Source: Xenorhabdus mauleonii
GTDB taxonomy: Bacteria > Pseudomonadota > Gammaproteobacteria > Enterobacterales > Enterobacteriaceae
Reading direction: 5' to 3'
Length of the DNA stretch: 64,000 bases
Assembly: GCF_900113945.1 (NCBI RefSeq)
Contig: NZ_FORG01000002.1
Span: 62,001-126,000, forward strand
The stretch's first letter is position 1. Each line of letters opens with the position of its first letter. A program made the translations under genes and the position numbers. The notes under the pieces are model-generated. The model ran no database searches. It was not told where the DNA came from and worked only from the letters and a program-made list of their open reading frames with translations. Shown here piece after piece: positions 1 through 64,000 of the stretch.

Positions 1-193
1 CGACAGAAAGAATATAAAACCAACTGGCATTAAGAAAAATGTCCTGCTGCAAAGCCTTAAACCATCGATCGGCAAGTTCGGGTTTCAAACCAGCGAATGT
101 CACCAGTGCAATGACTAAAAACGCCGAGAAGAAAAAAACTGGTGGGTTAATGGAAGTTTTAGTCTTTACCTGACCAGTATTATCTTGACTCAT
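1..193 (-). CDS. BCCT-family transporter, N-terminal fragment
   Basis: Only the first 64 codons lie in the window; the gene runs off the left edge. The start ATG (complement of 191-193) is preceded by a GAAGGA ribosome binding site. After about 15 polar residues comes INPPVFFFSAF, then a hydrophobic helix, a short loop (LKPELADRWF) and the start of a second helix. This is how betaine/choline/carnitine transporters of the BetT type begin (E. coli BetT has INPVVFYTSA at this point). The family imports quaternary ammonium osmoprotectants by sodium or proton coupling. The substrate cannot be assigned from this fragment. Confidence 0.7.
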   Translation of the reverse strand, partial: MSQDNTGQVKTKTSINPPVFFFSAFLVIALVTFAGLKPELADRWFKALQQDIFLNASWFYILSV

Positions 194-420
194 AATTATC
201 CTTCAAAATTAGTGTTCGACACTATCTCCTGTTTACTCCAATAAGCAATTTTTGCAGAGATGCCAATAAAATAAATATAACCTAAACAAATAGTTATACG
301 CCTAACAGCCCCATTGTGATTATAATTCACTCAGGCTGTATCAAGGCACCTTAACATAAAAATGACAGCAACTGTACTTAGAGAGGGGTATATTGAGTGG
401 CTGTGGAAGAAGCGAAGCCC

Positions 421-822
421 TTATCTCTTCTTCAACTTATAGGTCAATGACATTTCAATGCACATTTTCAATTCATCTACAGGTAAATCAACTTCTGGAT
501 CTAGTACTATTGCCCGATTTTTTGAATAAGTCAGTTCCGGAAAAAGCGTTCTGAACGTATCAACCAATGTGGTTTGGCAATGAAAAAAGAGAGCTACATG
601 CGAATTGTCGAAACGATCCAACCGGATTGTTGTTCCCGATCGAGTTTCAAGAGTAAGGTAGCTGGGTTGCCCCCATTTTAAAGTTTCAGTAATTAAGCCG
701 ACCCCTTCTGTTTTTGATGCCACATCGAATATCAGCTCTCTTATCGCCAATAATGACTTTTGATGTTGTTCAGGATAATGATTAAATATCGCGTGAACTT
801 CATTATTTTGAAATGCTTTCAT
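421..822 (-). CDS. DUF1801 (YdhG-like) domain protein
   Basis: A 133-residue soluble protein of unknown biochemical role. The alpha/beta pattern with ETLKWGQPSY near the middle and a C-terminal KNRAIVLDP strand fits the DUF1801/YdhG-like family, whose members are small and often stand alone. An in-frame TTG lies seven codons upstream (840) but has no ribosome binding site. The ATG at 822 has AGG about 10 bases before it and is preferred. The gene stands alone, head to head with the MFS gene. No signal peptide or membrane segment is visible. Confidence 0.6.
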   Translation of the reverse strand: MKAFQNNEVHAIFNHYPEQHQKSLLAIRELIFDVASKTEGVGLITETLKWGQPSYLTLETRSGTTIRLDRFDNSHVALFFHCQTTLVDTFRTLFPELTYSKNRAIVLDPEVDLPVDELKMCIEMSLTYKLKKR

Positions 823-1089
823 AAGATGCTTACCTGTCAATTGGTTGTTGTGGTTATCTCACACAATACTCATCTTGGATCAGTAACATAAATTTACCTC
901 ATACTCGATTTTTATAGTACTCACTAATTTATTTTACTTACTAAACAGAAATAGACGAATTATCAATCATGCCACAAGCAGATATTATTGCCACATATGT
1001 TCAAACAATATTTACAAGGCAAAGGAGTATAATTGCAGAGGCGGGTTGTCGAAATTATGCATGAAAAAGCCCGTTAAGGAGTGAATTGC

Positions 1090-2268
1090 ATGAAATCAAA
1101 ATCAATCATCATTAATTCATGCGTTATTCTGGTATTGGGGCTGTTTTCCATCGACCTCTATAATCCGGCGCTACCTGCCATAAAATCCACACTGGGTATC
1201 ACTGATAGTCAGGCACAAAGCCTTGTCGTTTATTATCTCTTTGGTTTTGCCGCATCCCAACTTTTTTATGGCCCGCTTTCCGATAAGTACGGACGTGTTC
1301 CCGTTATTTTGTTTTCCTTATTGTTTGCTGCCATTGGCAATTATCTGACTTCTATGGCGAATTCGTTTCACACTTTATCGTTATTCCGGCTTTTAACCGG
1401 TATAGGTGCTGGCGGATGCCCTGTTATCAGCAGAGCTATACTCAGTGATACCTTCCGTGATAAGGCCGAACTATCTAAATCTCTGGCGGTGTTCTCAATG
1501 GCTTCACAGATTTCACCAGCTTTTGCTCCGGTTATTGGTGGATATATCACACAATATCTACCGTGGAAGTTTAATTTTATCGCTCTTGCCATCATGATGC
1601 TGGCTGGCACACTCTTTGTGAAGTTGACCTTGCCGGAAACATCCCCGATGAAACCGACGGGCAGAGGAAGAATAACGGGGTTTCGTATTTTGTTATCTGA
1701 TACAAACTTTGTTGTATACAGTGTCGTATCAGCTGTTTTATTTGCCATGACAATTGGCTATTTTACAGCCAGCCCTTTCATTTTTCAGGCGCAATTTGGT
1801 TTATCCTCTGCACAGAATGGATACTTGTTTATGGTCTATTCTGCCGGAATTGTCGTAGGTTCATTGCTGACAAAAAAATGGTTGTCACACGCCTGCCCTG
1901 AAAAGATTCTTAAAACTTCCCTCCCCTTATTGCTTTCCTTTACTGCCATCGCACTTATTTCAGTTTATTTCATTCAGGCATTATCAATAATTCTTATCAT
2001 TATTTATAGTTTCACGGTGGGACTGGGATGCGGGCTTTCAGCTCCATTATTACTTGGGATCAGTTTGCATAGACATCCTGAACTCTCCGGAACAGGCAGT
2101 GCCTTACAAGGATCGCTAAAAATGGCCGGAGCAGCCATTGTGTTAGGTTTTTTCACCAGTGGGCGCACAACAACGGCGGTAGGTTTAATGTGGGGACTTT
2201 TTATCCTCGCCCTGATTTGTGTTGCCTTAATCGCTTTTATCCAATACAGGATGCCCAAAAAAGCCTAA
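1090..2268 (+). CDS. Bcr/CflA-type MFS multidrug exporter
   Basis: A 392-residue major facilitator of the 12-helix drug:H+ antiporter group, expected in the inner membrane. The N-terminus has the Bcr/CflA signature DLYNPALPAI (about residues 22-31) after the first hydrophobic stretch. MFS motif A, GPLSDKYGRVPV (61-72), follows helix 2, and RLLTGIGAGGCPVISRAILSD is typical of helix 4. The reading frame opens at a GTG (1081), but that codon overlaps the Shine-Dalgarno TAAGGAG at 1075-1081, which is well spaced for the ATG at 1090, so the ATG is the start. It is monocistronic. The family exports drugs such as bicyclomycin or sulfonamides, or small peptides; the substrate here is unknown. Confidence 0.85.
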   Translation: MKSKSIIINSCVILVLGLFSIDLYNPALPAIKSTLGITDSQAQSLVVYYLFGFAASQLFYGPLSDKYGRVPVILFSLLFAAIGNYLTSMANSFHTLSLFRLLTGIGAGGCPVISRAILSDTFRDKAELSKSLAVFSMASQISPAFAPVIGGYITQYLPWKFNFIALAIMMLAGTLFVKLTLPETSPMKPTGRGRITGFRILLSDTNFVVYSVVSAVLFAMTIGYFTASPFIFQAQFGLSSAQNGYLFMVYSAGIVVGSLLTKKWLSHACPEKILKTSLPLLLSFTAIALISVYFIQALSIILIIIYSFTVGLGCGLSAPLLLGISLHRHPELSGTGSALQGSLKMAGAAIVLGFFTSGRTTTAVGLMWGLFILALICVALIAFIQYRMPKKA

Positions 2269-2475
2269 CAGAAAAGCGCTCTCGGGGATCTCGGCACAGG
2301 CTTGCGAAATTTTTAATGGCTATGTGATAGTTCAGTTTAATATGAATAATTCTTAAATTGTAATAATGTTATACGTAGCATAGAATCAAATAAAATTTAT
2401 GATAAAAAAATAATATTGCCCCCCTTATCTAAAGTAATTTATAAATTTATGTAATCATCACCAAGGAAATAGCTA

Positions 2476-3090
2476 ATGTTGAAATATGAAAAAATGCCTA
2501 TAACAACAATATTCATCGTATTGGCGACCATTATTTACTCCACATTTGTTTCATATTCATTAACAGGTAGTTTTATCGGGAAAATAAATATTTTAGACTT
2601 GGAAAAATATGGAGGGTTAACACCTGATAAATTATATTAATTTGAATATTGGCGGCTTCTTGCTTCTCAATTTATACACGTTAAACAACTGCATATGGTT
2701 TACAATGTATTATCATTTTCCATATTGGGAATCTTATTAGAGAAACATCTCGGATCTAAATTTCTATTAGCCTTATGGTTTACTTCTGGCGCGTTGGGAA
2801 CCCTTTATAGCACTAACCTTGTCAGTCCGCCTTGGAATCTTGGCACAGGTGCATCACAAGCTGTTTTGGGCGTATCTTCCTTTGCATTGTTACTGGTTTT
2901 TGTCAAAGAGCACACATCTGGCATCTTAAAATTTGCGGTTATTTTTTCCATACTGCCAGCAATGGCATTAGACTTAATTTATGCCCACTATCCTAAGCCT
3001 GGTCATGTGCTTGCTATATGTATTGGGCTTACAATGAGTTTGTTTTTCTATCGAAAGAATAAATCTTATTTTGATAACATTATCATTTAA
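2476..3090 (+). pseudogene. Rhomboid-like intramembrane protease, interrupted by one in-frame stop
   Basis: One reading frame from the ATG at 2476 (AAGGA upstream at 2463-2467) to the TAA at 3088-3090 encodes a roughly 204-residue polytopic protein, but codon 55 is TAA (2638-2640). The frame is unchanged across the stop. Just after it comes FEYWRLLASQFIH, a rhomboid-type WR...FIH segment. Later, GTGASQAVLG carries the GxS-type serine motif and PGHVLAI a histidine in the expected helix. Rhomboids are serine proteases that cut within the membrane. Translation from the ATG at 2695 would lack the first helix. Read-through is possible but a recent null allele is more likely. Confidence 0.65.
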
Positions 3091-3184
3091 GAATGATATT
3101 TTTATTTGTCATCAAAATAAACAGCATAAAATTTAAACAATGGCATTATTACCGTTAAAACAATTAGCAAAAGAAGATAATACC

Positions 3185-3623
3185 ATGGCAATTAAAGCAA
3201 GTAAGTTTACTGAAAATGAATATTCAGAGTATTATACGTGATTTAGTGATGAAAGTATTTCAAGGTGTTAGGTGATATAGATAATGAATGGTTAGATTAT
3301 ACTTTAAATTCCCCTGAAGTATCACAATTGGTCTTTTATGATGAAAATGCGCTTATTGGTGTAGTTGGAATTTTTTTGCCAAATACTGAATATAATTACT
3401 ATACCGTAATGGAATTTGCAGTTAACCCCATTTTTCATAAACGTGGTTATGGAACTAAAATTCTTAATTATTTGATGAATTTTAAAGAATATGAAAAATC
3501 CAATATTTGGAAAGCCATTGTGGCTGTTGAAAATAAAAAAGCCCGATCTTTTTTAAAAAAAACGGATGGCAATTTGACGGTGTTGAGGATAATAAGTATG
3601 TCAAAGTTTTCTTTGAAAAATAA
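3185..3623 (+). pseudogene. GNAT-family N-acetyltransferase, decayed
   Basis: Three lesions disrupt a GNAT-like gene of about 145 codons. From the ATG at 3185 the frame meets TGA at 3239-3241. Homology resumes in a different frame near 3265. The acetyl-CoA loop VNPIFHKRGYGTKILNYL is intact. Near the end an eight-base A run (about 3555-3562) appears one A short: adding one restores KNGWQFDGVEDNKYVKVFF and a stop at 3621-3623, a standard GNAT ending. An in-frame ATG at 3140 could be an earlier start. The product would have acetylated an unknown amine. A live truncated protein from the GTG at 3265 seems unlikely. Confidence 0.65.
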
Positions 3624-3699
3624 TTTTTTTACATCAGGACTTTCTTGTTTATTCTTTTAACCCCCCATTAAATGGAGAATGGCCATGCTTTTTCTAATA

Positions 3700-3733
3700 A
3701 AAAACCCCAGCCATTGCCGACCGGGGTTTTAAC
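3700..3733 (-). terminator. Rho-independent terminator of the nuo operon
   Basis: On the minus strand AAAACCCC and GGGGTTTT flank a short loop, followed by a T-rich tail (GGGGTTTTTTATTAG). It lies about 25 bases after the nuoN stop codon. The A-rich side on the plus strand may let it act in both directions, closing the decayed GNAT gene as well. Confidence 0.8.
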
Positions 3734-3755
3734 ATAGTTTAGTTAATTTATTGCC

Positions 3756-5213
3756 TTACAAAACACTCTTCGTCTGCTGAACAATCTCAATCAAAGGTTG
3801 TGGCCAAACGCCTAGAATCAAGACCAACAAGCCAGTGAGCAACACGACAATCCCGCCGGCGGTAAATGCCCAGTTATGTGGCGTATCGCGGTTCAGCGCT
3901 TTTGGTGCTGGTAAGTACAGGCTCACCATAACACGCAGGTAGTAATAAAGACCAATGGCACTGCCCAGCACGACCGCGCCAGTCAGCCACCACAAGTGAG
4001 CTTCAACACCCGTAGCGATAACGTAGAATTTACCGATAAAGCCGAAGGTTAATGGTATACCCGCCAGAGACAGCATCATGATAGTCATGACGGCTGACAG
4101 AATCGGTTTATGCCAGAACAAACCACGGTATGAGAACAGGGAGTCCGCATCCGGCCCTCTGTATGGGCTGGACATCAGGCTGACGACACCAAATGCACCG
4201 ATGCTGGCAAGCAGGTAGCCAACCAAATAGATGCCCGCAGTCTCTTCCGCCAGTGCGTGATCTTTGATGGCAACCAAAACCACCAGCAAATATCCGAAAT
4301 GGGAAATGGATGAATAACCCAGCAGGCGCTTGATATTAGTTTGGGTCAATGCCAGCAAGTTACCAAACAGGATGGAGGCAATGGCTATCACAGTCAGCAC
4401 AATACGCAACGTTTCGCTATCAGTGACAGGCGCGGCAACAAATAAACGCATAACCACTGCGAAAATCCCGACTTTACTTGCCGTCGCAAGAAACGTTGAT
4501 ACTGGTGCCGGTGCGCCTTGATAAACATCCGGAGTCCACAATTGGAAAGGCACAAGGGAAAGTTTGAAGCCCAACCCCACCAACATCATGCCTAATCCCG
4601 CCAAGACCAACGGTTCATACAGTTTGCTGTCACTCAGGCTTTTACCCAATGCAACAAAGGACAAACTGCCGGATTCTGCATACAGCAGCGCAATACCAAA
4701 TAACAGGAATGAAGACGCCGCAGCGGATAACAACATGTATTTGATGCTGGCTTCCAGTGAACGTCTCTGGCGATAGGCGTAACCCACCAAACCAAATAAC
4801 GGCAGTGTCAGCAATTCAATCCCAACAAACAGTGATGCCATATGATTGGCAGAAGAGAGCAAGATCCCCCCAACTGCCGCGATCAGCACCAGAAGATAAA
4901 ACTCTTCTTTGTTGTCGGGATAATTCTCCAACCATGAATAGGCAAATGTCGTCGTCGCAAGGCTCGCAATCAGCACAAGGGCGGTATAGAACATGGCAAA
5001 GCGATCGACATGGAGCAATGGAGTAACATCCATTGGCTCTTGTTGCCCGACAAAATAGAGGGAAAGAAGAGCCAGATTAAGCCCGATGACCGTCAGGGTG
5101 ACATTGGTGAAATGATCGCGTCGCCACGCAATGGACAGCATCACAACCACCACCGTCAATCCGACGATCAATAGTGGCAACAGTGCGATCAATTGTTCAG
5201 AAGTTATTGTCAT
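3756..5213 (-). CDS. nuoN: NADH-quinone oxidoreductase subunit N
   Basis: At 485 residues it has the same length as E. coli NuoN. It is one of the three antiporter-like membrane subunits of complex I, which couple NADH:quinone electron transfer to proton pumping. About 14 hydrophobic helices are visible. [19 protein letters not shown] carries the family's membrane glutamate, and [20 protein letters not shown] holds the lysine and broken helix shared by NuoL, NuoM and NuoN. It is the last gene of the operon, six bases after nuoM, with the operon terminator about 25 bases downstream. Confidence 0.97.
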
Positions 5214-5219
5214 GGCGAA

Positions 5220-6740
5220 TTACAGCCCTGTAGTTAAAAGTGAAGCTGAGTACCAATTCTGGATGTTACTCATCGCGGCGGCTGAGGTATCAAGGATTGG
5301 TTGTGGGTAAACCCCCAAAAGCACCAACAAGACGACCAGCAGCAGCAGAATTGAGATTTCACGGGCATCCATCTGTGGCAATGGTTTATCCGTTTTTGGT
5401 GCTCCGTAGTAAGCCTTCTGCATCAGGTACAGTGCATAGACCGACGCAAAAACCAGGCCAAATACGGATACAGTAGTAATCAGGGTGAATTTACTGAAAC
5501 TACCGAACAAAATCATGAATTCCCCGACAAAGTTACCGGTGCCCGGCATCCCCAATGTCGCTACCGCGAAAAACAGGGAAATCGCGGGCAGCAGTTGAAT
5601 TCTTCCCCACAAACCACCCATTTGGCGCATATCACGAGTATGCAGGCGTTCATATAATTGACCACACAGGATGAACAGACCCGCAGCAGACAGGCCATGT
5701 GCAATCATTTGGATCACCGCCCCCTGGTAAGCCAGCTGGCTGCCCGTATAAATGGCGATAAGAACAAAGCCCATGTGGGAAACACTGGTGTAAGCAATCA
5801 GACGCTTGATGTCAGTCTGGCTGAACGCCATCCACGCACCATAGAAAATGCCAATCACGCCCAACCACATGGCAATCGGAGCGAAATTCGCAGAGGCTTC
5901 CGGAAAGAGCGGCAAGCTGAAACGGAGCAAGCCGTACGCCGCTGTTTTCAACAAGATCCCCGCGAGGTCAACTGAACCCGCCGTTGGTGCCTGACTATGG
6001 GCATCCGGCAACCAGCCATGCAGAGGAACAACCGGCATTTTCACCGCAAATGCAATGAAGAAGCCCAGCATCAGCAGGTACTGAACGGTATAGGACATTG
6101 GTGTATTCAACAATTCTTCATAGTTGAATGACCATACGCCCGTTGCATCGTGGTGAACAAATGCCAGTGCCAAAATTGCAATCAACATGACCAAGCCACT
6201 GGCTTGGGTATAGATGAAGAATTTCGTTGCTGCCGTGATACGGGTTTTACCTTCTGAGCCTCTGTGACCCCACAGGGCTATCAGGAAGTACATCGGAACC
6301 AGCATCACTTCCCAGAAGAAGAAGAACAAGAACAGGTCGATGGCAAGGAAGACCCCCATCACACCGCCGAGTATCCACAGCAAGTTCAGGTGGAAAAACC
6401 CTTGGTACGGCTGGTTTTCATTCCACGAACAGAGGATAGCCATCAAACCCAGCAATGCCGTCAGCACGACCATCAGCAAGGAAAGACCATCCAGTGCCAG
6501 ATGAATGCTGATACCAAAACGAGGTATCCACGGCAAAATGAATTCCGATTGCCACTGTGGAATGCCCTGCGGGTTGGTCAGTGTATAACCGCCCTGCATC
6601 CACAGGTACAGAGAGAGTAACAGCGTCAGCCCCATCGCGAGAAGCGCTATCCAACGCGGCATACGAGTGCCTAAGCGCTCAGCCTGCCAGCACAGCAGGC
6701 CTCCGATGAAGGGCAGAAGAATTAGCCAAGGTAATAGCAT
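5220..6740 (-). CDS. nuoM: NADH-quinone oxidoreductase subunit M
   Basis: A 506-residue antiporter-like inner-membrane subunit of complex I (E. coli 509). The proton-channel residues are present: Glu144 in FFFWEVMLVPMYF and Lys234 in FAVKMPVVPLHGWLPDAH. The second conserved lysine region is in the broken helix SQTDIKRLIAYTSVSHMGF. The gene is six bases from nuoN and 19 from nuoL. Nothing is unusual in length or motifs. Confidence 0.97.
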   Translation of the reverse strand: MLLPWLILLPFIGGLLCWQAERLGTRMPRWIALLAMGLTLLLSLYLWMQGGYTLTNPQGIPQWQSEFILPWIPRFGISIHLALDGLSLLMVVLTALLGLMAILCSWNENQPYQGFFHLNLLWILGGVMGVFLAIDLFLFFFFWEVMLVPMYFLIALWGHRGSEGKTRITAATKFFIYTQASGLVMLIAILALAFVHHDATGVWSFNYEELLNTPMSYTVQYLLMLGFFIAFAVKMPVVPLHGWLPDAHSQAPTAGSVDLAGILLKTAAYGLLRFSLPLFPEASANFAPIAMWLGVIGIFYGAWMAFSQTDIKRLIAYTSVSHMGFVLIAIYTGSQLAYQGAVIQMIAHGLSAAGLFILCGQLYERLHTRDMRQMGGLWGRIQLLPAISLFFAVATLGMPGTGNFVGEFMILFGSFSKFTLITTVSVFGLVFASVYALYLMQKAYYGAPKTDKPLPQMDAREISILLLLVVLLVLLGVYPQPILDTSAAAMSNIQNWYSASLLTTGL

Positions 6741-6759
6741 GGCGCAATGTGTCCCTTAA

Positions 6760-8607
6760 TTAAACCAAAAGCAGCAGAGCTAAAACCAGCACTGCACCCA
6801 ACCCCATAGAGGTAGCGTACCAACGGACTTGTCCGTTCTCACTCCAACGCAGCCCTTTATTGCCCCAACGTGACAATATGGCAGGAATGTTCATCAGTGA
6901 GTTCAAAGGATCACTTTGCAACAAGCGGGTAATGCCTTTGAATGGTTTCACGAATACCCAGTCATACAGCGCATCAAATCCCCATGCATGGAACCACCAT
7001 GTCGAGAAGAAGCGACCTGGTGCACTGTTCGCAGTAGCATTGACCACGTTGCGTTTACCAAGATACAGCGCTGCTGCCAGTAAAATACCGACAACGGCAA
7101 CCACACCAGAAATGATTTCCAGCGCCATTTTGCCATCATGCCCCGAATGGCTTTCCGGCAGAACACCTGACAGCGGAAGCTTAATCAACGTAGCGCCAAT
7201 GAAGGTAGACAGCACCAGCAATACTGACAATGGCAAGGTATGGGTAATGCCCTTGACGGGATGAGCATGGGTATTTTCTTCGCCATGGAACACAATGAAA
7301 ATCATGCGGAAGGTGTACAGGGACGTCATAAATGCCCCGACCAATCCTGCCAGCATCAGGTTCATATGACCATTTGCCAGTGCGCCCCACAAGATTTCAT
7401 CTTTACTGTAGAAACCGGCGGTCAATAACGGCAGAGCTGAAAGTGCTGAACCACCCACAATGAAACAGAGATAAACAAACGGAATACGCTTGCTCAACCC
7501 GCCCATCTTGAAAATGTTTTGTTCATGGTGGCAAGCCAGGATCACTGAGCCGGAAGCCAGGAATAACAGCGCCTTAAAGAAGGCATGGGTCATCAGGTGG
7601 AAAATGGCCGCATCCCACGCCTGCACACCCAGTGCCAAAAACATGTAACCAATTTGGCTCATGGTTGAATAGGCTAGCACGCGTTTGATGTCGGTTTGCA
7701 CCAGCGCGGCAAATCCCGCCAGCAATAAGGTTACAGCACCGATAATTCCCACTAGGTGCAGAATGTCTGGCGCCATCAGGAACAATGCATGACTGCGGGC
7801 AATCAGGTAGACACCCGCCGTTACCATGGTTGCGGCGTGGATCAGAGCAGAAACCGGTGTCGGGCCTGCCATCGCATCCGCCAGCCATGTTTGCAATGGC
7901 AACTGCGCTGATTTACCCACGGCACCACCCAGAATCATCAGGGTTGCCCAAGTTATCGCGGTTGAACCTGCTTCCATGTGCTGTGGCGCCAATACCGCCA
8001 ATTCGCGGAAACTCAGCGTGCCTAGCTGGTCGTAGAGGATAAACATACCAATGGCAAGGAACACGTCCCCCACACGGGTAACGATAAACGCTTTCATTGC
8101 CGCCGCGCCATTGGCCGGGTTTTGGTAGTAGAAACCGATCAACAGGTAACTGCACAGGCCAACGCCTTCCCAACCGAGGTACATCAGCAGCATGTTATCT
8201 GCCAGTACCAATACCACCATGCTGGCGATAAACAGGTTGGTGTAGGCGAAGAAACGGGAGTACCCCTCTTCGCCCCGCATGTACCATGAGGCGTAAACGT
8301 GGATCAAGAAACCGATGCCGGTCACAACACCCAGCATGGTCATTGACAGACCGTCCAGTACCAGATTGACAGGAATATTTAAATTGCCTGCATCCATCCA
8401 GTTCCACAGCGTCTGGCTGTAAACCAGCCCCCCTGCCCCGTTTTGGGAAACAAAATCAATGCCGATCCAAAGTGTAGTTAATGCTGCCAGGCCAACCGAA
8501 CCACTTCCAATGGTGGCTGACAAATTTTCAGACCAGCGGCCACGGGAAAATGCCAATAGCAGAAATCCCAACAGTGGCAGCAGAATTGTTAAGTAGAGTA
8601 AGTTCAT
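6760..8607 (-). CDS. nuoL: NADH-quinone oxidoreductase subunit L
   Basis: A 615-residue distal antiporter-like subunit of complex I (E. coli 613). Glu147 lies in [19 protein letters not shown]. The conserved lysine follows in [16 protein letters not shown], and the broken-helix motif is [19 protein letters not shown]. The long C-terminal part, including [20 protein letters not shown], corresponds to the lateral amphipathic helix that runs along the membrane arm, plus its anchor. The start overlaps the nuoK stop by four bases (ATGA type), indicating translational coupling. Confidence 0.97.
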
Positions 8608-8906
8608 CCGCGCATCTCACTGACTGTATCAATATTCAGATTTTGGCGGCGACGGTGCAACTGTAGTAACAGTGCCAAACCGATGCTCGCCTCGGCTGCT
8701 GCCAGCGTAATGGCCAAAATATACATTACCTGACCATCAGGTTGGACCCAGTAACTGCCGGCAACCACAAATGCCAGCGCTGCAGCATTGATCATGATTT
8801 CCAGCCCGATCAGCATGAAAAGGAAATTGCGGCGGATAATCAGGCAAGTAAAGCCCAATGTAAACAGGATAGCCGCCAGAATAAGGCCGTGGCTTAACGC
8901 GATCAT
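8604..8906 (-). CDS. nuoK: NADH-quinone oxidoreductase subunit K
   Basis: Exactly 100 residues, as in E. coli. It has three membrane helices with the two buried glutamates needed for proton translocation: Glu36 in [15 protein letters not shown] and Glu72 in [14 protein letters not shown]. It overlaps nuoJ and nuoL by four bases each, so J-K-L are translationally coupled. Confidence 0.97.
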
Positions 8907-9433
8907 TGTTGATCCTCCGCTCGATTGCTGATGACTTCGCCCTGTCGGTTTTCACGACCAATATGGTAAGCCACCACCATTCCCGCCAATAACAGCAAGG
9001 ATGCCAGTTCGACGACCAGTACATAAGGGCCAAACAAGCTGATACCGACTTCTTTGGCGCTGACCACTTCCCCTTTGATGCCAACCGATGACAGTGTATT
9101 GATGGCGTAAACCAATACAATCAGCAGCACAATGGACAGAATAGACGGACCAATCCAAGCTCTGGGTTGCAGCCATGCACGTTCTTGCTCAACGACCGAT
9201 TTCCCCAGATTCAGCATCATCACAACGAAGACGAACAACACCATGATCGCCCCGGCATAAACAATGATTTCCAACGCACCGGCAAAATAGGCGCCAAGGG
9301 AGAAAAACACGATGGATAATGCCAGCAAGGACGTAATCAGGTACAACAGTGCATGCACCGGATTCGTGTGGGTTATCACCCTAAGTGTTGCGAGGATGGC
9401 AACCAGCCCTGCGACATAAAATGTAAGCTCCAT
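8903..9433 (-). CDS. nuoJ: NADH-quinone oxidoreductase subunit J
   Basis: A 176-residue five-helix membrane subunit of complex I (E. coli 184). The hallmark third helix, [20 protein letters not shown], is intact; this helix switches between alpha and pi-bulge forms in the quinone-coupling mechanism. The C-terminal tail ([18 protein letters not shown]) is hydrophilic. It overlaps nuoK by four bases and lies 12 bases after nuoI. Confidence 0.97.
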
Positions 9434-9445
9434 GAATATCGCTCC

Positions 9446-9988
9446 TTACGGCAACAGGCTTTTAACGTCGATAGGCTTGGCTTCATTCTCGGCTTCGCCC
9501 TTATCTTTGCCGTCAATTGCCATGCCCGTCTTACGGTAAAAGTTATAGTCAGGATATTTCCCTGGCCCGGAAATCAGCAGATCTTCTTTCTCGTACACGA
9601 GATCTTGACGCTTGAATTCACCTAGTTCGAAGTCTGGCGTCAATTGAATAGCCGTCGTTGGACATGCCTCTTCACACAAGCCGCAGAAAATGCAACGCGA
9701 GAAGTTGACGCGGAAAAATTCCGGATACCAGCGACCATCTTTATGCTCGGCTTTTTGCAGTGAGATACATCCCACTGGGCACACTGCTGCACACAGGTTA
9801 CAGGCAACACAACGCTCTTCACCGTCAGGATCACGCGTCAGAACGATGCGCCCACGGTAACGGGGCGGCAGATAGACTGGTTCTTCCGGATACATCTGTG
9901 TTTCGCGTTTATGGAAGGCATGAAGCCCTATCATCCAAATACTGCGTACCTGGGTGGCGAAACCGACCACTAACTCTTTCAATGTCAT
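9446..9988 (-). CDS. nuoI: NADH-quinone oxidoreductase subunit I (2x[4Fe-4S])
   Basis: A 180-residue peripheral-arm subunit, the same length as in E. coli. Two ferredoxin-type motifs bind clusters N6a and N6b: Cys60/63/66/70 ([12 protein letters not shown]) and Cys99/102/105/109 ([12 protein letters not shown]). The N-terminal amphipathic region ([21 protein letters not shown]) anchors it to the membrane next to NuoH. It passes electrons from NuoG to the NuoB N2 cluster. Confidence 0.97.
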
Positions 9989-10003
9989 GGTTCAATCACC
10001 CCT

Positions 10004-10981
10004 TTATTGAGCGTTGTATAAAATCACTGCGGCAGTTGCCAGCATATTGAGTAACGTTAACGGCAGACAGACTTTCCAGCCAAAGGCCATCACTTGGTCA
10101 TAACGCGGGCGCGGTAATGAAGCACGGATCAAGATAAACATCATCATGAAAAATGCCGTTTTCAGCGCAAACCAGATGAATGGCGGCAAGAGAGGCCCAT
10201 TCCAGCCACCGAAAAATAATGTGACGATTAAAGCGGAGACTGTCACGATAGCGATGTATTCACCGACGAAGAACAAACCGAATTTCATGCCGGAATATTC
10301 GACGTGATAACCATCGGCCAATTCCTGCTCTGCTTCCGGTTGGTCAAAAGGATGGCGGTGACATACTGCTACGCCAGCAATCGCAAAGGTCAGAAAGCCA
10401 AAGAACTGGGGAATGATATTCCAGACATGTTGCTGCGAATTAACGATATCAACCATGTTGAAGGAACCGGCTTGTGCCACAACGCCCATCATGGACAGAC
10501 CCAGGAAGACTTCATAGCTCAGAGTCTGTGCTGATGCACGCATTGCCCCCAGCAGGGAATATTTGTTGTTACTTGCCCAGCCGGCGAACAACACGGCATA
10601 CACCGCCAGACCCGCCATCATCATGAAGAACAGGATACCGATGTTCAGGTCTGCCACCATCCATGTCGGACTTACCGGCACGATGGCAAAGGCCAAAAGC
10701 AATGAACAGAACGCAATAACCGGAGCCAAAGTAAAAATGGCCCGATCAGAGAAGCGCGGCGCCCAGTCTTCTTTGAAGAACATTTTGATCATGTCTGCGA
10801 CGAGCTGCAATGAACCGCCCCAGCCCACTCGGTTTGGCCCGTAACGGTTCTGGAACAACCCAAGGATGCGACGTTCAAAGAAACTCATGAATGCCCCGCA
10901 GATGACCACAACCAGCAGAATGGCTACCGCTTTCAGTACGGCAATCAGGATTTCAATCACGTCGGGAGTAAGCCAATTCAT
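10004..10981 (-). CDS. nuoH: NADH-quinone oxidoreductase subunit H
   Basis: A 325-residue membrane subunit, as in E. coli, forming the floor of the quinone chamber. Typical signatures include [19 protein letters not shown] near the N-terminus, the acidic loop [19 protein letters not shown] that contributes to the E-channel, and [13 protein letters not shown] near the C-terminus. The start codon overlaps the nuoG stop by one base. Confidence 0.97.
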
Positions 10982-13704
10982 TATGCGACCTCCCGTAAGT
11001 TATTGACTGATTTGCCTGCCAGAACCGGAGGTATACCCTGCATTCCGAGTGGCAGACCAACTTGCCCCTGCACCAGATTGCGGCTCAGGCGCACAGTTAA
11101 ACGCAACTGTTGACCCTCACAATCAAACGCCATAACCGAACCTTCCTTCACATTCAGGTGTTCCGCATCTTTGTGGTTGATCATCACATAGGGTTCAGTC
11201 ATACGCTCCTGAATTACATCAGAACGCTGTGACAATTCATCACTGCCGAACAGATGGAAATAAGGGGCGACATACCATTGGTTATCTTGTGCGGCAAAGG
11301 CAGCCGGAATGCTGTCAAAGTAGTTCAGGCCACCATCAACCGTTTCAATCAAACGCACGCCCGGATCGCCAAAACGCAGTTTGCCGCCCACTTCCGCCTG
11401 GAATTTGTTCCACGCTTGTGGTGAGTTCCAGCCCGGAGCCCATGCAAACGGAATTTGCTGGCGCGGAGCGAATGGACTGTTGTTACCTTCCATTGAGAAA
11501 GCAAACGGGGTGTCGATATCTTGTGGCTGGCGCTGCTCATGAACGCTGACATCCGCCAGCATCGCAGTACGGCCACTGTAACGATGAGGAGAACGAGCCA
11601 GTTTTTGCCCACGAATACGGAATGTGGCATCGGGTGCCGCATTAACGATGCCTTTGAATTGCGGCATGGCTTTGACACAGGCTTCGATGACATGGTCAAG
11701 TTGCGTCCAGTCAGTCTGGCATTGGGTATAAGTGGTATAGAGAGAATGCATCCAGCGCCAGCTTTCCAGCATGACGATGGACTTGTCATAGAATGACGGT
11801 TCATAAACTTGGAAATAACGCTGGGCACGGCCTTCCTGATTGATCAATGTGCCATCACTTTCAGCAAAACTGGATGCTGAGAGAATCAAGTGCGCTTTAT
11901 CCATAATGGCGGTGCGCTGATGATCAACAACGATCAAGTTTTTCAGGCTATCCAGCGCACTGTCAATTTTATCCGCTGGCGCATGACGATAGAGATCGTT
12001 TTCCACCACAATGGCAGTATCTGAATCTCCCTTAGCAATACGCTGCAAAGCCGAATCCAATGGCTGCGCTTCCATCATCGCCAAACCAAGGCTATTGGCA
12101 TACGCGGCAACATAAGTCAGACCAACATTCGCACCTTTGTCTTTCAATGCCCACGCAATATTTGCCGCAGCCTGAATCAAAGTATCGCTGCCCGGATTGC
12201 TGCCACTGATTATCAGTGGTTTTTTCGCATCACGCAGGGCTTGTGCGATAATTTCCACTTTATTTTTCAGGTCATCCGGCAAGTCATTGACGGCAGGCGC
12301 AATGCTGTTCAGGGCATGGGCAATGGCAAAGCCAAAGCGTGCCTGATCATCAACTGGTGCCTGGTAACTCCATGCGGCAACATCATCCAAGCGGGTATCA
12401 TCAATACTGGTCAGGAACAACGGATACTTGGCGCGTTGGCCGATATTCATAACCGCTGCGATTTGCCAGTCTGCCACTTTCTGGGCCGCAGCCATATCAC
12501 GCGCCTTGCCTTTCACCGCCTGACGCACAGACAGAGCCATGCGAGCCGCAGTCTGAGTCAAATCTTCACCCAAGACCAATACGGCATCGTAATCTTCGAT
12601 TTCACGCAGGGACGGCGTATAAACTCCGCCTTGTTGGAGAATTTCCAACATCATGTCAAGGCGGTGCTGTTCTTCTGCGGAAATGCCGCTGTAGAAGTTT
12701 TCAGCCCCAACCAATTCACGCAAAGCAAAGTTACTTTCAATACTGGCTCTAGGTGAACCAATGCCAATGACGTTTTTCGCCTGACGCAAGATATCCGCAC
12801 CACCTTGCATCACTTGGTCAGCATTCAGTGAAATCCACTGGTCGCCGCGCAATTGCTGTGGTTGGCGAGGACGGTCATCACGGTTGACATAACCGTAACC
12901 GAAGCGGCCGCGGTCACACATAAAGTAGTGGTTGACAGTACCGTTATAACGGTTCTCAATCCGGCGCAATTCACCATAACGCTCTCCGGGGCTGGTGTTG
13001 CAACCAATACTGCATTGCTGGCAGATGCTGGGTGCAAACTGCATATCCCATTTACGGTTATAGCGTTCTGAATGGGTTTTATCGGTGAATACCCCTGTCG
13101 GGCAGATTTCGACCAAGTTACCGGAGAATTCACTTTCCAGCGTTCCGCTTTCAGGACGGCCAAAATAGAGGTTGTCATGAGCACCATAAACGCCAAGATC
13201 CGTACCGTCCGCATAATCTTTGTAGTAACGGACACAACGGTAGCAGGCGATGCAACGGTTCATCTCATGAGCAATAAATGGCCCCAGATCCTGATTCTTA
13301 TGGGTGCGCTTGGTAAAACGGTATCTACGGAATGAATGGCCCGTCATTACCGTCATATCTTGCAAATGACAGTTTCCCCCTTCCTCACAAACAGGACAAT
13401 CGTGGGGGTGGTTGGTCATCAGCCATTCCACGACACTTGCGCGGAACTGCTTTGCTTCATCATCATCAATAGAAATATAAGTGCCATCTGATGCCGGTGT
13501 CATACAAGACATCACCAGACGACCGCGTGTATCTTCCGCGTTTTGATATTGCTTCACCGCGCACTGGCGGCAAGCGCCAACGCTTCCCAGCGCTGGATGC
13601 CAGCAAAAATAAGGTATATCAAGCCCCAATGAGAGGCAGGCTTGCAACAGGTTATCAGCCCCGTTTACATCATATTCTTTGCCGTCTACATGTATCGTAG
13701 CCAT
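10981..13704 (-). CDS. nuoG: NADH-quinone oxidoreductase subunit G
   Basis: A 907-residue iron-sulfur subunit of the peripheral arm, related to molybdopterin oxidoreductases. The N-terminal plant-type [2Fe-2S] motif is [19 protein letters not shown], followed by a His/Cys [4Fe-4S] site ([16 protein letters not shown]), [13 protein letters not shown], and [15 protein letters not shown] for the extra N7 cluster. The frame extends 15 codons further upstream, but the ATG at 13704 begins [11 protein letters not shown] exactly like E. coli NuoG and has GGGAAG 10 bases before it. An ATG at 13713 is too close to that site. Spacing to nuoF is 93 bases. Confidence 0.96.
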
Positions 13705-13797
13705 AGTCAGCATGCTTCCCAATGGCCTGCCGTGGCAGGCGTTAATCAAAATTCAGCCCTAAGCCTGTTTTTACAAGCTATTCTTGCAAAATCGGCC

Positions 13798-15162
13798 TTA
13801 CCAACGCTGCTTAAGCAAATTTGGTTGAATACCCGCGATCAGGCTGGTATTGCCATAATCTTTTGTAACAATGCCCGCTTCAAATTCTTCACGGAAGTAT
13901 TTGATGGCACTTTGCAAAGGTTCTACGGCACCAGGTGCATGGGCGCAAAATGTTTTGCCGGGACCGAGGAAACGGCAGAGTTGTTCCAGCGTTTCAATAT
14001 CACCGGGTTGCCCCTTGCCCTCTTCAATGGCTCGGAGGATTTTGACACTCCATGGCAAACCATCGCGGCATGGCGTACACCATCCACAAGATTCCCGGGA
14101 GAAAAATTCTTCAAGGTTGCGGGTCAGAGATACCATGTTGATCTCATGATCCACTGCCATGGCCAGTGCGGTTCCCAGACGGCTGCCAGCTTTGGCGATA
14201 TTCTCGAAATCCATCGGCAAATCGAGATGGGCTTCTGTCAGGAAATCGGTTCCTGCCCCGCCCGGTTGCCATGCCTTAAATTTCAGGCCGTCACGCATGC
14301 CACCTGCGTAATCTTCAAGAATTTCACGGGCGGTTGTTCCGAAAGGCAATTCCCAAAGCCCCGGATTTTTCACCCGGCCAGAAAAGCCCATCAATTTGGT
14401 ACCGGCATCTTTACTTTTGCCTTCACTCAAACCGATGTACCACTCTTTGCCATGTGCGAGAATTGCAGGAACATTACACAGAGTTTCAACGTTGTTTACG
14501 CACGTTGGCTTACCCCAAACGCCTGAAGTTGCAGGGAACGGGGGTTTTGAACGTGGATTCGCGCGGCGCCCTTCAAGGGAGTTAATCAGCGCAGTTTCTT
14601 CACCACAGATATAACGTCCCGCACCGGTATGAACAAACAGTTCAAAATCGAAACCACTGCCCAAAATATTTTTGCCAAGTAATCCAGCAGCTTTGGCTTC
14701 TTCAATTGCCTTACGCAAATGAACGGCGGCTTCAACATATTCGCCACGCAGGAAGATGTAGCCACGGTAGGCTTTCAGCGCAAATGCACTGATTAACATA
14801 CCTTCCACCAGCAAATGGGGCAGTTGCTCCATCAGCAATCGGTCTTTGTAAGTGCCCGGTTCCATTTCATCCGCATTGCACAGCAAATAACGGATGTTCA
14901 TGCTTTCGTCTTTTGGCATCAGGCTCCATTTCAAGCCTGTGGAGAAACCCGCACCGCCACGACCTTTTAAGCCAGCATCTTTCACCAAAGCAGTAATGTC
15001 ATCAGGAGCCATGCCCTTCAGTGCTTTTTCGGCTCCCTTGTAACCTTCTTTGCTTCGATATTCATCCAACCAAACAGGTTGTCGGTCATCACGCAACCGC
15101 CATGTCAGGGGATGAGCTTCCGCGGTGCGGATAATTTCTTTCACTCCTGAATGCGTTGTCAT
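13798..15162 (-). CDS. nuoF: NADH-quinone oxidoreductase subunit F (NADH- and FMN-binding)
   Basis: A 454-residue subunit (E. coli 445) that oxidises NADH through FMN. The nucleotide loop [16 protein letters not shown] begins near residue 65, and [17 protein letters not shown] is the second FMN/NADH segment. Cluster N3 ligands are in [11 protein letters not shown] (about residues 358-368), with a fourth cysteine in [14 protein letters not shown]. The stop overlaps the expected spacing normally, and the start overlaps nuoE by four bases. The N-terminus is six residues longer than in E. coli. Confidence 0.97.
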
Positions 15163-15704
15163 GGATACTGCTCCAGTAATCGTTCGATTTCTTCGGGTTT
15201 GACATAACTGTGGGTGTCTTCATCAATCATCATGGTCGGCCCCTTGTCACAGTTACCCAGACAGCAGGTTGGCAGCAGTGTGAAACGACCATCTGCCGTG
15301 GTCTGCCCCGGACGAATGTTCAAGTGCGATTCTATCGCTGCCTGAACGCCCTGATAGCCCGTGATATGACATACAACACTGTCACAGTAACGAATAATGT
15401 GGCGCCCTACTTGTTGACGATAAATCTGGCTATAAAATGTCGCCACACCTTCCACATCACTGGCAGGAATACCCAGCACATCAGCAATGGCATAAATGGC
15501 GCCATCCGGCACCCAGCCACGCTGTTTTTGCACAATCTTCAAGGCTTCAATTGACGCAGCACGCGGATCTTCATAATGGTGTTTTTCTTGCTCAATGGCA
15601 TCACGCTCTTCTGCGCTCAGAATAAACTCATCCGGTGTCTGAGCGTCCGTTACGTTAACCACATCAAGGCGTACTTGCTTGTTTGCGTTAAATTCACTTT
15701 GCAT
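15159..15704 (-). CDS. nuoE: NADH-quinone oxidoreductase subunit E ([2Fe-2S])
   Basis: A 181-residue thioredoxin-fold subunit (E. coli 166) carrying cluster N1a. The ligands correspond to Cys107 and Cys112 (CDSVVC) and Cys148 and Cys152 (CCLGNC). The extra length is all N-terminal, before the aligned [22 protein letters not shown] block. The start ATG lies two bases after the nuoCD stop, which suggests coupled translation. It overlaps nuoF by four bases. Confidence 0.97.
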
Positions 15705-15706
15705 CG

Positions 15707-17506
15707 TTAGCGATCCACATCAGACATAACAAAATCGATACTGCCCAGATATACGATAAGGTCAGAAACCAGACTGCCGCGGATCACCGATGGAATTTGC
15801 TGCAAGTGAGCAAAACTTGGTGTGCGGATACGGGTGCGGTAACTCATTGTGCTACCGTCACTGGTCAGGTAATAACTATTGATACCTTTAGTCGCTTCGA
15901 TCATCTGGAATGATTCATTGGCAGGCATGACCGGCCCCCATGACACTTGCAGGAAGTGGTTAATCATGGTTTCGATATGCTGTAAGGTACGCTCTCTTGG
16001 TGGCGGTGTAGTCAGAGGGTGATCAGCCTTGAATGGGCCTTCTGGCATATTTCTGAGGCACTGCTCAAGGATGCGCATACTCTGGCGAATTTCTTCCACT
16101 TTCAGCATTACACGGTCATAGCAATCACCGTTGTAGCCTGTCGGAACTTCAAAATCGAAATTCTCATAACCGGAATAAGGACGCCATTTACGTACATCAA
16201 AACTGATTCCCGTCGCCCGCAAGCCAGCGCCAGTTACGCCCCAGTCGAGAGCCTGTTTTGAATTGTAAGCCGCTACACCAACAGAACGCCCTTTCAGTAC
16301 GCTGTTTTTCAGCGCCGCTTTGACATAAGAATTCAAGCGTTTTGGCAGCCAGTCCAACAAGTCGCGCAGCAGTTTATCCCAACCGCGAGGTAAGTCATGG
16401 GCAACCCCACCGATACGGAACCATGCAGGATGCATGCGGAACCCCGTAATGGCTTCAACGACATCGTACACTTTTTGGCGGTCAGTAAAGGCAAAGAAGA
16501 CGGGGGTCATTGCACCAACGTCTTGAATAAATGTACTGATATAAAGTAAGTGGCTGTTGATGCGGAACAACTCAGACAACATGACGCGGATAGTTTTCAC
16601 CCGATCCGGCACGTCAATGCCCGCCAGTTTTTCAACGGCCAGCACATACGGCATTTCGTTGACACATCCGCCCAAATACTCAATGCGGTCGGTATAAGGG
16701 ATATAGCTGTGCCATGACTGGCGCTCACCCATTTTTTCAGCGCCGCGATGGTGATAGCCGATATCAGGGACACAATCTACGATTTCTTCACCATCAAGTT
16801 GCAGAATGATGCGAAACGCACCGTGGGCAGAAGGATGGTTCGGCCCAAGGTTGAGGAACATGAAATCTTCATTGTCGGTACTGCGTTTCATGCCCCACTC
16901 TTCTGGCTTGAAAGTCAGTGCTTCCATTTCCAGATCTTCTTTCTGCTTGGTTAACATGAAAGGATCGAATTCCGTCGCACGCGCAGAATATTCTTTACGC
17001 AGCGGGTGACCTTCCCATGTTGGCGGCATCAATATACGACGCAAATTCGGATGCCCATTGAATGTAATACCAAACATTTCCCACGTTTCACGCTCATACC
17101 AATTGGCATTCGGGAAAATCGACGTGATGGTCGGAATGTTCAAGTCTTGCTCAGCGAGCGCGACTTTCAACATAATGTCACGGTTACGCTCAATGGAAAT
17201 CAAATGATAAAATACCGAAAAATCCGCAGCCGGCAGCCCTTGGCGATGTGAACGCTGACGTTCATCAACACCATGTAAATCAAACAGCATGACATACGGC
17301 TTGGGTAATTTTTTCAGAAATGTTATTACTTCCAGTAACTGTTCCCGCTTCACCCAAACAACTGGCATACCAGTGCGGGTGGGCTGAACAGTAAAGGCAT
17401 CCGGGCCAAATTGACGATTAAGCTCGTTTACCACCGGATCATCGAAATGATCCCGTGTTTCCCAAGCAGGCCGGGCGCTTTCTTGCGCTATCTGATCTGT
17501 CATCAT
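15707..17506 (-). CDS. nuoCD: Fused NADH-quinone oxidoreductase subunit C/D
   Basis: A 599-residue fusion of NuoC (N-terminal about 190 residues, with the NuoC signature [14 protein letters not shown]) and NuoD (remainder, a hydrogenase-like quinone-chamber subunit with [12 protein letters not shown]). This fusion is the usual state in Enterobacterales. NuoD closes the quinone site with NuoB and NuoH. Two adjacent ATGs (17506, 17503) are possible starts; the ribosome binding site GAAG cannot separate them. The 201-base gap to nuoB is longer than in E. coli because a palindromic repeat lies there. Confidence 0.97.
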
Positions 17507-17566
17507 TCTTCACCACAACGCTTGATCAGGGTTTTTGTGATCGCAACACATTGCTCTTGGTTACGC

Positions 17567-17700
17567 TATATGGCTATCCCTTTCGTCTTTCAAGCCGTAG
17601 CTTTGTTGGCTACTCTTACGCGCCCCACTCACACAGTTATCTATGTTCCGGAGGGTTCGCTCCCTTGCCGTCATGCTACATCTTGAAATCCATTGGGTGT
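17567..17700 (+). repeat. MITE-like palindromic repeat, copy A, inside the nuo operon
   Basis: The gap between nuoCD and nuoB holds a roughly 130-base element with imperfect terminal inverted repeats: TTTCAAGCCGTAGC near 17588 and GCTACATCTTGAAA near 17676-17689. It aligns along its whole length with the reverse complement of 38470-38603; shared blocks include TTGTTGGCT, ATGTTCC and GCTCCCTTGCCGTC. It has no coding capacity of its own. It must be transcribed with the operon and could fold into a long hairpin between the two cistrons. Confidence 0.7.
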
Positions 17701-17707
17701 AAAAGCC

Positions 17708-18382
17708 TTAAATTTCGTCTGGAGTTCGCAGATTCTTCACTGCGATACGTTCACCGCGTTTCCGTTCTCTTTCTGATTGCATATTTGCGCGGTAAACCCC
17801 CTGATCGCCAACAACCCATGACAGTGGGCGGCGCTCTTTGCCTATGGATTCTTGCAACAACAAAAGTGCCTGCATATAGGCTTCTGGACGGGGAGGACAG
17901 CCAGGAATATAAACGTCTACAGGGATGAACTTATCAACCCCCTGCACAACAGAATAAATATCGTACATTCCGCCGGAATTCGCGCAGGCTCCCATCGAAA
18001 TAACCCATTTAGGTTCCAGCATTTGATCGTACAAGCGTTGGATAACGGGAGCCATTTTGACGAAGCAGGTTCCTGAAATCACCATGAAATCGGCCTGACG
18101 CGGGGATGCCCTCAATACTTCTGCACCAAAACGTGCAACATCATGAACAGCGGTAAATGACGTCACCATTTCCACATAACAACAAGAAAGGCCAAAGTTA
18201 TAAGGCCACAGGGAGTTTTTTCTCCCCCAGTTCACCATATCATGCAAGGCATTCTCTAATTTGCCCATATAAACACTGCGGTGAACGTGCTGCTCCAGGG
18301 GATCGCTGACAATTTCCTGTTTTTGCAGGGGATAACGGTCATTCTCACCGTTCGGATCTATGCGGGTGAGCGTATAATCCAT
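17708..18382 (-). CDS. nuoB: NADH-quinone oxidoreductase subunit B ([4Fe-4S] N2)
   Basis: A 224-residue subunit (E. coli 220) carrying cluster N2, the last iron-sulfur centre before quinone. The unusual tandem-cysteine ligands are Cys67-Cys68 (GLSCCYVEM), with Cys133 ([12 protein letters not shown]) and Cys162 ([10 protein letters not shown]). The basic segment [15 protein letters not shown] lines the quinone site. It is 15 bases after nuoA. The C-terminal tail ([20 protein letters not shown]) is strongly charged. Confidence 0.97.
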
Positions 18383-18397
18383 CTTTGTGCCTCGCTA

Positions 18398-18847
18398 TTA
18401 CTGCATATGACTGTTGTTGGTATTGATATAAGTGTCAGCACTCGGTTTACTGACATGACGTTTTGAACGTGCCGGAGTCCAGTCCAACGCTCCAATGCGC
18501 GCCAGATAAACCAAGCCTGTCAATAACACCAAAATGAAAACGCTTGCTTCGGCAAAGCCCAGCCAGCCGCTCTCTTTGATTGAGACAGCCCACGCATACA
18601 GGTAAAGGGCTTCAACATCGAAGATGACAAAGAACATAGCGACCAGATAGAACTTCGCAGACAGACGAAGACGAGCACTACCAACTGAATCGATACCTGA
18701 TTCATAAGGTACGTGTTTTGCTCTGCCTTTCGCCCTGCCCCCCATGAAGTATCCGCCCAGTAACATGAGCGTACACAAGCCAAGGGCACCTATCAGGAAA
18801 ACCGCAAATGCCCAGTGATGGGCTAAAATTCCAGTGGATGTAGACAT
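18398..18847 (-). CDS. nuoA: NADH-quinone oxidoreductase subunit A
   Basis: A 149-residue, three-helix membrane subunit (E. coli 147) and the first gene of the operon. The conserved acidic pair Asp77/Glu79 lies in [16 protein letters not shown], and the loop before it ([14 protein letters not shown]) is the flexible TMH1-2 loop of the quinone site. Transcription of the operon must start in the 700-base region upstream of it. Confidence 0.96.
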
Positions 18848-19499
18848 ACTCGTTGCTTACTCATCAAAAGTGGTATCAGGATATCTGCTCTTTTTACCGG
18901 CAGTATTGACCACATCGATTCATGGGAAGGGATAACAACCAAATCTGAAACTGCGCTAATCAATATAATTTATCGCTTGAATCGTCTTGGTTTTTATTCC
19001 TCTCAACAATATCTTGCCTTAACGGCAAAGCGCTCACATATTTATTTACAAACAAAAAACCATTAATTAACAGATTGTGCTTATATTTCGCTAAAACGTG
19101 TCAGTAATACGAAAAAAAAATACCCGAGCCTAACTAGTCTAACCGATAACTCGACTTTACTACACTATTATCGCAGGAAAAACCTGTCTTTCCACTGTGA
19201 TGTTTGGGGTATTTTTATGATCAAGTGCACAGTTCTATTGAAAAAAGCCCAACACTTGAATGCAATTTATTCAATTCTTAATAGATTGTTTTTAAAAAGA
19301 ACAATCGCATTACAACAAAACAGTGGGTTTTCAGCGTTGAATTTATTTTAGCAAGTCAGTTATATAAAATTTGTTAAGAAAACAACATTCCCTTAACCAA
19401 AATTCGATAGAGAAAGAAAAATTAATGGAGGATATTTTTTATTGTAAATATCAGAAATAGGAATGAAAACTTAGAGGGATTATTAATAACTAATTAACA
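18848..19499 (-). promoter_or_regulatory. nuo upstream region (no gene)
   Basis: About 650 AT-rich bases between nuoA and the lrhA terminator hairpin, with no credible reading frame. As nuoA is the first gene of the operon and lrhA is transcribed in the same direction with its own terminator, the nuo promoter(s) must lie here. In E. coli this region binds ArcA, NarL, FNR and Fis, but I could not identify a convincing consensus site by eye. Confidence 0.5.
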
Positions 19500-19543
19500 A
19501 CAGGCTAATATTTCCACAAAATGAAATGGAAATATTAGCCTGT
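19500..19543 (-). terminator. Long hairpin after lrhA
   Basis: A perfect 17-base inverted repeat (ACAGGCTAATATTTCCA and its complement, 19500-19516 and 19527-19543) around a 10-base loop starts 13 bases after the lrhA stop. The following bases on the minus strand (TGTTGTTAATTAG) are only moderately T-rich. It most likely terminates lrhA transcription and insulates nuo. Confidence 0.65.
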
Positions 19544-19556
19544 AATACACATAATA

Positions 19557-20558
19557 CTATTCGTCTATATTTTCGACTGAAATTCCATCAACTGATTCAG
19601 TTGATTTAGTTGATTCAATGGACTCAATTGATTCATCCTCTTCAACGGATTCATCAGACTCATCAGCCTCAACAGTCGTTACGGTATACGGTGTTTTCTT
19701 GTTTTCTATTGCATCAAAAACAGTCAGGACAGATTCATTCTGCTCATTGCTGTTACGATATAAGAAGAATTGAATTTCCGGCAGACGCGGTAAGCCTTCG
19801 CTTTCACCCAAGATTCTCAGGTCTGCATTATGCATTTCCAAAGGACGGGCAGTAATGCCCACTTCTGCATTTACAGCTGCCCGAACGGCAGACAGTGATG
19901 CAGCTTCATACGCTATACGCCATGAAACACCTGCCATATCCAGCGTATCTAAAGCTAGTTGGCGGAACGGGTTGGTTTCATCCATCACAACCAATGGTAC
20001 AGGTTCATTATCCTGTAATTGGAAATCCGGTGCACAATGCCATAAAACAGGCGAAGCACGGAGGATTGTTTTAGGATGATGGTTAATCTTTGCTGTGGTT
20101 AATGCCAAATCAATCTCATGGTTATCCAGCATGCTTTCAATAAACTGAGCGCGTTTAATTCGCACATCAACAGCAACACGTGGATAGACAGAAGCAATAC
20201 GGTTCAACAAAAAAGGAAGAAGTGTATCAACAGCGTCATCTGACACACCTATTCTTAATTCACCGTCTGCATCATTGTAGGTTAATGATGCTGTTGCATC
20301 GTCATTCGCACGAAGAATCTGACGTGCGTAACCAAGAAGTTGAAGCCCATGCTCGGTCAGCAGCTTGTTACGACCGTGGCGAGCAAATAACTCTCTCCCC
20401 ACTAGATGCTCTAATCGCTGCATTTGCTGACTTACAGCTGACTGCGTTCTAGAAACAGCTGCGGCAGCTGCTGCAAAAGTATTTAAGTCAGCAACAGCAA
20501 CAAAAGTTCTTAGCAGATCGAGATCGAGGTTTATTATCTGACGATTTGCATTTATCAT
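19557..20558 (-). CDS. lrhA: LysR-type regulator LrhA (HexA)
   Basis: A 333-residue LysR-family regulator whose first 110 residues match E. coli LrhA almost residue for residue (winged-helix DNA-binding domain with LRTFVAVADLNTFAAAAAAVSRTQSAVSQQMQRLE split over the first 50). A LysR effector-binding domain follows. LrhA represses flagella in E. coli, and its orthologue HexA represses secondary metabolites and symbiosis traits in Photorhabdus and Xenorhabdus. The protein is about 21 residues longer than E. coli LrhA. The extra length is a low-complexity acidic stretch of Glu, Asp and Ser near residues 297-325, encoded by repeated GATTCA-like hexamers, before an ending (VENIDE) that resembles E. 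coli (IERDIE). The ribosome binding site is weak. Confidence 0.93.
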   Translation of the reverse strand: MINANRQIINLDLDLLRTFVAVADLNTFAAAAAAVSRTQSAVSQQMQRLEHLVGRELFARHGRNKLLTEHGLQLLGYARQILRANDDATASLTYNDADGELRIGVSDDAVDTLLPFLLNRIASVYPRVAVDVRIKRAQFIESMLDNHEIDLALTTAKINHHPKTILRASPVLWHCAPDFQLQDNEPVPLVVMDETNPFRQLALDTLDMAGVSWRIAYEAASLSAVRAAVNAEVGITARPLEMHNADLRILGESEGLPRLPEIQFFLYRNSNEQNESVLTVFDAIENKKTPYTVTTVEADESDESVEEDESIESIESTKSTESVDGISVENIDE

Positions 20559-21353
20559 TGTTTATTCATCACTTTTTTTTGATTTTAATTACTAACTAAC
20601 CTGGTGTTTTTACTTCAGCAGTATCAAATTAAATAATACCGATTGTGACATTACTCTACTCTATAAAATAGGGCAAAGGTTTACTGCATTTTTTTTACTA
20701 TTTAGATCATAGTGGGTTTTATTTTCTCCTTTCTTAACAAAATTTATGCAATCCAAAAATAAATTAGAGATAAAACTCTATTTACATCACATAATAACCA
20801 ATTTCCAGTACTAATACCTTTTTTCTGACTTGCTTCAAAGAATAACATAATCTGAATTAGGAAGGCTTAAAACACCAAGATAATATTAGTATTTTTAATG
20901 AGTTAACCTTCATATTGAATAAGCCTGAAAATGTTATGGGTAAAAACTCAAAAAAATTGTAAAAGTATCACGTGATAAAACCTAAATTAACTTTACGTCA
21001 ATAACGATAAATTATAAGAATACATTATACAAACCTTCTTACTTTTATTGACAATTCGAGGTTTCTTGAACAAATCCTTAAAAATATTTCCATCAAAATG
21101 TCCCCTCCTCTTCTTCCAGCCAACTGAAAACGAGTCATTATAAAGAACAAAAAACCAAACAAACAAAGACAGATGGAACAATAAACTGATAAACTCTCTG
21201 TTTTTAGAGAGCAACCTTATGCATTTATTCTTAAAACAACTGATTTAACCAAAGATATCAAAGTCTCTTCAAAAGACAGACTGAGAAGAGTACATTGAAC
21301 ATCACATTTTTATGTCGGGTAGCATCCATTTTTCTACGAGGTTAAGACACTCT
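20559..21353. promoter_or_regulatory. Divergent intergenic region lrhA / alaA
   Basis: About 795 bases, very AT-rich, between two divergently transcribed genes, so it must hold both promoters. Runs of A and T are frequent. A 73-codon minus-strand frame (20993-21214) has no homology I recognise and no ribosome binding site. I could not place operators reliably. Confidence 0.4.
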
Positions 21354-22568
21354 ATGTTTTCTATTAATAAATCCAGCAAATTAGATAATGTCTGTTATGA
21401 CATCCGGGGGAATACCCTCAAAGAAGCTAAGAGACTCGAAGAAGAAGGTACCAAGGTTCTGAAATTAAATATTGGCAATCCGGCACCATTTGGCTTCGAA
21501 GCACCCGACGAAATTTTAGTCGACGTTATCCGTAACCTGCCTACTGCCCAGGGCTATTCCGATTCAAAAGGGCTGTATTCTGCCCGCAAAGCGATTGTGC
21601 AACATTATCAAGCACGAAATATGCTGGACGTTACCGTTGAAGATATATTTATTGGTAACGGTGTTTCTGAGCTTATTGTTCAATCAATGCAAGCCCTGCT
21701 GAATACCGGCGACGAAATGCTGATCCCAGCACCTGATTACCCTCTTTGGACTGCTGCTGTATCACTTTCCAGCGGAAATGCGGTCCATTATCGCTGTGAT
21801 GAGCAACAGGGTTGGTTCCCGGATTTAGATGATATTCGCCGTAAAATTACCCCGCGTACCCGTGGTATCGTTATTATTAATCCCAATAACCCAACGGGAG
21901 CGGTATATAGCAAAGAACTGTTACTTGAAATTGTTGAAATCGCTCGCCAGCATAATTTAATTATTTTTGCTGATGAGATTTACGACAAGATTCTTTACGA
22001 TGATGCCGTACATCACTCCATTGCCGCTTTGGCCCCTGATCTTTTCACGGTGACCTTTAATGGACTATCAAAAACTTACCGTGTTGCAGGTTTCCGCCAA
22101 GGCTGGATGGTACTGAATGGCCCGAAAAAACAGGCAAAAGGCTATATCGAAGGACTGGAAATGCTCGCCTCGATGCGTCTGTGTGCCAACGTGCCAATGC
22201 AACATGCAATTCAAACGGCATTAGGCGGCTACCAAAGTATCAGTGAGTTCATTTTCCCGGGAGGCAGGCTTTATGAGCAACGCAATCGCGCATGGGAACT
22301 CATTAACCAGATTCCAGGGGTTTCTTGTGTGAAACCAATGGGAGCACTATATATGTTCCCTAAAATAGATGCTAAACGTTTCAATATTCATGATGACCAG
22401 AAAATGGTTCTGGATCTTCTGCTACAGGAAAAAGTCCTTCTGGTACAAGGCACTGCATTCAACTGGCCAGAACCAGATCATTTCCGCATCGTTACATTGC
22501 CACATGTCACTGACTTGCAGATGGCAATTGACAAATTTGCCCGATTTATCGGTAACTATCACCAATAA
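21354..22568 (+). CDS. alaA: Glutamate-pyruvate aminotransferase AlaA
   Basis: A 404-residue fold-type I PLP aminotransferase, nearly identical in layout to E. coli AlaA (405), which makes alanine from pyruvate and glutamate. The PLP lysine is Lys240 in FNGLSKTYRVAGFRQGW. NPNNPTG (176-182) and FADEIYDKI (206-213, Asp207) are the cofactor-binding motifs. The frame extends 14 codons upstream to 21312, but the ATG at 21354 begins FSINKSSKLDNVCYD like the E. coli protein and has GAGG 12 bases before it. Confidence 0.95.
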   Translation: MFSINKSSKLDNVCYDIRGNTLKEAKRLEEEGTKVLKLNIGNPAPFGFEAPDEILVDVIRNLPTAQGYSDSKGLYSARKAIVQHYQARNMLDVTVEDIFIGNGVSELIVQSMQALLNTGDEMLIPAPDYPLWTAAVSLSSGNAVHYRCDEQQGWFPDLDDIRRKITPRTRGIVIINPNNPTGAVYSKELLLEIVEIARQHNLIIFADEIYDKILYDDAVHHSIAALAPDLFTVTFNGLSKTYRVAGFRQGWMVLNGPKKQAKGYIEGLEMLASMRLCANVPMQHAIQTALGGYQSISEFIFPGGRLYEQRNRAWELINQIPGVSCVKPMGALYMFPKIDAKRFNIHDDQKMVLDLLLQEKVLLVQGTAFNWPEPDHFRIVTLPHVTDLQMAIDKFARFIGNYHQ

Positions 22569-22680
22569 AGGGAATATTTATCATTCCGCGCCTATCTCAG
22601 AAAGAATTAACAGCTTAATGAGATAGGTGCCGATGGAAAACAAAAAGATTATTTCTGGTTATAGTTATTTTTTGTTACAG

Positions 22681-22899
22681 TTATTTTTGCTTATCTTTAT
22701 TCCAATCATTAATGCGTTTATTATCCGCCCATTCCGTACATAATTTATCGCGACAGCCATTCTTGGAATGTGCCAAAATTCCCTTTCCATTCATATATTG
22801 CTTTGCCCAGTTATAAAATAAAATCATTCCATCTTCAGAAAAAAATTTAGACGGCACAACATATTAATTCCATGCCAAAAAGGTCGGCTTCAATATCAT
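22681..22899 (-). pseudogene. Small unidentified gene with a premature stop
   Basis: A 72-codon minus-strand frame reads from an ATG at 22899 to a TAA at 22681-22683 with one internal TAA at codon 12 (22864-22866). The translation has clear protein character: MILKPTFLAWN, stop, then YVVPSKFFSEDGMILFYNWA and a segment with two cysteines (NGCRDKLCTEWADNK), ending in lysines. A GTG at 22857 could start a 58-residue remnant. I do not recognise the family. It lies 112 bases after alaA, at the left edge of the accessory island. Confidence 0.35.
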
Positions 22900-24403
22900 A
22901 TTTAATAAAAAATTAACATTTTAATGTAAAGAGCACAGATATTTATAAACAACTTATTAAAGATATTGAATTGGAATTCAAGATTAATAATTAAAAAGAA
23001 AATATTAATAATATATTTAAAAATATAACTTAAGTCATGTAAATCGTTTGAATCGCACACCATAACCATTAGAATTATTTTATTATTTATTTATATGATT
23101 TTACTAATCTCGCTAACTAACAGATCGGCAATTCAACCAATGCACAAAAAGAAAGCAAATGAGCAAAGTAACAAATACCATCAATCCATTGGTTGAATGT
23201 TCAGGATTATTTTTTACACCATCCCGGGAATTTAGTCTGAAGAAACTTTAACCATCGTAGGTTTCCTCCCAGTGAATCGCTATATTGTTTTTTTCCTTGG
23301 CAGCCACTTAAACCGATAAGATTGAAAATATCAGCCAAAGCATGAGGATTATTTAATCACGCCTGCCTGTAATGGATGAGTGATTGGCGGCTCTATCGAT
23401 TAACAACGGTTGTGTGCATAAACACTCATTGAGGGCATAACATGAGTTCAACAAAAGCAAGTTCTGTAATATGCCGCTGTGACAATTCTGGCAGTTTTAC
23501 GCATAAGGTTGATACCACAGCGGCAATTACTTTCAGTTAGTGTAATTTTGGTTTTCTCAACAGCTCATTTTCCCAACAACTTCATGCTGCCTTAGATAAA
23601 CCAAGAAAAGGAAAAAGACTACAAATACTATGGCATTAAACACTGCCAATAAAAGTGGCATATCAAATGATCCCAACGACGAGACAGAACATTTGTTGAG
23701 CAAAAATTATAAGCCCATTGCCTGAATTTCTACGGCAACACTTTATGACGACATCTTATATAGTGATAACCTGAGTTACTCTAAGCATACTGCTTTTTTC
23801 TCTCATCGAAAATTGTTCACCTGCTATTTTATGGCGAGTTGCGGAAAGAGTTCTATCCATACATATCGAGAACCATGTTTTATGATCCAAGTTTTGATGT
23901 ATGTGCCCGAAAACCATTGACAACGCAAAGAAGACTATCTTTGAATAAATCAAATGCAGTAATTAGAAAATTAATCACTCTCTTAAAACAGATTAACTAA
24001 TCATAACGGGGGCACCTGCTCCGCTTAGAACAAAAAAACCTATGATAGTTCACCTATGTTACTTAACAATACAGCCACAACTGATACTGCTACTTATAGA
24101 TGATTGTTACCTTTCCAATATGGATTAAAAAATCGCCATCTTTCGATGGCAAACAATCGATTAAAACCAAGATTGCAATTCATATCTTTCAACCTTGACT
24201 TACTAAATCCAACAAAAAACAAAACAACATTGAATCCAATATATTCTCATTTAAACCTCATAAAATATTTTCATAAGAATAATTAATGCAAAAAAAATAA
24301 TTAATCATAGCGCCAAAAACTTGGTTAAAGTAAAAAAATCTAATTCTGCTTATCTCCCATAAGTTATGAACAATACATTTAGATTATGACTGAATGAGTT
24401 AGT
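22900..24403. other. AT-rich gene-poor stretch at the island edge
   Basis: No confident gene in 1.5 kb. Two very short frames have plausible starts: 23442-23540 (32 codons, GAGGG seven bases upstream), which contains a 10-base inverted repeat TGCCGCTGTG/CACAGCGGCA, and a 31-codon frame from the ATG near 23630 that begins MALNTANKSGISND. Neither resembles a known peptide. The scattered short frames and stops look like worn-out coding DNA. Confidence 0.4.
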
Positions 24404-25129
24404 TTAAAATCCTTTATATTTATAATGGCCATTTATGAAATGCCACAGAGAACTTTTGCTCGGATCAAGATACATACATTTTTTACATCTTTTACCTTTT
24501 TTATTTTTTTCATTTGTGATTTCATAAAATCCCATATTAGAATAAGCTTCATATGCCGCGTCATATATAAAACACTTCAGTTTCCCTTCTTTCCCTGATT
24601 TTTGTGATTCATTTACCGCATGTTCTACTAGAATAACGCCTGCATTATTAATACCACAATGAGTAGCCAACAGTTCTACTTCAGGTAAATCCGAGATAGA
24701 GTTATTAGAAAAAGAAGATTCAGAGGCGTATATATCTTCAAGTCTCAACTGCAATGCCCCAATAGGAACACCAGAATAGAATGCGATAAAGAAACATTTA
24801 TTATCGTTTGATTTACCTATTCTCATATTCATTGTAATGATGTCTTTAATTTGTTCGAACATAAATCTTGCATCTTCATACCGACTCAAAAATTTATTTG
24901 ATTCAATATCAGATGGATCATGAAAATTATCTCTCCCCCAATCTTTTTCTGTCATATTTTTAGTTAATATTCTATTGATTAAATTAACAGCTTCTACTGC
25001 ACCCACTTTTTTTACTGTGATCAATGCCCTAGCATCGAGAGCAGTTACATAAATATCCGAAATGGATTTAGAACGGGTTAATAAATTAGGCGAAACATGT
25101 CGATTATTAAAAGATTTTGATCTGAACAT
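24404..25129 (-). CDS. GNAT-like acetyltransferase-related protein, copy 1
   Basis: A 241-residue protein I cannot name. Residues about 112-200 look like a GNAT fold: CFFIAFYSGVPIGALQLRLE, then LATHCGINNAGVILVEHAVN where an acetyl-CoA loop is expected, then a segment ending AYEAYSNMGFYEI, which matches the usual GNAT ...Y...GF ending. The basic, Ser-rich N-terminus (FRSKSFNNRHVSPNLL) has no Sec signal. The C-terminus adds a Lys/Cys-rich stretch (KNKKGKRCKKCMYLDPSKSS). The start has GGGA eight bases upstream, and the same start context occurs in the broken copy next door. Its AT content is well above that of the core genes. It could be a toxin or effector acetyltransferase, but this is inference. 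Confidence 0.5.
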   Translation of the reverse strand: MFRSKSFNNRHVSPNLLTRSKSISDIYVTALDARALITVKKVGAVEAVNLINRILTKNMTEKDWGRDNFHDPSDIESNKFLSRYEDARFMFEQIKDIITMNMRIGKSNDNKCFFIAFYSGVPIGALQLRLEDIYASESSFSNNSISDLPEVELLATHCGINNAGVILVEHAVNESQKSGKEGKLKCFIYDAAYEAYSNMGFYEITNEKNKKGKRCKKCMYLDPSKSSLWHFINGHYKYKGF

Positions 25130-25430
25130 TGTACTGTCCCATATGATTAGAATTACTGATGCCTTATGACTAGATTAAAAAGACCAATTTAGATTTCTTA
25201 ACAATTCATAATGAAATTATTAATAAGATAATTTCATTATTAACTGAATTGCTATCATATAACATTTTGAATTATATAAAATAATTGTTGTAAGTAAATA
25301 TTTACTTATATCAGGAACTTTATAAAATTACGGTTAGCTATGTCACGGAGATGGATGATTAATGCAGAATTCCTATCTGATAGGAATTAAATAAATAATC
25401 ATAGAAAAAGTTTTAAAGCTTTAGCACCAT

Positions 25431-26098
25431 TCATCTTTGGTCTTTTATGGGTAACACTTGTTCTTTATCATTCAATAAATTAGTTTTACAATCTATATAC
25501 TTATAGCGACCATTGATGAAATTTCATACAGGACTTTCATTTGGATCAAGTTGCATATATTGAGGAGATAATTCAGTGAATCCCATATTTAAATAAATAT
25601 CACGTACTGCTTCTAATATAGTACATTTCAACCTTCCCCCTTTCCCTAATTTTAGTGATTCGTTCACCACATACTCAATTAAAATAATTCCACAATTTCT
25701 AATACCACAATGAGTGGCAAAATATTCGACTTTAGGTATATCTGTATTATTAGCAGCGACATAACCCGATGGATTTCTAAGATTCAACTGTAACACCTCA
25801 ACAGGAACACCAGAAAAATAAGCAATAAAAAACAATTTATCATCATTTAAATTAGTTACATGCATTTCAGCTTCATTCTTTATAGGCGTAAAAAATAATG
25901 TGAATCTCTATAGTTATCCATCCATTTCATTTGCTCGGCATCAAATGGACCATTAGAATTAACGTTTTCCCAGTCTGCTGTCATGTTTTAAATTAATATA
26001 ATATTAGTTGCACTAACTGCCTCTGCTGCACTAACTTTTTTTACCGTGATTAAATTAGATGGACACTGTCGATCCATAAGATATTTTGGCTTAAACAT
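25431..26098 (-). pseudogene. GNAT-like protein, copy 2, decayed paralogue
   Basis: This is a paralogue of the preceding gene with at least three lesions. The start at 26098 reads FKPKYLMDRQCPSNLITVKK, aligned to copy 1 but lacking about 18 residues. A TAA stands where copy 1 has Lys before NMT. A six-base A run (25890-25895) is one base short, shifting the frame after YRDSHYF. A TGA follows DPNESPV before a continuing match (NFINGRYKYID) that ends at 25431. The central GNAT-like part (25524-25865) is still open. Confidence 0.65.
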
Positions 26099-26818
26099 TG
26101 TATTATCCCCATATAATTTAATTATAATCTCTCTTTTTTACAATTAATTTTCTAAAATATCAATTGAAAATTTATTATTGTTTACTCAATCAGTAAAGCA
26201 TCCTTTATAAGATAGTTTTATGAATGACTGGATGGTTATCTTATAATAAATTCATCTCCTATAAGTTATATTATAGATGCGTTAAAAATAGAGATTCATT
26301 AATCACGATCACTCTGAATAACGTGTTTATAGAATTACGGTTATCTATATTCCATCGGTTAATGAAAGACAGGAGTCAGTCATCGAAGGCAATTTTTAGC
26401 TGAAGAAATTCAGTCTCAACGAATTTACCATGCCTTTATAGCCTAAGCGCAGCTCGAAATCCATAGCGCACACCCCTGAGAAAGGTGAGGAAAGTTTAAT
26501 TTATGTCTTTTAACACGTTAAATTAGTATGATATTATTATTTTTTATTTTTTATTTTTTTATAAGAAGAATTTTTTAGAAGCACTTTGTTATTGAAATTC
26601 ATAATATAAACTTAATGCACTTCAATAATAGATATATTTCTGTTGTTATTTTTCTTATAACAACCTATGGTACCTATGGTGAGGACCCCAAGAGATAGAA
26701 TAGTCAGCCCTGTAAGAGGATTATATGTCAAAAATTATTGATAATTTCAGTCTCTTCCTCACCGTATTTTCTATAAAAAATTATATTAATATCTTATTCA
26801 CAAACAAACTAATGTAAC
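26099..26818. other. AT-rich spacer with duplicated promoter DNA
   Basis: The left part is the upstream flank of GNAT-like copy 2, related to that of copy 1. The rest is mostly A/T runs (for example 26530-26565). A 30-codon plus-strand frame at 26725-26817 has AAGAGG seven bases before its ATG and encodes a hydrophobic peptide starting MSKIIDNFSLFLTVFSIKN. It is convergent with the next gene, and its reality is doubtful. Confidence 0.35.
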
Positions 26819-28402
26819 TTAATGATTGTCATTAGAGTCTGTATCATTGCCCATATTAGGGCCTGGAAGAAGTTTAGTAATACGCCAATGGTTCTTAGTC
26901 TGATCTTGTCTAAAATAATATTGACCATCATCAACAGAAAATGGAACTTGATATTGATAGATATTCTTCCACTCGGCTGAATGTATGATCCTTCTTTGTG
27001 GCAAACCTCCTGCATATATATCGGAAACAAACCATAATTTATCATCAAATCGTTGACCAGAGTAATAATAGACACCATCAATAACATATGGAAACTGAGA
27101 ATCATAATAATCAGCCCAACTACCAGATTTTGTCTGAGGCCCAACTTTTCCATCATTATTCAATTCATAAGCAAAAAAAGCAAAATTAACACGTGATTGC
27201 CCATAAAAATATGCTTGCCCTTCCATTGAAAAGAAAAATGTAGCTTCGTAGAAATTATCCCAACTACTTTCTTCTATTATTTTCCCCATTTGCCCATTTG
27301 GAAGGATATTTCGTATAACATAAGGGCATTTGCCATTTTCATCTTGGTCTTTACTATGAAGATAAATAAATTGACTGTCACCAATAGCATACGCGAACCC
27401 TACATCATAAGCACTATCCCAATAACCTCTATCGACAATGATTTTGTGCCCTTTTTCATCTATTTTTGCAACTATCCAATAAGATTTATATTTGCTATTT
27501 GATTTATTAACAAAATTTGCTGCTAATCCAAAGATATATTGATCTTCTCCAAGCAGAAAAGGAAATATCAAATCATAAAAATTTGTCCATTTCTGTCCTG
27601 TTGAAGTCTGATCTGTCATCATTCCGCCAGATACCAGTTTATGAACGGTGACCAAATGGTCACACTCATTCTGGCGGAAAAGATATTGTTGATTATTAAT
27701 GGAATAAGTTAATACTGTTCTAATATATTTTCCATCAACTGGAGGGGTAGTATCACAATCCAAATTACGCTGAAAATGGATTGGTTCGGTTGCATGAGCG
27801 GTTTTACTGTCCTCCAAAAAACCTGTTAACGTTACAGTTTCACCATTTTTATTTGTATCATAAAGTTCAAAACTTACATTTCCCGTTGTATCAGTAGTCA
27901 TTGAAGTAGTTTGAACTTTACTGTCTTTCTCAAAAGAAGCCAAACCTGTAACACTTAAGTCAAGTTTACGACCAGAGAGATTTACCCCCGAGCCTGTTCC
28001 AGTAAGAATAGCTTTAACTTTATTACCCAACCCACTCTCTGCCATTGCATAGTCACTAATTACCTTAAAATTAAGCGCATAATATGCCGTAGCTTTGAAA
28101 TGATAGGGTTGTACAGCAATTTTCCTACCACTCTCCCGCAGAAAGAGCGTCAACTCGCCATCACCACCGACATCCGGGCCTACAATAGAAACAGAGGCTT
28201 CTCCTGTACCATCTGTCTGACAGAATAATTTTTTTTGGTTTGTTTCCTGACCATTAACAATAAAAGTACCTAGTGAGCATTCAGCAATTAATGATAATTC
28301 TCCTAATGTAATAAAATCGTCATGAGCGATAAATTGAATATCAGTCATCGCTCTTCCTTGGAATAACCCGTAAGATGGGAAAAACCTTACTGAAATATTC
28401 AT
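26819..28402 (-). CDS. Leaderless Ig-like protein with six W-x3-YD-x2-FP repeats
   Basis: About 527 residues from the ATG at 28402; the frame is open 26 codons further upstream, but that part overlaps the preceding gene. No signal peptide or membrane helix. Residues about 110-215 resemble a bacterial Ig-like (Big-1/invasin type) domain (GSGVNLSGRKLDLSVTGLA ... TTDTTGNVSFELYD). The C-terminal about 280 residues hold roughly six imperfect repeats of about 50 residues: WTNFYDLIFPF, WDSAYDVGFAYAI, WDNFYEATFFF, WADYYDSQFPYVI and WKNIYQYQVPF, each followed by a G-x-YYF-x-Q strand and a W-x-V/I strand, with a degenerate first copy (LTYSINNQQYLFRQ). This suggests a beta-propeller or lectin-like fold. 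It is the third gene of a same-strand trio, 10 bases after its neighbour. Function unknown. Confidence 0.6.
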   Translation of the reverse strand: MNISVRFFPSYGLFQGRAMTDIQFIAHDDFITLGELSLIAECSLGTFIVNGQETNQKKLFCQTDGTGEASVSIVGPDVGGDGELTLFLRESGRKIAVQPYHFKATAYYALNFKVISDYAMAESGLGNKVKAILTGTGSGVNLSGRKLDLSVTGLASFEKDSKVQTTSMTTDTTGNVSFELYDTNKNGETVTLTGFLEDSKTAHATEPIHFQRNLDCDTTPPVDGKYIRTVLTYSINNQQYLFRQNECDHLVTVHKLVSGGMMTDQTSTGQKWTNFYDLIFPFLLGEDQYIFGLAANFVNKSNSKYKSYWIVAKIDEKGHKIIVDRGYWDSAYDVGFAYAIGDSQFIYLHSKDQDENGKCPYVIRNILPNGQMGKIIEESSWDNFYEATFFFSMEGQAYFYGQSRVNFAFFAYELNNDGKVGPQTKSGSWADYYDSQFPYVIDGVYYYSGQRFDDKLWFVSDIYAGGLPQRRIIHSAEWKNIYQYQVPFSVDDGQYYFRQDQTKNHWRITKLLPGPNMGNDTDSNDNH

Positions 28403-28412
28403 ATTATTCGGC

Positions 28413-29771
28413 TCACAGTGTAAGAGGATCGACAAAAACGATCGTATTTCTAATTTGTCCCATAGAAATACCGCCGACATTAATTGTAAAATTAGATCTA
28501 ACGGCTTTATTCGATGTCAATTCATAAGCTAATATTTTACTACTATCAGGATTAATTATTTCTAAAACATTACTCTTACCATTAATTTTAATGCAAGGGC
28601 TATCAAAACTCACTTTAACATCAGTAATTTTATCTGATAGGAGTTTAATCAATAGAAAACACTGACAGATCCCGTCAGCCACCCCATAAGAACTATATGT
28701 ATAAGTGAGTTCTTCTCCTTCAGATACCATCCAATCTGAGAAATCCAAAGGCACTTTATAGGCAATGACGGGATCTTCATAATTAAGATTTAACACACTA
28801 TTTTTGGTAATATCATTACTATAGATACGAAGATAACCTACGCCATTTGTACTTATGTCGTCCATCACGATACTACTGCTACCATTATCAAATAACGCAT
28901 TTGTTAGTTGAGCTTTTATTGGAGTACTATTTGAAGCAGTATATATTACCGCTGTTAAAAAAGGCTTTGTATCAGGGTAACCACTAAGACTAGAACCAAT
29001 ATTTTTAGTTGTTTGTACTTTTATATTAACAGTATCTATATCATCAATAATGGAAACTTCAGTATAGCTTGATGTTATTTTTTCATTAACTGCAGAAAAG
29101 CTTGCAACAGCAAACTTTGCTTCTGAAAAGTTAACTTTATTTGTTTCTATTTTAACATCCTTATAACCTTTACTTATATCATCGTAAGTTAAAACAATAT
29201 CACCGGAGCTCAGTTCAGATAATTCAAAATTATATTCATTTAATATTTTTATTATAATGTCTATAGTATCAAACGGTATTAGCCCTTTAAATTTAGCTCG
29301 AACCTTGATTCCTTCGTCACGCTCAATTTCACTCAGATACACTATAGATTTTTTAGCATCCAGGAAAATCACTTCATTATCTAAATTACTCATAGTAGAG
29401 CCTCCTATAATGGTTATATCTGATACTTTTGAGTAAAGATTATTTTTATTTAGATCTGTCACACTATACTTAGCCTCACATAAACCAAATATATTGATAT
29501 CTCCCACATGAAATAATAAAAAATAAAAATCTTGATCTAATTTATCTATTGTTATGTAATAAGCAATACTTTTCACTTTAGTATTTTCATTGCCTTTTAA
29601 ATAAATCTCTCCCTCAATCCTATCTAGCAATTTAGATTCTTTATATTTACTCACTTGCATTATTATATAATGAACACCCATTGCCTTTATATCGGATATG
29701 TTAATCACTCCATCTAATTCACCTTGTGGTAACTTAGGAGCTGTTAAAAGATTTTTATTTTTCTCACTCAT
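28413..29771 (-). CDS. Leaderless beta-rich protein of unknown function
   Basis: A 452-residue protein without signal peptide or membrane segment. The start has AAAAGG eight bases upstream. The sequence alternates short strands rich in Ile, Val, Asp and Ser throughout, as in strings of Ig-like domains, but I recognise no named domain. Segments such as IIGGSTMSNLDNEVIFLDAK and VGYLRIYSNDI are typical of its texture. It lies 10 bases before the repeat protein and 267 bases after the first gene of the trio. High AT content and many isoleucine and lysine codons differ from the flanking core genes. Confidence 0.5.
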   Translation of the reverse strand: MSEKNKNLLTAPKLPQGELDGVINISDIKAMGVHYIIMQVSKYKESKLLDRIEGEIYLKGNENTKVKSIAYYITIDKLDQDFYFLLFHVGDINIFGLCEAKYSVTDLNKNNLYSKVSDITIIGGSTMSNLDNEVIFLDAKKSIVYLSEIERDEGIKVRAKFKGLIPFDTIDIIIKILNEYNFELSELSSGDIVLTYDDISKGYKDVKIETNKVNFSEAKFAVASFSAVNEKITSSYTEVSIIDDIDTVNIKVQTTKNIGSSLSGYPDTKPFLTAVIYTASNSTPIKAQLTNALFDNGSSSIVMDDISTNGVGYLRIYSNDITKNSVLNLNYEDPVIAYKVPLDFSDWMVSEGEELTYTYSSYGVADGICQCFLLIKLLSDKITDVKVSFDSPCIKINGKSNVLEIINPDSSKILAYELTSNKAVRSNFTINVGGISMGQIRNTIVFVDPLTL

Positions 29772-29999
29772 AATTTACCTTTTAAGTAGTTTAAAAAATA
29801 TTTAGATGATTTTTCTACACTAAAATAAATCTACCCATTCCTTGATACAGAATTGATTATATAATGGTATTAATTAATCAATACCCAAGAAATAAATAAA
29901 ATCACCCATTACTAAATAAGCATTGACAGTTAAATGTGATACTATTTTATTAGGTATTAATTTACTCCCTTACATATATCGTTATAGAAATTAGATTAA

Positions 30000-30025
30000 A
30001 GAGCGCTTTTATTATCAGCACTCTT
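30000..30025 (-). terminator. Weak hairpin after the first gene of the trio
   Basis: AGAGTGC and GCGCTCT (one G-U pair in RNA) flank an 11-base loop, followed on the minus strand by TTTAATCTAATTTC. It starts about 14 bases after the stop at 30039. It could partly separate the first gene from the following two. Confidence 0.3.
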
Positions 30026-30038
30026 CTCTTCTTATCTA

Positions 30039-31631
30039 TTAATTATTATCCGTGTGGCCTGGATCAGGAATAGTTCCAATATTTGCATCCCAACTAACAC
30101 CATACCCTAATTGTTCAGGCAGATAAAATTGGTAATCAAAACTGATATTACCAGTTCCTCTCACATCAACTATATCCCCATAAGGAATATGGAAGAAAAT
30201 CGAATTTGCATTACCATCACTTCCAATTTCATTTAAAGTAATTTGTTGATTGTACGACTTTTTGAAATTTTTATTATCTGAATTTATATACATATTTAAT
30301 GTAATATCGTTTATATTTAATGGAACAGAATTTACTGTAGCGTTCGGATCATGAGTGTCAGAACATAAAATCTCAACAAATAACCCACTATATTTGTATC
30401 CAGGATATTTCATTATTGCATCATAATTAACATAATTACCATAGCCTGATGGTATGGTGTTATCAGGGCCAACACCAAGGCTAGTATGAACTATGCAGGG
30501 ATTATAATTTCTTTTAACTGCCGGATCGGGTTCATAAGGAATTCCCCCTAAATAAGTCACTGGCAGAGCCTCTGAACATAAGGAAATATCTTTATGCCTA
30601 ATTACTTTATAAGAAAATTGAGATGATACACCTTGTGTAAAAATAGAATAAGGGACTTGCATCGAATAATTATTTAACTGTTTTTTAGGGTCCACAATAG
30701 CTACCGAAATTCCTGTGTAATTGCCATTAACGAAAAACAAAACAATATCATCTATTTTCAATTTATTATTATAGTCATATATTGATACTAAAAAATATGA
30801 TAAACCTGCATTTGCAGCTATACCATCAGGATCATAATCACTAATATCTGGTGCATCCATAAGTTCCATATTAATAGGGTCACAGTCATTAACTACATGA
30901 ATCACCTTAGAATAAGACTCATATCTGGTATTTAAAATAACAGTTTTTAATCCAAGTATGTTGGATAAAGGTAATTTTGGAGAAAGATAAAACTTCACAA
31001 CTCCTTGAGAATCTGAAAAAATAGTTATCCCATCATTTGGCCCCACTTTCTCAACAGGAATTTCTTTATTATTTTTAGCATCCTTAAAAACAAACTCTTT
31101 CATTTCATGAAGTTCGAATGAAGTTATAAATATTGGTGTGCCAATTAATTCTTTATTCGTGTTTTTATTTTTTAAAGTGGTATGTATTGCAGTAGATGGT
31201 AATTTACTACTACCTGATGGTACTTGTAAATAAGGATGCTCAATAAATAAATGCAATGAATTTATATCAAGTTCATTAGCTTTACCTGTAAATTTTACAG
31301 TTTCAAAGCCATTTCCACCAGCAAGTGCATCCGTAGTTACGTCGAATGTAATGGGAGAACCATCTTTTACGGTTTGACCACCTACTTTCTGAAGTACTGT
31401 AAATCCTAACGTTGCAGTTCCTCCACTGAGCAGATTACAAGTATCATTAGAGATGGGAATAATCATTTTATCAAATTGTATATTATTGCTATTATTCTTA
31501 ATAATTATACTCTTGCACGGTTCAATAGGTTCATCTGAGTTTAATGTCACAACAAAACTAACATACTGCCCTATGACTAAATCAGCATGAGTCATAATTG
31601 AAATTTCCATGTTATTTTTTTTACCCACCAT
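30039..31631 (-). CDS. Leaderless beta-rich (Ig-like) protein of unknown function
   Basis: A 530-residue protein with a strong Shine-Dalgarno (GAGGTG) before its ATG at 31631. There is no signal peptide: the N-terminus is VGKKNNMEISIMTHADLVIG. It is beta-rich throughout. Stretches such as YVSFVVTLNSDEPIEP (residues about 23-38) and TVLQKVGGQTVKDGSPITFD look like Ig-type strands with spacer loops. The C-terminal half carries a SYGVSWD-like segment (LGYGVSWDANIGTIPDPGHT). I recognise no catalytic motif. It is the first of three same-strand genes for large beta-rich proteins. A role in contact with insect, nematode or bacterial surfaces is only a guess. Confidence 0.5.
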   Translation of the reverse strand: MVGKKNNMEISIMTHADLVIGQYVSFVVTLNSDEPIEPCKSIIIKNNSNNIQFDKMIIPISNDTCNLLSGGTATLGFTVLQKVGGQTVKDGSPITFDVTTDALAGGNGFETVKFTGKANELDINSLHLFIEHPYLQVPSGSSKLPSTAIHTTLKNKNTNKELIGTPIFITSFELHEMKEFVFKDAKNNKEIPVEKVGPNDGITIFSDSQGVVKFYLSPKLPLSNILGLKTVILNTRYESYSKVIHVVNDCDPINMELMDAPDISDYDPDGIAANAGLSYFLVSIYDYNNKLKIDDIVLFFVNGNYTGISVAIVDPKKQLNNYSMQVPYSIFTQGVSSQFSYKVIRHKDISLCSEALPVTYLGGIPYEPDPAVKRNYNPCIVHTSLGVGPDNTIPSGYGNYVNYDAIMKYPGYKYSGLFVEILCSDTHDPNATVNSVPLNINDITLNMYINSDNKNFKKSYNQQITLNEIGSDGNANSIFFHIPYGDIVDVRGTGNISFDYQFYLPEQLGYGVSWDANIGTIPDPGHTDNN

Positions 31632-32432
31632 TTCATCACCTCATTTTTATTATGGAAAATATAAGTTGTTTATTTTTATTAATTCATTAAACAATTACAT
31701 TAATTGTTTAAATTAATAAATTTTTTTATTTTATAAATCCAAGCTTGACTTTATTGATGAATTTTCAGCCTAAATACATATCAATAAGAAATCTAATGAT
31801 AAAAAGTTATCGTTTGATAACTTTTTATCATTGTGAGACTTGATATATTCTTATTTATATAACCAAATTTCATCTCTTTAATTATTTCTTACAAATGTAA
31901 AAATATAAAATACCCCTGTAAATAACCATCACATGATGTTATTCGAAAACTGTAAAAGAGCTATAATAACAATGAGTAAGAGTGTCACTTTCACTATAAA
32001 AAACAATTCCACGCATTCATTTTAAAGTAATTTATTAATACTCTAAAATTAGATATATTACTAAATTCGACATGCATTCCAGTTTCTGCCAACTGAAACA
32101 TTGTTTAATTTCCTATTAATTTATTATTGACCGATACCAACCCTCTCCTAATGCTAGATTAATATTCAAAACAGCATGATTCAAAATAGTTATCACATGA
32201 TAATTCATTGAATTATCAAAAATAATATTCAGGTAAATTTCGAATAATTTTCATCGCTGCCATATCAATCAAGCAAAATACAGACTGAACTAATCCCAGT
32301 AAGGCAATCCCAACGCCCTCTCTTCCCGTTCTGCTTTAAAAAAAGCAATGGAGAAATTTAGCACTCAAGAGGTTTACTTCCTTTCGCCAGCCGCCCACAA
32401 TTGATCACTCCATTGCGCAGGAAGAGAAAATT
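31632..32432. promoter_or_regulatory. Divergent region between the island trio and yfbR
   Basis: About 800 AT-rich bases without a gene; it is the right-hand end of the accessory island. It must contain the promoters of the trio (leftward) and of yfbR (rightward). The motif TCACATGAT occurs twice (about 31929 and 32190), and a 15-base perfect inverted repeat lies at 31797-31830. No integrase, tRNA or direct repeat marks an insertion site. Confidence 0.4.
31797..31830. promoter_or_regulatory. Perfect 15-base inverted repeat upstream of the trio
   Basis: TGATAAAAAGTTATC, a four-base loop GTTT, and the exact complement. It lies 166 bases upstream of the start at 31631. Without a T-tail outside the stem it is less like a terminator than an operator or a hairpin in a leader. 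Confidence 0.4.
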
Positions 32433-33014
32433 ATGAGCCATTTTTTTGCCCAATTATCCCGTCTGAAATTAATCAATCGTTGGCCGCTTATGCGGAATGT
32501 GCGTACGGAAAATGTTTCAGAGCACAGCTTGCAAGTCGCCTTTGTCGCGCACGCACTGGCAGTCATCAAAAACCGGAAATTCAACGGCAATGTCAATGTT
32601 GAACGAATAGCGCTGCTGGCGATGTATCACGATGCCAGTGAAGTTATCACCGGCGATTTGCCTACCCCGATTAAGTATTACAATCCGCAGATTGCTTACG
32701 AATATAAAAAAATTGAAAAAATTGCCCAGCAAAAGTTGCTGGATATGCTGCCGGCTGAGTTGCAGGATGATTTTCGCTGCATATTGGATGAGCATTGCCA
32801 TACGGAAGAGGAAACTCTCATCATTAAACAAGCTGATGCGTTGTGTGCTTATTTAAAATGTCTGGAAGAGCTTTCAGCGGGGAATGTCGAGTTTAATCAA
32901 GCCAAAACTCGGTTGGAAAAAACACTGGCTGAACGCCACAGTGCTGAAATGGATTATTTTATGGATGTCTTTGTGCCAAGTTTCAGTCTTTCCCTTGACG
33001 AAATCAGCCTGTAA
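32433..33014 (+). CDS. yfbR: 5'-deoxynucleotidase YfbR
   Basis: A 193-residue HD-domain phosphohydrolase (E. coli YfbR 199) that dephosphorylates deoxyribonucleoside 5'-monophosphates. Metal and active-site residues are in place: Arg16-Trp17, His31 (SEHSLQ), His66-Asp67 (MYHDASEV), Asp75 (TGDLPTP) and Asp135 ([11 protein letters not shown]). The start has AGGAAG nine bases upstream. It restarts the conserved core order after the island and is convergent with yfbS. Confidence 0.96.
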
Positions 33015-33054
33015 CTAACGCTATAATGCCGTTTATATCCTTCTGAAATTGCAT

Positions 33055-33124
33055 TGTGCCTGTCATCTTTCAAGTTGCAGCCACTTCCGCGCAACTTGAA
33101 AGATAGGCGTTCTTGCAAGGCACA
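33055..33124. repeat. Short palindromic repeat between convergent yfbR and yfbS
   Basis: ATCTTTCAAGTTGC (33065-33078) and its exact complement (33091-33104) flank a 12-base loop, with outer partial pairing TGTGCC/GGCACA. The TTTCAAGTTGCAGC edge matches the ends of the larger elements at 38470-38603 and 17567-17700, so it may be a short derivative. Its position between two convergent stops also suits a bidirectional terminator. Confidence 0.6.
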
Positions 33125-33127
33125 GGA

Positions 33128-34972
33128 TCAGAATGGAAAAAGTATCGGAATAATCGCGACACTGATCCCCATGACAATCAACGTAAAGGGGATGCCAATT
33201 TTCAGGAAATCTGCAAATTTATATCCGCCCGGCCCCAATATTAGTGTATTGACGGGAGAGGAAACCGGTGTCATGAATGCCGCCGAAGCCGCCACGCCAA
33301 TTATCATCGCAAAAGGTAAAGGCGATACTGCCATCTGATTCGCCGCTGCAATTGCTATCGGCGCCATTAACACCGCAGTCGCCGTGTTCGAAATAAATAG
33401 CCCGATGACAGCACAAAGCACAAACAGGCATATCAGCATCACCCTTGGCCCCATATCACCCGCAATATCCATCAATCCACGGACAATTAAGTCAATGCCT
33501 CCCGTTTTCTGCAATGCCAGCGCAAAAGGCATCATGCCGACAATCAGAATAATGCTCGGCCAGTGAATGGCCCGGTAAGCACTTTCCATATCGATACAGC
33601 GGAATTTTCCCATCAGCAGGCAAGCAATTAACGCTGCAATAAAATTGGGAATTTCATTGGTCAGCATCATGGCAACCATCAGTGAGAGACAAAATAAGGC
33701 ATGCGGTGCTTGTGAGGCGGCCGGAGCGGCGCTCTCTTCCTCCACAGGCAAGTTCAGGACAATAAAATCAGGCGCTTTCGTTTTTAGTGCCCGAATCAGT
33801 TTCCAGTCACCAATAACCAGCAAGGTATCACCGAGCAGCAAGGGTTCATCGACTAATTTGCCTATCAACGCCTTACCGCCACGACGGATCCCTACAACAT
33901 TGAGGCTGTAGCGTGTACGGAACTTCATGCTGCGCAGGGATTGCCCCAACAAATCAGATTCAGGAATGACGGAGACTTCTGCCATTCCGACATCACGGGA
34001 TTGTGACGAAAAATATTCACCACGCAATACCATCGGCTCTAGCTGCTGTTCGCGGCAGAATTCCCGTAAATCGATATCACTCTCAGACATATCCACCAGT
34101 AAAACATCGTGTTCCTGCAACTCGATATCACCGGTAGCTGCCACCATCACCCGACGGAATTTACGCCAGCGTTCAATGCCAATGACATTGGCACTATAAC
34201 GGACACGCAGACCCAACTCATCCAGTGTATGACCAATCAAAGGTGAGCTTTGGCGAATGGCGAGGCGGCGCGCGCGACCAGATAATTTATAATCTCGAAT
34301 AAGATCACGAAATGTCCTCTGGTAACGTTTATCCACAGCCTGCTGGGTATTTCCGCCCAGCCAACGACGGACAATCAACATATATGCCACGCCTACCAGC
34401 AGGACAAGAACACCGATTGGTGTAATGGAGAAAAAATCAAAGCCCCGCAACCCTTCACGCACCAATTCACTGTTGACAACCATATTGGGTGGTGTCGCGA
34501 CCAATGTCATCATGCCGCTGATAAGACCGGCAAAACCCAATGGCATCATTAGCCGCCCGGGAGAAATTTCCATTCTGGCAGCCACACTCAATACAACAGG
34601 GATAAAGATAGCCACAACGCCCGTCGAGCTCATGAAAGCCCCCAATCCGGCTACCGACAGCATCAGCCAGACTAGCATTTTTGTTTCACTGCTGTCGGCG
34701 ATCCGCACCAGCCAGTCACCCATTTGATAGGCAACACCAGTTCTCACCAGCCCTTCGCCAATAACAAACAGGGCAGCAATCAATAACACATTGGGATCAC
34801 TAAAACCGACTGTGGCCTCACTCAACGTCAGGGTGCCACTCAAGACAAATGCGATGATCACCAATAAAGCCACAACATCCATTCTGACTTTATTGGTGGT
34901 GAAAAGTACAATAGCTATTAATAGCAGGGTCAATACCCACAACAATTCGCTATTCAATTCGGCTCCTATCAA
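33128..34972 (-). CDS. yfbS: SLC13-type transporter YfbS with TrkA-C domains
   Basis: A 614-residue inner-membrane carrier (E. coli YfbS 610). About five hydrophobic helices come first, then a cytoplasmic insert (roughly residues 210-395) with two TrkA-C/RCK-C-like regulatory domains ([14 protein letters not shown] and [16 protein letters not shown] mark their starts), then the remaining helices. [15 protein letters not shown] and [17 protein letters not shown] are the ion-transporter signatures. The family is predicted to move anions such as dicarboxylates or sulfate with sodium; no substrate is established for YfbS. The order with yfbR and yfbT is as in E. coli. Confidence 0.93.
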
Positions 34973-35046
34973 CGATACCTTTAAATGAGATGAAACGTTA
35001 ACAGGGCCAGTAAAACATTTTTCTTAAGAAAAAGACCACGTTAAGA

Positions 35047-35739
35047 TCAAGAACTTTCCTGATCTGTGACAATTCCTTGATCCATCTTGTAAATAGACAC
35101 ATAACCACCTGATTTGACGATTTCAATGTCTTCCAGATTAGTGATTGTCATGTGGATTTCTTCACGGCGTGGAATTCCGGGCAAGTCATGGACGACGACA
35201 ACCTGGCAGCCTGCATCGAGACCAGCGTGGATACCCGCAACGGCGTCTTCAAAAACGACACATTCCTCTGGCAACAATCCCAGTTTTTTAGCGCCCAGTA
35301 AGTAAGGTTCGGGATTTGGTTTACCCTTTTTCACAGATTCCGCAGTCACCCAGTGAGCAGGCTCAGGTAACTCAGCCACTTTATGGCGCGCAGAAGCCAG
35401 AGGTATTGTGCCCGATGTCACGATTGCCCAGGGAATATCCAGTGCATTCAATTTATCAATCAGGGCCAGGGCGCCGGGCAGCGCCGCAATGCCTTCCGTA
35501 TCTTCTGTTTCGATTTTTTCTATCCACTTGAAAGTACTGGCTATCTCTTCTTCACTGGCATCAGGCATAAAATGGCGCAGTGATAATATCGCTGGCGTAC
35601 CATGCACATAGCTCAAGACTTCGTCACGGCTGATGCCCATTTTATCGGCAAACTTACACCACGCTCGCTCAACCGCGGGTAATGAATCGATCAACGTGCC
35701 ATCCAAATCGAATAAAAAACCTTTACATTGCAGTACCAA
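35047..35739 (-). CDS. hxpA: HAD-family sugar phosphatase HxpA (YfbT)
   Basis: A 230-residue HAD phosphatase (E. coli YfbT/HxpA 216), which hydrolyses hexose and pentose phosphates. Motif I is FLFDLDGTLIDS (nucleophile Asp11, acid Asp13), motif II VTSGT, motif III KKGKPNPEPY and motif IV FEDAVAGI. The only upstream start with a good ribosome binding site is a TTG (AAAGGAG seven bases before 35739); no in-frame ATG precedes motif I. The C-terminus is longer than in E. coli and ends in an acidic-polar tail (KMDQGIVTDQESS). Confidence 0.9.
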   Translation of the reverse strand: MVLQCKGFLFDLDGTLIDSLPAVERAWCKFADKMGISRDEVLSYVHGTPAILSLRHFMPDASEEEIASTFKWIEKIETEDTEGIAALPGALALIDKLNALDIPWAIVTSGTIPLASARHKVAELPEPAHWVTAESVKKGKPNPEPYLLGAKKLGLLPEECVVFEDAVAGIHAGLDAGCQVVVVHDLPGIPRREEIHMTITNLEDIEIVKSGGYVSIYKMDQGIVTDQESS

Positions 35740-35827
35740 ACCCGGCTCCTTTAAACGCAGCTATTCGTTTATAAAATTGTTTATTTATAAGAACGGATTA
35801 TTTATAAACATGAGTAATTTATAAACA

Positions 35828-36322
35828 CTATGCGTTAATAATCTGACCAATTTCAACGGCACTCAGATGGTATTGGCGAGGGCAAGAAAACCAAAGCGCC
35901 AACATGCGCTGATACTTATTCCACATCGGCGTCTGGGAATTAAAACCATGACTGCCGGAGTCAAAATGCGTATAGCGCCCTTCCGTATTCACCATGAAAC
36001 GCACATAAGCAAGATAATGGGGCTCTGTCGCCGCATCAAAACCTAAGAATGAGATACGACGTTCATCCAGATCTTGCCGCTCTTTAAGATTAGTCAATGA
36101 AACATGCAGTGCATGATACATTTCCATAATATTAATGATAGTACGACAAGTCTCTTCAGATAACTCACCAAAATCGCGATCTAACTCACGTAATTGTAAT
36201 CCAAAACCCCGCTCAATAATGGTTTGGTAACGGCGATACCGTTCAGCCTGTTCAGGCTCCAGCATAGACATCAATTTGTATTGATTGGAGAGGATTAAAC
36301 GTTGTGCATGGGTCATTTCCAT
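35828..36322 (-). CDS. yfbU: UPF0304 protein YfbU
   Basis: A 164-residue cytosolic protein, the same length as E. coli YfbU. The signature blocks [37 protein letters not shown] and [18 protein letters not shown] are conserved. Its biochemical function is unknown, although overproduction is linked to cell death in E. coli. The frame opens 18 codons upstream, but the ATG at 36322 has AAGGAG eight bases before it and matches E. coli. Confidence 0.95.
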
Positions 36323-36470
36323 TGTGGAACTCCTTAAAGAAGGAAACTGTCTTGACCGCATCATCGCACTACTCATTTTTTATGAGTAGTGTAAAACAAC
36401 CATTTATTGATCTGAACGGGGTTTATGGGTTAATTGATTCAGCCACCGCCGGAATCAGGCCTCCAGCGGT

Positions 36471-36926
36471 TCAAATGTCATCAAGGAAAGAGTTGTCCAA
36501 TTGCTTGAATGCACGTTTAAGCAATTCAGCCAGCGAGAAATAAGTGGGGGCGTTTTCCACGGGAGCCATCGCAATCCCTGCTTCCGTAAATTTCTCCCGG
36601 ATTTCATAAAACCATTTCAATAAGCTTTCCGGCAATGGCGTTGCCGCACGCTTTCCCAGCCACCATAACCCTTGCAAAGGCATGCTACAGGCAAACAGCG
36701 CTGTTGCGACTGATGGCCCCAATTGACCACCTAATGCAATTTGCCAAGTTAAAGTAAAAATTGCCAGTGGCGGCATAAAACGAATACCAAAGCGAGTCGC
36801 CTTAATGACACGATTCTCAGGAAAAACAGGCCCGAGCTGCTTCTCCAGCGGCCACGTTTTCAAATATTGCTGACCTAACTGCATTCGCTTGAACCAACCT
36901 TGGCTGACAGGTGGTGTCGTATTCAT
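36471..36926 (-). CDS. yfbV: UPF0208 membrane protein YfbV
   Basis: A 151-residue protein (E. coli 151) with two central membrane helices ([18 protein letters not shown] and [19 protein letters not shown]). The C-terminus [13 protein letters not shown] matches E. coli. In E. coli it affects the insulation of the Ter macrodomain by an unclear mechanism. Two adjacent ATGs (36929, 36926) follow GAGG; the second gives the E. coli length. Confidence 0.93.
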
Positions 36927-37191
36927 CATGACCTCAATCAATTAAAGGTATAGTTTTTAAAAAATACCTACAAAAGATAAAATCTTTTTTGTAGTATTAA
37001 TAGCATTAAGTATATTTTGTCTTTATTGCTAGCAAACTGTATCCTACACAGACTTTTATATTGTTGCAGTAACAAAACAGGAATTTTGGCCTTTTTCGCA
37101 ACAATTGGATTCAGATTGTTAACAAATTACTTTAGTTTTTTAACATTTGTCTTATTTAAGATTAGATCACAACAAGGTAATAGGTATTTAC

Positions 37192-38394
37192 ATGTCAAGT
37201 AAGCTGGTACTGGTTCTTAATTGCGGTAGCTCCTCTCTGAAATTCGCCATCATCGATCCTGCTAATGGTGAAGAATATCTTTCCGGCTTGGCAGAATGCT
37301 TTAACCTGCCAGAAGCCCGCCTTAAATGGAAAATGGATGGAGCAAAAAACGAAGCTGCTTTAGGTGCCGGCGCAGCGCACAGCGAAGCTCTGAACTTCAT
37401 TGTTAATACTATTTTGGCTGAAAAGCCAGAACTTTCTGCACAAATTTCAGCCATCGGTCACCGTATCGTTCATGGTGGTGAGAAATTTACTTCCTCTGTG
37501 ATTATCACTGATGAAGTTATCGAAGGCATTGAAGCGGCTATCCCATTCGCACCACTGCACAACCCAGCTCACCTGATCGGTATCGCTGAAGCGAAAAAAG
37601 CATTCCCTCATTTGGTTGAGAAAAACATCGCAGTATTTGACACCGCATTCCACCAGACAATGCCAGAAGAAGCCTACCTGTACGCACTGCCATACAGCCT
37701 GTATAAAGAGCATGGCATCCGTCGTTACGGCGCACACGGCACCAGCCACTTCTACGTTTCCCGCGAAGCAGCCAAAGTGCTGAACAAGCCAGTTGAAGAG
37801 CTGAATGTCATTACTTGCCATCTGGGCAACGGTGGTTCTGTTTCTGCGATTGTTAACGGCAAATGTGTTGATACTTCCATGGGTCTGACTCCGCTGGAAG
37901 GTCTGGTCATGGGTACCCGCAGTGGTGACATCGATCCAGCCATCATTTTCCACCTGCATGATGCAATGGGCATGACAGTTGCTCAGATCAATACCCTGCT
38001 GACCAAAGAGTCTGGCTTCCAAGGTCTGACTGAAGTGACCAGCGACTGCCGTTACGTAGAAGATAACTACGAAACTAAAGCGGATGCCAAGCGTGCAATG
38101 GACGTTTACTGCCACCGTCTGGCTAAATACATCGGCGCATACAGCGCACTGATGGAAGGTCGTCTGGATGCAGTTATCTTTACTGGCGGCATCGGTGAAA
38201 ACTCCGCACTGGTTCGTGAACTGGTCATGAAGAAAATTGCTCTGCTGGGCTTCGAATTTGACAATGAGCGCAACCTGGCTGCCCGTTTCGGCAAATCAGG
38301 CCTTATCACGACTGACAACAGCCGTCCTGCTCTGGTTATCCCAACCAACGAAGAACTGGTTATCGCTCAGGATTCCGCACGCCTGACAGCATAA
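37192..38394 (+). CDS. ackA: Acetate kinase
   Basis: A 400-residue enzyme, the same length as E. coli AckA, interconverting acetyl phosphate and ADP with acetate and ATP. It begins [20 protein letters not shown] (phosphate-1 motif), and has [18 protein letters not shown], and [14 protein letters not shown] (adenosine motif). An in-frame start 15 codons upstream (37147) is rejected because the ATG at 37192 reproduces the E. coli N-terminus and follows AAGG. Paired with pta downstream, it sets the acetyl phosphate level. Confidence 0.97.
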
Positions 38395-38411
38395 GCAGCA
38401 TGATTTTTACA

Positions 38412-38436
38412 GAACCGCCAGCGATGCTGGCGGTTC
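38412..38436 (+). terminator. Hairpin between ackA and pta
   Basis: GAACCGCCAGC, loop GAT, and the exact complement (11-base stem) start 18 bases after the ackA stop. It is followed by GCTATTCATG rather than a T-run, so it is more likely an attenuator or RNA-stabilising hairpin than a full terminator. Confidence 0.55.
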
Positions 38437-38469
38437 GCTATTCATGAATGCACTATTTATATATCGATT

Positions 38470-38603
38470 GCTATATACCGATTGAATTTCAACATGCAGC
38501 GCGACGGCAAGGGAGCTAATCCCCAGGAACATCGCTAACACTATGTGGCCGGGGTGAACGAGTGAAGCCAACAATGCTGCAACTTGAAAGGCAACAGGTA
38601 TAT
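38470..38603 (-). repeat. MITE-like palindromic repeat, copy B, between ackA and pta
   Basis: On the minus strand this matches copy A at 17567-17700 over about 115 bases with scattered mismatches. Imperfect inverted ends are TTTCAACATGCAGC (about 38487-38500) and GCTGCAACTTGAAA (about 38576-38589). It has no open frame of note. It lengthens the ackA-pta gap to 324 bases. Confidence 0.7.
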
Positions 38604-38718
38604 TCCTTGATAAATATTGCGTTGGCTCATGGTTCAAACTTCGACTATTCATATAGCATTGAACCAACCACATTGAGTCATATTTATTGACTAACGAGCA
38701 ACCGTCAAAGAGGTTTCC

Positions 38719-40863
38719 GTGTCCCGTACAATTATGCTTATCCCCACTGGTACCAGCGTTGGCTTGACCAGTGTCAGTTTGGGTGTCATCCGCTCCATGG
38801 AGCAAAAAGGTGTTCGCCTGAGCGTTTTCAAACCTATCGCACAACCACGTCGCACTGGTTCTCAGGATCAAACCACTTCCATTATCCGTTCACACTCCAG
38901 CATGCCTGCTGCTGAACCTATGGATATGGCTCACGTGGAATCCCTTCTGACCACCAACAAAAAAGATGTGTTGATGGAAGAAATCGTGGCGCGTTACCAC
39001 GAAAACACCACAGATGCCGAAGTTGTTTTGATTGAAGGTCTGGTTCCGACCCGCAAACATCCGTTTGCCCAGTCCCTGAACTATGAAATCGCCAAAACCC
39101 TGAACGCTGAAATCGTATTTGTTACTGCGCTGGGTACTGATTCCCCAGAGCAGCTTAAAGAGCGCATTGAACTGAGTCGTGCTGAATACGGCGGTGTCAA
39201 AAACACAAATATCATCGGTGTCATTGTCAACAAACTGAATGCACCTGTTGATGAGCAAGGCCGCACCCGCCCTGATTTGTCAGAAATTTTCGACGAATCC
39301 ACGAAAGCAACCATTGCTCACATTGATCCAACAACCGTCTTCAAAAACAGTCCGCTGCCAATTCTCGGCTGCATTCCGTGGAGTTTTGACCTGATCGCGA
39401 CCCGCGCAATCGATATGGCAAAACACCTGAAAGCGGAAGTCATCAATGAAGGCGCCATTAATAGCCGTCGCATCAAGTCCGTGACTTTCTGTGCACGCAG
39501 CATTCCTAACATGCTGGAATACTTCCGTCCGGGTTCCCTGCTGGTCACTTCAGCGGATCGTCCTGATGTCCTGATTACTGCATGTCTGGCAGCCATGAAT
39601 GGCGTAGAAATTGGTGCGGTACTGCTGACCGGCGGTTATGCCATCGACGATTCCATCCGTGAATTGTGCGAACGTGCATTCAACACTGGACTGCCAGTCT
39701 TTACTGTGAACACCAACACATGGCAGACATCTCTGAACCTGCAAAGCTTCAGTCTGGAAGTTCCGGCCGATGATCATGAGCGTATCGAAAAAGTTCAGAA
39801 CTACGTTGCACACCACATCAGCAGCGAGTGGATCGATTCTCTGGCAGCAACGTCAGAACGTCCGAACCGTCTGTCTCCGCCAGCATTCCGCTATCAGTTG
39901 ACCGAACTGGCCCGTCAGGCTGGCAAGCGTATTGTTCTGCCGGAAGGTGACGAACCACGTACCGTAAAAGCAGCGTCTATCTGTGCTGAGCGTGGCATTG
40001 CCGAATGTATCCTGCTGGGTGATCCAGAAGAAATCCGCCGTGTAGCAGCAGCTCAGGGCGTTGAATTGGGTGCCGGCATTGAAATCGTTAACCCGGCGGC
40101 AGTTCGTGAACGTTATGTTCCGCGCCTGGTTGAACTGCGCAAAAACAAAGGCATGACCGAAGTGGTTGCTCGCGAACAATTGGAAGACAATGTTGTTCTG
40201 GGTACGATGATGCTGGAGCAAAACGAGGTTGATGGTCTGGTTTCTGGTGCCGTGCACACGACCGCCAACACCATTCGTCCACCATTGCAGTTGATTAAGA
40301 CCGCGCCAAACAGCTCACTGGTTTCTTCTGTCTTCTTCATGTTGCTGCCAGAACAAGTCTTGGTTTACGGTGACTGTGCAATCAACCCAGATCCAACCGC
40401 AGAACAACTGTCTGAAATCGCGATCCAGTCAGCGGATTCTGCAAAAGCATTTGGTATCGAGCCGCGCGTTGCGATGATCTCCTACTCTACCGGTAACTCA
40501 GGTGCAGGTAGCGATGTTGAGAAAGTCCGTGAAGCAACTCGTCTGGCACAGGAAAAACGCCCAGATCTGATCATCGACGGCCCATTGCAGTACGATGCGG
40601 CTATCATGGCAGACGTAGCGAAATCCAAGGCGCCAAACTCCCCTGTTGCTGGTCAGGCGACCGTGTTTATCTTCCCAGATTTGAACACCGGTAACACCAC
40701 TTACAAAGCGGTACAGCGTTCTGCGGATCTGGTTTCTATCGGGCCAATGCTGCAAGGTATGCGCAAACCGGTTAATGACCTGTCCCGTGGCGCACTGGTT
40801 GACGATATCGTTTACACCGTTGCACTGACTGCCATTCAGTCAACCCAGCAAGAAAACGCATAA
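38719..40863 (+). CDS. pta: Phosphate acetyltransferase
   Basis: A 714-residue enzyme identical in length to E. coli Pta, converting acetyl-CoA and phosphate to acetyl phosphate and CoA. The N-terminal half is the regulatory P-loop-like domain ([19 protein letters not shown]) with a DRTGG-like middle. The catalytic domain starts near residue 390 ([18 protein letters not shown]), with [20 protein letters not shown] and [17 protein letters not shown]. The start is GTG (SRTIML, aligned with E. coli SRIIML), with AAAGAGG six bases upstream. Confidence 0.97.
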
Positions 40864-40894
40864 TTTTCTAGCAAAGCAATTTTTTTAATTGCGC

Positions 40895-40934
40895 AAAATA
40901 GCCCCATGATTTTATCTCATGGGGCTATTTTTTT
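40895..40934 (+). terminator. Rho-independent terminator of pta
   Basis: AAATAGCCCCATGA and TCATGGGGCTATTT form a 14-base stem around a seven-base loop, ending in a run of T. It starts 32 bases after the pta stop and separates the core genes from the NRPS region. Confidence 0.9.
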
Positions 40935-41280
40935 ATCTGTGCCCAATTCATCACCCACCGCCACCAACTCAAATAACCATTCACAGTAGAGTGCTGTTTA
41001 ATACTTTTCTTTTGCAATCAAATTAATGCCTCTATTTCCCATAATGCCTGCGTTTATATCATTTCCTTTTCAAAAAAATAACATATCGACAAAAAAACGA
41101 AAATAGATTAATTTCGAAAGCAAATATCGCATTATTCTTATTTGTTAGATAAAAATTCTTAATGTTACTAAATCAAAGCACTTTTTAACTTAACAACGGT
41201 TATCCAAAAATCGATAACTCTCTTCTTCCGAAGCCAATGAATCTAAATGGTTTGAAGACTGCAGCACAAAGGAAATGAGA
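40935..41280 (+). promoter_or_regulatory. NRPS 1 upstream region
   Basis: About 345 AT-rich bases between the pta terminator and NRPS 1. No reading frame resembles the missing front half of the NRPS 1 condensation domain: the NRPS frame is closed by a TAA near 41212. The ribosome binding site AAAGGA (41268-41273) lies seven bases before the ATG at 41281. The NRPS promoter must lie here. Confidence 0.5.
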
Positions 41281-44200
41281 ATGTCACACCACAGCAATCA
41301 CTATTCAAACGACCTGCAATTTTGGAAAAAACGCTATGAAATTCTGCCACCACCTTTGCTTCAACCTGCCAGCCCCAATCAATCAAACACTCACAACCAA
41401 TCCCAATCCGTCGTCTGGCAAATAGACAAAGCACTTTTTCAGCGCATTGAAGGCACCATAGCCCAGCAAAAAATTTCCATTTTGAATTTCATCCATGCTG
41501 TTCTGGTTAGTTATTGTGCACGTACAACAGATGCCGACGAAATTGTCATTGCCCTCCCTGTTCATGACCATAAGCATGTTGAGCAACAAAATTCGCAGGA
41601 AAGTTTTTCAGATATTATTCCAATTGGTGTGACAATCTCATCTGAAGACACATTTTTTGACGTTTTACGTCAAACCACGGCCGAAGTTCGTCGTTGTTAT
41701 GAACATCAATATGTGCCCCTTGCGGAGATTAACCGACAAACACAAGTCCAGCAAAAAACAGGGCGCAACCACTTATTTGATATTGCCATCTTTGACACAG
41801 AACCGTCATCCGAACCGTTTGAAACCCCATATCCTCTTTCCATTATCATCCGGCACCAAACAGCAGGCATTTTATGCTCTCCTGAACATGACATTTCTCC
41901 TCTTGCTCTGGAGTTTTGCTTCTCTACTGACTATTTCAGCACCACAAAAATCAGCGCCCTCCAAGCCCGTCTGGCTGTCTTGATGGAAGGCATCACCATT
42001 GCCCCAGACATTCCGATAGCCCGTTTACCTCTCTTGCCGGAAGCAGAACGCCAGAAAATATTGGAGGATTTCAACAATACCCACGTCTCTCTGCCCAAAA
42101 ATGCCTTGATTCATCAGATGTTCGAAGAACAGGTTCAACGTGATCCCAATGCCATTGCGTTATTCTTTGAAGATCAATCCATGAGCTATAACGAGCTAAA
42201 CCAGAGAGCCAACCGGCTGGCGCATTACCTGATTGCTCAGGGTGTACGGCCGGATCATCGGGTCGCAATCTGTGTCGAGCGCAGTCTGGAAATGGTGGTG
42301 GGCCTGCTTGCTATTCTCAAGGCGGGCGGTGCCTACGTACCCCTTGATCCAACCTATCCGGCTGAGCGTCTGGCATATATTCTCAATGATGCCTTACCCG
42401 TTGCCTTGCTCACACAATCAACGCTGCTCAGCACATTGAGCTGCGATTGCCCTACCCTGTTATTGGATTCACCTGAATTAACGCTGGAAACACAGCCCAT
42501 TCACAATCCTGATATTCAGATATTGGGGCTGGCATCGCATCATCTCGCCTATGTCATCTACACATCAGGCTCTACAGGATTACCTAAAGGTGTAGAGATG
42601 TCTCTGGCCGCATTGTCCAATTTGCTGCAATGGCATCGCCAAGACACTTCACACTTCTCCGGAGGCGGAAAAACACTTCAATTTGCGGCATTAGGCTTTG
42701 ACGTCGCCTTTCAAGAGATATTCACCACTCTTTGTGAAGGTGGAAGTTTAATTCTGATTAATGAAGAAATACGCCGCGATCCTCAGCAACTTCTTCATTT
42801 AATTCAGCAAAAAAAGATTAACAGAATTTTTCTTCCCTACATTGCCTTACAAAACATTGCTGAAGCTGCCAGTTACATTGAAGGTGAGTTTTCTTGTTTA
42901 TCTCACATCATTACTGCTGGCGAGCAATTGCGCATTACGCCTGCCATCCGGCAATTTATACAGCGTTGCGGCACATGCCAATTGCACAACCACTACGGGC
43001 CAACTGAGAGCCATGTAGTCACGTCTTATACGTTAGCCGGAAGTGTTGAACAATGGCCTTCCTTGCCCCCGATCGGCCACCCTATCGCCAATACGCAAAT
43101 TTATATTCTGGATACTCAAGGCCAGCCCGTTCCTCTGGGGATAGCAGGTGAAATCTATATTGCAGGAGCCAGTATTGCCCGTGGTTATTTGAATCGCCCT
43201 GATTTGACAGCAGAACGTTTTCTTCACAATCCGTTCAGTGCACAACCCGATGCCCGCATGTACAAAACCGGCGATTTAGGGCGCTGGCTGCCCGATGGCA
43301 ATATTGAATATCTCGGCCGTAATGATTTTCAGGTCAAAATACGCGGTTTTCGCATTGAATTGGGCGAAATAGAAGCCAGATTAATACAATGCCAGGGGGT
43401 TCATGAAGCTGTCGTATTGGTTCATGAAAACGAAAAAAATCACCAAAAGCGCCTAATCGCCTACCTTCTTCCTCAGGCAAATGTGAAATTAGTCCCGTCA
43501 GAATTACGCCAACAGCTCTCTCAGCATCTTGCTGACTATATGCTGCCCAGTGCTTTTGTGAGCCTTGATGCTTTTCCCCTGACACCGAGTGGCAAGCTCG
43601 ATCGCCGATCGTTGCCCGATCCCGATCAATCCGCCTTTGTGATATCCGATTACATCCCGCCAAGAGGGAAAATCGAAACTATCTTGTCCCAAATATGGCA
43701 AACCCTGCTCGGAATAGAACAAGTGGGGCGTAACGATCACTTTTTTGAGTTGGGCGGACACTCTTTAATGGTAGTCAGCCTGATTAAACAACTACATATT
43801 CACGGCCTTCACCTTAGCCCCCATACTGTGTTTGCGACACCGATACTGGCTGAAATGGCGAGCGCAATATTGGCTGCACAAGAGACGACCAGCACATTCC
43901 TTGTTCCTCCCAATGGCATCCCCGATAACTGTACTGCCATTACGCCGGAGATGCTGCCTTTGGTCTCCCTGACACAAGATGAAATAGATTCCCTTGCTGC
44001 GACAATTCAGGGTGGCGCTGCGAATATTCAAGATATCTATCCACTGGCGCCATTACAGGAAGGCATTCTTTTCCATTCCCTGCTGCAAACCCAAGGCGAT
44101 ATCTATATCGTGCTTAACTTGCTTGCGTTTGACACCAGAGACTATCTCGACGCTTTTCTGGCAGCCTTGCAACAGGTCATTGACCGCCACGATGTTCTGC

Positions 44201-47200
44201 GCACTTCAGTCCATTGGCAGGAATTGAAACAGCCAGTGCAAGTCGTCTGGCGGCATGCCTCCTTACACATAAACACCTTTGTTCCTGCCAGTGAGCAAGA
44301 TATTCCAGCGCAATTGCTGGCATACCTCGATCCACAGCAGCACCAGATAACGTTAAATCAGGCTCCGCTAGTGGCCGCTCATATTGCCCACGACCCAATA
44401 CAAGATGCTTGGTTGCTGGCCCTGAGTTTCCATCATTTGATCAGCGATCACATGACATTGGAGCTGATTATCGCTGAAATCAAAGAATTGTTGCACGATC
44501 GTGGCGAAAGCGATCATATCCCAAACAGACAGGTTGAAAACTTACCTCCGGCTCTGTCTTACCGTGATTTTGTCGCCCAATCCCTGTGTGTGCCAGAATC
44601 AGTCCATAAAGACTATTTTTGTAACATGCTTGCTGACGTGGATTCACCCACAGCTCCCTTCGGGATGTTGGATGTCCACAGTGATAAACGGGAGATAACG
44701 GAACTTTCGCAGCCACTTGCCCCCGCACTGGCGCAAGCCCTGCGTACTCAAGCGCGTCATCAAGGCGTCAGCCCCAGTGTGTTGTTCCATGTGGCATGGG
44801 CACTGGTTCTGGCAAAAATCAGCGGGCAGAATGATGTGGTTTTCGGCACGATTTTGCTGGGGCGAATGCAAGGCAGAGCAGGCATTGAGCAAGTATTGGG
44901 GCTGTTTATCAATACCTTGCCCATCAGGTTTTCCCTGGCAGATGCCAGCGCACAAGAAATTATTCAAACAACCTACCGCAATTTAGCGACCTTGCTGGAA
45001 CATGAACAGGCGCCATTGGCATTGGCGCAGCGTTGTAGCGGCATCCCCCAGTCTCTGCCGCTGTTCAACACGTTGCTGAACTATCGCCATAACCAACCCG
45101 AAAACACCTATACCCACTGGGAAGGCATTCGTCTGCTTGCAGAAAAAGAGAGAAGTAACTATCCCATCAACTTATCTGTCGATGATTGGGGGAAAGAGTT
45201 TAGCCTAGTGGTTCAAACTGTGTCAGACATTAATCCTGCTCGCTTGATAGCCTATATGACGACGGCACTGACAGGGCTGCTTGACGCATTGGACAACCCC
45301 TTAAAAAAACCGCTGTTAGACATTGCTATTTTGCCGGCAGAAGAACAGCAGCAGTTACTGGTCGATTTTAATGCTACACAACAAACCTTTCCGCAAGATG
45401 CGTTGATTCATCAGCTATTCGAAAAGCAAGAACAGAACACGCCCGATGCGATTGCTGTCAATTTTGATGGCCAGTTGTTGAGTTATCGAGAATTAAACCA
45501 GCGAGCCAACCGCCTCGCCCATCATTTGATTGCCTTGGGGGTACGCCCTGATGAACGGGTAGCAATTTGTGTTGAGCGTTGCCCCGAAATGCTGGTAGGC
45601 ATGCTTGCCATCTTTAAAGCAGGCGGGGCTTACGTACCGCTCGATCCCGCCTATCCTGCCGAACGCTTAGCTTATATGCTCAACGATTCTGCCCCGGTTG
45701 CATTGCTCATCCAGCAAGCCCTGACTCATCAATTGGATTGTGATATACCGACCATCATCTTGGATACTCAGGAACCTGCCAGCTTCGCTTTATCAGACAG
45801 CAATCCTGATAGCCGTGCCCTTGGCATCACCCCGCATCATCTGGCTTATGTGATTTATACATCAGGTTCGACCGGCCACCCCAAAGGGGTAATGATCGAA
45901 CACCACAGTTTGTGCAATGTCATGAGCGATCAAAAAGAGATACTTGCCATCACTCCAGACAGCCGTATCTTGCAATTTGCCTCCAACAGCTTTGACGCGG
46001 CCATTTGGGAATGTTGCCTCACATTACTTTCAGGTGCTTGCCTGTATCTTGCCAAGCCGACTCAGCTCCTGCCCGGTGCAACACTGCTCCAATACTTGGA
46101 AACACATGCGATTACCCATGCTCCCTTCCTGTCTCCGACGGCCCTGATGGCTATGGACACCCTGCCTGCAACGCTACAGGTTTTAGTCGTCGCGGGTGAA
46201 ACTTGTCCGCCTACGCTGGTCAAGCGCTGGGCTAACGGGCGGCAGATGTTCAATGCTTATGGGCCAACAGAAGCGACAATCTGTGCCACAATCTATCCAT
46301 GTGAGAACCCATGTGATAACCAAACAGAAAATGTTCTCCCCATTGGCCGCCCAATCGCCAATACCCAAATTTATATTCTGGACGCCAAGGGTCAACCAGT
46401 GCCGCTTTGTGTCACGGGCGAAATCTACATCGGTGGGGAGAATGTTGCGCGTGGCTATCTGAATCGCCCGGATCTGACAGCAGAACGCTTTCTGCCCGAT
46501 CCTTTCTCCGACAGGCCAAATGCCCGCATGTATAAAACCGGCGATTTGGGATGTTGGCTGCCTGACGGCAATATTGCCTACCTCGGCCGCAATGATTTTC
46601 AGATTAAACTGCGTGGGTTCCGCATCGAGCCGGGAGAGATCGAAGCGCAATTGGTAAAATGTCACGGAGTACGTGAAGCGGCCGTATTGGTGCGTGAAGA
46701 TGAAACACACCAAAAACGTCTGATCGCCTATTTGCTGCCTGAAAAAGGCATTGAACTTATCCCGTCGGAGCTACGCCAGCAACTCGCCCAGCAACTTGCC
46801 GATTATATGCTGCCCAGTGCTTTTGTGACGCTTGATGCCTTTCCATTGACACCCAATGGCAAGCTCGATCGCCAGGCATTGCCTGCACCGGATAAAACGG
46901 CCATTGTCACACGCCATTACGAAGCTCCTGCCGGCGAAATGGAAATAGAGTTAGCCGAGATTTGGCAAGAGCTTCTCAAACTGGAACAGGTTAGTCGTTA
47001 TGACCATTTCTTTGAACTGGGCGGCCATTCCCTGCTCGCTATTCAGTTTGCAGCGCGGGTATGCCAGAAACTGGCCCGAGAACTTCACTTACAACAACTC
47101 TTTGACAACCCTGTCCTCGCGGATTTGGCGGCTATACTCAGCAACACATCCGCACCCGCCCCAATCAGCATACCGATTGCCGAGCGTACTGCACCAATCC

Positions 47201-50200
47201 CGCTCTCTTTTGCCCAGCAACGCTTGTGGTTCCTTGCCCAGCTCGATCCGGCCGCCAGTCTGGCTTACCATATTCCGATCCTTTTACAGGTCAAAGGAGA
47301 ACTCAATTTCTCCGCATTGACTGCCGCACTCAACAATCTTGTTGCACGGCAAGAAAGTCTCCGCACGCGCATTGTCCAGATAGATGAACAGACTTATCAG
47401 CAAATTGATGCCGAAGATATCGGCTTTACGCTGACTTATCAGGATCTGCGTTCCGAAAGTGGCGACGCTCAACAAAATCACATTGCTGAATTAGTTGAAA
47501 ATGATTCTTGTACCCCTTTTGATTTCACTCATGGCCCGCTTATCCGTGGGCAATTGCTACAGCTTGCGGAAAAGGAACACGTTTTACTCCTCACCCAGCA
47601 TCACATTATTTTTGATGGCTGGTCAGCAGGTATTCTCCTGCATGAACTTGGCATACTCTACCGTGCAGCGCTTGAAGGTCACAACACGCCTTTGTTGCCT
47701 CTGCCAATCCAATACGCTGATTACACTGTGTGGCAACGTGAATACTTGCAAGAGCATACCTTGGTGGCACAGCGTGATTTCTGGAGAGAGCAACTGAAGG
47801 GAGCACCTGCTTTACTGACATTGCCGAGTGACCGCCCGCGTCCATCAGTGCAGCGCTATGCCGGCAATCAAATCCCTATCCATTTAAGTGCTGATTTACT
47901 GGCTTCCATTAAGGCATTGGCACAACGTCAGGATATAACGTTATTCATGACACTGCTGACCGGTTGGGCAATCGTCCTTTCCCGCCTCAGTGGCCAAGAT
48001 GACATCGTTATCGGTACGCCTGTCGCCAACCGTCCAAGGCATGAACTGGAAAATGTCATCGGCTTTTTCGTCAATACGTTGCCGTTACGTATCACGCTAG
48101 AAAATTGCAACACGGTGGCAGAATTATGTGCTCTTGTACGCAAGCAAGCACTGGCCGCTTATGCGCATCAAGATTTGCCTTTTGAGCAATTGGTTGAAAT
48201 TCTGCAACCTCAGCGCAACTTAAGCTACAGCCCGATTTTTCAGGTTATGCTGGCACTGGATAATACACCGCCACAATCTTTCGAGTTGCCTGATTTATCC
48301 ATCTCTTTCATAGAGCAGGCACTCCACAGTGTACATTTTGATATCACCCTGTCACTGACCGAAACCGTGGACGGGTTAAGTGGTCATCTGGAATATGCTT
48401 CAGATCTGTTTGATCGAAATACCGTTGAAAGAATGGTCAATTATCTGACGCAAGTATTGACCGCCATGGCAACGGATGAAATGCAGGAAATTGCTCATCT
48501 CCCCCTATTATCGGCAGCAGAACGCCAGCAATTGTTAGTTGATTTCAACGCAACCCAGATTGATTTTCCGCAACATGCCTTAATTCATCAATTAGTTGAA
48601 GCGCAGGTACAACGCACCCCTAATGCCATCGCCGTAACTTTTGAAGAACAATCCCTGAGTTATGATGAACTGAACCATTGCGCCAACCGCTTGGCTCACC
48701 ATTTGATAGCGCTGGGAGTACGGCCAGATGATCGGGTGGCAATTTGCCTCGAACGCAGCCCGTTGATGATTGTAGGTTTGTTGGGCATTCTGAAAGCTGG
48801 TGGAGCTTACGTACCGCTTGATCCCAATTATCCCTGCAAACGACTGGCGTATATCCTTGAAGATTCCGCACCAAAAGTCGTCCTGACACAAACGAAACTA
48901 CGCGGCCTTGTTGACTGTTCACTCCCCACAGTGATATTCGACAGTGCTGAACAATATTTTGATACTGAACAAAATATTGACACCGTAGCAACCTGCAATC
49001 CGGATACGCAGGCACTGGGATTGGCATCACACCATCTGGCCTACGTGATTTATACTTCCGGTTCCACAGGGCAGCCCAAAGGCGTCGCGATAGAGCACCG
49101 CAATACCGTGAATTTCCTCACTTGGGCACAGCAAAATTTCACACCGGAAGAATTGGCTCATACGCTTTGTGCGACTTCACTGAATTTTGATTTAGCCGTA
49201 TACGAATGTTTTGCGCCGCTTATCGCCGGAGGAACAGTGCACCTTGTCCCGAATGCACTTTCACTGACGACATTAAAACCCACTGAGGTGGAATCGACGA
49301 TCCGTCTGATCAATACCGTTCCGTCCGCTATCCTACATTTGCTCAATGCCAATGCCATTCCTGCGTCAACCAGAACCGTGAATCTGGCGGGTGAGGCCCT
49401 GAAATCCACTGTTGTTGAACAGTTATTCGCTTCCTCATCAGTGCAAGCCGTGTGTAATCTTTATGGCCCTTCTGAGACGACCACCTATTCAACCTGGACA
49501 CGCATGAACCGGGCAACCGGCTTTGCTGCCCATATCGGCCGCCCTATTGCCAATACCCAAATCTATATTCTCGACACACATGGTCAACCGGTTCCTCTCG
49601 GTGTCAGCGGCGAAATCTATATTGCCGGTGCTGGCGTTGCCCGTGGTTATCTCAATCGGCCTGAACTGACAGATGAACGCTTTTTACCCGATCCGTTTTC
49701 CTCGCAGCCTGCTGCACGCATGTACAAAACCGGCGATTTGGGCCGCTGGTTGCCTGACGGTAATATTGAATACCTCGGCCGCAACGATTTTCAGGTCAAA
49801 ATACGCGGTTTTAGGATTGAACTCGGTGAAATTGAAACAAAACTTGAGCAGTGTCGTGGGGTACGTGAAGCAGTCGTCATCGCGCGTGAGGATTCCCAAC
49901 AACAGAAACAACTGGTTGCCTATCTGCTCACTGAATCAGACAGGCAGCCCACACCGGCAGAATTACGCCAGCAACTGGCGCAACAGCTTACCGATTACAT
50001 GATCCCCAGTGCTTTTGTCATGCTTGATACTTTCCCGCTGACGCCCAATGGCAAGCTTGACAGACAGGCACTGCCTGCTCCGGATGCCTCCGCTGTCGTG
50101 ACGCAGGGTTATGAAGAGCCGATTGGTGAAGTGGAAACGGCGCTGGCGCAAATTTGGCAAACTCTCTTGGGATTCGAGCGCGTGAGCCGCCATGATCATT

Positions 50201-53200
50201 TCTTTGAACTCGGCGGCCATTCCTTGCTTGCTATCCAGCTTGTCATTCGGGTACGCCAAAATCTGGCACTGGAATTCTCTTTACCACAACTCTTTGCCCA
50301 CCCAGTGCTCTCGGATCTGGCCGCCACGCTCACGGGGGCGGCTGTGGCCACTCAAGCAGCGAAGATCCCTGTGGCTGAGCGCCACCAGCATCTGCCGCTC
50401 TCATTTGCCCAGCAGCGCCTGTGGTTCCTCGCCCAACTGAATCCTGCCGCCAGCCTGGCCTATCATATTCCGGCGGTATTGCACCTTCGCGGGCAACTTA
50501 ATCTATCGGCGTTCAAGGCCGCGCTGGATTTGCTGGTCGCACGACAGGAAAGTTTACGCACCCGATTTACTTTCGTTAATGAACAACCTTGCCAACACAT
50601 TGATGCTGAAAATATTGGCTTCGCCCTGAATTATCAGGATATACGCGAATTGAATAACGGCTCTGGCGTGGAACAAATCGATGAACGGATAGCACAGGAA
50701 ACACAAACGCTGTTTGATTTCTCCAATGAACCGCCAATCAGGGGCCAATTACTGCAACGTTCGGACGACGAATATATCTTTATTCTCACTCAGCACCACA
50801 TCATCACGGATGGTTGGTCGGTGGGAATATTCATTCAGGAATTGGGCCAGCTCTACCGTGCTGCCCTTGAAGGGAAAAAAGGGCTGCTGCCGCCTCTGCC
50901 CATTCAATATGTTGATTACGCTGTTTGGCAACAGGAGTGGCTGCAAAGTGACATGATGGCGGCTCAACGGAATTTCTGGCAAGAGCAACTTCAAGGCGCA
51001 CCTGAGTTACTGGCGCTTCCTACCGATAGACCACGCCCACCAGAGCAGAGCTACACAGGCGATAGCATTCCTATCCATCTGGATGCAGAATTGCTGGCCC
51101 GCCTCAAGGCGCTTGGACAACGGCAGGGAACGACATTATTCATGACCTTACTTGCGGGCTGGAGCATTGTGCTTTCCCGCTTGAGTGGTCAAAACGATAT
51201 CGTTATCGGCACACCGGTCACCAACCGCCCGCAAAGTGAATTGGAGGGTATCATCGGCTTTTTCGCCAATACCTTGCCTTTGCGTGTTGAGCTGGAAAAT
51301 AGCCACACCGTGGCAGAATTGCTCACCCACATCCGTGAACGCGCCTTGGCCGCTTATGAGCACCAAAATCTGCCGTTTGAACAATTGGTGGAAATTCTGC
51401 AACCTAACCGTAGTTTGAGCTACAACCCGATTTTTCAGGTTATGCTGGCACTGGACAACACGCCGGTTCACTCCCTTGAATTACCGGGCTTATCCGTTTC
51501 CATGCTTGAACAAACGCGCAACAGCGCACATTTTGACCTTACGCTGTCACTTGCCGAAACCAAGAATGGGTTAACTGGCTATCTGGAGTATGCCTCAGAT
51601 TTGTTCGATAACGTCACCGTTGATCGTATCGCAGGCTACCTTATTCAGGTGCTGACCGCCATGACAGTGGATGAAAAACAGAATGTTGCCCACTTGCCGA
51701 TGCTCTCTGCCGCAGAGCGCCAGCAATTGTTGGTCGAGTTCAACACGCCGCATTCCGAATGCCCACAGTTAGTTGACGAACCGTTTTTACACGAACCGTC
51801 GCGTTCACAACGTGGATTGATTCACCAATCATTTGAAGAGCAAGTGCAACGAACACCCGATGCCACCGCCGTCATCTTCGGCGAACAATCCCTGAGCTAT
51901 CAGGAGTTGAATCGCCGTGCCAATCAGCTCGCACACCGTTTGATTGCCTTCGGTGTGCGCCCTGATGATCGGGTGGCAATCTGTGTTGAGCGGGGTTTAG
52001 ACATGATTATTGGCCTGTTCGGCATTCTAAAAGCCGGTGCCGGTTATATCCCCCTCGATCCCGAATACCCCTCTGAGCGGCTGATTTATCAATTGTCGGA
52101 CGGCAAACCGGTATTATTGCTGACTCAGAAACACCTGCAAAAAGGCTTGTTTGTGCAAGATCTGCCCGTATGGCAACTGGATGATGAAACCTGTCACCAG
52201 AGTCTGGCACAACAGCCCGTGTACAATCCTGACAGCGAACAATTAGGGCTGAAACCTCATCATCTGGCCTATATTATCTACACATCCGGCTCCACCGGGC
52301 ATCCAAAAGGCGTCATGCTGGAACATCACAATGTAGTGAGTCTTATCCATGCCCAACGTCAGGTCAGCCAGCCTCAGTTGGGTGATCGCATTCTGCAATT
52401 TGTCACTGTTGCCTTTGATATTTCCGTTTCTGATATTTTTCCTACCCTTGCTTCGGGGGCTGCACTGGTTTTACGCCCTGCCCACATCAAAGTGCCGGAT
52501 ATGGGGTTCGTCAATTTCTTGCGTGAACAAAAAGTCACCATTATCAATGTGCCGACGGCATTCTGGAATCACTGGGTAGAAGAAGTGATGGTCGGGCACC
52601 GGGGTTTTAGCCCCTATCTGCATACGGTCATTGTAGGGGGCGATAAAATCGAGCAGCGCTATTTAGCCGACTGGTTATCCTGCCCTGAAACGCAATCCTG
52701 CCGTTGGTTCAACGCCTATGGCCCGACTGAAATCACCGTGACCGCCACCGCATTGCAAATAGATGGCAAACACGCTCTGCCGGTAACGGATAACATTCCC
52801 ATTGGGCGCCCACTTTCCAATACCCGCATGTATATCTTGGATGCATTCGGCGAACCTGTGCCCATTGGCGTGGGCGGCGAAATCTACATTGGGGGCCAAG
52901 GTGTTGCCCGGGGTTATTCAAACCAACCCAAACTCACAGCAGAAAGATTTGTCTTTGATCCTTTCAGCGAACAGCCAAATGCCCGCATGTACAAAACCGG
53001 TGACTTGGGCCGCTGGCGGGCGGACGGGAATATCGAATTCCTCGGCCGCAATGATTTTCAGGTCAAAATACGTGGCTTCCGCATTGAATTGGGTGAAGTC
53101 GAAACCCGATTGATGCAATGTAACGGTGTGCGTGAAGCGATTGTGCTTGCCCGTGAAATGCCCGTTCAAAAAGGAATGGCCAGTGACAAACGCCTTATTG

Positions 53201-55395
53201 CTTACCTACTGGCAAAACCGCATGTGAAGCTGGTGCCCGCAGAATTACGCCAACAACTCTCACTGCATCTTGCTGATTACATGCTGCCCAGCGCCTTTGT
53301 TGTTCTTGACGCTTTCCCTCTCGCCCCCAATGGCAAACTTGACCGTCAGGCACTGCCGTTACCTGATCAATCTGCTTTTGTCAGCCATACCTATGAAGCA
53401 CCTATCAACGAAATGGAAATCGCTCTGGCCCAAACATGGCAAACATTATTGCGGCTGGAAAAAGTGGGGCGTCGCGATCACTTCTTTGAATTGGGTGGAC
53501 ATTCGCTAATGGTGGTGAATTTAATCGAACAGTTGCGATTACAAGGCTGGAAGCTTGATCTCCGCTCCGTGTTTGCAACGCCAGTACTGGCCGACATGGC
53601 ACTAGCGATGCAACCCATTGAAGAACATGCCACTGCATTTATTGCGCCACCGAATCTCATTCCTGATGGCTGTACAAAAATCACGCCGGCCATGTTGCCT
53701 CTCATTTCTCTGGCGCAACATGAAATTGACACTATCACGGCGGTGATTCCCGGTGGTGCGGCCAATATCCAAGATATCTACCCCTTGGCTCCCTTACAGG
53801 AAGGTATGCTGTTCCATCATCTGTTACAGACTCAAGGGGATATATATCTGTTACAGCTCTTAATGGCCTTCGACAATCGTGAACGCCTTGATGCTTTTCT
53901 GTCTGCTTTCCAACAGGTGATTAACCGCCACGACATTTTGCGTACCGCTATTTGTTGGCAAGCTCTAAAACAGCCAGTGCAAGTCGTCTGTCGTCATGCA
54001 TCCCTGCATGTTGAGACTTTTGAGCCTGAAGATGATCACGCCATGCTGTCTCAGTTACAGGCACATACCAGTCCGTACAGGCATCGCCTTGATATACACC
54101 AAGCCCCGCTTATCTCTGCGAGTGTTGCCCATGACCCGCATCAGGGGGAATGGTTACTGGCGATGTGCGGCCACCACATACTGAATGACCACATTTCACT
54201 GGACATTATCATTTCTGAAATCAATGAACTTATGCACCGACGGGCCGAGCCTGCCACGCCGGCTTTGCCTTACCGTCACTTTATTGCCGAGACACTGAAA
54301 ATACCGCCTTCATCACATGAAGCTTATTTCCGTGAAACGCTGGGCGATGTCGAGATTCCCACCGTGCCTTTCGGCCTGCTGGATATCTACAGTGCAGACA
54401 GGCAAGTGACAAAGACCAGTCAGCTTATCCGTGCCTCCCTATCGAGAAACATCCGCAAGCAAGCACGCCGCCATAAAGTTAGCTGCGGTGTGCTGTTTCA
54501 TGTCGCTTTGGCGTTGGTATTGGCAAAAATCAGTCGTCAGGAAGATGTTGTTTTCGGCACTGTTTTGTCGGGACGTATGCAAGGCGGAACCGATATCAAT
54601 CAAATTCCTGGCCTGTTTATCAATACCCTGCCCACACGGATCCGGTTGGCTGAAAACAGCGTCCAACAGACCGTGCAAGCGGCCTACCGCAGTTTGACGC
54701 AATTGCTCGAACATGAACAAGCCTCACTGGCATTGGCCCAGCGCTGTAGCTCAGTCGCATCCCCTTTGCCTCTCTTTAACACACTGCTCAACTACCGCCA
54801 TACTCCGATGGATGCAGCCCGCACCGCATGGGAAGGCGTGCGCCTGATATCCGCAGAGGAAAGAATGAATTATCCCCTCTACTTTGCCGTGGATGATCTG
54901 GGCAAAAGTTTCCAGTTAGAAGTTCAAGCAGTGCAAGGAATCGATTCATCCCGCCTACATACTTACATGCTCAGTGCATTGTCTGGTTTAGTTGAAGCAT
55001 TAAATATCGCGCCTCAACAACCTATTGTGGATATACCGATTATTTCCGACATGGAGTTGCAGCAGTTACAAATTGATTTCACGAGTCATGCTGGGCAGAG
55101 AGAGCTTGCATTTGAGCACGCCGCTTTGGCAGGCCCCCCACATGAAGCTCCTCGCGGTGATGTGGAAACAGCCTTGGCTCAAATTTGGCAAAAACTGCTC
55201 AAACTGGAACGTGTGAGCCGACATGATAATTTCTTTAGTTCAGGGGGGCATTCACTTACCGCAATCCAGCTATTGGCCCGTATGCATGAGCAAAACATGC
55301 ACGTTTCATTGATGGATTTATTCACCCATCCTACTTTGAAGGAAATGGCAATGGTGGTGGATGATAGCCGAATGCCTTGTGTATCCGGCGAATAG
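41281..55395 (+). CDS. Non-ribosomal peptide synthetase 1, four A domains, A-less last module
   Basis: About 4,704 residues (ATG at 41281; the ATG at 41275 is one base from its ribosome binding site). Domains in order: rear half of a starter-type C domain (1-265, no HHxxxDG lobe); A1 (270-780); carrier T1 (Ser828, GGHS); dual C/E (885-1350, HSLLQTQGD and HHLISDH); A2; T2 (Ser1917); LCL (HHIIFDG); A3; T3 (Ser2981); LCL (HHIITDG); A4; T4 (Ser4075); dual C/E (HHLLQTQGD, HHILNDH); T5 (Ser4658), end. A fifth A domain and a thioesterase are absent. All A domains keep YTSGSTG and GKLDR. Codes read by eye against GrsA: A1 DVQFIAHVVK (proline-like), A2 DAWFVAAICK (hydrophobic), A3 DLYNNALTYK (alanine-like), A4 DISNIGAVTK (unassigned). 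Dual C/E placement predicts D-configuration for residues 1 and 4. Confidence 0.93.
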   Translation: MSHHSNHYSNDLQFWKKRYEILPPPLLQPASPNQSNTHNQSQSVVWQIDKALFQRIEGTIAQQKISILNFIHAVLVSYCARTTDADEIVIALPVHDHKHVEQQNSQESFSDIIPIGVTISSEDTFFDVLRQTTAEVRRCYEHQYVPLAEINRQTQVQQKTGRNHLFDIAIFDTEPSSEPFETPYPLSIIIRHQTAGILCSPEHDISPLALEFCFSTDYFSTTKISALQARLAVLMEGITIAPDIPIARLPLLPEAERQKILEDFNNTHVSLPKNALIHQMFEEQVQRDPNAIALFFEDQSMSYNELNQRANRLAHYLIAQGVRPDHRVAICVERSLEMVVGLLAILKAGGAYVPLDPTYPAERLAYILNDALPVALLTQSTLLSTLSCDCPTLLLDSPELTLETQPIHNPDIQILGLASHHLAYVIYTSGSTGLPKGVEMSLAALSNLLQWHRQDTSHFSGGGKTLQFAALGFDVAFQEIFTTLCEGGSLILINEEIRRDPQQLLHLIQQKKINRIFLPYIALQNIAEAASYIEGEFSCLSHIITAGEQLRITPAIRQFIQRCGTCQLHNHYGPTESHVVTSYTLAGSVEQWPSLPPIGHPIANTQIYILDTQGQPVPLGIAGEIYIAGASIARGYLNRPDLTAERFLHNPFSAQPDARMYKTGDLGRWLPDGNIEYLGRNDFQVKIRGFRIELGEIEARLIQCQGVHEAVVLVHENEKNHQKRLIAYLLPQANVKLVPSELRQQLSQHLADYMLPSAFVSLDAFPLTPSGKLDRRSLPDPDQSAFVISDYIPPRGKIETILSQIWQTLLGIEQVGRNDHFFELGGHSLMVVSLIKQLHIHGLHLSPHTVFATPILAEMASAILAAQETTSTFLVPPNGIPDNCTAITPEMLPLVSLTQDEIDSLAATIQGGAANIQDIYPLAPLQEGILFHSLLQTQGDIYIVLNLLAFDTRDYLDAFLAALQQVIDRHDVLRTSVHWQELKQPVQVVWRHASLHINTFVPASEQDIPAQLLAYLDPQQHQITLNQAPLVAAHIAHDPIQDAWLLALSFHHLISDHMTLELIIAEIKELLHDRGESDHIPNRQVENLPPALSYRDFVAQSLCVPESVHKDYFCNMLADVDSPTAPFGMLDVHSDKREITELSQPLAPALAQALRTQARHQGVSPSVLFHVAWALVLAKISGQNDVVFGTILLGRMQGRAGIEQVLGLFINTLPIRFSLADASAQEIIQTTYRNLATLLEHEQAPLALAQRCSGIPQSLPLFNTLLNYRHNQPENTYTHWEGIRLLAEKERSNYPINLSVDDWGKEFSLVVQTVSDINPARLIAYMTTALTGLLDALDNPLKKPLLDIAILPAEEQQQLLVDFNATQQTFPQDALIHQLFEKQEQNTPDAIAVNFDGQLLSYRELNQRANRLAHHLIALGVRPDERVAICVERCPEMLVGMLAIFKAGGAYVPLDPAYPAERLAYMLNDSAPVALLIQQALTHQLDCDIPTIILDTQEPASFALSDSNPDSRALGITPHHLAYVIYTSGSTGHPKGVMIEHHSLCNVMSDQKEILAITPDSRILQFASNSFDAAIWECCLTLLSGACLYLAKPTQLLPGATLLQYLETHAITHAPFLSPTALMAMDTLPATLQVLVVAGETCPPTLVKRWANGRQMFNAYGPTEATICATIYPCENPCDNQTENVLPIGRPIANTQIYILDAKGQPVPLCVTGEIYIGGENVARGYLNRPDLTAERFLPDPFSDRPNARMYKTGDLGCWLPDGNIAYLGRNDFQIKLRGFRIEPGEIEAQLVKCHGVREAAVLVREDETHQKRLIAYLLPEKGIELIPSELRQQLAQQLADYMLPSAFVTLDAFPLTPNGKLDRQALPAPDKTAIVTRHYEAPAGEMEIELAEIWQELLKLEQVSRYDHFFELGGHSLLAIQFAARVCQKLARELHLQQLFDNPVLADLAAILSNTSAPAPISIPIAERTAPIPLSFAQQRLWFLAQLDPAASLAYHIPILLQVKGELNFSALTAALNNLVARQESLRTRIVQIDEQTYQQIDAEDIGFTLTYQDLRSESGDAQQNHIAELVENDSCTPFDFTHGPLIRGQLLQLAEKEHVLLLTQHHIIFDGWSAGILLHELGILYRAALEGHNTPLLPLPIQYADYTVWQREYLQEHTLVAQRDFWREQLKGAPALLTLPSDRPRPSVQRYAGNQIPIHLSADLLASIKALAQRQDITLFMTLLTGWAIVLSRLSGQDDIVIGTPVANRPRHELENVIGFFVNTLPLRITLENCNTVAELCALVRKQALAAYAHQDLPFEQLVEILQPQRNLSYSPIFQVMLALDNTPPQSFELPDLSISFIEQALHSVHFDITLSLTETVDGLSGHLEYASDLFDRNTVERMVNYLTQVLTAMATDEMQEIAHLPLLSAAERQQLLVDFNATQIDFPQHALIHQLVEAQVQRTPNAIAVTFEEQSLSYDELNHCANRLAHHLIALGVRPDDRVAICLERSPLMIVGLLGILKAGGAYVPLDPNYPCKRLAYILEDSAPKVVLTQTKLRGLVDCSLPTVIFDSAEQYFDTEQNIDTVATCNPDTQALGLASHHLAYVIYTSGSTGQPKGVAIEHRNTVNFLTWAQQNFTPEELAHTLCATSLNFDLAVYECFAPLIAGGTVHLVPNALSLTTLKPTEVESTIRLINTVPSAILHLLNANAIPASTRTVNLAGEALKSTVVEQLFASSSVQAVCNLYGPSETTTYSTWTRMNRATGFAAHIGRPIANTQIYILDTHGQPVPLGVSGEIYIAGAGVARGYLNRPELTDERFLPDPFSSQPAARMYKTGDLGRWLPDGNIEYLGRNDFQVKIRGFRIELGEIETKLEQCRGVREAVVIAREDSQQQKQLVAYLLTESDRQPTPAELRQQLAQQLTDYMIPSAFVMLDTFPLTPNGKLDRQALPAPDASAVVTQGYEEPIGEVETALAQIWQTLLGFERVSRHDHFFELGGHSLLAIQLVIRVRQNLALEFSLPQLFAHPVLSDLAATLTGAAVATQAAKIPVAERHQHLPLSFAQQRLWFLAQLNPAASLAYHIPAVLHLRGQLNLSAFKAALDLLVARQESLRTRFTFVNEQPCQHIDAENIGFALNYQDIRELNNGSGVEQIDERIAQETQTLFDFSNEPPIRGQLLQRSDDEYIFILTQHHIITDGWSVGIFIQELGQLYRAALEGKKGLLPPLPIQYVDYAVWQQEWLQSDMMAAQRNFWQEQLQGAPELLALPTDRPRPPEQSYTGDSIPIHLDAELLARLKALGQRQGTTLFMTLLAGWSIVLSRLSGQNDIVIGTPVTNRPQSELEGIIGFFANTLPLRVELENSHTVAELLTHIRERALAAYEHQNLPFEQLVEILQPNRSLSYNPIFQVMLALDNTPVHSLELPGLSVSMLEQTRNSAHFDLTLSLAETKNGLTGYLEYASDLFDNVTVDRIAGYLIQVLTAMTVDEKQNVAHLPMLSAAERQQLLVEFNTPHSECPQLVDEPFLHEPSRSQRGLIHQSFEEQVQRTPDATAVIFGEQSLSYQELNRRANQLAHRLIAFGVRPDDRVAICVERGLDMIIGLFGILKAGAGYIPLDPEYPSERLIYQLSDGKPVLLLTQKHLQKGLFVQDLPVWQLDDETCHQSLAQQPVYNPDSEQLGLKPHHLAYIIYTSGSTGHPKGVMLEHHNVVSLIHAQRQVSQPQLGDRILQFVTVAFDISVSDIFPTLASGAALVLRPAHIKVPDMGFVNFLREQKVTIINVPTAFWNHWVEEVMVGHRGFSPYLHTVIVGGDKIEQRYLADWLSCPETQSCRWFNAYGPTEITVTATALQIDGKHALPVTDNIPIGRPLSNTRMYILDAFGEPVPIGVGGEIYIGGQGVARGYSNQPKLTAERFVFDPFSEQPNARMYKTGDLGRWRADGNIEFLGRNDFQVKIRGFRIELGEVETRLMQCNGVREAIVLAREMPVQKGMASDKRLIAYLLAKPHVKLVPAELRQQLSLHLADYMLPSAFVVLDAFPLAPNGKLDRQALPLPDQSAFVSHTYEAPINEMEIALAQTWQTLLRLEKVGRRDHFFELGGHSLMVVNLIEQLRLQGWKLDLRSVFATPVLADMALAMQPIEEHATAFIAPPNLIPDGCTKITPAMLPLISLAQHEIDTITAVIPGGAANIQDIYPLAPLQEGMLFHHLLQTQGDIYLLQLLMAFDNRERLDAFLSAFQQVINRHDILRTAICWQALKQPVQVVCRHASLHVETFEPEDDHAMLSQLQAHTSPYRHRLDIHQAPLISASVAHDPHQGEWLLAMCGHHILNDHISLDIIISEINELMHRRAEPATPALPYRHFIAETLKIPPSSHEAYFRETLGDVEIPTVPFGLLDIYSADRQVTKTSQLIRASLSRNIRKQARRHKVSCGVLFHVALALVLAKISRQEDVVFGTVLSGRMQGGTDINQIPGLFINTLPTRIRLAENSVQQTVQAAYRSLTQLLEHEQASLALAQRCSSVASPLPLFNTLLNYRHTPMDAARTAWEGVRLISAEERMNYPLYFAVDDLGKSFQLEVQAVQGIDSSRLHTYMLSALSGLVEALNIAPQQPIVDIPIISDMELQQLQIDFTSHAGQRELAFEHAALAGPPHEAPRGDVETALAQIWQKLLKLERVSRHDNFFSSGGHSLTAIQLLARMHEQNMHVSLMDLFTHPTLKEMAMVVDDSRMPCVSGE

Positions 55396-55436
55396 CGCTT
55401 TATTTTATAAAAACCGGATATTTGATAATAACCAAA

Positions 55437-55462
55437 CAAGTGGCTGTTCCGGCAGCCACTTG
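55437..55462 (+). terminator. Possible terminator after NRPS 1
   Basis: CAAGTGGCTG and CAGCCACTTG (10-base perfect stem, loop TTCCGG) start 41 bases after the stop. A second small hairpin, TTGCCA/TGGCAA, overlaps its end. There is no T-run, so termination would be weak or Rho-dependent. Confidence 0.45.
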
Positions 55463-55744
55463 CCAGCCCGTTGGCAAATATGACGGCAAAACCCTTTTTC
55501 AATCGCAGGATATACAGCCTGCAGTGATTCAAACCCACGTCTGACAGTTTCATGCTCAACCGTGCAAATATATATCCAACTGGCACTGAGGTTATTGGGT
55601 AAAACTTTGTATCTGAAAAATACGCTGCCTGAGAAATCACGCCCCCAAGAGAAAATTATGCGGATTTTTATTGAAGAAAGAAATTACGTTCCTTTTAGTT
55701 TTATTACCCTTTATTGGATATACGCGTCGTACTTCAAGGTGCAT

Positions 55745-55777
55745 GTATTATCATCCCGCGTCGCGGGATGATAATAC
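55745..55777. repeat. Perfect 33-base palindrome with repeat-like flanks
   Basis: GTATTATCATCCCGCG, a single T, then the exact complement. The flanks TATACGCGTCGTACTTCAAGG on the left and CTGAAACTTGGAG...GGGTATA on the right are imperfectly inverted and resemble the CTTCAAG/CTTGAAG ends of the other palindromic repeats in this window. Probably another small mobile palindromic element. Confidence 0.6.
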
Positions 55778-55967
55778 GTTGCTTCCTGAAACTTGGAGTT
55801 AATAGGGTATATATCACGTATTAGGTATCTCACGATTTTTTGGCGAAATAATAACTTCAAAGAAAAACTTTTTAATAATGATATTGTCAGATATGGTACA
55901 TCTATTTATTGCAGTAGCGCCCAGATATGGTCAATCATTCCAACAATATTTTTTAGGAACTTTTATA

Positions 55968-56735
55968 ATGCCATGGACATTTTCACATCCAGCCGCTGTT
56001 TTTCCTTTGAGAAAACTTCCCGGAGGGAAGCTATTGAATTTACCGGCTCTCGTTGTCGGAAGTTTATCCCCTGATTTTTTTTACTCTATTATGCAATATA
56101 AACTTGCGGCGACTTCGCATCACTTGCTGGGATGGTTTTATACTGCATTTCCTTTATGCCTGCTCATATTCTTCATTGTGCGGCTATTGTCATCCCCTTT
56201 GTCCAACCTTTTCCCGTTGTCCTTTTCCCCTTATGTAAAACAAGGATATAAAGAAAAAGCTATTTTTGTTTTATCGTTATACATAGGGGCTATAACCCAT
56301 ATAGCTTGGGATGCTTTCACTCACGAAACCGGTTTTTTCGTGAAACTCTTTCCTTTATTACAATCCCGTATTTTTCATTTTATAGCCGATGGGCAAGGCA
56401 TAGGAATATATAAAATTCTGCAACACCTCAGCTCACTGTTAGGATTGCTGTACCTGGTGACAAAATACTGGCAGTACCAGAAAAAATTAGCACCCGCTAT
56501 TCAAGCAAAGAACAAAGTAAAACTCTATCGTCTGCTCGGCATTGGATTTATTTCAGGCTTTTTAACCTTGCCTGTCGCACTGTTTTTATCTTGGGAAATT
56601 TCAGGAATTGATATAAAAAGATTAACTTTTCTTGAACTGACGCTATCTGTCCCCGTTTTCTTGATTGTTCTGATAATTATTGCTGTATGGAACGCCTGTT
56701 TTATGCCAATGAAAGATAGGGCAAATCAACGTTAA
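55968..56735 (+). CDS. DUF4184 family membrane protein
   Basis: A 255-residue polytopic membrane protein. It begins PWTFSHPAAVFPLRKLPGG, the family's hallmark N-terminus, with conserved His and Asp residues in GSLSPDFFY and THIAWDAFTHETGFF that recall metal-dependent hydrolases of the YdjM type. About six hydrophobic helices are visible. The ATG at 55968 has AGGA 10 bases upstream; the frame opens 30 codons earlier without a ribosome binding site. Its function is unknown. It lies between the two NRPS genes on the same strand; a link to export or self-protection is speculation. Confidence 0.75.
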   Translation: MPWTFSHPAAVFPLRKLPGGKLLNLPALVVGSLSPDFFYSIMQYKLAATSHHLLGWFYTAFPLCLLIFFIVRLLSSPLSNLFPLSFSPYVKQGYKEKAIFVLSLYIGAITHIAWDAFTHETGFFVKLFPLLQSRIFHFIADGQGIGIYKILQHLSSLLGLLYLVTKYWQYQKKLAPAIQAKNKVKLYRLLGIGFISGFLTLPVALFLSWEISGIDIKRLTFLELTLSVPVFLIVLIIIAVWNACFMPMKDRANQR

Positions 56736-56866
56736 CTTATTGGTATTTTTTGTCGTTTATTGATTGATGGTTACTGATAAGTCAAGGTGTCCGGATTTGG
56801 GATAAATATTAACCCCATGTTCTGCTCGGGGGTTAATATTGATAGTAACTTGCTTAGGAATTCATA

Positions 56867-57628
56867 ATGAAATCAAACCTAAAAATAGCTGCCGCACAAT
56901 TTAATCCAGCTAGCGGTGATATTACCGAGAATATAAAGAAACACTTGCAATTAATCTCTGTCGCCGTCAATGAGAACGCCGATGTCATTATCTTTCCTGA
57001 GCTTTCTTTAACTGGGTATGAACCTGAATGGGCGCGAGAGTTAGCTTTTATTGATTCTGACCCGCGTTGGGAACCGTTTTCACTCATTGCACAAAAACAT
57101 GGCATAACGATTATTATTGGCGCGCCGGTGAAAAATGGCGATGACAAACCTCAAATTGGTTTATTTATCATTCAGCCCAGCAATCCCGTTTCCCATTACA
57201 GTAAAATGCATCTACATTCAGGGGAAAATGAGTATTTCACAGCGGGTTCATGTGAGAAGGTATTTCAACTTGATAAGCATACTTTGGGGCTGGCAATATG
57301 TGCTGATACCGGTATTGATTCCCATGCCAGCAATACGGCGACGGCCGGAGCATCCATCTATTTAGCGTCAGTATTAATTACGGGTAAAGGCTACATTGAT
57401 GACACAATTAGATTACGCAACCACGCAAAATCCCACGGTATGGTGGTCATAATGGCGAATTTTTGCGGCCTTACTGGAGGCTGGAATACCACCGGAAAAA
57501 GTGCAATCTGGGATGAATGTGGCAATTTACTCATTGAAGCCCCAGAAAATCACGCTTGCCTTGTCATTGCCGAAATAAAAAAAACTGGCATTGATGTGCA
57601 ATGTATTCCGGTTTCCATTGGATCTTAA
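56867..57628 (+). CDS. Nitrilase-superfamily carbon-nitrogen hydrolase
   Basis: A 253-residue amidase/nitrilase-fold enzyme, likely cytosolic. The catalytic triad is present: Glu45 (FPELSLTGYE), Lys113 (YSKMHLHSGE) and Cys145 (LAICADTGID). The family hydrolyses C-N bonds of amides, nitriles or N-acyl compounds. The cysteine motif ICADTG differs from the ICYD/ICWD of better-known branches, so the substrate is open. It lies between two NRPS genes on the same strand, but 700 bases separate it from NRPS 2, so co-transcription is uncertain. Confidence 0.85.
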   Translation: MKSNLKIAAAQFNPASGDITENIKKHLQLISVAVNENADVIIFPELSLTGYEPEWARELAFIDSDPRWEPFSLIAQKHGITIIIGAPVKNGDDKPQIGLFIIQPSNPVSHYSKMHLHSGENEYFTAGSCEKVFQLDKHTLGLAICADTGIDSHASNTATAGASIYLASVLITGKGYIDDTIRLRNHAKSHGMVVIMANFCGLTGGWNTTGKSAIWDECGNLLIEAPENHACLVIAEIKKTGIDVQCIPVSIGS

Positions 57629-58334
57629 TTCATTAAATGTGGATTAACCTGATTAAGTACACGTTCTAAGTAAAGCGGTCAGTTAGTATAGTCAGCATCT
57701 TACTCGCCAAAAGAAAATGCTCTAGGATCTACAAACAACTGACCGAAATTGTTATTACCTTGCCAACCTATTCAGCCATGTCGTTTAATTGGATAATCAC
57801 TTTATTTGTCATAGATTATAGGATGCAGGTTAGATCCTTCACCGTACAGCTCACCCCTGTCTTCCGCCTGCTTAATTTTGTCGACTGCACCGATGATCAG
57901 ATTACCTTTCTTATCAATAAACCTAAGAATGATGCAAGCAATGATCCATGTGTGTTGCTGATTATTTGCAGCGCTCAGAGTAAGAAGGTTTTTCAAAACG
58001 GATGGACTATTTTTCCCATTCACTTTTTCAATTCAAGAGAACTAATGCATTTCCACTATTAATCAAATAACTAAAATTCGCTTTCTGCTGTATCTCCTTC
58101 CTCTGAATAATGCCAATCCACTCTTAGTTAAAAATAAAATATCGACAATCGATAATTGTTTAGTTAATTTAACTTTAATATGCAATTTAATATATAAAAT
58201 TCAGTTAAATACACTCATAACTGAATGATGTTTAATTTTTTTCTTCGAATGTTAACGAGTTTACAGAGCAAATAACTCCTTATTTTCAAGCAAATGGATC
58301 AACTTTAATTTGAGCTGTTAAAGGAGAAATAAAC
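57629..58334 (+). promoter_or_regulatory. Spacer and NRPS 2 upstream region
   Basis: About 700 bases. The left part has an inverted pair CGGTCAGTT (57675) and AACTGACCG (57741) and frames of 60-100 codons in both directions without good starts. The minus frame 57802-58023 (ending ...GAVDKIKQAEDRGELYG) looks protein-like but is unrecognised. The right 250 bases are AT-rich, contain TTCAGTT...AACTGAA (about 58201-58225), and end with the ribosome binding site AAGGAG (58321-58326). Confidence 0.45.
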
Positions 58335-61300
58335 ATGTCCAGCAATCACAATCGCGCCTCAGAAATTTCTCAGGCGATTGATAATGGCGCATCTCCCTCC
58401 TGCCATGCATCGCCCCTCAGCACCATACAGCAGGCTATCTGGCTGGAACAGGCTATCCATCCTGATTCCTCCAATTACAACATCGGTTTTTTTATCTGCA
58501 TAGAAGGGAAACTGAATGAAGCTCTGTTTGCACGTGCTTTTGAAAAGGCAGTTCATTACCATGATGCATTGCGTTTGCAATTTACTGACATTCATGGGCT
58601 TCCTTCTCAAAAGATTGTGGATACCCTTCCTGCCTCCATTGTCATACGCGATTTCTCATCTTATCCAGATGCAAAAGCTCAAATAAAACAACATATTGAT
58701 GCCTCGTTTATACGCCAGTTCCATCTGAATGGAGCGCTGTGGCGCACTGAACTATTACGGGTCAGCCAAACTTGCCGCTACTGGCAGTTTTGCTGTCATC
58801 ATTTAATCAATGATGGCACGGGGTTATTCACCCTGCTCAACAATGTGATTAATGCCTACAACTGCCTGATGAAGGATGAACCCTTAAATTGGAATGCCTT
58901 CTCTTATCTGGATTTCGTCCAGAATGAGCGGACTTACCTCGATTCTCAAGCCTATTCACAGGATTTACAATTTTGGTTGCAGCGTTTTGAAAACCCGCCT
59001 TCTCCCTTGCTTTATCCCGTACATGCCGACAAAACCGCAAGACAGGGGAAAGCCGAAAATATTTTTTGGCGGCTCGATCAGACGATGGCTCAACGCATTG
59101 AAACAATCTTTGCCAGACAGGGATTACCTTTCCTGTATTTTATGTATGCCGTGATTGCCTGCTATTTCGTGCGAACAACAGGGACAGATGAAATCGTCAT
59201 CGGCATTCCCGTGCACAACCGAAAAAATGCCCGGCAAAAAAGAACATTGGGGGTCTTTGTCTCTGTGATCCCTATTCGGGTAACGGTTTCTCCCGAAGAC
59301 ACGCTCCGTGATGTGATGCAAAAAGCAGAGGCTGAATTTAACCAGAGTTACAAACACCAGCGTGTTCCCATGGCTGAGGTCAGCCGCAAGACGCATATTA
59401 AACAGAAGACCGGGCGGGCCAACCTGTTTGACATTGCATTGTCCATTGAGCTTTTTAATGCTGATCTGCATATCGAAGGAGAAGATGCTCAGGTCAAATA
59501 TTTTGAACTCTACCGGGGCATTCCTCCCTACCCTCTCGCGATTTCAGTGAAACAGTACGCCCTTGGCCTTGGCGATGATAATCCTCCCATTGCCATTGAA
59601 TTTAATTTCTCCACGGATTACCTGAGTGTCGAAGAGATTGCCGCGCTTCAATCCCGTCTGGCTGTATTGCTTGATGCCGCCCTTGCTTCACCCGATACAC
59701 CGATAGCCGATTTACCCATTTTGCCGGAAGATGAACGCCAAAAAGTCTTGGTGGATTTCCGCGCCCCCCAGATTGATTTTCCACAAAATGCAGTGATCCA
59801 CCAACTGTTTGAAACACAAGTTAAATCAACGCCTGATGCCATTGCTGTCGTCTTTGAAGATCAATCCCTGAGTTATGACGCGCTGAATCGGTGTGCCAAT
59901 CGTCTGGCCCATCAATTGATTGCCCTGGGAGTGCGCCCAGACGATCGGGTGGCGATTTGTGCCGAACGCAGTCTGGATATTGTGATTGGCCTGTTGGGTA
60001 TCCTCAAGGCAGGCGGGGCCTATGTGCCGCTCGACCCGACTTACCCGGCTGAACGGCTGGCCTATATGCTCAATGATTCAGCCCCTGTAGCGCTGCTCAT
60101 TCAGCCTGCCACGGCAAAAATGCTGGACAATCAGCTATCAATCAGCCACATACCCGCAATCATGCTGGAGGGAGGAAAACCTGATAATAAAAATCAGCCT
60201 GCCTTAGATGAAAAATCGGCAGAGAATCCGGATAGCCAAGCTCTGGGATTAACTTCACACAATCTGGCTTATGTTATTTATACTTCCGGCTCAACCGGGC
60301 AACCCAAAGGGGTCATGGTGGAACATTATGGTTTATGTAACTTGATTACCACCCAGCAAAAAATCCTTTCCCTCACGCCGGGCAGCCGCCTGTTGCAGTT
60401 TGTTTCAAACAGTTTCGATGTCTATATCTGGGAATGTTGCATGGCTCTCTTGGCTGGAAGTCAGCTTTATCTTGCCAAACGCGCCGATATCCTGCCGGGG
60501 GCAACGTTGTCCCATTACTTGGAAACCCATGCCATTACCCACGTGTTTTTGTCCCCCACCGTTTTGGCGGCAATGGATTCGATTCCTGATACCGTGCAAG
60601 TTTTAATAACCGGCAGTGAAGTCTGTCCGCTAATACAGGTCAAACGTTGGGCGCACGGGCGACAGATGTTCAATGGTTATGGACCGACAGAAACCACCAT
60701 TTGTGTCACTCTCTATCAATGTAACGATCAAGATAAAAACGCCCCGCCGATTGGGCGCCCTATTGCCAATACTCAGATTTATATTCTGGATACCAACGGT
60801 CAGCCTGTTCCGATTGGAAGCACAGGCGAGATCTATATTGGTGGTGTGGGAGTTACCCGTGGTTACCTCAACCTCCCTGAACTCACACAAAGCGTTTTCC
60901 TGCCAGATCCTTTTTCAATCGCCACCGGAGCGCGCATGTACAAAACCGGTGATCTGGCTCGTTGGTTGCCGGACGGCAATATTGAGTACATCAGCCGCAA
61001 CGATTTTCAAATCAAACTGCGCGGTTACCGCATTGAACTGGGCGAAATTGAAAACCATCTCACGCAGTGCCAAGGCGTACGCGAAGCCGTTGTTATAGAC
61101 CGGAAAGACAATACTGGTCAGAAGCGCCTTGTGGCCTACCTGCTCGCAAAACCAGATACAAAATTGGTGCCGACACAGTTGCGCCAACAGCTCACACAAA
61201 AACTGGCTGACTACATGATCCCCAGTGCTTTCGTGACGCTTGACACTTTCCCGCAAACTCCCAATGGCAAACTGGATCGTCAGGCCTTGCCCGAACCCGA

Positions 61301-64000
61301 TCAAAGCGCCATCGTCACCTACGGTTATGATGCGCCGGTAAGTCCGGCAGAAATTGCCTTGGCCCAGAGCTGGCAAGCGCTACTGGGACTGGAAAATGTG
61401 AGTCGCCATGATCACTTTTTCGAACTGGGCGGGCATTCTTTGGTGGCCGTCCGACTGACTGAGCAGTTGTACCATTTGGGGTGGCGACTTGATATCCATT
61501 CGGTGTTCGCGGCACCATTATTGGCGGAAATGGCCAAATCGATGGTTATTGTTCAGGACGGCACAACCTCATTTACCGTGCCTCCCAATCTTATTCCTGC
61601 CAATTGCACAGCAATTACCCCAGACATGCTGACTCTGATCTCTCTGACACAAAATGAGATAGATGCCATCACCGCGACGGTTCCCGGTGGGGCTGCCAAT
61701 ATTCAGGATATCTACCCACTCGCGCCATTACAGGAAGGCATACTGTTCCATTATTTACTGCAAACACAAGGGGATACTTACCTCCTGCGCACTCTGTTTG
61801 CTTTTGACACTCGCAAACGCCTTGACGATTTTCTGGCAGCCTTGCAACAGGTCATCAACCGCCATGATATTCTGCGTACAGGCATATGCTGGCAAGGATT
61901 GACACATCCGGTACAGGTCGTGTGGCGTCAGGCATTCCTGCCCATCAATCAATTTATTCCGGATAGCAAAGAAGATGTGTTATCTCAATTGCTGCTACAT
62001 ACCGATCCTATCCGGCACCGTGTCGATGTGAGCCAAGCCCCGCTTTTTTCCGCTGATATCGCCTATGAACTCCATCAGGATGAATGGTTGCTTTCCCTGA
62101 GTTTCCATCATTTAGTCAGTGATCACATGACACTGGAACTTATCATCACTGAAATCAACCAACAACTGCATTCCCGTGCCAGACACCATCATGCTCACGC
62201 TGAGAATTCACCTGAGGCGCTTTTTTTATCTGAGGCATTGCCTTACCGAAACTTTGTCGCCCAATCCCTGAGTGTGCCGGCAGAAATACACGAAGCCTAT
62301 TTTCGTGAAGAGCTGGCCGACGTAGAAATTTCAACAGCGCCTTTCGGTGTACTGGGTGTACTGGATGTGCACAGCGGGGGCAGGCAGGTAACGGAAGCCT
62401 CACGGTTCATGGAGCCTGCACTGGCCAATGTGATCCGGGAGCAGGCCCGTCGTCAGGGGATCAGTCCCACCGTTCTGTTTCATGTGGCGTGGGCACAAGT
62501 GCTGGCACATACCAGTGGGCAAAATGACGTGGTTTTCGGCACGGTATTGTTGGGCCGAATGCAGGGAAATGCCGGTATAGAAAAAATCATGGGGCTATTT
62601 ATCAATACGCTTCCCGTGCGGATACCATTGGCAGGAAATAGCGTGCAAGAGATCCTGCAAGCCACCCACCATCGACTGATAAAATTACTGGAACATGAAC
62701 AGGCGCCACTGGTGCTGGCACAACGTTGCAGCAGTGTGCCGCCTTCCCAACCTCTTTTCAGTTCACTGCTCAATTATCGCCATACCACACCGGGCGCAAT
62801 CCATACCCCACTAGAAGGCGTCCGCTTGCTGGAAGTACGGGAAAGAACTAACTACCCCATCATGCTGTGCGTAGATGATTTAGGTGAAGACTTCAGCTTA
62901 ATTGCCCAAGCGGTATCCGGCATTGATGCAAAACGCTTAATCGATTATATGATCACCGCCCTGACCGGATTGGTAACAGCATTGGATAGCGAGCCACAAA
63001 AACCAATCCTGAATATTTCTATCCTGCCCGCTACCGAGCGCCGACAGTTGCTGGTCGATTTCAATGCCACACAGACTGATTTCCCGCACGATGCTTTAAT
63101 CCATCAATTAGTTGAGGCACAAGTGGCTCGAACCCCCAATGCCACTGCGCTAGTCTATGGCAAACAATTTTTCAGCTATGATGAACTGAACCAGCGGGCT
63201 AACCGTCTGGCCCATCATTTGGTTGCACAAGGCATGCATCCCGATGAACGGGTGGCAATTTGTGTTGAGCGCAATCTGGAAATGGTAGTAGGGCTGCTTG
63301 CCATCCTTAAGGCAGGAGGAGCTTACGTCCCGCTCGACTTTACTTATCCGGCCGAGCGACTGGCATATATGCTGGAAGATTCAGCCCCCGTTATTGTTCT
63401 TACACAAGCATCGCTAGCTGGCAAACTGACGCACCATGTGCCTACAGTGCTCATTGATAACTTCTTCGCAGATAGAGAATCCCCCATTGAGCCACAATCA
63501 AAAAATAATCCGGATGCCAAAAGACTGGGATTGACATCCCATCATCTGGCTTATGTGATTTACACTTCCGGCTCCACCGGATTGCCTAAAGGAGTCGCCA
63601 TTACTCATCGCAATACCGTCAATTTCCTCACTTGGGCACAACGGACATTCGACCAGAAAGCGTTGGCACATACCCTTTTTGCCACTTCCTTCAGTTTTGA
63701 TCTGGCTGTATATGAATGCTTCGCCCCGCTCATTTCTGGCGGCACGGTGCATATTGTTTCCGATGCGTTGTCATTAATCGCAGCAGAACGCCCTTCAACA
63801 GAGGCATTGGCCGAAAAAAGCGGCTCCATAAGCCTCATAAATACAGTGCCATCCGCCATTGCGCAATTGCTGGAAACTGATGCTATTCCACCCACTGTCC
63901 GGGCCGTCAATTTGGCCGGCGAAGCATTGAGGCCCCATATCGTTGAACAATTGTTCACAAATTCGTCCGTGCAACATGTATGCAATCTATATGGCCCTTC
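58335..64000 (+). CDS. Non-ribosomal peptide synthetase 2, N-terminal part (starter C-A-T-C/E-A...)
   Basis: An open frame of 1,888 codons continues past the window edge with no stop. Domains in order: a complete starter-type C domain (1-475) with the active site HHLINDG at His155-Gly161; A1 (about 480-985, YTSGSTG and GKLDR present, by-eye code DVWFIGGIC); carrier Ser1035 (FFELGGHSL); dual C/E (about 1085-1560, HYLLQTQGD at 1139 and HHLVSDH at 1258); and A2 (from about 1580, code begins DLYNNAL, the same as A3 of NRPS 1). An N-terminal C domain means the first residue is probably N-acylated, and the dual C/E makes it D. The start has AAGGAG nine bases upstream. The rear half of its starter C domain aligns with the truncated N-terminus of NRPS 1. 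Confidence 0.93.
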   Translation, partial: MSSNHNRASEISQAIDNGASPSCHASPLSTIQQAIWLEQAIHPDSSNYNIGFFICIEGKLNEALFARAFEKAVHYHDALRLQFTDIHGLPSQKIVDTLPASIVIRDFSSYPDAKAQIKQHIDASFIRQFHLNGALWRTELLRVSQTCRYWQFCCHHLINDGTGLFTLLNNVINAYNCLMKDEPLNWNAFSYLDFVQNERTYLDSQAYSQDLQFWLQRFENPPSPLLYPVHADKTARQGKAENIFWRLDQTMAQRIETIFARQGLPFLYFMYAVIACYFVRTTGTDEIVIGIPVHNRKNARQKRTLGVFVSVIPIRVTVSPEDTLRDVMQKAEAEFNQSYKHQRVPMAEVSRKTHIKQKTGRANLFDIALSIELFNADLHIEGEDAQVKYFELYRGIPPYPLAISVKQYALGLGDDNPPIAIEFNFSTDYLSVEEIAALQSRLAVLLDAALASPDTPIADLPILPEDERQKVLVDFRAPQIDFPQNAVIHQLFETQVKSTPDAIAVVFEDQSLSYDALNRCANRLAHQLIALGVRPDDRVAICAERSLDIVIGLLGILKAGGAYVPLDPTYPAERLAYMLNDSAPVALLIQPATAKMLDNQLSISHIPAIMLEGGKPDNKNQPALDEKSAENPDSQALGLTSHNLAYVIYTSGSTGQPKGVMVEHYGLCNLITTQQKILSLTPGSRLLQFVSNSFDVYIWECCMALLAGSQLYLAKRADILPGATLSHYLETHAITHVFLSPTVLAAMDSIPDTVQVLITGSEVCPLIQVKRWAHGRQMFNGYGPTETTICVTLYQCNDQDKNAPPIGRPIANTQIYILDTNGQPVPIGSTGEIYIGGVGVTRGYLNLPELTQSVFLPDPFSIATGARMYKTGDLARWLPDGNIEYISRNDFQIKLRGYRIELGEIENHLTQCQGVREAVVIDRKDNTGQKRLVAYLLAKPDTKLVPTQLRQQLTQKLADYMIPSAFVTLDTFPQTPNGKLDRQALPEPDQSAIVTYGYDAPVSPAEIALAQSWQALLGLENVSRHDHFFELGGHSLVAVRLTEQLYHLGWRLDIHSVFAAPLLAEMAKSMVIVQDGTTSFTVPPNLIPANCTAITPDMLTLISLTQNEIDAITATVPGGAANIQDIYPLAPLQEGILFHYLLQTQGDTYLLRTLFAFDTRKRLDDFLAALQQVINRHDILRTGICWQGLTHPVQVVWRQAFLPINQFIPDSKEDVLSQLLLHTDPIRHRVDVSQAPLFSADIAYELHQDEWLLSLSFHHLVSDHMTLELIITEINQQLHSRARHHHAHAENSPEALFLSEALPYRNFVAQSLSVPAEIHEAYFREELADVEISTAPFGVLGVLDVHSGGRQVTEASRFMEPALANVIREQARRQGISPTVLFHVAWAQVLAHTSGQNDVVFGTVLLGRMQGNAGIEKIMGLFINTLPVRIPLAGNSVQEILQATHHRLIKLLEHEQAPLVLAQRCSSVPPSQPLFSSLLNYRHTTPGAIHTPLEGVRLLEVRERTNYPIMLCVDDLGEDFSLIAQAVSGIDAKRLIDYMITALTGLVTALDSEPQKPILNISILPATERRQLLVDFNATQTDFPHDALIHQLVEAQVARTPNATALVYGKQFFSYDELNQRANRLAHHLVAQGMHPDERVAICVERNLEMVVGLLAILKAGGAYVPLDFTYPAERLAYMLEDSAPVIVLTQASLAGKLTHHVPTVLIDNFFADRESPIEPQSKNNPDAKRLGLTSHHLAYVIYTSGSTGLPKGVAITHRNTVNFLTWAQRTFDQKALAHTLFATSFSFDLAVYECFAPLISGGTVHIVSDALSLIAAERPSTEALAEKSGSISLINTVPSAIAQLLETDAIPPTVRAVNLAGEALRPHIVEQLFTNSSVQHVCNLYGP

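Follow-up and report, generated by a model that had tools for sequence, protein, structure and literature searches.

An enlarged LpcS-family synthetase of Xenorhabdus mauleonii with a conserved terminal module that lacks an adenylation domain

How does a nonribosomal peptide synthetase finish its product when its last module holds neither an adenylation (A) domain nor a thioesterase (TE)? The question is raised by a synthetase, here called NRPS 1, in a 64,000-nucleotide stretch of Xenorhabdus mauleonii DNA (contig NZ_FORG01000002.1, positions 62,001 to 126,000; the window, from whose first base coordinates are counted). Its reading frame is open throughout with no internal stop, and Pfam finds in it five condensation (C) stretches, the first being half a domain, four A domains, four A-C-terminal domains and five carrier (T) domains, in the order half-C, A-T, C/E-A-T, C-A-T, C-A-T, C/E-T. 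In the last module a dual C/E domain is joined by a linker to a carrier, beyond which 14 residues precede the stop. Counted on the translation, 22 residues separate '..LQQLQIDF' from the carrier start 'APRGDVETALAQIW', at a position where the domain map places an A domain in each of the other four modules (Table 1). The first-pass annotation had described this ending correctly to the base: HHLLQTQGD of the terminal C/E (residues 4181–4189) begins at 53815 and the serine of the last GGHS (residue 4660) is encoded at 55252. Its statement that no release domain is present is likewise upheld, as Pfam gives no thioesterase in NRPS 1.

Table 1 Features of NRPS 1 and its surroundings in the window; NRPS 1 domain boundaries from A1 onward were set by hand and are approximate.
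Feature	Coordinates	Strand	Description
ackA and pta	37147..40863	+	upstream of NRPS 1
NRPS 1	41275..55395	+	LpcS-family synthetase, 4706 aa (ORF, Pfam, domain map)
Starter C remnant	41275..42111	+	C-terminal lobe only (Pfam, alignment to LpcS)
A1	42112..43632	+	code DVQIIAHVVK; top match X. hominickii LpcS A1, 74%
T1	43657..43860	+	carrier
C/E2	44092..45390	+	dual C/E (HHLISDH)
A2	45394..46890	+	code DAWFVAAICK, equal to code of X. hominickii LpcS A2 (68%)
T2	46924..47127	+	carrier
C3	47188..48537	+	HHIIFDGWS
A3	48583..50079	+	code DLYNNALTYK, as A2 of G012 LpcS (86%; lipocitide Ala position)
T3	50116..50319	+	carrier
C4	50383..51735	+	counterpart of LpcS C3 (ordinary motif HHxxxDGWS in LpcS C3)
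A4	51814..53343	+	code DISIIGAVTK, as LpcS A3 (citrulline position); 88% to G012 A3
T4	53398..53601	+	carrier, donor for terminal C/E
C/E5	53770..55104	+	terminal dual C/E, motifs HHLLQTQGD and HHILNDHIS
C/E-to-carrier linker	55105..55146	+	site of absent A domain
T5	55147..55350	+	terminal carrier, Ser codon 55252
NRPS 2 start	58335..63998	+	3889-aa frame, ends at contig position C48:131980

NRPS 1 is an enlarged member of the LpcS family, the lipocitide/bovienimide synthetases of Xenorhabdus that were reportedly the subject of a 2021 paper by Li et al. in J Nat Prod. Like LpcS, it ends T-C/E-T with neither A domain nor TE; its last seven domains are 80–90% identical to those of the nearest LpcS (G012), to which its tail is sister in the tree (support 95/93), and its last two A domains carry Ala and Cit codes equal to those of G012, the Cit code also equaling that of X. 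bovienii T228 (whose Ala code has one position unread). The Ala and Cit meaning of these codes rests on the published LpcS product; across the family the first A domain was left unread in two proteins and position 278 in several. The A-less ending is not new: LpcS has been described as tetramodular with an 'unusual terminal T3-C/E4-T4' (Shi et al. 2022, PMC9177418), so that the first-pass annotation rightly called the termination unusual, though it was already in print. LpcS makes acyl-D-Leu-L-Ala-D-Cit-OH/-NH2, with an acid or carboxamide end, and the final residue of these products is that of the module before the last, none coming from the last carrier (PMC9177418). The same source reports that the lpcS cluster was silent before promoter exchange, that the cluster family is the most widespread among the Xenorhabdus-specific ones and that lipocitides/bovienimides dampen insect immunity; the available part of its text offers no explanation of the release step (PMC9177418).

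The ending is not a local accident of NRPS 1. An A-less C/E-T tail is present in 26 of the 29 other Xenorhabdus genomes searched (25 by a full-length match and G002 through locus L067, whose tail is also A-less; L035–L037 are loci without the tail). Chance is excluded as its source because all 27 tail loci in the 26 genomes share the ending, one of them with an added TE. Within this genome a second synthetase, NRPS 2, also ends C/E-T. Orthologues ending C-A-T-TE in close relatives, which by the first-pass annotation would, if no product were detectable here, have pointed to a simple deletion, were sought among these loci and not found; X. lircayensis, the sole relative with a TE, is also without a terminal A domain. 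The terminal carrier serine and the C/E motif HHxxNDHxS occur in 24 of 24 proteins (a set that omits L051, which is the same contig as G001, and the tails present in G007, G014, G027 and G029), and this invariant signature is in no other dual C/E among those examined. Over ten pairs, dN/dS was 0.06–0.23 for the last carrier and 0.13–0.18 for the last C/E, within the range of the other domains, values that are pairwise and so do not show continuing selection along NRPS 1's own branch. Both the carrier serine and the C/E active site are conserved and subject to purifying selection.

The linker between the terminal C/E and carrier varies freely among homologues, and in five of 24 (X. japonica, X. 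yunnanensis, X. anantnagensis, X. hominickii and X. lircayensis) it holds an A10-like motif (NGKxDxxxLP). This motif suggests that the module was most likely once an ordinary C-A-T module whose A domain was deleted in the family's past; since unweighted parsimony requires at least three changes on the tree, it might instead have been captured from other modules. The first-pass annotation had offered a clean A-domain deletion as its alternative, and a deletion is what these linkers favor, whereas a truncation in this strain is not, the event being old and genus-wide. LpcS of X. lircayensis (L065:359-12937) consists of the LpcS modules, an A-less C/E-T and then a type I TE; as this TE has 83% DNA identity to one elsewhere in the same genome it was probably gained, and its status as the ancestral state is unsupported. 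Matches outside Xenorhabdus were dropped as A-less C-T modules because A domains mostly follow their C domains, and what looked like a C-T in L080 came from a spurious motif match. L089 is an exception among these matches, but of another type.

We favor, with a probability of about 0.65, the explanation that NRPS 1 belongs to the LpcS family, that this family lost an A domain in the past, and that the terminal C/E epimerizes and the chain is released at Cit with T5 adding no residue. The last module would be C/E-T because it descends from a complete C-A-T module that lost its A domain, the rest (C/E and carrier) having been kept by selection. The terminal C/E would act on the peptide held by the preceding carrier T4, citrulline-loaded by code, and convert its last residue to the D form, whereupon the chain would leave as the free acid or carboxamide. 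Most likely the epimerized thioester would be attacked by water or ammonia in or near the C/E domain, with T5 presumably a retained structural or transfer partner. Our own observations are the anatomy and conservation, the A10-like motif, the selection, the locus and the A codes; the D-Cit acid/amide product belongs to the LpcS literature, and we infer that the end of NRPS 1 behaves as that of LpcS does. A role without residue addition does not account for the conservation of T5, which suggests that this carrier has some function. We identified no release enzyme or ammonia source; the CN-hydrolase adjoining NRPS 1 (56867–57628) was rejected as the amide maker, for it has no match at 1e-40 in any of the 29 other genus members and none at 1e-10 in the 26 other loci scanned (27 including its own).

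We tentatively raise the possibility that the terminal C/E and carrier, without an A domain, form a unit dedicated to release, in which a specialized C/E inverts the final residue and then hands the chain over to water or ammonia, the carrier being a working part. If so, it would be a nonribosomal peptide termination without a TE, a reductase or an amine-accepting stand-alone C domain, kept in almost all Xenorhabdus genomes searched. The comparison makes LpcS release testable through the A10-like remnant, which suggests how the A-less module arose, the selection on carrier and C/E, and the invariant NDH signature.

The first-pass annotation held that loading of the last carrier has to occur in trans, a claim now less supported. 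One form of it, which we think unlikely, is that T5 is charged in trans and the C/E adds a residue that is later cut away, leaving a Cit carboxamide (or acid). The invariant serine of a carrier under purifying selection, the intact C/E motif and the need of an amide end for nitrogen from some source would all fit, and the A-less modules of himastatin and WS9326A have been proposed to be loaded in trans (PMC9943842). However, the reported LpcS products stop at Cit (PMC9177418), and their lack of a last-carrier residue argues against simple trans-charging. Among 18 named Xenorhabdus loci (L051–L068, with 0.3–10 kb of downstream sequence covered), a further NRPS frame of at least 500 aa follows only at L065. 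The genome holds 80 A-domain-like matches (TIGR01733), so a distant trans-acting partner may be present, although no specific A domain was singled out among them.

Alternatively, the C/E-T end could be a passive leftover, epimerization being all that matters and the chain coming off spontaneously or through a type II thioesterase of the housekeeping kind. The missing A domain and TE, the A10-like remnant and the free variation of the linker agree with this, and mixed acid and amide products would suit loose release (PMC9177418), but the terminal carrier and C/E do not exceed functional domains in their rate of evolution, and decay would not be expected to leave the C/E an invariant signature of its own (NDH). 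We therefore consider a passive end doubtful.

The front of NRPS 1 differs from LpcS, with four A domains rather than three, a Pro-like first module and a starter C without its catalytic lobe. Only Pfam Condensation positions 186–456 remain, the HHxxxDG lobe being missing in frame directly behind an MxMSH start that resembles that of LpcS; the 5' end is 72% identical over 96 bp to the start of X. lircayensis lpcS, and the remnant aligns with X. bovienii LpcS from residue 229 of the latter on (54% identity). A starter C with HHxxxD is present in all 23 other LpcS-family proteins. The first two modules have no single close source among these 23 (the best being A1, with 74% to X. hominickii), and for A2 several LpcS A1 domains are as close (69–71%) as X. 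hominickii A2. Lacking the catalytic half of its starter C, NRPS 1 is expected to begin with a residue that is not acylated (proline-like, as we read the A1 code) and, if active at all, would make a tetrapeptide (Pro-like)-X-Ala-Cit instead of an acylated tripeptide. With its extra A domain and half a starter C, its product may differ from that of LpcS or not exist. The lost lobe and mixed make-up are also what would be seen if NRPS 1 were a decaying recombinant that acquired modules from elsewhere and has no product. That reading is improbable in our view: the frame is open over 14 kb, the C/E, carrier and A motifs sought downstream of the starter are all present, and dN/dS against G012 is 0.07–0.20 over the last seven domains, a pairwise value with which recent loss is compatible. 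As a natural case of module gain beside a conserved end for release, NRPS 1 is useful to assembly-line engineering.

NRPS 1 adjoins NRPS 2, the second LpcS of this genome, which follows the tetramodular plan C-A-T-C/E-A-T-C-A-T-C/E-T from which NRPS 1 departs with its five modules and half starter C. NRPS 2 is encoded downstream in the same orientation and opens with a full C domain, but it has the LpcS domain order, its first C aligns with the starter C of relatives' lpcS, it ends C/E-T itself, and each of the 25 relatives whose tail matched over its full length has one tail among the matches listed, so that the tail exists without a second copy; we give almost no credence to a hand-over from the terminal carrier of NRPS 1 that would make the two one long assembly line. 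Assignment of NRPS 1 as PaxB, the middle Pax subunit, which stands between PaxA (1084 aa) and PaxC, was rejected, since it matches LpcS instead; a PaxA-sized NRPS frame of 1084 aa lies at C48:157474, ~40 kb downstream, followed by frames of 4433 and 2491 aa. Upstream, NRPS 1 adjoins pta, as lpcS does in five of the six relatives whose flanking sequence reaches far enough (other genes stand there in G028). This adjacency is an observation of the present analysis, outside the published LpcS definition.

Modules that lack an A domain and are charged in trans also occur in the syringomycin and viomycin systems. Himastatin HmtL and WS9326A WS19 resemble the end of NRPS 1 in having a module without an A domain, but there the A-less module adds a residue (PMC9943842) whereas LpcS products show none. 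The terminal C domain of rhabdopeptide synthetases (Kj12C) is likewise an end-of-line C domain, and it releases the chain, the acceptor there being a free amine; unlike the terminal C/E of NRPS 1 it is a stand-alone domain (PMC6195595).

NRPS 1 is encoded by a single open frame of 4706 residues in which Pfam delineates five C (the first a half domain), four A and five carrier stretches and finds no thioesterase. Its end had been described in the first-pass annotation as a C/E domain fused to a carrier with neither an A nor a TE domain, and this holds: '..LQQLQIDF' is separated from the terminal carrier by a linker of 22 residues, another 14 residues follow the carrier, and the positions given for HHLLQTQGD and the carrier Ser codon both agree with ours.

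Coordinates of the features discussed, with NRPS 1 A-domain codes
Feature	Location	Remark
NRPS 1	41275-55395 (+)	half-C, A-T, C/E-A-T, C-A-T, C-A-T, C/E-T
A1		DVQIIAHVVK
A2		DAWFVAAICK
A3		DLYNNALTYK
A4		DISIIGAVTK
Region searched for starter lobe	40501-42300
Tail query	53650-55392	terminal C/E and carrier
HHLLQTQGD	53815	terminal C/E
Carrier Ser codon	55252	last carrier
DUF4184/Zn-dependent phospholipase C-like gene	55878-56735
CN-hydrolase gene	56867-57628
NRPS 2	from 58335 (+)	runs past window end
X. lircayensis LpcS	L065:359-12937	ends C/E-T-TE
X. lircayensis second TE	L133:6833-7750	tandem-TE NRPS
X. anantnagensis LpcS	L067:320-12169
Fimbria-like frames, G028	L047:1-2336
Free-standing TE-like frame, G007	L132:5234-6091	286 aa
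TE-like remnant, X. indica	L057, about 16.4 kb	59 aa, 47%
Variovorax NRPS	L089:6647-16735	reads E-C-T at end
Three-gene NRPS set	G000:C48:157474-181478	outside window

Whether orthologues always lack the A domain had also been raised, and they do at every tail locus read. With the tail as query, 29 of 60 genomes searched (source genome included) gave matches at 1e-60, every one of them Xenorhabdus. Essentially the whole tail was covered in 25 of the 29 other Xenorhabdus genomes; a 26th (G002) has a partial match listed, and its C/E-T end was read directly at the X. anantnagensis locus. The best matches of G006 and G008 fall in C-A modules (L037 and L036, respectively), and the 82% complete G024 yields none at the 1e-60 threshold. 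At all 27 tail loci (25 relatives plus two copies in the source genome) the C/E is followed by a carrier with no A domain between, and in 26 the stop comes no more than 57 residues after the Ser motif, the sole exception being X. lircayensis, where a thioesterase follows the carrier. No C-A-T-TE orthologue was found among the Xenorhabdus tail loci compared. The A-less C/E-T ending is thus a real, conserved feature, and its architecture is already published, in LpcS, the lipocitide/bovienimide synthetase described by Shi et al. 2022 (PMC9177418).

NRPS 2, a 3889-residue frame, has exactly the domain order of LpcS; NRPS 1 exceeds it by one module. Over its last seven domains NRPS 1 is 80-90% identical to A2-T2-C3-A3-T3-C4-T4 of the LpcS of one relative (G012), and in a tree of 24 LpcS-type proteins its tail groups with G012 (95/93) and X. 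szentirmaii (100/100). For the first two modules of NRPS 1 no one close source stands out among the 23 other proteins: A1 is 74% identical to X. hominickii A1, and A2 scores highest with X. hominickii A2 (68%), yet several LpcS A1 domains reach 69-71%. The branch of NRPS 2 is long and its placement poor, so the tree gives no support for a recent duplication of the two synthetases. The gene pta lies directly upstream of NRPS 1, as it does of lpcS in five of the six relatives with enough flank, with ackA beyond it in the four whose flank reached that far. In G028 frames that look fimbria-like by eye replace pta, so either lpcS has moved or something was inserted there. Two genes lie between NRPS 1 and NRPS 2, and one of them, the CN-hydrolase gene, has no match at 1e-40 in any of the 29 other Xenorhabdus genomes.

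Of a starter C domain, the first 280 residues of NRPS 1 retain the C-terminal lobe alone (Pfam positions 186-456), and X. bovienii LpcS aligns with them from its residue 229 onward. The 5' end still resembles an lpcS start (MxMSH; 72% identity with that of X. lircayensis over 96 bp), and searches of the table's 40501-42300 region with six starter C domains gave no significant match to the missing lobe. It therefore appears that the gene has lost the catalytic half in frame; NRPS 1, if active, would then start unacylated. The starter C motif is kept in all 23 other proteins, one with G changed to S.

In all 24 proteins the terminal carrier Ser is kept, the terminal C/E reads HHxxNDHxS, and the preceding A domain has a code of the type DIS[I/L]IGA[V/I]TK. 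Over ten pairs, the last carrier has a dN/dS of 0.06-0.23 and the last C/E one of 0.13-0.18, both inside the range of the other domains (0.04-0.40). The Asn preceding Asp marks the A-less C/E: among contexts fitting HHxxxDH in the loci examined, a subset of Xenorhabdus C domains, it occurs in 28/28 distinct C-T, 0/26 C-A and 0/2 unclassified contexts, and at 58 loci of other genera in 0/75 C-A and 0/10 unclassified ones. At that position the C2 domain of these LpcS proteins carries S or C in all 22 read (one of 23 was unread).

Forms of NGKLDRQALP, which looks like an A-domain end (A10), occur in the C/E-to-carrier linker of five of the 24 proteins (X. japonica, X. yunnanensis, X. anantnagensis, X. 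hominickii and X. lircayensis), and four of these linkers have an apparent A-domain start ('DF..TQ' or 'NFNCTQ') shortly before it; these motifs were read by eye, without a statistical test. We take the A10-like motif to be the scar of a deleted A domain, worn away in the other proteins. Counting against this, the motif needs at least three changes on the tree of 24 proteins when gain and loss weigh equally, which makes capture from other modules, as apparently happened with the X. lircayensis TE, conceivable; the deep forks of that tree are weak (47/59). We judge repeated new origin of such a motif less likely than repeated decay. The X. anantnagensis terminal C/E also carries a short repeat insert (SKHGQ/SKHSQ).

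Starting just past the carrier, the TE of X. lircayensis shares 83% DNA identity over 918 bp with the second of two tandem TEs in another NRPS of the same genome, which suggests capture by recombination. In G007 lpcS is followed ~4 kb downstream by a free-standing TE-like frame; X. indica has only a short remnant at a similar distance.

As far as the published lpcS descriptions covered here extend, three features appear to be new, namely an enlarged and starter-less synthetase standing in tandem with another LpcS, the A10-like linker remnants and the NDH signature, though five-module forms may be described in the key bovienimide paper (2021). The NRPS set elsewhere on the source contig, whose first frame has 1084 residues, probably represents the PAX cluster, although four modules were read in its second frame, against three for PaxB in PMC8251938.

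In the sections of PMC9177418 covered, the LpcS product ends in D-Cit with nothing beyond. The product thus carries an epimerised residue from the module that precedes the A-less one, consistent with a terminal C/E that works on the carrier before it, and retains nothing from the last carrier. Water or ammonia would then release the chain as acid or amide. In the same genus, rhabdopeptide synthetases have a terminal C domain that uses a free amine (PMC6195595, as far as covered). What such release chiefly fails to explain is why the last carrier is conserved, and this leaves room for a sacrificial loading of that carrier in trans. As read here, the Variovorax NRPS likewise has a last module without an A domain, a parallel C-T ending whose C domain is of the ordinary kind (HHALFDG).
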